From a virus: a DNA stretch of 23,454 nt. Below, in pieces: positions 1-23,454 of the stretch. A program made the position numbers and the translations under genes. The notes beneath the pieces were generated by a model. It was not told the origin of the DNA. It saw only the letters and a program-made list of their open reading frames with translations, and did not search any database. Every line of letters begins with the position of its first letter. Positions within the stretch are counted from its first letter, which is position 1. Location of the stretch: the IMG/VR virus record IMGVR_UViG_3300027796_000047, positions 1 to 23,454 of that record. One strand, written 5' to 3'.

Positions 1-19
1 ATGTGAAGAGTAGATAGTA

Positions 20-220
20 TTGGACACACAAAAAATAATGGAAGCAGGATTAATTAAAAAACGAAGAAATAGTCAATACATTCCGAATGTAGATGATGGG
101 AACCATTTCTTTTCGATACCACTTAACGAATTATTTTATAAAGGTTGTATTATTGATTATAGTGAATCATTAGAACCATACATGGAAGGATTCGATCCGT
201 CAGAAGATATTTGGAACTAA
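20..220 (+). CDS. Small unknown phage protein (66 aa)
   Basis: I do not recognise this protein. It starts at TTG (20), just after an in-frame TAG at 11-13; an ATG at 38 is the alternative start, and no strong ribosome site is visible for either. The N-terminus is basic (KKRRN, about residues 13-17) and the rest is acidic and aromatic, ending in a DPSEDIWN tail. There is no signal peptide, membrane segment or cysteine pair. It lies at the end of the early/middle region. Composition and codon use match the neighbours, so it is probably real, but no function can be assigned. Confidence 0.55.
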   Translation: MDTQKIMEAGLIKKRRNSQYIPNVDDGNHFFSIPLNELFYKGCIIDYSESLEPYMEGFDPSEDIWN

Positions 221-238
221 ATATAATATATTATATTA

Positions 239-266
239 TTGCTATTCAAATCCATTATGATATAAT
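239..266 (+). promoter_or_regulatory. Probable sigma-A promoter, extended -10
   Basis: TTGCTA (239-244) is separated by 16 bases from a perfect TATAAT (261-266). TG stands one base before the -10 box (TGATATAAT), the extended -10 form. It lies about 30 bases before the start of the 93-codon gene at 298, placing a likely transcript start near 273. Seen in sequence; activity is inferred. Confidence 0.6.
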
Positions 267-297
267 AGTGGTAAATATCTTTGTGGAGGTTGTATTT

Positions 298-579
298 ATG
301 AATGAAATTGAAAAAATAAATTTTAGTACAAAAATTCTTCAATTAGCTGGTGAAACATTAGATGAATCAAAAATATTAACTGAACAGGAATTTGATTCTA
401 TTATTGATTCAGAAACATTATCAAAAAAAGAAAAATATGAAAAAATGCGAACACATTTAGATGTTTCATCATTATTATACTGTAGTAAACTGATTGATAA
501 AGTATTTAAAGCTTATTTTCATTTCTTAGAAACTTCAGAGATTAAATTATCCAATTCTGATAGTAATATAGATAGATAA
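298..579 (+). CDS. Unknown 93-aa protein with its own promoter and terminator
   Basis: The function is not recognised. I chose ATG 298 because GGAGG (about 285-289) sits at ideal distance; the longer reading from 211 would run through the promoter at 239-266 and is unlikely. The protein is mostly helical and charged: an acidic middle (EQEFDSIIDSETLSKKEK), then a hydrophobic, cysteine-containing stretch (SSLLYCSKLIDKVFKAYFHF), and a polar Ser/Asp/Asn tail. It has no clear transmembrane segment or signal peptide. With an extended -10 promoter in front and a strong hairpin terminator behind, it looks like a self-contained transcription unit, as moron or lysogenic-conversion genes often are. Confidence 0.7.
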   Translation: MNEIEKINFSTKILQLAGETLDESKILTEQEFDSIIDSETLSKKEKYEKMRTHLDVSSLLYCSKLIDKVFKAYFHFLETSEIKLSNSDSNIDR

Positions 580-636
580 TTTGTTTTAGCTCTATTAAAA
601 ATAAAAAACATATAAAAGGTAATCTATTTCTTATGG

Positions 637-672
637 AATAACAGGATGCAATTAAGTTCTCCTGTTATTTTT
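637..672 (+). terminator. Rho-independent terminator
   Basis: A perfect 10-bp inverted repeat (AATAACAGGA at 637-646, TCCTGTTATT at 660-669) with a 13-base loop is followed by a T run (668-672). It lies about 60 bases after the 93-codon gene and just before the resolvase gene. Confidence 0.75.
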
Positions 673-710
673 ATTATGTCCAAGTATATTTGAAAAATAA
701 AGGTGATTTA

Positions 711-1172
711 ATGATACTCGGACTTGATATTTCTCTTAATTCTTCAGGTATAGCTATACTTGATAATAATAAACAACTTATTTTTTACGATACTATCCAA
801 CCACCCAAAAACATGTCAGAAGAAGAAAAACTTATCTATATACAAAATTATATTCACAAATTATTAAAAATATATCAAGTGACACATGCAGTTATAGAGG
901 ATACTTTCTTTGGTTCTAACATTAAAACTCTTAAAACATTAATGAAAGTACATGGTATAGTAATTAGTAAGTTAAATGATCATTTAATTTTATATACTTA
1001 CGCTACACCAACATCTATTAAGAAAAATATCTTAGGTAATGTTCCCAAAAACAATAGTAAATTAGCAGTTCAACAGGAAATGTGTAAATTATACCCAACA
1101 TTAAAAACTAACCTAAAAAACGACATATATGATGCTATCAGTATCGCTCTCTTCTTTCTCTCGCAACGATAG
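711..1172 (+). CDS. RuvC-like Holliday junction resolvase (RNase H fold)
   Basis: 153 aa from ATG 711, preceded by AAAGGTGA at good spacing; TTG 690 is a weaker alternative. The fold and acidic residues match the RuvC family: strand-1 motif LGLDIS (D6) followed by a Ser-rich turn, VIEDTF (E63), and the C-terminal NDIYDAISIAL helix (D138, D141). These four carboxylates bind the metal ions that cut four-way DNA junctions. In phages such enzymes resolve branched replication or recombination intermediates before packaging, which fits the position between the early region and the late regulator/packaging genes. The length is typical of phage RuvC-like proteins. Confidence 0.85.
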   Translation: MILGLDISLNSSGIAILDNNKQLIFYDTIQPPKNMSEEEKLIYIQNYIHKLLKIYQVTHAVIEDTFFGSNIKTLKTLMKVHGIVISKLNDHLILYTYATPTSIKKNILGNVPKNNSKLAVQQEMCKLYPTLKTNLKNDIYDAISIALFFLSQR

Positions 1173-1224
1173 TTATAAATACTTAGTAAACATGTATTTA
1201 AATAATAAAGTGGAGGAGAGAGAA

Positions 1225-1599
1225 ATGAATGATAATAATTTAAATGTAAGAATTAATGATGGCTGGCAAAACAAGAGCTCTGAAACAGATTTTTTAGATT
1301 TTATTGATTATTCAAATATCGACACAATTGAAGCACTATATAGACTTTACAATACAATTTATAAGTATGTTGAAAAGGGAAACACAGCATGGGCAAGTAT
1401 ACTAGCTGACTTAGATAAAGCTATTGAACATGCAAACTTAAATGATAAACAAAAGCAGTGTATTGAACAATACTTAATTAATAATAGCAAAATTGAAGAA
1501 GTAGCATACGATATGAATTTAGTAAAAAGTACGATATGGCAACACACAAGAAGTGCGTGCAAAAAGATAAGTAAGTATTTATCATGGAGTAAAGAATAA
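1225..1599 (+). CDS. Sigma-70 region 4-like / ArpU-type late regulator
   Basis: 124 aa. ATG 1225 follows a strong GGAGGAGAG site, so the upstream in-frame ATG at 1129 inside the resolvase gene is rejected. Residues 71-117 (LNDKQKQCIEQYLI ... EEVAYDMNLVKSTIWQHTRSACKKISKYL) have the helix-turn-helix pattern of sigma region 4: a helix ending in a hydrophobic run, then EVAxxMxLVxSTIWQHxRxAxxKI. Proteins of this ArpU/sigma-like class sit just upstream of the terminase genes in many Gram-positive phages and activate the late operon. The family and position are solid; the regulatory role is inferred. Its stop overlaps the ATG of the next gene by one base. Confidence 0.75.
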   Translation: MNDNNLNVRINDGWQNKSSETDFLDFIDYSNIDTIEALYRLYNTIYKYVEKGNTAWASILADLDKAIEHANLNDKQKQCIEQYLINNSKIEEVAYDMNLVKSTIWQHTRSACKKISKYLSWSKE

Positions 1600-1865
1600 T
1601 GAATAATGAAATAGAAACACTCTTTAAGTTCTTAAATGAATCTCTAGAACTTTTTAATTCCGATTATGTAAAACTACTTAACTGTTGCAATTGCAGTGAT
1701 TTAGCAGTCACAGAGTTAGAACAAATATTATTTTATACTAAAATACAATATACATTATTTACAGTGTATAAAGAGTACGACAGCTTAGATTACAACTTAG
1801 ATAAAATGGAAGAATTCATATTATATTTAGTACAAGCAATAAAGGAGAAAAACGATGACAATTGA
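1599..1865 (+). CDS. Unknown 88-aa helical protein
   Basis: Not recognised. The ATG at 1599 shares one base with the stop codon of the sigma-like gene (TAATG), so translation is probably coupled. The protein is acidic and helical, with an unusual Cys-Cys-x-Cys cluster near residues 28-31 (LLNCCNCSD) that could bind metal, then a hydrophobic-aromatic helix region. No signal peptide or membrane span. It is probably part of the regulator operon. Confidence 0.6.
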   Translation: MNNEIETLFKFLNESLELFNSDYVKLLNCCNCSDLAVTELEQILFYTKIQYTLFTVYKEYDSLDYNLDKMEEFILYLVQAIKEKNDDN

Positions 1866-2001
1866 AATATATGCTGACAACAAAAAGCAGGAACTAACTA
1901 TAAGGGATGTAAACGGTAATATAAAGACAATAACATACAATGAATTTTTAGAGGTGTTCAAATATGGACGAAATAGTAAAAAGACTTATAAACAAAGTTA
2001 A
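1855..2001 (+). CDS. Unknown 48-aa protein
   Basis: A very small ORF, accepted because AAAGGAGA lies at ideal spacing before ATG 1855, the start overlaps the end of the previous gene (to 1865), and the end overlaps the start of the next (from 1964). The product begins MTIEIYADNK and has a short beta pattern (TIEIYAD ... ELTIRDVNGNIKTITYNEF) with a basic tail (YGRNSKKTYKQS). The chain of overlaps around it argues that it is translated. Function unknown. Confidence 0.6.
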   Translation: MTIEIYADNKKQELTIRDVNGNIKTITYNEFLEVFKYGRNSKKTYKQS

Positions 2002-2176
2002 ATATAAATGCGTAGATATAGAAGAACTTAGACAGCAAGCATACTTAATAATACTAGAGTTCCCAAATTTAACTGAAGATCAAATGTATTGGAAGCTACA
2101 ATATTATAATAATAAGCAAAATGTGTATCAAAAGAGATATAAAAACGGGATGATAGAAGATACAGGTATTATATAA
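1964..2176 (+). CDS. Unknown 70-aa protein
   Basis: ATG 1964 follows GAGGTG inside the preceding small ORF, with a 38-base overlap. The product is charged and helical: an N-terminal basic helix (VKRLINKVKYK), an acidic EELRQQAYLIILEF helix, then an aromatic-rich YWKLQYYNNKQNVYQKRY segment that could contact nucleic acid. I cannot assign a family. It is the last gene before the late-operon boundary; the 137 bases after it (2177-2313) are very AT-rich with no gene and may hold the late promoter, though I see no convincing -35/-10 pair. Confidence 0.6.
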   Translation: MDEIVKRLINKVKYKCVDIEELRQQAYLIILEFPNLTEDQMYWKLQYYNNKQNVYQKRYKNGMIEDTGII

Positions 2177-2313
2177 TGTTTAAAATATTACTCTAAAAAT
2201 AATTTAATAAACATGAAAAAAACATATGTGCAAACAGTATTATATTATGTAAGGCAATTTAAGCAATATTAAAGTAATTTAAAAAACCAAAAAGAACATA
2301 TTAAAAGTGGTTT

Positions 2314-2341
2314 AAGGAGAGCTAATTAACTCTCCTTTTTT
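2314..2341 (+). terminator. Rho-independent terminator before the packaging genes
   Basis: A perfect 8-bp stem (AAGGAGAG 2314-2321, CTCTCCTT 2330-2337), 8-base loop and a T run. It marks the boundary between the regulator cluster and the HNH/terminase module. The 3' arm plus T tract, CTCTCCTTTTTT, recurs in the hairpin at 11804. Confidence 0.8.
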
Positions 2342-2363
2342 GTTCTTAAAAAGAGTGATAAAC

Positions 2364-2669
2364 ATGAAATACAAAGATAATGTAAGAGACTTTTATCAAA
2401 CAAATGCATGGAAGAAAACAAGACTATTAGCTTTACAACGCGATTATTATTTATGCCAACACTGCTTAAAACAAAATACTATTCAATCAGCAAATGTAGT
2501 ACATCACATCATTGAAATAACAAACGAAAACTTAAATGAATATGGATTAGACTTAAACAACTTAATATCTCTATGTAGAGAATGCCATGAATCATTACAC
2601 GGCAGATTAAATAATAAAGAAGAAACATATTACTTTGATAAAAATGGTAATATAGTTCCTATTAAATAA
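2364..2669 (+). CDS. HNH endonuclease, packaging-associated
   Basis: 101 aa from ATG 2364 with AAGAGTGAT before it; a TTG at 2340 in frame would start inside the terminator T run and is rejected. Motifs: CQHC (C31/C34) and CREC (C71/C74) form the structural zinc site; VVHHI (H47-H48) carries the metal-binding/catalytic His; LNNLISLCRECHESLH supplies the N and last H of the HNH beta-beta-alpha-metal fold. In HK97-like and other cos phages an HNH protein encoded beside TerS/TerL is required with the terminase to cut the cos ends. Its position directly before the candidate cos gap and TerS fits that role and argues against a mobile homing nuclease. Confidence 0.85.
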   Translation: MKYKDNVRDFYQTNAWKKTRLLALQRDYYLCQHCLKQNTIQSANVVHHIIEITNENLNEYGLDLNNLISLCRECHESLHGRLNNKEETYYFDKNGNIVPIK

Positions 2670-2790
2670 AATCCCGAAGTGCAGCATACCCCCCATATGA
2701 AAAATCCCGCAAGTACAGCTCTACACCGCAGCCCCGTTCTTCTTAACCCAGACAGTAAATCGCAGCAAAGGGGTCAAAGAGAAGAATTAA
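2670..2790 (+). other. Candidate cos site / terminase recognition region
   Basis: This non-coding gap between HNH and TerS is unlike everything around it: 56 of 110 bases at 2670-2779 are G or C. It contains an imperfect direct repeat, AAAATCCCGAAGTGCAGC (2668-2685) and AAAATCCCGCAAGTACAGC (2701-2719), and GCAGC also recurs at 2728 and 2762. A run of six C (2689-2694) and CCCC/GGGG blocks (2732-2735, 2770-2773) are present. Cos sites of HNH-associated phages lie beside the HNH/TerS genes and are short, GC-rich and flanked by iterated terminase-binding repeats. Location and composition are seen; the cos function is inferred. Confidence 0.45.
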
Positions 2791-2803
2791 AGAGGTGAAA
2801 AGA

Positions 2804-3169
2804 ATGGACAAGAAAGAGAAAGAAAAGAAAATTAAGAAAAAGATAAAGCAATTAAGTGAATTGTTCAAAGATATTGCAAGTAATAAGAAATCATTAATAG
2901 AAGATTTAATAGAACAGGCAGCTTGGATGGCAGTAACCATTCAAGAGCTTCAAGAGAACATAAACGAAGATGGATTGACCGAAGAATTTAATCAAGGAAA
3001 ACAGCAGTTTAGACGTGAAAATACTGATACAAAAACAATACTTTCAATGCAAAAAAACTATAAAGCTACTATGGAAACATTAATAAAATTACTTCCAGAA
3101 GAACAGAAAAGTGATGAACTTGATGAATTTTTTAAAAAGAATAAGATTGGTTTTAATCAAGAGAATTAA
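2804..3169 (+). CDS. Terminase small subunit (P27-like)
   Basis: 121 aa from ATG 2804; AAAGAGGTG sits at the right distance, better than for the GTG at 2795. The N-terminus is a highly charged Lys/Glu helix (residues 1-17), then a helical core with AAWMAVTIQELQENI and the family-typical QFRRENTDTKTILSMQKNYKATMETLIKLLP segment that mediates oligomerisation. TerS rings recognise the packaging site and hand DNA to TerL. Size, composition and position between HNH and TerL support the call. The candidate recognition site lies immediately upstream, as in many cos phages. Confidence 0.75.
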   Translation: MDKKEKEKKIKKKIKQLSELFKDIASNKKSLIEDLIEQAAWMAVTIQELQENINEDGLTEEFNQGKQQFRRENTDTKTILSMQKNYKATMETLIKLLPEEQKSDELDEFFKKNKIGFNQEN

Positions 3170-3202
3170 ATAATTGAAGTCTACTCTTTTTATTTTTAAA
3201 TC

Positions 3203-3229
3203 AGGAGGTTGATGGGGTGATGTGAATTG
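3203..3229 (+). promoter_or_regulatory. Unusual translation start region of TerL
   Basis: A strong AGGAGG (3203-3208) is best spaced not for the terminase start but for GTG ATG TGA (3217-3225), a two-codon start-stop unit ending one base before the TTG start of TerL (3227). A second, weaker site, GGGGTGAT (3214-3221), lies 5 bases before the TTG. Either the second site is used directly or ribosomes re-initiate after the minigene. Both would keep TerL output low. Confidence 0.4.
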
Positions 3230-4918
3230 ACTTACATTGAAGAATATTATTCTAAAATGTGTAGCGGTGAAATAATTGTCTGTAAAAAGATAAAAAAGCA
3301 ATACGAAAAGTTAGTTAATGACATTCACACACCATATAAAATTCAACAATTACAATTCGATGGTTCATATAAAGAAATAACTTTTATATTTGATGAAAAT
3401 AAAGCTAATTTACCAATTAACTTTATAGAAACATTTTGTAAGCAATCTAAGAGTCCATATTGTGGACAACCTTTAAAACTTATGCTTTGGCAAAAAGCAA
3501 TGTTACAAGCAATTTATGGATTTGTAAATGCTGAAACGGGTTTAAGAAGATATAAAGAAATACTAGTTGAAGTTGCAAGAAAGAATGGTAAAAGTACTTT
3601 GCTAAGTGGACTTGCTGCATATCATTTAACTTTTTTTAAAGGTATACAAGTTGTTACCGCTGCCAATTCAAAATCCCAGGCTGGGATAATTTTTGAAGAA
3701 GCAAAAAATATGATAATGCAATCTCCGGCACTTGCAAAAAGAGTAACAAAAAGAAAAACAGATTTATATGTTCCTAATACATTTTCTACAATGCAGCCAT
3801 TAGCAAGTGATTCAAGTAACCTTGACGGATTAAATGCAGACTTAGTTCTTCTAGACGAAATACACGAATTTACTGATACAAAATTATACGATGTAATAAA
3901 ACAATCACAGGGAACTAAGTTAGAACCATTACTATTTATGATAACAACAAATGGTTTTGTAAGAGATAACTTTTTCGATGCAAAAATTCAATATGCTGAA
4001 GATGTATTAAATGGTGTTGCTGATAATTATGCTTTTCTTTCATTTTTATATGAATTAGATAATAAAGGTGAAAAAGGATTAGACGAAATTAAAGATTTTA
4101 GAAATTGGGTTAAACCTAATCCAGCTCTTGGAATATATCGTAGCTTCACTGAATTAAGCGAAGAAGTTCAAAAAGGAAAAGATGATATTACTTATAGACC
4201 AACTTTGTATGCTAAATATTTTAACTTACCACAGACACAACATGGCTCTTGGATGACGTTTGATGAACTTAATAACACGGAAACATTTGATATTAATGAT
4301 TTCAAAGGAAATTATTTTTTGGGTGGTTATGATCTTTCAGAAGTAAATGATTTAACCTGTGCTACGATGCTTTTTATGAAAAAAAATGATGATAAAAAGT
4401 ATATACATCAAATGTATTTCATGCCAAAGAATTTAGTTGAACAAAAAGAAATTGATGATAAAGTTCCTTATTCACAATGGATTGAACAAGGTTGGATATA
4501 TCCAAGTGGTACAAGCAAAATTAAATCTGAAGATGTATTTAATTGGTTAAAAGACACAGTTCAAAAATATAATTTGTATCCAAGACAACAAGGTTTAGAT
4601 AGATGGGGTGCAAATGAATTTTTAAGTTTAATGGAAAGTGCAAGAGTAAAAGTAGAATTAGTAATCCAAGGAACTAAAACATTTTCAAGTCCAATGAAAA
4701 ATCTTAAAGGTGATTTCATAGATAAAAAAATTATATATAACAACAATCCAGTTCTTAGATGGTGTTTAATGAACACTGTTGAAGAGCGTGATAAAAATGG
4801 AAATGTAAGACCTATAAAAGGTAAAAACAAAAATAAGCGTATAGATGGTACTTTAAGTTTATTAGATGCTTATGTAATACTTCAAAATAACTATATCGAA
4901 TTTACAAATTTATTATAA
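3227..4918 (+). CDS. Terminase large subunit (HK97-type, Terminase_1)
   Basis: 563 aa, the usual length. TTG 3227 is the only usable start after the in-frame TGA at 3218. ATPase domain: Walker A-like ARKNGKST (117-124), Walker B LVLLDE (206-211) followed by IHEF, and coupling motif TTN (240-242). Nuclease domain (RNase H-like) with acidic residues in GGYDLSEVNDLT (D369), GLDRW (D458) and GTLSLLDAY (D547). The protein cleaves concatemeric DNA and pumps it through the portal into the procapsid using ATP. It lies between TerS and portal, the standard packaging order. All key residues are present, so it is probably functional. Confidence 0.95.
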   Translation: MTYIEEYYSKMCSGEIIVCKKIKKQYEKLVNDIHTPYKIQQLQFDGSYKEITFIFDENKANLPINFIETFCKQSKSPYCGQPLKLMLWQKAMLQAIYGFVNAETGLRRYKEILVEVARKNGKSTLLSGLAAYHLTFFKGIQVVTAANSKSQAGIIFEEAKNMIMQSPALAKRVTKRKTDLYVPNTFSTMQPLASDSSNLDGLNADLVLLDEIHEFTDTKLYDVIKQSQGTKLEPLLFMITTNGFVRDNFFDAKIQYAEDVLNGVADNYAFLSFLYELDNKGEKGLDEIKDFRNWVKPNPALGIYRSFTELSEEVQKGKDDITYRPTLYAKYFNLPQTQHGSWMTFDELNNTETFDINDFKGNYFLGGYDLSEVNDLTCATMLFMKKNDDKKYIHQMYFMPKNLVEQKEIDDKVPYSQWIEQGWIYPSGTSKIKSEDVFNWLKDTVQKYNLYPRQQGLDRWGANEFLSLMESARVKVELVIQGTKTFSSPMKNLKGDFIDKKIIYNNNPVLRWCLMNTVEERDKNGNVRPIKGKNKNKRIDGTLSLLDAYVILQNNYIEFTNLL

Positions 4919-4933
4919 GAGAGGTGAAAATAA

Positions 4934-6139
4934 TTGGAATTCAGAAACATGTTTAAAAATTTATTTACACCTAAACAACAGAATGTAACACAACAATATT
5001 CAACATTTCAAATGCTAAACAATTATCTTGGAACATTTACTAACTTTTCAGGCAATGCATATAACAATGAACTTGTAAGAGCTAGTATAAATGCTATAGC
5101 AAGTCATGTTTCAAAATTAGAAGCAAAAAATAAAGGACAAAAGAATAGTAAATTAGAGTATTTATTAAATGTAAGTCCAAATCCGTATATGACAGCATAC
5201 GATATGTTTTATAAATTTGTAACACAATTATATTTAAACAATAATGCTTTCATTTTAATTCAACGTGATGATTTTGGTAATGTAACTGGTTTTTATCCAA
5301 TTAATTATTCAAATGCTGCTTTAAAACAATACAAGGGTAATTTTTATCTTGAATTTACATTTATGACAGGTAAAAAAGTTGTTGTAATGTACGAAGATAT
5401 AATTCATTTAAGAAGACATTTCAATGAAGACGATATTTATGGTTCAAATAACATTATATTAAATTCAATTCAACTTTTAGAAACAACTAACCAAGGTATC
5501 GAAAATGCTATTAAAATATCAAGCTTTTTAAGAGGTATTTTAACATCTGAACAAAGTTTAAACCCTGATGCAATTAAAAAAGTAAAAGATGAATTTGTAA
5601 ATGATTATATCACTATGAATAACAAAAGTGGTATTGCTGCCCATGATGGTAATTTTAAGTTTACACAATTAAATGCTAATCCAATGATGGTTGATGCAGA
5701 GCAGATGAAAATCATAGAAGATAAGATATTCATGTATTACAACATTAATAAAAAGATAGTGATGAATGAATTCGAAGAGAATACTTTTACTGCATTTTAC
5801 GAAGGTGTAGTTGAACCAATCTTAACAGCTCTTTCACAAGAACTTACTAGGAAGATATTTACACCAAAAGAAAGAAGTTTTAAAAATGAAATTGTATTAA
5901 CTGCTAAAAAGTTAAATTATGCAAGTTCAGATACAAAGATAAAAATGGTTAAAGAATTATCAGTGATTGGTGCTCTATCAATTAATGAAATAAGAGAACT
6001 ATTTGGATATGACGAAGTAGAAGATGGCAATGAAAGAAAAGTATCTTTAAATTATGTAAATACACAGATTGCTGACCAATATCAATTAGGAACTGATACA
6101 AATAAAACAAATACAGGTGGTGATAATGATGGAATTTAA
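4934..6139 (+). CDS. Portal protein (HK97/lambda-type)
   Basis: 401 aa. GAGGTG at 4921-4926 is 7 bases before TTG 4934, which is therefore preferred over the ATG at 4949. Family-typical segments: NELVRASINAIASHVSKL (wing start), NPYMTAYDMFYKFVTQLYL with NNNAFI, DIIHLRRH followed by YGSN, LNANPMMVDAEQMKIIEDKIFMYY (tunnel-helix region), and FYEGVVEPILTALSQEL. Twelve copies form the ring at one capsid vertex that admits DNA and docks TerL, then the connector proteins. The C-terminus is polar, Asn/Thr/Gly-rich and ends inside the start of the protease gene. Confidence 0.93.
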   Translation: MEFRNMFKNLFTPKQQNVTQQYSTFQMLNNYLGTFTNFSGNAYNNELVRASINAIASHVSKLEAKNKGQKNSKLEYLLNVSPNPYMTAYDMFYKFVTQLYLNNNAFILIQRDDFGNVTGFYPINYSNAALKQYKGNFYLEFTFMTGKKVVVMYEDIIHLRRHFNEDDIYGSNNIILNSIQLLETTNQGIENAIKISSFLRGILTSEQSLNPDAIKKVKDEFVNDYITMNNKSGIAAHDGNFKFTQLNANPMMVDAEQMKIIEDKIFMYYNINKKIVMNEFEENTFTAFYEGVVEPILTALSQELTRKIFTPKERSFKNEIVLTAKKLNYASSDTKIKMVKELSVIGALSINEIRELFGYDEVEDGNERKVSLNYVNTQIADQYQLGTDTNKTNTGGDNDGI

Positions 6140-6719
6140 AAAAGAATACAGATCAATGCCTATAGCAACACAAGAAAATGAATCTGACAAAATGATAGTT
6201 GAAGGTAAAGCAATAGTATTTAATACACCAACATTACTTTTTGAAACACCTGATTATAAATACTATGAAATTATCGATGCAAGAGCATTGGATAATTGTG
6301 ATATGTCAGATGTAGTAATGCGTTATAATCACACTGATACAATGTTTATAATGGCTAGAACAAGAAAAGGTTCATTACAACTTTTAAAAAATGAATTTGG
6401 AATAAACATAAGAGCTGAACTTTTTAATACAACACAAGCGAAAGATTTATATGAATTAATTAAAGTAGGAGCAGTTGACCAAATGTCATTTGGAATGATA
6501 GTAGAAGAAGATATAAAAGTTTGGGAAGATAATATTTGCACAAGAACAGTAACAAAAATTAAAAGGCTTGTTGATGTAAGTGCCGTGGATATGGGAGCTT
6601 ACAGAGATAATACATCAATATCTGTACGTAGCTGGTTCGAAGCGGAGGCAGAGGCTAAAAAAGCATTGGAGAATGCTGAACAACGTAAGAGATTGCTAGA
6701 CACTTATTTTAAAGGTTAA
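6129..6719 (+). CDS. Prohead protease (HK97 family, peptidase U35/S78)
   Basis: 196 aa. Portal's last codons contain GGTGGTGAT (6116-6124), which serves as ribosome site; ATG 6129 has best spacing and ATG 6126 is possible. The gene overlaps portal by about 11 bases. Catalytic His in MRYNHTD (H68) and catalytic Ser in VDQMSFGM (S120), then the conserved VDVSAVDMGAY strand, identify the herpes/HK97 assembly-protease fold. It cleaves the N-terminal scaffold of the capsid protein during maturation. The C-terminal helix is rich in Glu/Ala (FEAEAEAKKALENAEQRKR), a coiled-coil that may target it to the prohead. The usual next gene, capsid, is separated from it here by a homing endonuclease. Confidence 0.92.
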   Translation: MEFKKEYRSMPIATQENESDKMIVEGKAIVFNTPTLLFETPDYKYYEIIDARALDNCDMSDVVMRYNHTDTMFIMARTRKGSLQLLKNEFGINIRAELFNTTQAKDLYELIKVGAVDQMSFGMIVEEDIKVWEDNICTRTVTKIKRLVDVSAVDMGAYRDNTSISVRSWFEAEAEAKKALENAEQRKRLLDTYFKG

Positions 6720-6806
6720 ACATTTACTTTAATAATTAAAACATCAAAGAAAGTATTAAAAAAATTCAACAAAATATATTTAATATTCTAAAAGGAGTGA
6801 TATATT

Positions 6807-7355
6807 TTGATTGGAATTTACAGAATTACTAATAAAGTTGATGGTAAACATTATATTGGACAAGCATTAAATATAGAAGATAGATGGAAAGAACATTTAT
6901 ATGGATTAAATGGTAAATATCATCGTAATAAATATTTACAACGTGCTTGGAATAAATATGGTGAAGAAAATTTTGAATTTAAAGTACTTCAAGAATGTAC
7001 AGAAGATGAACTAAATATTTTTGAAACATTGTATATTAATATTCTTAAAACATTCGCTCCTGATGGTTATAACCTTAAAGAAGGTGGAAGTAATGGAAGA
7101 CTTTCTGAAGAAACAAAAAGAAAAATATCTGAATCTGAAAAAGGTAAAAAAGTTTCTAAAGAAACAAGAAAAAAATTATCAGAAACACTTAAAGGTAAAC
7201 CAAGTAAATCAGGGATGAAAGGTAAAAAACATACTGAAGAAACAAGAAAAAAATTATCAGAAGCTAATAAAGGTAAAAAACTTTCAGAAGAAACAAAAAA
7301 GAAATTATCAGAAGCTAATAAAGGTAATAAAAATGCAGTAAAAAAAAATATCTAA
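6807..7355 (+). CDS. GIY-YIG homing endonuclease with NUMOD3 repeats
   Basis: 182 aa, TTG start at 6807 after AAAGGAGTGAT. The catalytic domain is complete: GIYRIT (3-8), HYIGQ (Y16, G18), DRW (R26), IFETLY (E73) and GYNL (N89). From about residue 99 four tandem NUMOD3-like units of 17-19 residues follow, each of the form SEETKxKxSExxKGKK, which wrap DNA in enzymes such as I-TevI; at DNA level these make near-identical repeats within 7104-7325. It cuts a specific site in homologous DNA lacking the gene and is copied in by repair. Free-standing between protease and capsid, it interrupts the usual order without disrupting either gene. It is similar in sequence to the second GIY-YIG gene at 21709-22344. 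Confidence 0.93.
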
Positions 7356-7373
7356 ATCAAAGCAAAAAAAAAC

Positions 7374-7404
7374 AAAAAACTCCTAAAATTTTAGGAGTTT
7401 TTTT
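7374..7404 (+). terminator. Rho-independent terminator after homing endonuclease
   Basis: A perfect palindrome centred at 7388/7389 (CTCCTAAAA with TTTTAGGAG), extended by an A run (7374-7379) and a T run (7398-7404). It stops or limits transcripts just before the capsid ribosome site, so capsid messages must read through it or start inside. Confidence 0.8.
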
Positions 7405-7434
7405 AATGTAAAAATTTAGGAGGAAAACAAACAA

Positions 7435-8574
7435 ATGTTTGAAAAGAGAATGCAAGAAATTAAAACCAGAAAAATGGAAATCAAAGGTCTTTTGGAAGGT
7501 ACAGAAACAGTTGATATACCAACTTTAGAAGCTGAATTAAGAGCTTTAGATACTGAAGTAAAAGACATTGAAACCAGAAAAGAAATAGCCAAAGGCATTG
7601 AAACAGGAAAAATCGATGCAACCGAAATTACAAAACCAGTTCAGGAGGAAAAGAGAATGGATGAATTATTTAGTGTTGAAACAAAAGAGTACAGAAATGC
7701 GTACTTAAAAAATTTAATTGGCAAAGAGTTAACTGATGTTGAAAAGAGAAGTGTAGCTGCTGCTAATATAGTAATTCCAACTGATACTTACAATAGTATT
7801 TTTACAAAAGTTACTGAAATGGCACCAATGTTGAACGAAATTACATTGTTAAATGTTGCTGGAAATGTAACTTTCGCAGTTGAAGGTACAAACAATGTTG
7901 CTGGAATACACACTGAAAACAACTTAATCAATGGTGCACAAGATACTTTAGTAACTGTTAGCTTAGCTGGCTACGAAATAGTTAAGCTTGTAAGAATATC
8001 AGCTACAGTAAAAACAATGGCAATTGATGCTTTCGAAAATTGGTTAATAAGCCAGTTGTCTGAAAATGTTGCAAAAGTTATCGAAAACTATATAATCAAT
8101 GGAACTGGTGAAAGCCAACCAAAGGGTTTGGACAAAGCACAAACTTGGTCTGATGGTTCAAATGCTGTACAGTTTGCTTCAAGTGGAGCACCAACCGCTG
8201 CTGAATTAGCTGAAATGATTAGCTACTTAAAAGGCGGATACGCAAGAAATGCTAAATTCCTTGTAAACCACAAAACATTCTGGAAAGAGATAATGAAAAT
8301 CAGAGACGACAGCAAAGCTCCAATCGTTTCAAATGATAACGGCACTTACAGAATATATGGCTTCCCAGTAATATTCTCCGACTATGTTGTAGACGGTGAT
8401 GTTTTCTTAGGCGACTACAAAAAAGTTGTTGGTAACTTAGCACAAAATATAACAGTTGAAGCTTCAACTGCTTCAGCATTTGTTTACAATGCAGTTGATT
8501 ACAGAGGAGTAGCAATATTCGACTGTGATATCGCTGTTGGAGAAGCAATTGTTAAAGGTGCTTCAACTCTTTAA
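7435..8574 (+). CDS. Major capsid protein (HK97 fold)
   Basis: 379 aa, preceded by AGGAGG at ideal spacing. Residues 1 to about 73 form a charged Lys/Glu coiled coil, the delta (scaffold) domain removed by the prohead protease. From about residue 80 the HK97-fold shell protein follows, with typical segments VIPTDTYNSIFTKVTEMAPML, VTFAVEGTNN, ENYIINGTGESQPKGL (E-loop/A-domain region) and the C-terminal VDYRGVAIFDCDIAVGEAIVKG. Several hundred copies build the head. An internal in-frame ATG at 7657, with its own AGGAGG at 7643-7648, lies at the scaffold/shell boundary. It is flanked by terminator hairpins on both sides. Confidence 0.93.
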   Translation: MFEKRMQEIKTRKMEIKGLLEGTETVDIPTLEAELRALDTEVKDIETRKEIAKGIETGKIDATEITKPVQEEKRMDELFSVETKEYRNAYLKNLIGKELTDVEKRSVAAANIVIPTDTYNSIFTKVTEMAPMLNEITLLNVAGNVTFAVEGTNNVAGIHTENNLINGAQDTLVTVSLAGYEIVKLVRISATVKTMAIDAFENWLISQLSENVAKVIENYIINGTGESQPKGLDKAQTWSDGSNAVQFASSGAPTAAELAEMISYLKGGYARNAKFLVNHKTFWKEIMKIRDDSKAPIVSNDNGTYRIYGFPVIFSDYVVDGDVFLGDYKKVVGNLAQNITVEASTASAFVYNAVDYRGVAIFDCDIAVGEAIVKGASTL

Positions 8575-8582
8575 GATTAACT

Positions 8583-8613
8583 AAGAGTTAGGGAAACCTA
8601 ACTCTTTTCTTTT
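8583..8613 (+). terminator. Terminator-like hairpin after capsid gene
   Basis: A perfect 10-bp stem (AAGAGTTAGG 8583-8592, CCTAACTCTT 8597-8606) closed by a GNRA tetraloop (GAAA), followed by TTTTCTTTT. It probably attenuates transcription after the abundant capsid message; the next gene has its own AGGAGG site. Confidence 0.75.
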
Positions 8614-8637
8614 AATAAAACTAGGAGGAATTTAAAC

Positions 8638-9210
8638 ATGAATAGATATATAGGACAACTCGGAACTGATATATACGGTATTGGTGTTGATGAAGCTAGA
8701 GTTGGACATATCCACCTAACCAAAGAGCAAGCTTGTGCAGCAGACACTGACGGTTTGTTAGATGGTGTAGCTTTAACTGAAGCAGCACAAACAGTAACAG
8801 AGTTTGAAAAAGCAATGCCTTATACAAGAAATGTAACAGCAGTTGCAAGTGATGCTGTTACAACAAAAATTACTGTATACGGAACTAACATAGCTGGTAT
8901 AGCAATATCAGAGGAGTTAACTTTAAATGGTACAACTCCAGTTGTTGGAGCTAAAGCATTTAAGACAGTAACGAGTATTGTATTACCGATAGCTACTGGG
9001 ACAGAGACAGTTGATGTTGGTTTTGGTGACAAAATTGGCTTACCTTTCGTGTTTGATGCAAAACCATTAGCATTTGCAATGCAAGCTGGAACTTTAGAAT
9101 CAACAGCGCCAACATTAGCGATTGATACTGATGAAGTTGAAAAGAACACAATCGATTTGAATTCAGCTTTGGACGACACTAAAGATGTTGATATATTCTT
9201 AGTTCTTTAA
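8638..9210 (+). CDS. Putative head decoration / virion structural protein
   Basis: 190 aa with a strong AGGAGG before ATG 8638. The N-terminus (MNRYIGQLGTDIYGIGVDEA, then RVGHIHL) is followed by a Thr/Val/Ala-rich beta region (about 60-130: RNVTAVASDAVTTKITVYG, EELTLNGTTPVVGAKAFKTV) resembling an Ig-like or beta-sandwich domain, and an acidic C-terminus. There are no Cys pairs and no membrane segment. The place right after the capsid gene and before the connector genes is where siphophages encode decoration (cement) or head-fibre proteins. The role is inferred from position and composition; I see no diagnostic motif. Confidence 0.55.
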   Translation: MNRYIGQLGTDIYGIGVDEARVGHIHLTKEQACAADTDGLLDGVALTEAAQTVTEFEKAMPYTRNVTAVASDAVTTKITVYGTNIAGIAISEELTLNGTTPVVGAKAFKTVTSIVLPIATGTETVDVGFGDKIGLPFVFDAKPLAFAMQAGTLESTAPTLAIDTDEVEKNTIDLNSALDDTKDVDIFLVL

Positions 9211-9232
9211 TAAATAAGGAGGAGGTGTTGTT

Positions 9233-9514
9233 GTGGTAATACTTACTTTAAATGAAGCAAAAGCATTTTTAAGAGTTGATATTAATGATGATGACACCTT
9301 AATATCAACACTTATAACTGCTGCTGAACTTTACTTATACAATGCAACTGGTAAGACATTTGATAGTACAAATGCATTAGCTAAATTATTTTGCATGGTT
9401 CTTGTTACAGATTGGTATGACAATAGAAGTATGACAACTACTACTGACAAAACAAGAAAGATAATTGAAAGTATGCTTTTACAATTAACATATAGCACTT
9501 CAGAAGAGGTGTAA
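9233..9514 (+). CDS. Head-tail connector (gp6-like adaptor)
   Basis: 93 aa from GTG 9233, with AAGGAGGAGG before it. The sequence TLNEAKAFLRVDINDDDTLISTLITAAELYLYNATGK is the signature N-terminal helix pair of the HK97 gp6 / SPP1 gp15-type adaptor family (QLRG/phage_connect_1): LxEAKxxLRVD, then DDxLI, then AxxYLxxxTG. It forms the ring under the portal. First of four short connector genes in standard order, each with tight spacing to the next. Confidence 0.88.
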   Translation: MVILTLNEAKAFLRVDINDDDTLISTLITAAELYLYNATGKTFDSTNALAKLFCMVLVTDWYDNRSMTTTTDKTRKIIESMLLQLTYSTSEEV

Positions 9515-9516
9515 TT

Positions 9517-9828
9517 ATGGATGCAGGAAAGTTAAATAAAAAAATAACAATTCAAAAATGTGTTGAAACAAGAGATACTGATGGTTCAAATTTATTAACA
9601 TGGTCTGATGTAACAAATCTATGGTCTGAAGTTAAATACAAAGGTATGAAGCAAGATGCAGTACAAACATTAAATTACAACATAATTACAATGCATTTTA
9701 CAATTCGTAAACGTGATATTGATGTTAAAGAAAACAGAGTAAAGTACAATAATCAGTATTTCAAAATAGAAACAACTTTTGAAGAGAATAAACAATTTAT
9801 AACTCTGGTGTGTACGGTGGTGGAATAA
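9517..9828 (+). CDS. Head closure protein (Phage_H_T_join, SPP1 gp16-like)
   Basis: 103 aa. Starts 2 bases after the adaptor stop, with GAGGTG inside the adaptor's last codons. The opening GKLNKKITIQK, then TWSDVTNLWSEVKYKG and the late ENRVKYNNQYFKIETTFEENKQFITLVC strand, match the small beta-barrel head-tail joining family. It closes the head after packaging and offers the docking face for the tail. Confidence 0.85.
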   Translation: MDAGKLNKKITIQKCVETRDTDGSNLLTWSDVTNLWSEVKYKGMKQDAVQTLNYNIITMHFTIRKRDIDVKENRVKYNNQYFKIETTFEENKQFITLVCTVVE

Positions 9829-9829
9829 A

Positions 9830-10219
9830 ATGGCTGATAGAATAACAGTTAATCTTAGTCCAGGGCAAGTAAGAGCTATACAAATAAGATTAAATCAATT
9901 AGGTGATAGAGCTACCGAAGTGCTTGAAGAAAGTGTTAAAGATGAAACTGATAAACTAGAACAAAAAATAAAAGCTAGATGTCCAGTTCGTACAGGTAAA
10001 CTAAGAGATTCAATTTCCGTGCAAAAAGTAAAAGCCAATAAAAAACTTGTAAAATACAGAGTTAAACAAGATGTAAAAAAAGCAAAATATGGGAAAACAG
10101 TTGAATTTGGAACTTCAAAAAGAAGGGGTAAATTCTTCATGAAAGGTACATTTAAAAATAACAAAGACATAATGGAAGGCGAAATAAAAAGAGATATACA
10201 AAGGAGGTTAGGATTATGA
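9830..10219 (+). CDS. HK97 gp10-like neck/tail component
   Basis: 129 aa, starting 1 base after the previous stop. The diagnostic segment CPVRTGKLRDSI (residues 50-61), followed by VKYRVKQD, VEFGTSKRRGKFFMK and a C-terminal helix ending in IKRDIQRRLGL, is typical of the HK97 gp10 / minor-tail family. An early LxQLGDRATEVLEESVKDETDKL helix precedes it. The protein works at the head-tail interface or tail completion. Very basic (Lys/Arg-rich). Its stop codon overlaps the start of the next gene (ATGA). Confidence 0.85.
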   Translation: MADRITVNLSPGQVRAIQIRLNQLGDRATEVLEESVKDETDKLEQKIKARCPVRTGKLRDSISVQKVKANKKLVKYRVKQDVKKAKYGKTVEFGTSKRRGKFFMKGTFKNNKDIMEGEIKRDIQRRLGL

Positions 10220-10584
10220 ATATATGTGAAGTGCTTTATACAATATGTGCAGCCAATGATTATAAACCTTATCCTTCCCAACTTCCAAAACCATCAAATG
10301 GCGTTGTATATAATCTTATAAGTAACAAACGCAGATATAGCTTAAATGGTGATAGTAAATTTCATACGGCTGCTTTTCAAATAACTGTTTTTAATAATAG
10401 TAAGAAAGAAGCAGACAGGCAAATGGAAGAACTTATTGATATATTCTATCAATCGGTCGGAACATATGATAATATTCAAATCTTGTCAGCATTGGCAAGT
10501 GAAGAAAATGAAGACTTTGAAGAACAAACAAAATTAAATGTTAAAATATTTGATTTAACGATAACATACAAAAAGTTATCATAA
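10216..10584 (+). CDS. Tail terminator/completion protein
   Basis: 122 aa. ATG 10216 overlaps the stop of the gp10-like gene by 4 bases, so translation is coupled. Features seen: a short N-terminal helix, a central beta region (RRYSLNGDSKFHTAAFQITVFNN), a helix AEADRQMEELIDIF-like (KKEADRQMEELIDIFYQSV) and a final strand FDLTITYKKL. This alpha/beta layout, length and place directly before the tail tube gene fit the gpU/gp17-like tail terminator group, which caps the tail tube and binds the neck. The family is assigned mainly from order and pattern. Confidence 0.72.
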   Translation: MNICEVLYTICAANDYKPYPSQLPKPSNGVVYNLISNKRRYSLNGDSKFHTAAFQITVFNNSKKEADRQMEELIDIFYQSVGTYDNIQILSALASEENEDFEEQTKLNVKIFDLTITYKKLS

Positions 10585-10600
10585 ATAGGAGGAAAAAATT

Positions 10601-11002
10601 ATGGCAGGAACAGGTTCAGGTGTAACTTTTAAAATCGGAGCAACAACAATAGGTGAAATAACATCCATCGGTGGTATCGGTTCAGAAATCAATATGATTG
10701 ATGTAACTACACTTGTAAATGATGGATACAAAAGATTTATATCAGGTTTAAGAAACAATGATGATGTTGAAATTACAGGAAACTTTGATTTAACTGATGT
10801 TGGACAAGTTGCTTTAAGAACAGCACATGATAGCGGAGCAGAAGTAACTTTCGAATGGACAATACCATCAGTAGGTGCAAAAATTACAGGTGACTGTATA
10901 ATTAAGAAACAATCAGTAGAAGGATTTGAAGTTGAAGGTGTAATCCAATTCAAAGCAACATTACAAATTAACGGAAAACCAACATTAGCAGCAATAGCAT
11001 AA
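10601..11002 (+). CDS. Major tail tube protein
   Basis: 133 aa with TAGGAGGA before ATG 10601. GSGVTFKIG, IGEITSIGGIGSEINMIDVTTL, GYKRFISGLRNNDDVEITGNFD and the final beta strands VEGFEVEGVIQFKATLQINGKPTL follow the phi13/TP901-1-type tail tube pattern (ITSIxxxGxxxxxIDVTTL ... FIxGLxxxxxVxxxxNFD). Hexameric rings stack to form the tube through which DNA passes. Expressed in many copies, it is followed by a hairpin that may limit transcription of the downstream chaperone genes. Confidence 0.88.
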   Translation: MAGTGSGVTFKIGATTIGEITSIGGIGSEINMIDVTTLVNDGYKRFISGLRNNDDVEITGNFDLTDVGQVALRTAHDSGAEVTFEWTIPSVGAKITGDCIIKKQSVEGFEVEGVIQFKATLQINGKPTLAAIA

Positions 11003-11030
11003 TAACTAATATAGTATACAACTTTTTTAT

Positions 11031-11072
11031 AAAAGAAGGGAATTGCAACTATCCGCGACCCTTCTTTTTCTT
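11031..11072 (+). terminator. Terminator-like hairpin after tail tube gene
   Basis: A 10-bp stem (AAAAGAAGGG 11031-11040, CCCTTCTTTT 11059-11068) with an 18-base loop and a T-rich 3' side. The loop carries ACTATCC (11048-11054), complementary to GGATAGT downstream (11087-11093), so a pseudoknot is possible. Confidence 0.55.
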
Positions 11073-11123
11073 TTTAAAACAATAGTGGATAGTAATTATT
11101 TATTTTAAGGATGGTAAAAAATT

Positions 11124-11474
11124 ATGAAAAGATCAGTAGAAATTAACTTAGACAAAGTAAGACATTTAAGATTTGATATGTTAGCGAAAGCAAATATACA
11201 ACAGGAGTTAGGAAGACCAATTCAGCAAGTATTAGTTGACCCAAAACTAGGAGAAAAAGAACTCTTAGTAATACTTAAACATGGATTATACAGAGAAGAT
11301 AAAACATTAACCGATGAAAAAGTATCAGACATATTATTTGAATCAGAAATATCGGATGCTGAAATAATTTATAAACTTTTCGAAGCTTTAGCTGAAAGTA
11401 ATGGTGAAGGTGATAAATTCAGAGCAATTCAAGAAGCAAGAGTGGATGAAATTAAAGACGAAAAAAACCAGTAA
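11124..11474 (+). CDS. Tail assembly chaperone G
   Basis: 116 aa. An AAGGATGG site precedes ATG 11124. It is acidic and helical (RSVEINLDKVRHLRFDMLAK ... QELGRPIQQVL ... LLVILKHGLYREDKTLTDEKV), in the manner of gpG-like chaperones found between tail tube and tape measure genes. It ends KDEKNQ at TAA 11472-11474. Most ribosomes stop here; a minority slip at A AAA AAC to make the longer GT protein. G and GT coat the tape measure and recruit tail tube subunits, and are absent from the finished tail. Confidence 0.85.
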   Translation: MKRSVEINLDKVRHLRFDMLAKANIQQELGRPIQQVLVDPKLGEKELLVILKHGLYREDKTLTDEKVSDILFESEISDAEIIYKLFEALAESNGEGDKFRAIQEARVDEIKDEKNQ

Positions 11475-11815
11475 CCAGTAGTGATGATTACGATGATGTT
11501 GAAGAAGCATATATCGTTGCTACTGGATATTTAAACATAAGTGAAGAAGACTTTTGGCAAATAACCCATGGTGAACTTAATTTAAGATTCAAGGGTTATG
11601 AAAGAAGACAAAAGGATTATTACAAAGATCAATTATGGATGGCATGGCATATAGCTGCTTTATCAAGAGCTAGTAAATTGCCAAAGCTTGAAGAAATGTT
11701 AGATACAAAACCAAAGAAAACAACATTAGATGGTAAAGCAGCATTAGTACAATTAGCAGCAATGTTTGATTTTGACAGAGAACAAGTAAATAAATTTTTA
11801 AACAAGGGAGAGTAA
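11124..11815 (+). CDS. Tail assembly chaperone GT, -1 frameshift fusion
   Basis: A 230-residue product: 115 codons in the first frame up to AAC 11466-11468, then 115 codons in the -1 frame from CCA 11468 to stop TAA 11813-11815. The second frame has no start with a ribosome site and meets a stop at 11453-11455, so it can only be read by slippage. It encodes PVTSSDDYDDVEEAY, then ISEEDFWQITHGELNLRF and YYKDQLWMAWHIAALSRASKLP, the DxFWxxTxxEL / W-W-A pattern of T-type domains. This mirrors the lambda G/GT system. It lies between tail tube and tape measure, as expected. Confidence 0.9.
11462..11468 (+). promoter_or_regulatory. Slippery site for -1 frameshift (A AAA AAC)
   Basis: The heptamer AAAAAAC is in the exact X XXY YYZ phase of the G frame (codons GAA AAA AAC, stop two codons later). 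Both tRNAs can re-pair after slipping one base back, moving ribosomes into the T frame. I see no strong downstream hairpin; a CCAGTA-ACCAGTA direct repeat follows directly. Confidence 0.88.
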
Positions 11816-11833
11816 ATTTACTCTCCTTTTTTT
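11804..11833 (+). terminator. Terminator-like hairpin overlapping GT stop codon
   Basis: A perfect 20-base palindrome (GGAGAGTAAA 11807-11816, TTTACTCTCC 11817-11826) with flanking A/T pairing and a 7-base T run. The GT stop codon lies inside the stem. The 3' arm and T tract match the hairpin at 2314. It stands just before the tape measure ribosome site. Confidence 0.75.
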
Positions 11834-11857
11834 ATTTAAAAAATAGGAGGTGTGTAC

Positions 11858-14800
11858 ATGGCAAGTTTAGGGTCACTTATTGTTAATATCGGTGCGAGTA
11901 CACAACAACTTCGTCAGGGTGTAAATGATGCTTCATCCATATTAGTTAATTTTCAAAATAAGATGGGTTCCATGATTAAGAATGGTATTCTATTAAACTT
12001 TGGTTCTGACATTTATAATGGTATAAAACAAGGCACAGAACAGGCTATAAGAGCGGGTATACAATACAATAGTATGATAGAACAAAATACTGTTGCATTC
12101 AATACACTGCTTGGCAGTGCCAGTGAAGCAAACAAAATGATGACAGATATTCAGGAGATGGCAGCTAGAACACCATTCGAAACCGCTGGTTTAACGAACA
12201 ACGTTAAATTAATGACTGCTTATGGATTTGAAGCACAAAAAACTCTTGGAATGTTAACAACAATGGGTGATGCCGCCGCTGCTTTGGGAGCAGGCAATGA
12301 AGGTATTGAAAGAATAACTAGAGCATTGGGACAAACGAGAGCAAAGGGAAAAGTACAAGCCCAAGAAATGAATCAACTTGCAGAGCTGGGTATACCAGCT
12401 TGGGAAATGCTGGCTGAAGCGGCGGGAAAATCAATTGCTTACATGATGAAACAATCCGAAAACGGTGCAATAAAAGCAGATTGGGCAATTAAAGCTATTT
12501 TAGATGGTATGAATGCAAGATATGCTGGAAGTATGGAAGCACAATCAAAAACTTACTTCGGTATGTTAAGTACTGCAAAAGATTATGCAAAACAATTATC
12601 AGGAACATTAACTGCACCTTTATTTGATTTTATGAAGGTTGATATATTTCAAACATTGATTGATAAGTTTACAGCATTCAAAAGTGTAGCAGAACAGAGT
12701 GGTTTAAAAGAAGCATTTAAAACTATTTTCCCTGAAGATATAGTAGAAAATACTTCATCAATTGTTGATAGTTTAAAAGGAATTGTTGGCGGTGTAGTTG
12801 ATTATGTTGCTTCAAAAAAAGATACAATCATAGGTGTTGTAACTAATGTAACTGGTAAAATAGCTGAACTTTTAGATTATGTTAATAATGATGGTGAAAA
12901 GATAGTACCTGTCGCTGGTGGAATAGCAGCAGCATTTATAGCAATGCGTGGTGTGCCAGCTATAATTGCAACAGTAACAACAGCGGTTGGTGGACTTAGA
13001 TTAGCAATAACTGCATTATCAGCACATCCAGCAATAGCATTAACAACGGCACTTGCAGCATTAGTAGTTGGATATATTGCATATAAAAACGCTTCAGACG
13101 ATTTTAAAACCAAAACATTAGAGCAATTAGAAGCTATGCGTAATGAAACAGAAGCAACAGATAAATTAATTGCAAGATACGAATGGTTAAAAGAACAAAC
13201 AAAATTAACAACTGATGAAAAAACAGAGTTGCATGATATTGAAGTTAAATTAGCGGAATTATACCCATCATCCGTAGATGGAATTGATAAACAAAATAAA
13301 GCTTATACTGATCAAATTGATCTTGTAAAAGAATTAAATGCGGAAAAGAAAAGACAGATACAAAATGATTTAGAATTTAGTGTAGCTAAAAATGAAAAGA
13401 ACATTCAAAAGTGGCAAGACAAACGAAATAAGATTCCAGACGAGATAAAAAAAGCACAAGAAAAACAACAAATAGCTAAACAACAAATTGAAGACATGAA
13501 TAGCGGCAAACTATGGGAGGGTTTCGCTGGCGAAAGAAGATATAATGCTGTGGGAGTTTGGGAAGATGCATCAAAACAGATAAAAAAACTGCAAGAAGAA
13601 GAACAAAAATTAACTGGTCAAATTGAAGAGTATTGGGAACAACTAGAAAAGTTAGATGGTTTTGATGTAAAAATTGATTGGGATAAAGCATATGCTCCAG
13701 ATTCAGCTAAAGCTGCAATTAAAAAATTAGCAGCCGATGAAGCAAAAACAAGAAAAGAAGCACAGTTAAAAGAAGGTGCAAAATATAAATCTAATTCATC
13801 GCCTTTATTGAATTCAACTTATCTTACTGAAATGGAAAAATACAATAAATCAGTTACAAAACAACAGAAAAAAATAGAAACTGGTGCAAGCGAAACAATA
13901 AAAAATATAGCACATAACATTAGTAACGATGACACTATAAGTATTGCAACAAGAAACATGGTTGAATCATTAACACTTCCATTTTGGGATATTCCAGAAC
14001 ATTTTAGAACAGCTACAGGAGTTATGCCAGGGAATGCCCAATCAACTGTTGATAAAATAAATCAAGCTTTCAAAAATATAACTCTTAAAGACATGAATGG
14101 CGACATTAACGAATGGGTTAAACAATTCGGAAGTATAAATGAAAAAGTTGCTAATCTAATGAAACCAGCATTGGATGATTTGAAATCAGGTGTAAATGAT
14201 TACTTAGGTTCAATCAGTAAATTAAAAGATGCATATACATTAGCTAAATCAATCGGTGATGAAGCAGGAATGCGTGCAGCTAAACAAGCGGCTTTGGAAA
14301 CAAGAATGGCACAAGCTGATAATATGTTAAAAGCAATTGAAGTTGGTGTTAAAGCAGGGACTTTACAAAAAGGTACACCAATTTTAAGAGACAGTGAAAT
14401 ACAACAAATAAAAGAAATAAGTAAATTATATACTGAAGCAAGTGCCAATGGTGCAACTGCTGAACAACTTGATTATTTCAAACAAGCAGCACAGACAGCT
14501 AGAGCAATACTTGGATATACAGCATCAAATACTGATGGTACAGGATTTGTTGACCTTACAAAAGGAAATATTACTGCCCAACCAGTAATAACATCTACAC
14601 CAACAGTTACCCAACCAGTGAATAATCCAACTGTCCCAACCAATAATACAAAACCAGTGAATAATCCAACTGTCCCAACCAATAATCCATTTAACCCAAA
14701 TATTAATTTAAACAATAATATACAACAGATTACAAAACTAAATGAAGATATTGCAAAAGCGCAAAAAGATTGGGCTTATTATAAATCAATTAACGATTCA

Positions 14801-15082
14801 TTTGGTATGGAAATAGCCCATGGAGCAGCGGAACAAGCCAGAGCAAGTTTAGCTAGATTACAAGCACATGCTGATGGTGGAATATTCACTAGATCAACAA
14901 TTTGGGGTAACCATCTAATTGGTGAAGCAGGAAATGAAGCTTTGATGCCATTGGATAAGCTTGATTCAATGTTAAGTGAAGCAAAAGGTAGTAATAATCA
15001 AACTATTGTACAAGTATATGTTGATGGTAAAATGATAGATCAAGCAATGGGATGGCGAAGCAGAATAAATGCTATGATATAA
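11858..15082 (+). CDS. Tape measure protein
   Basis: 1074 aa from ATG 11858, chosen because AGGAGGTG (11846-11853) spaces it correctly; the GTG at 11852 overlaps that site. The first ~200 residues are the tape-measure N-terminal domain (TPFETAGLTNNVKLMTAYGF, GDAAAALG, ITRALGQTRAKGKVQAQEMNQL, GIPAWEMLAEAAGKS). Hydrophobic Ala/Val/Gly-rich segments lie near residues 350-410, long charged coiled coils near 480-600, a Pro/Thr/Asn repeat linker near 910-955, and a C-terminal HADGGIFTRSTIWGNHLIGEAGNEALMPLDKL motif common to tape measures. It sets tail length and leaves the tail with the DNA. It is the longest gene here, following the chaperones as expected. Confidence 0.95.
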   Translation: MASLGSLIVNIGASTQQLRQGVNDASSILVNFQNKMGSMIKNGILLNFGSDIYNGIKQGTEQAIRAGIQYNSMIEQNTVAFNTLLGSASEANKMMTDIQEMAARTPFETAGLTNNVKLMTAYGFEAQKTLGMLTTMGDAAAALGAGNEGIERITRALGQTRAKGKVQAQEMNQLAELGIPAWEMLAEAAGKSIAYMMKQSENGAIKADWAIKAILDGMNARYAGSMEAQSKTYFGMLSTAKDYAKQLSGTLTAPLFDFMKVDIFQTLIDKFTAFKSVAEQSGLKEAFKTIFPEDIVENTSSIVDSLKGIVGGVVDYVASKKDTIIGVVTNVTGKIAELLDYVNNDGEKIVPVAGGIAAAFIAMRGVPAIIATVTTAVGGLRLAITALSAHPAIALTTALAALVVGYIAYKNASDDFKTKTLEQLEAMRNETEATDKLIARYEWLKEQTKLTTDEKTELHDIEVKLAELYPSSVDGIDKQNKAYTDQIDLVKELNAEKKRQIQNDLEFSVAKNEKNIQKWQDKRNKIPDEIKKAQEKQQIAKQQIEDMNSGKLWEGFAGERRYNAVGVWEDASKQIKKLQEEEQKLTGQIEEYWEQLEKLDGFDVKIDWDKAYAPDSAKAAIKKLAADEAKTRKEAQLKEGAKYKSNSSPLLNSTYLTEMEKYNKSVTKQQKKIETGASETIKNIAHNISNDDTISIATRNMVESLTLPFWDIPEHFRTATGVMPGNAQSTVDKINQAFKNITLKDMNGDINEWVKQFGSINEKVANLMKPALDDLKSGVNDYLGSISKLKDAYTLAKSIGDEAGMRAAKQAALETRMAQADNMLKAIEVGVKAGTLQKGTPILRDSEIQQIKEISKLYTEASANGATAEQLDYFKQAAQTARAILGYTASNTDGTGFVDLTKGNITAQPVITSTPTVTQPVNNPTVPTNNTKPVNNPTVPTNNPFNPNINLNNNIQQITKLNEDIAKAQKDWAYYKSINDSFGMEIAHGAAEQARASLARLQAHADGGIFTRSTIWGNHLIGEAGNEALMPLDKLDSMLSEAKGSNNQTIVQVYVDGKMIDQAMGWRSRINAMI
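14613..14686 (+). repeat. Tandem 39-bp repeat in tape measure gene
   Basis: A 35-base perfect match between 14613-14647 and 14652-14686, with a period of 39 bases, encodes two copies of PVNNPTVPTNN. It forms a flexible Pro/Asn/Thr linker. Exact identity suggests a recent duplication, and copy number may vary between relatives. Confidence 0.9.
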
Positions 15083-15096
15083 GGGGGTAATATTTA

Positions 15097-16350
15097 ATGT
15101 ATGATGTGGAATTAGTTAATGCTATAGGTAATCAAACTTACACTATAACTGATAGAGTAACTGCTTTTAATATTACAAAATCTCTTAATCAAGCAAGTTC
15201 ATTTTCAGTAAATGCTATTGGAATAAATGAAGATCACTTATATGATTATATAAATGTTTATAAACATGGACAATTATATGCAAATGGTTTAGTAGTTAAA
15301 CAACAAAATCAATATAAAAATGCTAAAGGTATTTTTGGAAATAATCATACTGCAAATGGATTACTTAACTTTACAACTTTTGATTGTACAGATTGGTCAC
15401 ATCTATTAACAAGACGTACAGTGGCTGAAATATTTTTAAATAAAACTGCGAGTTATATAATTAATACAGTTATTCAAACTTATCTTCCAGAGATTACAAT
15501 TCATCCAACACAATTTTATGAAACGGGAATTGTTTTACCAGAAATTATTTGTGCATATACAACCACAATGGATGTTATTAACAAAGTTTTAGATAATTTA
15601 TATGGATGGTATTGGTATATTGACCAATACCGTCGTTTCCATCTTTTTTATAAAAATGAAGATACAATTAATATAACTTGTAAAGACGTATTAGTTGACT
15701 CTTTAAGATTGGATAAAAGTGGTGAAGATATATCGAATAGAATATATGTTATTGGTTCAGCTTATGCAGCAAAAGATTATATGACACAAACATTTACTGG
15801 TGATGGACAACAAAGATATTTTAATTTAGCATACGAACCGAATTATTTAGAAGTCAAATTAAATGGTGTAACTAAAACAGTAATGGAAGAAAGTGCAGAT
15901 ACTGAAAAAACAGCAGACTTTTATGTTGATAGAAAAGCACATTTATTATATATTCCACAACGTATCGCTACACCTTATACAGGCACTATAGAAATAAGAT
16001 ATAGACCAACACAATTAATTATAGATCTTCAAGAGAACAAAGCAAGTATAGCCAAATATGGGACAATGGATAGGGTAATAAAGGATGCAGCATTAAAAAC
16101 TATCGAAGATGTAAGAAAATATGCAAGAGCAGAATTAAAAAGAAGTAGTGAACTTACTGAAGCAAGAAAAATTAGTTTTAGCACAGGCACAAATGTTAAA
16201 ATTGGACAAAAAGTATTATTAGATATAACAATCGGCAATGTAAGTATAAAAGGAACTTTCAGAGTAAATGAAGTTAAAATAACAGCGATTCCAGATGATG
16301 TAACTAATTGGGAAACTTTATTAGATGTATCTCTTGAAGAAATAATTTAA
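15097..16350 (+). CDS. Tail hub / tail-associated (Tal-like) protein
   Basis: 417 aa, 14 bases after the tape measure gene with GGGGGT as ribosome site. The protein is rich in beta strands and aromatics. It begins YDVELVNAIGNQTYTITDRVTAFNITKSLNQASSFSVNA, a pattern typical of gp27/gp44-like hub proteins, with DCTDWSHLLTRRTVAEIF, TTTMDVINKVLDNLYGWYWYID (hub helix domain) and YVIGSAYAAKDY, then an oligonucleotide-binding-like C-terminal barrel (GTNVKIGQKVLLDITIGNVSIKGTFRVNEVKI). Hub trimers close the tail tip. No separate distal tail (Dit) gene is visible between tape measure and this gene, so it may combine those roles. I see no peptidase motif. Confidence 0.7.
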   Translation: MYDVELVNAIGNQTYTITDRVTAFNITKSLNQASSFSVNAIGINEDHLYDYINVYKHGQLYANGLVVKQQNQYKNAKGIFGNNHTANGLLNFTTFDCTDWSHLLTRRTVAEIFLNKTASYIINTVIQTYLPEITIHPTQFYETGIVLPEIICAYTTTMDVINKVLDNLYGWYWYIDQYRRFHLFYKNEDTINITCKDVLVDSLRLDKSGEDISNRIYVIGSAYAAKDYMTQTFTGDGQQRYFNLAYEPNYLEVKLNGVTKTVMEESADTEKTADFYVDRKAHLLYIPQRIATPYTGTIEIRYRPTQLIIDLQENKASIAKYGTMDRVIKDAALKTIEDVRKYARAELKRSSELTEARKISFSTGTNVKIGQKVLLDITIGNVSIKGTFRVNEVKITAIPDDVTNWETLLDVSLEEII

Positions 16351-16363
16351 TGGTGGTGATGAT

Positions 16364-17272
16364 ATGTTAACAAGTCAGGTACAAAACTTAAGTAAACGTT
16401 TAACAGCATTAGAACTTCAAGATGTAAATTTAAATACAGTAATAAATAAAATTAACAAGTTTTATAACAACTTAAAATTTGGATTTAAATTATACACTTT
16501 AAATTATACTATTGAAAACAGTCCATATCCATCTAATACTTTATTTCCATCTAATACTTTGTTTCCTAATGTTGAAATATATAAAATAACCGAACAAATA
16601 CCAAACGTAGGAATTTTTGATGAAGAAAATATTTTTAATGAATTTGATTTTTTAAATAATATTTTTAACATTTTATATAGTAATATTAACATTGCAAAAA
16701 TTACTTTTCTAATGTCTGACAATACTGAAAATGAAGTCAATTTTTCATTAAATAATAAACAAATTACTATATATTTAAACTCCCAAAATTACAACAATAG
16801 TATAGTTGGATTAAAATTGTATGACACAAATAATGTATTAATTGCTTTAGTAAATTACAATAACAACATTATTATTGATAAAGCTAAAACAGTAAAATTT
16901 TTACTTGAACTTAATTTTGAAAAGCTAAATTTATTAAAGTTATATAACAATTTAAGTGAATCTTATCAAACTATTATAACAACTGCCATTAAAACGTATT
17001 TAAATAATAACTTAACACATATGGCGATTTTTAATGAAAACACTGAAGTTTTAAGAAAAACTCTTTTAAAAGATACTTTCGATGATACTCTAGCATGTGA
17101 TGTATTTTATGAAGTAGATGAACTTAATGGTGAAGTTGAAGAAATGATATACACAGCTATTAAGTATTATTTAAATGATAGTGTATTAGCTTTTAGTATT
17201 TTCGAAGATATTATCAAAAAAAATACTTCTAATTTAACGATTAGTGCCGAAATTAACACGGAGGTAAGATAA
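16364..17272 (+). CDS. Unknown tail-tip/baseplate protein with internal repeats (302 aa)
   Basis: Not recognised. GGTGGTGATG precedes ATG 16364. Residues 1-36 form a likely coiled coil (QVQNLSKRLTALELQDVNLN), as at the N-terminus of baseplate or fibre attachment proteins. A short exact repeat follows (PSNTLF twice, near 56-67), then an Asn/Ile-rich beta region. The C-terminal third contains two related units, TAIKTYLNNNLTHMAIF and TAIKYYLNDSVLAFSIF, about 65 residues apart. It is extremely Asn/Ile/Lys-rich and AT-rich. Sandwiched between hub and fibre genes, it is presumably a structural tail-tip part. Confidence 0.55.
   Translation: MLTSQVQNLSKRLTALELQDVNLNTVINKINKFYNNLKFGFKLYTLNYTIENSPYPSNTLFPSNTLFPNVEIYKITEQIPNVGIFDEENIFNEFDFLNNIFNILYSNINIAKITFLMSDNTENEVNFSLNNKQITIYLNSQNYNNSIVGLKLYDTNNVLIALVNYNNNIIIDKAKTVKFLLELNFEKLNLLKLYNNLSESYQTIITTAIKTYLNNNLTHMAIFNENTEVLRKTLLKDTFDDTLACDVFYEVDELNGEVEEMIYTAIKYYLNDSVLAFSIFEDIIKKNTSNLTISAEINTEVR
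16529..16560 (+). repeat. Short 18-bp-period tandem repeat
   Basis: CCATCTAATACTTT occurs at 16529-16542 and 16547-16560, in frame, encoding PSNTLF twice within the 302-aa tail-tip gene. Confidence 0.85.
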
Positions 17273-18460
17273 ATGTATAATAAAACAAATTGGGATAGTA
17301 ATACACCAATAAATGTTGAAAATTTAAACAAAATAGAACAAGGCATTTATGATTTATCATATAACACACCAAGCAAAACATCAAAAACTACAACAATTCC
17401 AGCAGTTGCTGGTTGGTATAGAATAGCAACATCAGCTGTAAATATAGGTAAAAACCAAGGTGTTTTTTCTATAAAGTGGACTACAGCAGATGGAACATTT
17501 TCAGGAAGAGTTTTATTTACAGCTGATATTAATTTAAGTGGTGTAAATGCTGAAATAACACAAATTAGTTTTGCTTGTGTCAATACGTCCTATACTATAT
17601 CCCATGCTAGAATAGTATATCATTCAACATCTACAGGTAATTACGCCTATCTTGATATAAATAATAATCAATCAACCTATTCTTTTAATATTATAGTAGA
17701 TATGATTGAAGGTGAAGGTTGGACACTATTAGATTCCGTGGCTGGAAGTATTCCTTCAGGATATACCAGTACTTCGGTAGCTTTTATGAAGGGTATTGTT
17801 ACAAACGGTAATATTGCTGTTGGTAACAATACTATGGTTAGTAATTTAAATGCTAATTACTTGGGTGGAAAAACTGTAGCGCAGTTGATTGATAATACAA
17901 GTAGTATTTTTTCAGGTGTGGGAACTTGGAACAGACTATTTTATATAGCACAAGGAACTGGACGGTATGAAGGAATCATTAAATTAGGGTATTCTAATAA
18001 TTATGTTAGAGGTGAAATGTCGTTATTATTTTCAGCTTTCAATAATGGTCAACAATGCGGATTACAAGTATTGGGGCATACAACTACAGATATTACAAAG
18101 GGAATTACAAAAGTTAGATATCGTTATCATGAAACATTATATGCTAGCAATTATGCATATATTGATTTTTACTATCCTAACCCTGACAATGCTAATTTGA
18201 TAGTCTACTGGGAGATGATTAATCCAAGTGGACTAACAAACAGTGCTTCAAGTAATGTATCAATAGCCTCTGGTTACACTGTAAAAGAGTTTGTTTTAAA
18301 TAATGGAAGTGCTTTTGACAGTCCGATAAAAATTGATAATTCAAGTGAAGCACCATTACAAATTACTTCAGCTATCAAGGTTGATAATTTGAATGCAGAC
18401 ATGCTAGACGGTCAACATTTATCAGACATTAGTAAAAAATTAAGAAACGGAGGGGTGTAA
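17273..18460 (+). CDS. Tail fibre protein
   Basis: 395 aa. Its ribosome site GGAGG lies in the last codons of the preceding gene, and ATG 17273 abuts that gene's stop. The N-terminus NWDSNTPINVENLNKIEQGIYDL is the well-known anchor of Gram-positive phage minor tail/fibre proteins (NW-x-TPINAxNLNKIE). Two linker motifs, NLNANYLGGKTVAQLI (about 196-211) and VDNLNADMLDGQHLSD (about 371-386), are the NADxLDG repeats of fibre shafts. Between and around them are beta-rich, Ser/Thr/Tyr domains likely to contact the cell surface. It is probably a trimer at the tail tip. Confidence 0.8.
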   Translation: MYNKTNWDSNTPINVENLNKIEQGIYDLSYNTPSKTSKTTTIPAVAGWYRIATSAVNIGKNQGVFSIKWTTADGTFSGRVLFTADINLSGVNAEITQISFACVNTSYTISHARIVYHSTSTGNYAYLDINNNQSTYSFNIIVDMIEGEGWTLLDSVAGSIPSGYTSTSVAFMKGIVTNGNIAVGNNTMVSNLNANYLGGKTVAQLIDNTSSIFSGVGTWNRLFYIAQGTGRYEGIIKLGYSNNYVRGEMSLLFSAFNNGQQCGLQVLGHTTTDITKGITKVRYRYHETLYASNYAYIDFYYPNPDNANLIVYWEMINPSGLTNSASSNVSIASGYTVKEFVLNNGSAFDSPIKIDNSSEAPLQITSAIKVDNLNADMLDGQHLSDISKKLRNGGV

Positions 18461-18461
18461 A

Positions 18462-18800
18462 ATGGCAGTAACAGTTAAAAAACTTGGACAAGCAATTTTA
18501 AATACATCTGTAACTACTTTAGTTACTGGTGTGACAGGTGGAACAACAGAGGTTATAAGCATATGGTTAGTAAATACGAATACTACAACAACTAGAACAG
18601 TTAAAATATATGCTTATGGTACAGGAACATCAAACGAAAATTTAATAATGCAATGGACACTTGACCCAAATGGTGGAAGTGCTTTTTTTCAATTAAACAA
18701 TACACCTATTATTTTATCTGCTGGTGAAACATTAAGATTAGTGCAAGATGCTGGTAATGATGTAACATGTACGGTTTTTGGAATTGAAGAAACCGTTTAA
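18462..18800 (+). CDS. Small beta-sandwich tail protein
   Basis: 112 aa, starting 1 base after the fibre stop with GGAGGGGTG in the fibre's last codons. The whole protein is a Thr/Val/Gly-rich beta pattern (VTTLVTGVTGGTTEVISIWLVN, TVKIYAYGTGT, IILSAGETLRLV), like small Ig-like or jelly-roll domains in phage tail tips. No enzymatic motif is visible. It lies between fibre and adhesin genes, so it may be a fibre-associated or virion surface subunit. The name is inferred from fold pattern and place. Confidence 0.55.
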   Translation: MAVTVKKLGQAILNTSVTTLVTGVTGGTTEVISIWLVNTNTTTTRTVKIYAYGTGTSNENLIMQWTLDPNGGSAFFQLNNTPIILSAGETLRLVQDAGNDVTCTVFGIEETV

Positions 18801-18818
18801 TAGAGGAGGTATAATTTA

Positions 18819-20210
18819 ATGGCGATAATTTCAAATAAACCTATTACGGTTGCAAATACAGAATTAGTTGATGCTGGTGAAGATATAAATATTGGCGATA
18901 TGTTAGCTATTGCAAATGATAATAAAGCTTATAAAGTTCCTAATAATTTAGCTTCTATTACAAGTACAGTAAATATCGCTGGAAATATATTAGGTTCTTG
19001 TCATATGCAAGGTAATAAAAATATGCTAATAATATATTCGAATACTAGTCATGATTATTTATATGCAAAATTATTTTCAATGTCAGAAAATAACGGTATT
19101 CAAAATGATCTACCAACTGGTTCGCAAATAACAGTTTATAATAGTAGCATATCTTCTTATTCTTTATATAAAGTAAATGATGAATATGCTATGTGTGTAT
19201 ATAGTGTAGGTAATGGAGTAAGTGCAGTTCCATATATTTCATTATTGAAAGTAGCTGCTAATACAGTTTCAATGGTTGGTAGTCCATCAGCAATATCTAG
19301 CACGGGTAGCCAATATTCAAGTTTTTATCCATTATCAAATGATGGAACAACTTATAGATATTTAGCTATGTTTACAGGACATGATACAAGTAAATATACT
19401 TATTTTCATATCGTATCTGTAAATGTGGTAACTGGTTCAATGTCTGTAAATACAGCATTAACAGTGGGAAACTATACTAGTGGAAATAAAATTATTCTTA
19501 CTAATAATAATACACAATTTGTTTTTATTCATAATTATTATAGTAACAATTATTTAAGAGCAACATTGTATACTATTTCAGGAAGTACAATAACCGCTAC
19601 TGATACTAAATCAGTTTCTGTTACTTCTAGTCCAAATTTTACTTCAGCGATTAAATTAAATGATTCACAAATTTTAGTTGGATATTATTATAGTGTTCAA
19701 TATAAACATAGAATAATAACATATACAACAACAGCGGTGACAATTGAAACAGAATATGCTGTCACAACCTCTAGTAATCAAAATTATTCATTAGTAGATT
19801 CAAACCATGTTATTATGCAATATTATACTGGTTCACAATATTGTTTAAAAGTATGTACTATTACTGGTTCAGTAATAGATGTAGCCACTTCAACTCTTAC
19901 TCTTGAAACGCAGGGAATTTTTAAAGAATTTTATGGGACAAGATATATTGTTATTAGTAATGTTGCATATACAATGACAGTTGAAGATACAACTATAACT
20001 TTACCAGCAACCACAATACCATCATTTGTTTTTACAAATAATATAATAACACCTTTTAAGCATTATAGTATTACATTTGATGGTTCTACTCCTGCTAATT
20101 CAAAAGCAAATATGTATTTTTATAACTATCTTGATATGTCTGGCTATGCCGCATCAAATTCTAGTTTAAATAAAAATGGTATCAAAAAAGTTGGTTATAT
20201 TTCATTCTAA
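18819..20210 (+). CDS. Putative receptor-binding adhesin, beta-propeller-like
   Basis: 463 aa with AGAGGAGG before ATG 18819. Residues 1-45 (MAIISNKPITVANTELVDAG, then INIGDMLAIANDNKAYKV) resemble the attachment segment of phage tail proteins. From about 46 to 400 the sequence repeats a blade-like pattern every 45-55 residues: a strand with aromatic pairs (SSYSLYKVNDEYAMCVYSV, TQFVFIHNYYSNNYLRATLY, NYSLVDSNHVIMQYYTGS), then a turn and a xLxTISGSTITxT strand. This suggests a six- or seven-bladed propeller. The tail ends KKVGYISF. It is rich in Ser/Thr/Tyr/Asn, as carbohydrate-binding proteins are. Position near the end of the tail genes supports host recognition; the exact fold is inferred. 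Confidence 0.55.
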   Translation: MAIISNKPITVANTELVDAGEDINIGDMLAIANDNKAYKVPNNLASITSTVNIAGNILGSCHMQGNKNMLIIYSNTSHDYLYAKLFSMSENNGIQNDLPTGSQITVYNSSISSYSLYKVNDEYAMCVYSVGNGVSAVPYISLLKVAANTVSMVGSPSAISSTGSQYSSFYPLSNDGTTYRYLAMFTGHDTSKYTYFHIVSVNVVTGSMSVNTALTVGNYTSGNKIILTNNNTQFVFIHNYYSNNYLRATLYTISGSTITATDTKSVSVTSSPNFTSAIKLNDSQILVGYYYSVQYKHRIITYTTTAVTIETEYAVTTSSNQNYSLVDSNHVIMQYYTGSQYCLKVCTITGSVIDVATSTLTLETQGIFKEFYGTRYIVISNVAYTMTVEDTTITLPATTIPSFVFTNNIITPFKHYSITFDGSTPANSKANMYFYNYLDMSGYAASNSSLNKNGIKKVGYISF

Positions 20211-20224
20211 GGAGGATTTGAATA

Positions 20225-20458
20225 ATGATATTAATTGAAAAAAATACAAAAGTATTAGTCGATATTGTTGATACAACTGAACAAGTTGAAAATGGTTTAT
20301 TAATAACTAAGGGTGAAGAAAAATATATTTATGCTTCGGTAATAGAACTAGAAGTAATTGATGTAGAAGTTCCTGAAGGTGTTGAAATACAGAAGTATAA
20401 ATATATAAATGGTGCTTTTGAAGTAAATGCTGATTATGTAGAGCCAGAGATAATTTAA
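20225..20458 (+). CDS. Unknown 77-aa protein at end of tail cluster
   Basis: AAGGAGG precedes ATG 20225. A small acidic protein with a beta pattern (TKVLVDIVDT, YASVIELEVIDVEVP) and a C-terminal EIQKYKYINGAFEVNADYVEP stretch, which resembles the short tail-accessory proteins often encoded between fibre and holin genes. No membrane segment or catalytic motif. Real by spacing and codon use; function unknown. Confidence 0.6.
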   Translation: MILIEKNTKVLVDIVDTTEQVENGLLITKGEEKYIYASVIELEVIDVEVPEGVEIQKYKYINGAFEVNADYVEPEII

Positions 20459-20463
20459 TAAAT

Positions 20464-20492
20464 AAAAGAGAGTGTTTCCACTCTCTTATTTT
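20464..20492 (+). terminator. Terminator-like hairpin before holin
   Basis: A 9-bp perfect stem (AAGAGAGTG 20466-20474, CACTCTCTT 20479-20487) with a TTTC loop, followed by ATTTT. It separates tail genes from the holin gene and may lower or delay holin expression. Confidence 0.75.
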
Positions 20493-20513
20493 ATATAAGG
20501 AAGGAATATAATT

Positions 20514-20957
20514 ATGGGGGACAAAAAAATGGATAAAATTTTACAAGCAATTATAACTTTTGTTGGCACTGGAATAACAGCATTTTTTGGATTATACGGA
20601 ATTGCTATTTTAATATTGTTTATAGCATCTATCTTAGATATAATTAGTGGTTATATAGCTGCAAAAATAACTGGTAAGAAGAATAAAACAACTTTTAAAA
20701 ATGGTTTGCTTAAAAAAATATTGATTGGAATGATAGTAGCTTTTGCTGGATGTTTGGATGCTTTATTGTGTGCATATACAGTTATAAATGCTCCATATGT
20801 ATTTTTATTTACAAGTTTCTTTTTTATAGGAGTCGAAGGTTTAAGTTTTCTTAAAAATGTACAGAGAGCGGGAATACAACTTCCAACATTTTTAATAAAA
20901 ATACTTGGAATGCTAAAAGATAAAGGAAATGGTAATGATAATAATAAAGTGGCATAA
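20514..20957 (+). CDS. Holin (TcdE / phage_holin_4 type)
   Basis: 147 aa from ATG 20514 after AAGGAAGGA; a second in-frame ATG at 20529 has GGGGG before it. Hydrophobic spans lie near residues 11-27, 28-50, 66-90 and 92-112. LDIISGYIAAKITGKKNKTTFKNG between spans 2 and 3 is the signature of the TcdE/Cph1-like holin family. The C-terminus is basic and polar. It makes lesions in the cytoplasmic membrane at a set time so that the amidase reaches the cell wall. The extra five residues of the longer form (MGDKK) add two lysines, which recalls dual-start holin/antiholin pairs. It ends at a bidirectional terminator. Confidence 0.88.
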   Translation: MGDKKMDKILQAIITFVGTGITAFFGLYGIAILILFIASILDIISGYIAAKITGKKNKTTFKNGLLKKILIGMIVAFAGCLDALLCAYTVINAPYVFLFTSFFFIGVEGLSFLKNVQRAGIQLPTFLIKILGMLKDKGNGNDNNKVA

Positions 20958-20990
20958 AAAAAGGAGATTAATTTCTCCTTTTTTTTATGC
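20952..20990. terminator. Bidirectional terminator between holin and amidase
   Basis: A near-perfect inverted repeat, GCAT-A7-GGAGA (20952-20967) against TCTCC-T8-ATGC (20974-20990), with one extra T. Runs of A and T on the two sides give a T tract in both directions, suiting the convergent holin (+) and amidase (-) genes. Confidence 0.85.
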
Positions 20991-20993
20991 TAA

Positions 20994-21725
20994 TTAATAG
21001 TTATATATTTTAGTAATAAGAGTGTTTAAGTATAGATGTTTTGGAATTTCGTTAAGCCAATCATCAATATTACTTAAATTACATGTTTTTAATATCATCT
21101 TCCAATCGTAACATTCTTTCTCTAAAATCCCCAAAACATATACTTTTTTAATTAAGTTAGGCAAGTATTGTAGAATATTATTCTTATTGTTATTAATAAA
21201 ATCTAACCATAAATCAGGACTTGAAGTACATGTAGAAAGTATCTTTTCATATCCTTGAACAGCTATTTTAAATTTATCCCAAAGTTTATTGTCAACAAAC
21301 ATTACAGGACAAGATTTTTTTGATGCATCATAATGGCGAACTACATGATTAATATCAATGTTTAACTCTTTCATTAAATATCTTACAAGTTCAATTGTAT
21401 TAAATAATGTTTTATTAAAGTTATCATCAATATTAACACACATTTCAATAGAGATACTATTAGCATTAGTAATTCCATACGCACCCCTACCGTCTCCTAC
21501 AGCCCATGTATAATTTTTATTGTAATCATTTATTTGTAAAATGTTTGAATCATCAACAAAGAAGTCAGCACTAGAGTTACGATTTCCACCATCAAAATAT
21601 TTGTAATGCATCAAACCATTTGCTCCTTTAGAATAGTTACCTGTATAATGCAAACATATATACTTTATTGGTTCAGTTCTTTTTGAAATATTAAATTGTA
21701 TCTGTTTCTTAATAATTTGTAACAT
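20994..21725 (-). CDS. Endolysin: N-acetylmuramoyl-L-alanine amidase (Amidase_2)
   Basis: 243 aa. The start is taken at minus-strand ATG 21725 because AGGAAAGGTGA lies ahead of it; an upstream ATG at 21764 has no such support. The T7-lysozyme/PGRP-like amidase domain covers about 1-150: zinc ligands H26 (ICLHYTGN), H131 (VVRHYDAS) and C139 (SCPV), with E94 (SISIEMC). It cuts the bond between muramic acid and the peptide stem. Residues 155-243 are a helical, Asn/Leu/Trp-rich domain (SPDLWLDFI ... LGILEKECYDWKMIL ... DDWLNEIPKHL), presumably wall-binding. No signal peptide, so it needs the holin. Its first 17 bases and ribosome site lie inside the GIY-YIG gene upstream. It is transcribed opposite to the other late genes. 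Confidence 0.92.
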   Translation of the reverse strand: MLQIIKKQIQFNISKRTEPIKYICLHYTGNYSKGANGLMHYKYFDGGNRNSSADFFVDDSNILQINDYNKNYTWAVGDGRGAYGITNANSISIEMCVNIDDNFNKTLFNTIELVRYLMKELNIDINHVVRHYDASKKSCPVMFVDNKLWDKFKIAVQGYEKILSTCTSSPDLWLDFINNNKNNILQYLPNLIKKVYVLGILEKECYDWKMILKTCNLSNIDDWLNEIPKHLYLNTLITKIYNY

Positions 21726-22344
21726 TATATTCACCTTTCCTAATTTTATAATATATTTGTCCACTGATTTTGTACTTTTCTATAAATTCAGAACATTTCA
21801 TTCCATTATTAACATCATTAATCATTTCTAATGTCATTTTATTAACTGGATTGTTTTTTCCAAATTTCCCATGCATTCCATTATTAGAACCAGAATTGGC
21901 TTGTCCTATTTTTATTTTATGTTCTTCAGATAATGGTTTGCCTTTACCGATATTTGCTTTACCCATTTTTATTTTCGTTTCTTCAGAATAAACATCTGTT
22001 TTTCCTTTGTTCCATGGAATATTTCCCTTAGAAACACCATCACAACCAGCAGTTAAGTTATAACCATATTCGTTATTATTTGATTCATAGTAAGTTATCC
22101 AATATTTTTCTTTATCATTAAGTAATTTTGAATCTTCTACTTCTTCTAAAACATCAAATGTAAAATTATCTTCACCATATTTATTCCAAGAAGTCTGTAA
22201 ATAAGAATTGTAATGTTTTCCTTTTCTTAAATCATTAATATGTGAATTCCATCTTGTAGTAAATGTTGTATTTTTACCTTTACCTACTTGTCCAACATAA
22301 CATTTATTATTAACTTCATTAGTGATAATATAAATTCCAATCAT
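21709..22344 (-). CDS. GIY-YIG homing endonuclease inserted in the lysin locus
   Basis: 211 aa; AGGTGAT precedes minus-strand ATG 22344. Catalytic residues are complete: GIYIIT (3-8), CYVGQ (Y16, G18), TTRW (R31), DKEKYW (E79), GYNL (N96). An extra GKGKNTTFT loop lies before R31 relative to the first GIY-YIG protein. NUMOD3-like units follow (SEETKIKMGKANIGKGK, SEEHKIKIGQANSG), then a helix-turn-helix-like end (MINDVNNGMKCSEFIEKYKI). Its start codon overlaps the stop of a truncated amidase reading frame (ATGA), and its last 17 bases overlap the start of the intact amidase, so the three are one translational chain. Likely a mobile gene that targets amidase genes at the HYTG codons. Confidence 0.93.
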   Translation of the reverse strand: MIGIYIITNEVNNKCYVGQVGKGKNTTFTTRWNSHINDLRKGKHYNSYLQTSWNKYGEDNFTFDVLEEVEDSKLLNDKEKYWITYYESNNNEYGYNLTAGCDGVSKGNIPWNKGKTDVYSEETKIKMGKANIGKGKPLSEEHKIKIGQANSGSNNGMHGKFGKNNPVNKMTLEMINDVNNGMKCSEFIEKYKISGQIYYKIRKGEYNVTNY

Positions 22345-22442
22345 ACTATCACCTGTCCAGTATAGTGTACTACAATATAATTAATTGGTTGGGTACGTTT
22401 TGAAATGTTATATTTGATTTGATACTTTTGAATGTTTAACAT
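22341..22442 (-). pseudogene. Relic of a second amidase N-terminus (33 codons)
   Basis: Minus-strand ATG 22442 with AAGAGG before it opens a 33-codon frame starting MLNIQKYQIKYNISKRT and reaching VVHYTG, then four foreign codons and TGA. Aligned with the intact amidase N-terminus, 20 of 29 residues match, including the zinc ligand His and HYTG; the DNA is clearly divergent. The frame stops right after HYTG and its TGA overlaps the ATG of the endonuclease. It is therefore the 5' stub of an interrupted amidase gene, not a recent duplication of the present one. It could still be translated as a leader peptide that delivers ribosomes to the endonuclease gene. Confidence 0.85.
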
Positions 22443-22448
22443 AATAAA

Positions 22449-22479
22449 ACCTCTTTTATGTTTTTAATACATAAGAGGT
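22449..22479 (-). promoter_or_regulatory. Hairpin that can hide the lysin-relic ribosome site
   Basis: ACCTCTT and AAGAGGT (22449-22455 and 22473-22479) pair, with an inner ATGT/ACAT stem across a two-base bulge. On the minus strand the 3' arm contains the AAGAGGT ribosome site of the relic frame, followed by TTTTATT. It could act as a weak terminator or as a site-sequestering leader. Confidence 0.5.
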
Positions 22480-22482
22480 AAA

Positions 22483-22511
22483 ATTATATAACAAGCTGCC
22501 GATATTAAAAA
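22483..22511 (-). promoter_or_regulatory. Possible minus-strand promoter for endonuclease-amidase
   Basis: On the minus strand a perfect TATAAT (22488-22483) lies 17 bases after TTTTTA (22511-22506), a poor -35 match. The predicted start near 22476 falls inside the 5' arm of the leader hairpin. Confidence 0.35.
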
Positions 22512-22572
22512 TGTGTGTTAAAGATGCATTTCCATATTTTATAATATAATAAAAAGGAAAGGAAACATAAAT
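22489..22572. other. Non-coding divergent region; possible attP zone
   Basis: Between the minus-strand lysin unit and the plus-strand integrase there is no gene. Large serine integrases usually have attP just upstream of their own gene, so this stretch is the natural place to look. I see only weak dyad symmetry (TAACA 22489-22493 against TGTTA 22516-22520) and a locally GC-rich core (GCTGCCG), so no site is called with confidence. Confidence 0.25.
22518..22545 (+). promoter_or_regulatory. Possible integrase promoter
   Basis: A perfect TATAAT (22540-22545) lies 16 bases after TTAAAG (22518-22523), a weak -35 box. It is 28 bases before the integrase ATG, with AAGGAAAGGA as ribosome site between. 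Confidence 0.4.
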
Positions 22573-23454
22573 ATGGAAACAGAAAAAACAAGCATAGCTA
22601 TTTATCGACGAGTTTCAACTTTAGACGAAAAACAATTGATATCATTCGAACATCAAGAGGATTTTACAACTGAATATCTTAAAAACAACCCACAATTTAA
22701 ACTTTATAAAGAATATAGTGATAGAGGCACTAGTGGTACTTTACTTGTCAGACCCGGCTTCGAACAACTATTATATGACGCTGGATTAAATAAAGTTGAA
22801 GTTAAAAGCAAAAAGGGAGAACATAGAAAAAAGTACAGCAAATATGTATACATAGCAGACCCAGACAGACAACCTTTATTTAAATACATTGTAACTAAAT
22901 CGACAAGTAGGTTTGCTAGAAATACTGAAATAAGTGTAATCATAAAAGAGTTAATTAACAAGGGTGTATATGTTAAATTCTTAGCTTCTGGATTAAGTAG
23001 CGAAAATAAAAGTGATGCTCTTGTTCTTGGTATGTTGTATCAAATTGACGAGGGTGAAAGTACAATAAAAGCCGAAGCTATTCGTGTGGGTCATGATATG
23101 TCTGCTAAGAAGGGTAATATGTCAACAAACGGAAGGCTGTTTGGATATACTTATAATCCGCAAGATAAGTCTCTTACAATTAGAGAAGACGAAGCTATAA
23201 TAGTTCGTAAGATTTTTGAAATGTATAGTGAAGGTAAAGGTTTAAGAACAATAACTAATTATTTATTTGAAAATGGCATCAAAACAAGGACTGGCAAAGA
23301 TTTTATTCAAACAACTGTCAGAAACATCATTGCTAACCCAAAGTATTGTGGGACATTAGTTCGTAATCGCTACAGGAAAGGTGAACTATTTTCAGGTGAA
23401 AATAACTATGCGAAAGAACGTCCAGAAGAGGAGTGGGAAATATTCGAAGATAAT
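22573..23454 (+). CDS. int: Large serine integrase (partial, 3' end outside window)
   Basis: 294 codons are in the window with no stop; the family usually has 450-550 residues, so the C-terminal part lies beyond the right edge. The N-terminal resolvase domain shows IAIYRRVS with catalytic Ser15, then YSDRGTSGTLLVRPGFEQLL and TSRFARNTE, carrying the active-site arginines. The recombinase domain follows (GRLFGYTYNP, EAIIVRKIFEMYSEG, NYLFENGIKTRTGKDF, TVRNIIANPKYCGTL). The enzyme joins attP and attB by a phosphoserine intermediate to integrate the phage. AAGGAAAGGA precedes ATG 22573. It reads away from the late genes and presumably heads the lysogeny module. Confidence 0.93.
   Translation, partial: METEKTSIAIYRRVSTLDEKQLISFEHQEDFTTEYLKNNPQFKLYKEYSDRGTSGTLLVRPGFEQLLYDAGLNKVEVKSKKGEHRKKYSKYVYIADPDRQPLFKYIVTKSTSRFARNTEISVIIKELINKGVYVKFLASGLSSENKSDALVLGMLYQIDEGESTIKAEAIRVGHDMSAKKGNMSTNGRLFGYTYNPQDKSLTIREDEAIIVRKIFEMYSEGKGLRTITNYLFENGIKTRTGKDFIQTTVRNIIANPKYCGTLVRNRYRKGELFSGENNYAKERPEEEWEIFEDN

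What the first reader, a model, noticed from the sequence alone, without database searches (positions are those of the whole stretch)
21709..22442. Homing endonuclease invasion of the lysin gene leaving a divergent amidase stub
On the minus strand the order is: 33-codon amidase N-terminus ending at HYTG, GIY-YIG endonuclease, complete amidase with its own N-terminus. The stub and the intact N-terminus match at 20 of 29 residues but differ much at DNA level, so this is not a fresh tandem duplication. The simplest reading is that the endonuclease cut an amidase gene at the conserved zinc-ligand codons and arrived together with a different, presumably cleavage-resistant amidase. That would be a mobile element that carries a replacement copy of the essential gene it destroys.
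Basis: partly seen in the sequence, partly recalled or inferred. Interest (0 to 1): 0.78.

Follow-up and report, generated by a model that had tools for sequence, protein, structure and literature searches.

The report
Homing endonuclease carrying replacement gene start
In this phage a selfish DNA-cutting gene sits inside the start of the cell-wall-digesting lysin gene but is followed by a second, different start that makes the lysin whole again; two other phages show the same trick in other genes, so it looks like a way for such elements to invade an essential gene without killing it.

Summary
On the minus strand lie a 33-codon amidase stub (22442-22341), a GIY-YIG/NUMOD3 endonuclease (22344-21709) and a complete Amidase_2 gene (21725-20994), packed with 4- and 17-nt overlaps and with no intron. 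Stub and intact N-terminus share 20/29 residues; pS 0.67 against pN 0.21 fits two once-functional alleles, not a fresh duplication.

A scan of 82 related endonuclease loci found the same layout in an unrelated GH19 lysin, cut just before the catalytic HETG. There, 68 of 69 uninterrupted relatives match the stub better than the intact N-terminus. The exception, an endonuclease-free phage, shares a 186-bp block (93.5%) running from the endonuclease's last codons through the replacement N-terminus; similarity falls to 70% exactly at HETG. A third case is a peptidyl-tRNA hydrolase with a different nuclease type.

So the mobile unit is best read as endonuclease plus replacement gene start ('patch'), not a whole second lysin. 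Fungal mitochondrial elements that swap gene ends are the precedent; I found no phage report in the papers searched. Verdict: new phage variant of a known kind.

The parts
22356..22442 (-). Amidase stub, homologous part (29 codons, ends at HYTG; remnant of the invaded allele)
   Evidence: 20/29 aa and 60/87 nt identical to 21639-21725; pS 0.67, pN 0.21
22341..22442 (-). Whole stub ORF (33 codons; last 4 codons come from the endonuclease leader; stop overlaps endonuclease start as ATGA)
22449..22479 (-). Hairpin upstream of the stub that pairs its Shine-Dalgarno (AAAGAGGT)
   Evidence: fold -9.5 kcal/mol, z -2.2; function inferred only
21709..22344 (-). Free-standing GIY-YIG homing endonuclease with NUMOD3, own SD AGGTGA at 22354-22349
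   Evidence: Pfam PF01541 1.1e-8, PF07460 3e-4; similar to I-TevI catalytic domain 1mk0, E=2.1e-12
21639..21725 (-). Replacement N-terminus ('patch'), codons 1-29 of the intact amidase; its start overlaps the endonuclease end, SD AGGAAAGG at 21741-21734 lies inside the endonuclease gene
   Evidence: sequence; patch status inferred from the parallel case L070/L242
20994..21725 (-). Intact Amidase_2 lysin, 243 aa
   Evidence: Pfam 4.9e-18; similar to XlyA amidase 3hmb, E=7.1e-20

Best explanation
A free-standing GIY-YIG homing endonuclease invaded the phage's lysin gene at the conserved zinc-ligand codons (HYTG) as a unit made of the endonuclease gene plus a divergent replacement N-terminus. The resident gene's first 29 codons were left behind as a stub; the replacement start joins the downstream coding part, so a complete amidase is still made. 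Proposed working (inferred): in a mixed infection the enzyme cuts uninterrupted lysin alleles at these codons; repair copies endonuclease plus patch using the upstream/stub side and the lysin body as homology arms. The patch must differ from the stub, otherwise the restored gene would be cut again and the two copies would recombine and delete the element. Stub, endonuclease and amidase are chained by overlapping start/stop codons with their own ribosome sites, so lysin expression is kept. Shown: the anatomy, the allele-like divergence, the recurrence, and in the GH19 parallel the foreign patch with its edge at the catalytic codons. Inferred: cleavage, cut position, resistance and mobility.
For: Anatomy and domains. 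Stub/intact pN well below pS, so both were functional genes. No second amidase and no other amidase fragment in this record or the sister contig. Parallel in a GH19 lysin: stub, GIY-YIG/NUMOD3, full gene; 68 of 69 uninterrupted relatives match the stub better than the intact N-terminus, mean gap 10.6 residues. Endonuclease-free phage L242 shares 174/186 nt from the last endonuclease codons to HETG, then 325/466 (Fisher p=2.6e-12); pS is 0.15 in the patch and 0.85 just after it. Flanking genes are only 60-62% alike at protein level. Third case in a PTH2 gene with a zinc-finger, nuclease-like gene.
Against: For the window itself no relative closer than about 59% was found, so the right-hand edge of the replaced part cannot be seen and replacement of the whole amidase is not excluded. 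The preference of uninterrupted amidases for the stub is slight (31 of 42, related sequences). Only one contig covers the site. No cleavage data. The parallel phages are unrelated, so the transfer of the mechanism rests on shared architecture.
Confidence: 0.72

Rival explanations
1. The endonuclease moved together with a whole different amidase gene, inserted into or in place of the old gene; the old gene's 3' part was lost.
For: The intact amidase is complete and its start is fused to the endonuclease end; nothing of the old 3' part remains.
Against: In the GH19 parallel only the N-terminus is foreign; the exchange edge sits at the catalytic codons. Whole-gene replacement also needs a deletion of the old 3' part right up to the convergent holin.
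Confidence: 0.17
2. Tandem duplication of the amidase start followed by insertion of a free-standing endonuclease between the copies; no homing into the lysin and no foreign patch.
For: The two copies are each other's closest relatives among the sequences found (20/29; best other match 18/28 or 16/29).
Against: Divergence near synonymous saturation with low pN; junction exactly at active-site codons in independent cases; in the GH19 parallel, relatives side with the stub and the patch is shared with another phage.
Confidence: 0.07
3. Group I intron (or intein) in the lysin gene, with the stub as exon 1.
For: Introns in phage lysin genes are known (established knowledge).
Against: No Rfam group I or II match over the window or in a sensitive scan of the locus; the endonuclease fills the whole gap; the downstream part repeats the N-terminus, so splicing would give a duplicated, not a restored, protein.
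Confidence: 0.02
4. Metagenome assembly artefact joining two alleles.
For: Only one contig covers the site.
Against: Overlapping genes with ribosome sites fit exactly; the same layout occurs in L070/L071 (two contigs) and L025/L027/L028/L029 (four contigs).
Confidence: 0.02

Closest known systems
Fungal mitochondrial mobile ORF elements that replace gene ends (Allomyces macrogynus atp6; Glomus atp6, atp9, cox2, nad3; PMC3630166)
   Same: Endonuclease gene inserted in a conserved gene together with a divergent copy of that gene's end; a hybrid gene results; the displaced native end stays beside it and resembles relatives better.
   Different: There the C-terminus is replaced in mitochondria, mostly by LAGLIDADG enzymes (GIY-YIG in atp9); here the N-terminus in phage genes, with the replaced piece giving a fresh translation start.
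[quoted passage not shown]
   Same: Duplicated N-terminus travels with the element; loss leaves a swapped gene fragment, as L242 may show.
   Different: Described as introns there; no intron here.
T4 seg/mob free-standing homing endonucleases (PMC2988022)
   Same: GIY-YIG enzyme, free-standing, targets a neighbouring conserved gene.
   Different: T4 genes lie between genes; a stub plus replacement gene start is not described there.
Phage genes split by an endonuclease (Aeromonas phage Aeh1 nrdA/mobE; own knowledge)
   Same: Endonuclease inside an essential gene whose function is kept.
   Different: There both pieces work together; here the stub is displaced and a complete copy follows.

Membership tests
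Free-standing GIY-YIG homing endonuclease | GIY-YIG catalytic domain plus DNA-binding modules | tested here: met
   PF01541 1.1e-8, NUMOD3 3e-4; I-TevI domain match 2.1e-12
Free-standing GIY-YIG homing endonuclease | Site-specific cleavage and super-Mendelian transfer | not testable with these tools
   needs protein and mixed infections
Group I intron with endonuclease | Conserved ribozyme core around the ORF | tested here: not met
   no Rfam intron match; no non-coding space
Gene-end-replacing homing element (Allomyces/Glomus type) | Endonuclease inside a conserved gene with a divergent homologous gene end on its far side | tested here: met
   window; GH19; PTH2
Gene-end-replacing homing element (Allomyces/Glomus type) | Displaced end resembles relatives better than the new end | tested here: inconclusive
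   window: 31 of 42 by score, slight; met in the GH19 parallel, 68 of 69
Gene-end-replacing homing element (Allomyces/Glomus type) | Replacement end moved between genomes with an edge at the insertion site | tested here: inconclusive
   window: no close relative; shown for L070/L242
Gene-end-replacing homing element (Allomyces/Glomus type) | Hybrid gene is transcribed and functional | not testable with these tools
   intact domain and ribosome sites only
Split gene working in pieces (mobE-nrdA type) | Both gene pieces needed for function | tested here: not met
   downstream amidase is complete

The most novel reading that the evidence does not exclude
Phages carry a general class of homing element, an endonuclease plus a replacement gene start, that enters essential genes at active-site codons in several gene families and nuclease families, spreads divergent N-termini between phages, and leaves a patched, presumably immune gene when the endonuclease is lost.
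Probability: 0.6. Interest if true: 0.82.

Novelty: new variant of a known kind. Interest (0 to 1): 0.72.

Why it matters
Free-standing phage endonucleases are described as sitting between genes or inside introns, because breaking an essential gene would be fatal. An element that brings its own repair of the broken gene removes that limit: it can use the most conserved, hence most widespread, target sites. It would also explain abrupt N-terminal swaps and mosaic edges in phage lysins, and the GH19 pair L070/L242 gives a directly testable donor, a scar and a set of uninterrupted targets.

Tried and rejected
Pattern searches with the window amidase and holin in viral and genome collections found no close relatives, so the right-hand edge could not be tested in the window itself. 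Mixed alignment A1 was too divergent to scan. A scan for GIY-YIG starts just after TATACNGG codons gave no second HYTG insertion. GIY-YIG and NUMOD3 family searches in 391 Clostridia genomes gave no further case; most top GIY-YIG hits are small ORFs. Families of the best amidase hits gave nothing above 59%. A microhomology (ACAGGT) between the endonuclease leader and the intact TG codons was considered and dropped: the AGGT part is explained by the ribosome site. Intron, intein, fresh duplication and conserved-leader readings were rejected as described.

Full report
What is there. On the minus strand the window holds a 33-codon stub (22442-22341), a 211-aa GIY-YIG endonuclease with a NUMOD3 motif (22344-21709) and a 243-aa Amidase_2 lysin (21725-20994). 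The stub's stop overlaps the endonuclease start (ATGA), and the endonuclease's last codons contain the amidase's ribosome site and start; each gene has its own Shine-Dalgarno sequence. Nothing is left over for an intron, and no intron family matches. The amidase resembles XlyA (3hmb) and the endonuclease resembles the catalytic domain of I-TevI (1mk0), so both look intact.

Is it more than chance. Stub and intact start share 20 of 29 residues and 60 of 87 bases; the homology ends right after HYTG. Synonymous sites differ at 0.67 and non-synonymous sites at 0.21: the two diverged as working genes, so this is not a fresh tandem copy. They are nearer to each other than to any other amidase found, so they look like two alleles of one lysin lineage. 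I compared the sequence on both sides of 82 related GIY-YIG genes: the window scores 109, two copies of one other locus score 128, and all others 37 or less.

The parallel case. L070/L071 (viral contigs, 2.2 kb around the site almost identical) have a 46-codon stub of a GH19 lysin, a GIY-YIG/NUMOD3 endonuclease and a complete GH19 lysin. The stub ends just before the catalytic HETG codons. The uninterrupted lysin of Flavobacterium phage immuto matches the stub at 33 of 45 residues but the intact N-terminus at only 26 of 47. Among 80 related lysin loci only the L070 locus itself has the endonuclease or a second start. 68 of 69 testable uninterrupted lysins are closer to the stub, by 10.6 residues on average, although they were collected by similarity to the intact gene; the sequences are related, so this is not 69 independent votes. 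Eleven more were left out by my motif filter.

The scar. The single exception, L242, lies in the same gene neighbourhood and has no endonuclease and no stub. From the last codons of the L070 endonuclease gene to the HETG codons the two are 174/186 identical (93.5%); from there to the end of the gene 325/466 (70%), p=2.6e-12. Synonymous difference is 0.15 in the shared piece and 0.85 just after it, so selection on the protein cannot explain the step. Neighbouring genes are 60-62% identical at protein level. A replacement gene start has therefore moved between these phages as a block whose right edge is the point where the stub breaks off. L242 may have lost the endonuclease or may represent the donor type; the data do not decide.

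A third case. A scan of all fetched loci for any ORF with homologous gene starts on both sides found four contigs (L025, L027, L028, L029) with a start of a PTH2 peptidyl-tRNA hydrolase, a 370-aa DUF723/CapR zinc-finger gene (probably an endonuclease), and the complete PTH2 gene (E=3.8e-10). The break lies at the GAQ motif, which by family knowledge is next to the active site. A different gene and a different nuclease type, with the same layout.

Back to the window. Uninterrupted amidases at up to 59% identity occur in Clostridia genomes; none of the loci tested has a matching endonuclease. Their starts fit the stub slightly better than the intact copy, 31 of 42 by alignment score. That agrees with the model but is weak. 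No relative is close enough to show where the replaced part ends, so whether the window's amidase was replaced only at its start (as in L070) or entirely stays open.

Mechanism. Best reading: the mobile unit is the endonuclease gene plus a divergent gene start. Entry breaks the essential gene at conserved codons; the carried start makes it whole. Divergence of the carried start from the stub is expected, because it protects the patched gene from being cut and keeps the two copies from recombining. Cleavage, its position and immunity are inferred, not shown.

Known or new. Fungal mitochondria have such elements: endonuclease ORFs with a foreign C-terminus in Allomyces and Glomus (PMC3630166) and introns with N-terminal duplications, including a loss model, in Tremella (PMC7315562). 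The T4 review describes free-standing phage endonucleases in intergenic regions (PMC2988022), and a survey of phage nuclease genes at exchange boundaries showed no such case in the passages searched (PMC10448857). I found no phage report in the held papers; subscription literature was not searched. I call it a new variant of a known kind.

Noticed in passing
window 6807-7355 (+): A second free-standing GIY-YIG/NUMOD3 gene just upstream of the presumed capsid gene, with no duplicated gene start seen; it is 77% identical in DNA to a third one in the sister contig (L003:3002-3537), which carries a further GIY-YIG gene (L003:1276-1617).
   Followed up: partly
L101 / IMGVR_UViG_3300004154_000366: Sister contig identical (99.99%) to window 1-13012 that extends the phage about 10.6 kb upstream and stops before the lysis region.
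   Followed up: yes
L054:2149-2980: GIY-YIG gene flanked by two similar C-terminal ends of a small gene (APSKAMLAQEKMIKAKGK and KPNSAMLKQEKKIKAKGK): possibly the mirror-image, C-terminal version in a phage.
   Followed up: partly
L373:1158-2869: Both the PTH2 stub and the full PTH2 gene have an in-frame TAG soon after ATG, suggesting that this phage reads TAG as an amino acid (code 15).
   Followed up: partly
L070:2750 and 2978; L242:2885: Motif GATATTTATTRA (promoter-like) stands upstream of the stub and again upstream of the endonuclease, so the inserted unit may bring its own promoter.
   Followed up: partly
window 22449-22479 (-): Hairpin upstream of the stub pairs its Shine-Dalgarno sequence (-9.5 kcal/mol, z -2.2); may control expression of the stub-endonuclease-amidase chain.
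   Followed up: partly
L190 and L213 (G410 contig C23): Two complete, similar amidase genes about 3 kb apart in one genome of the clostridial sample.
   Followed up: no
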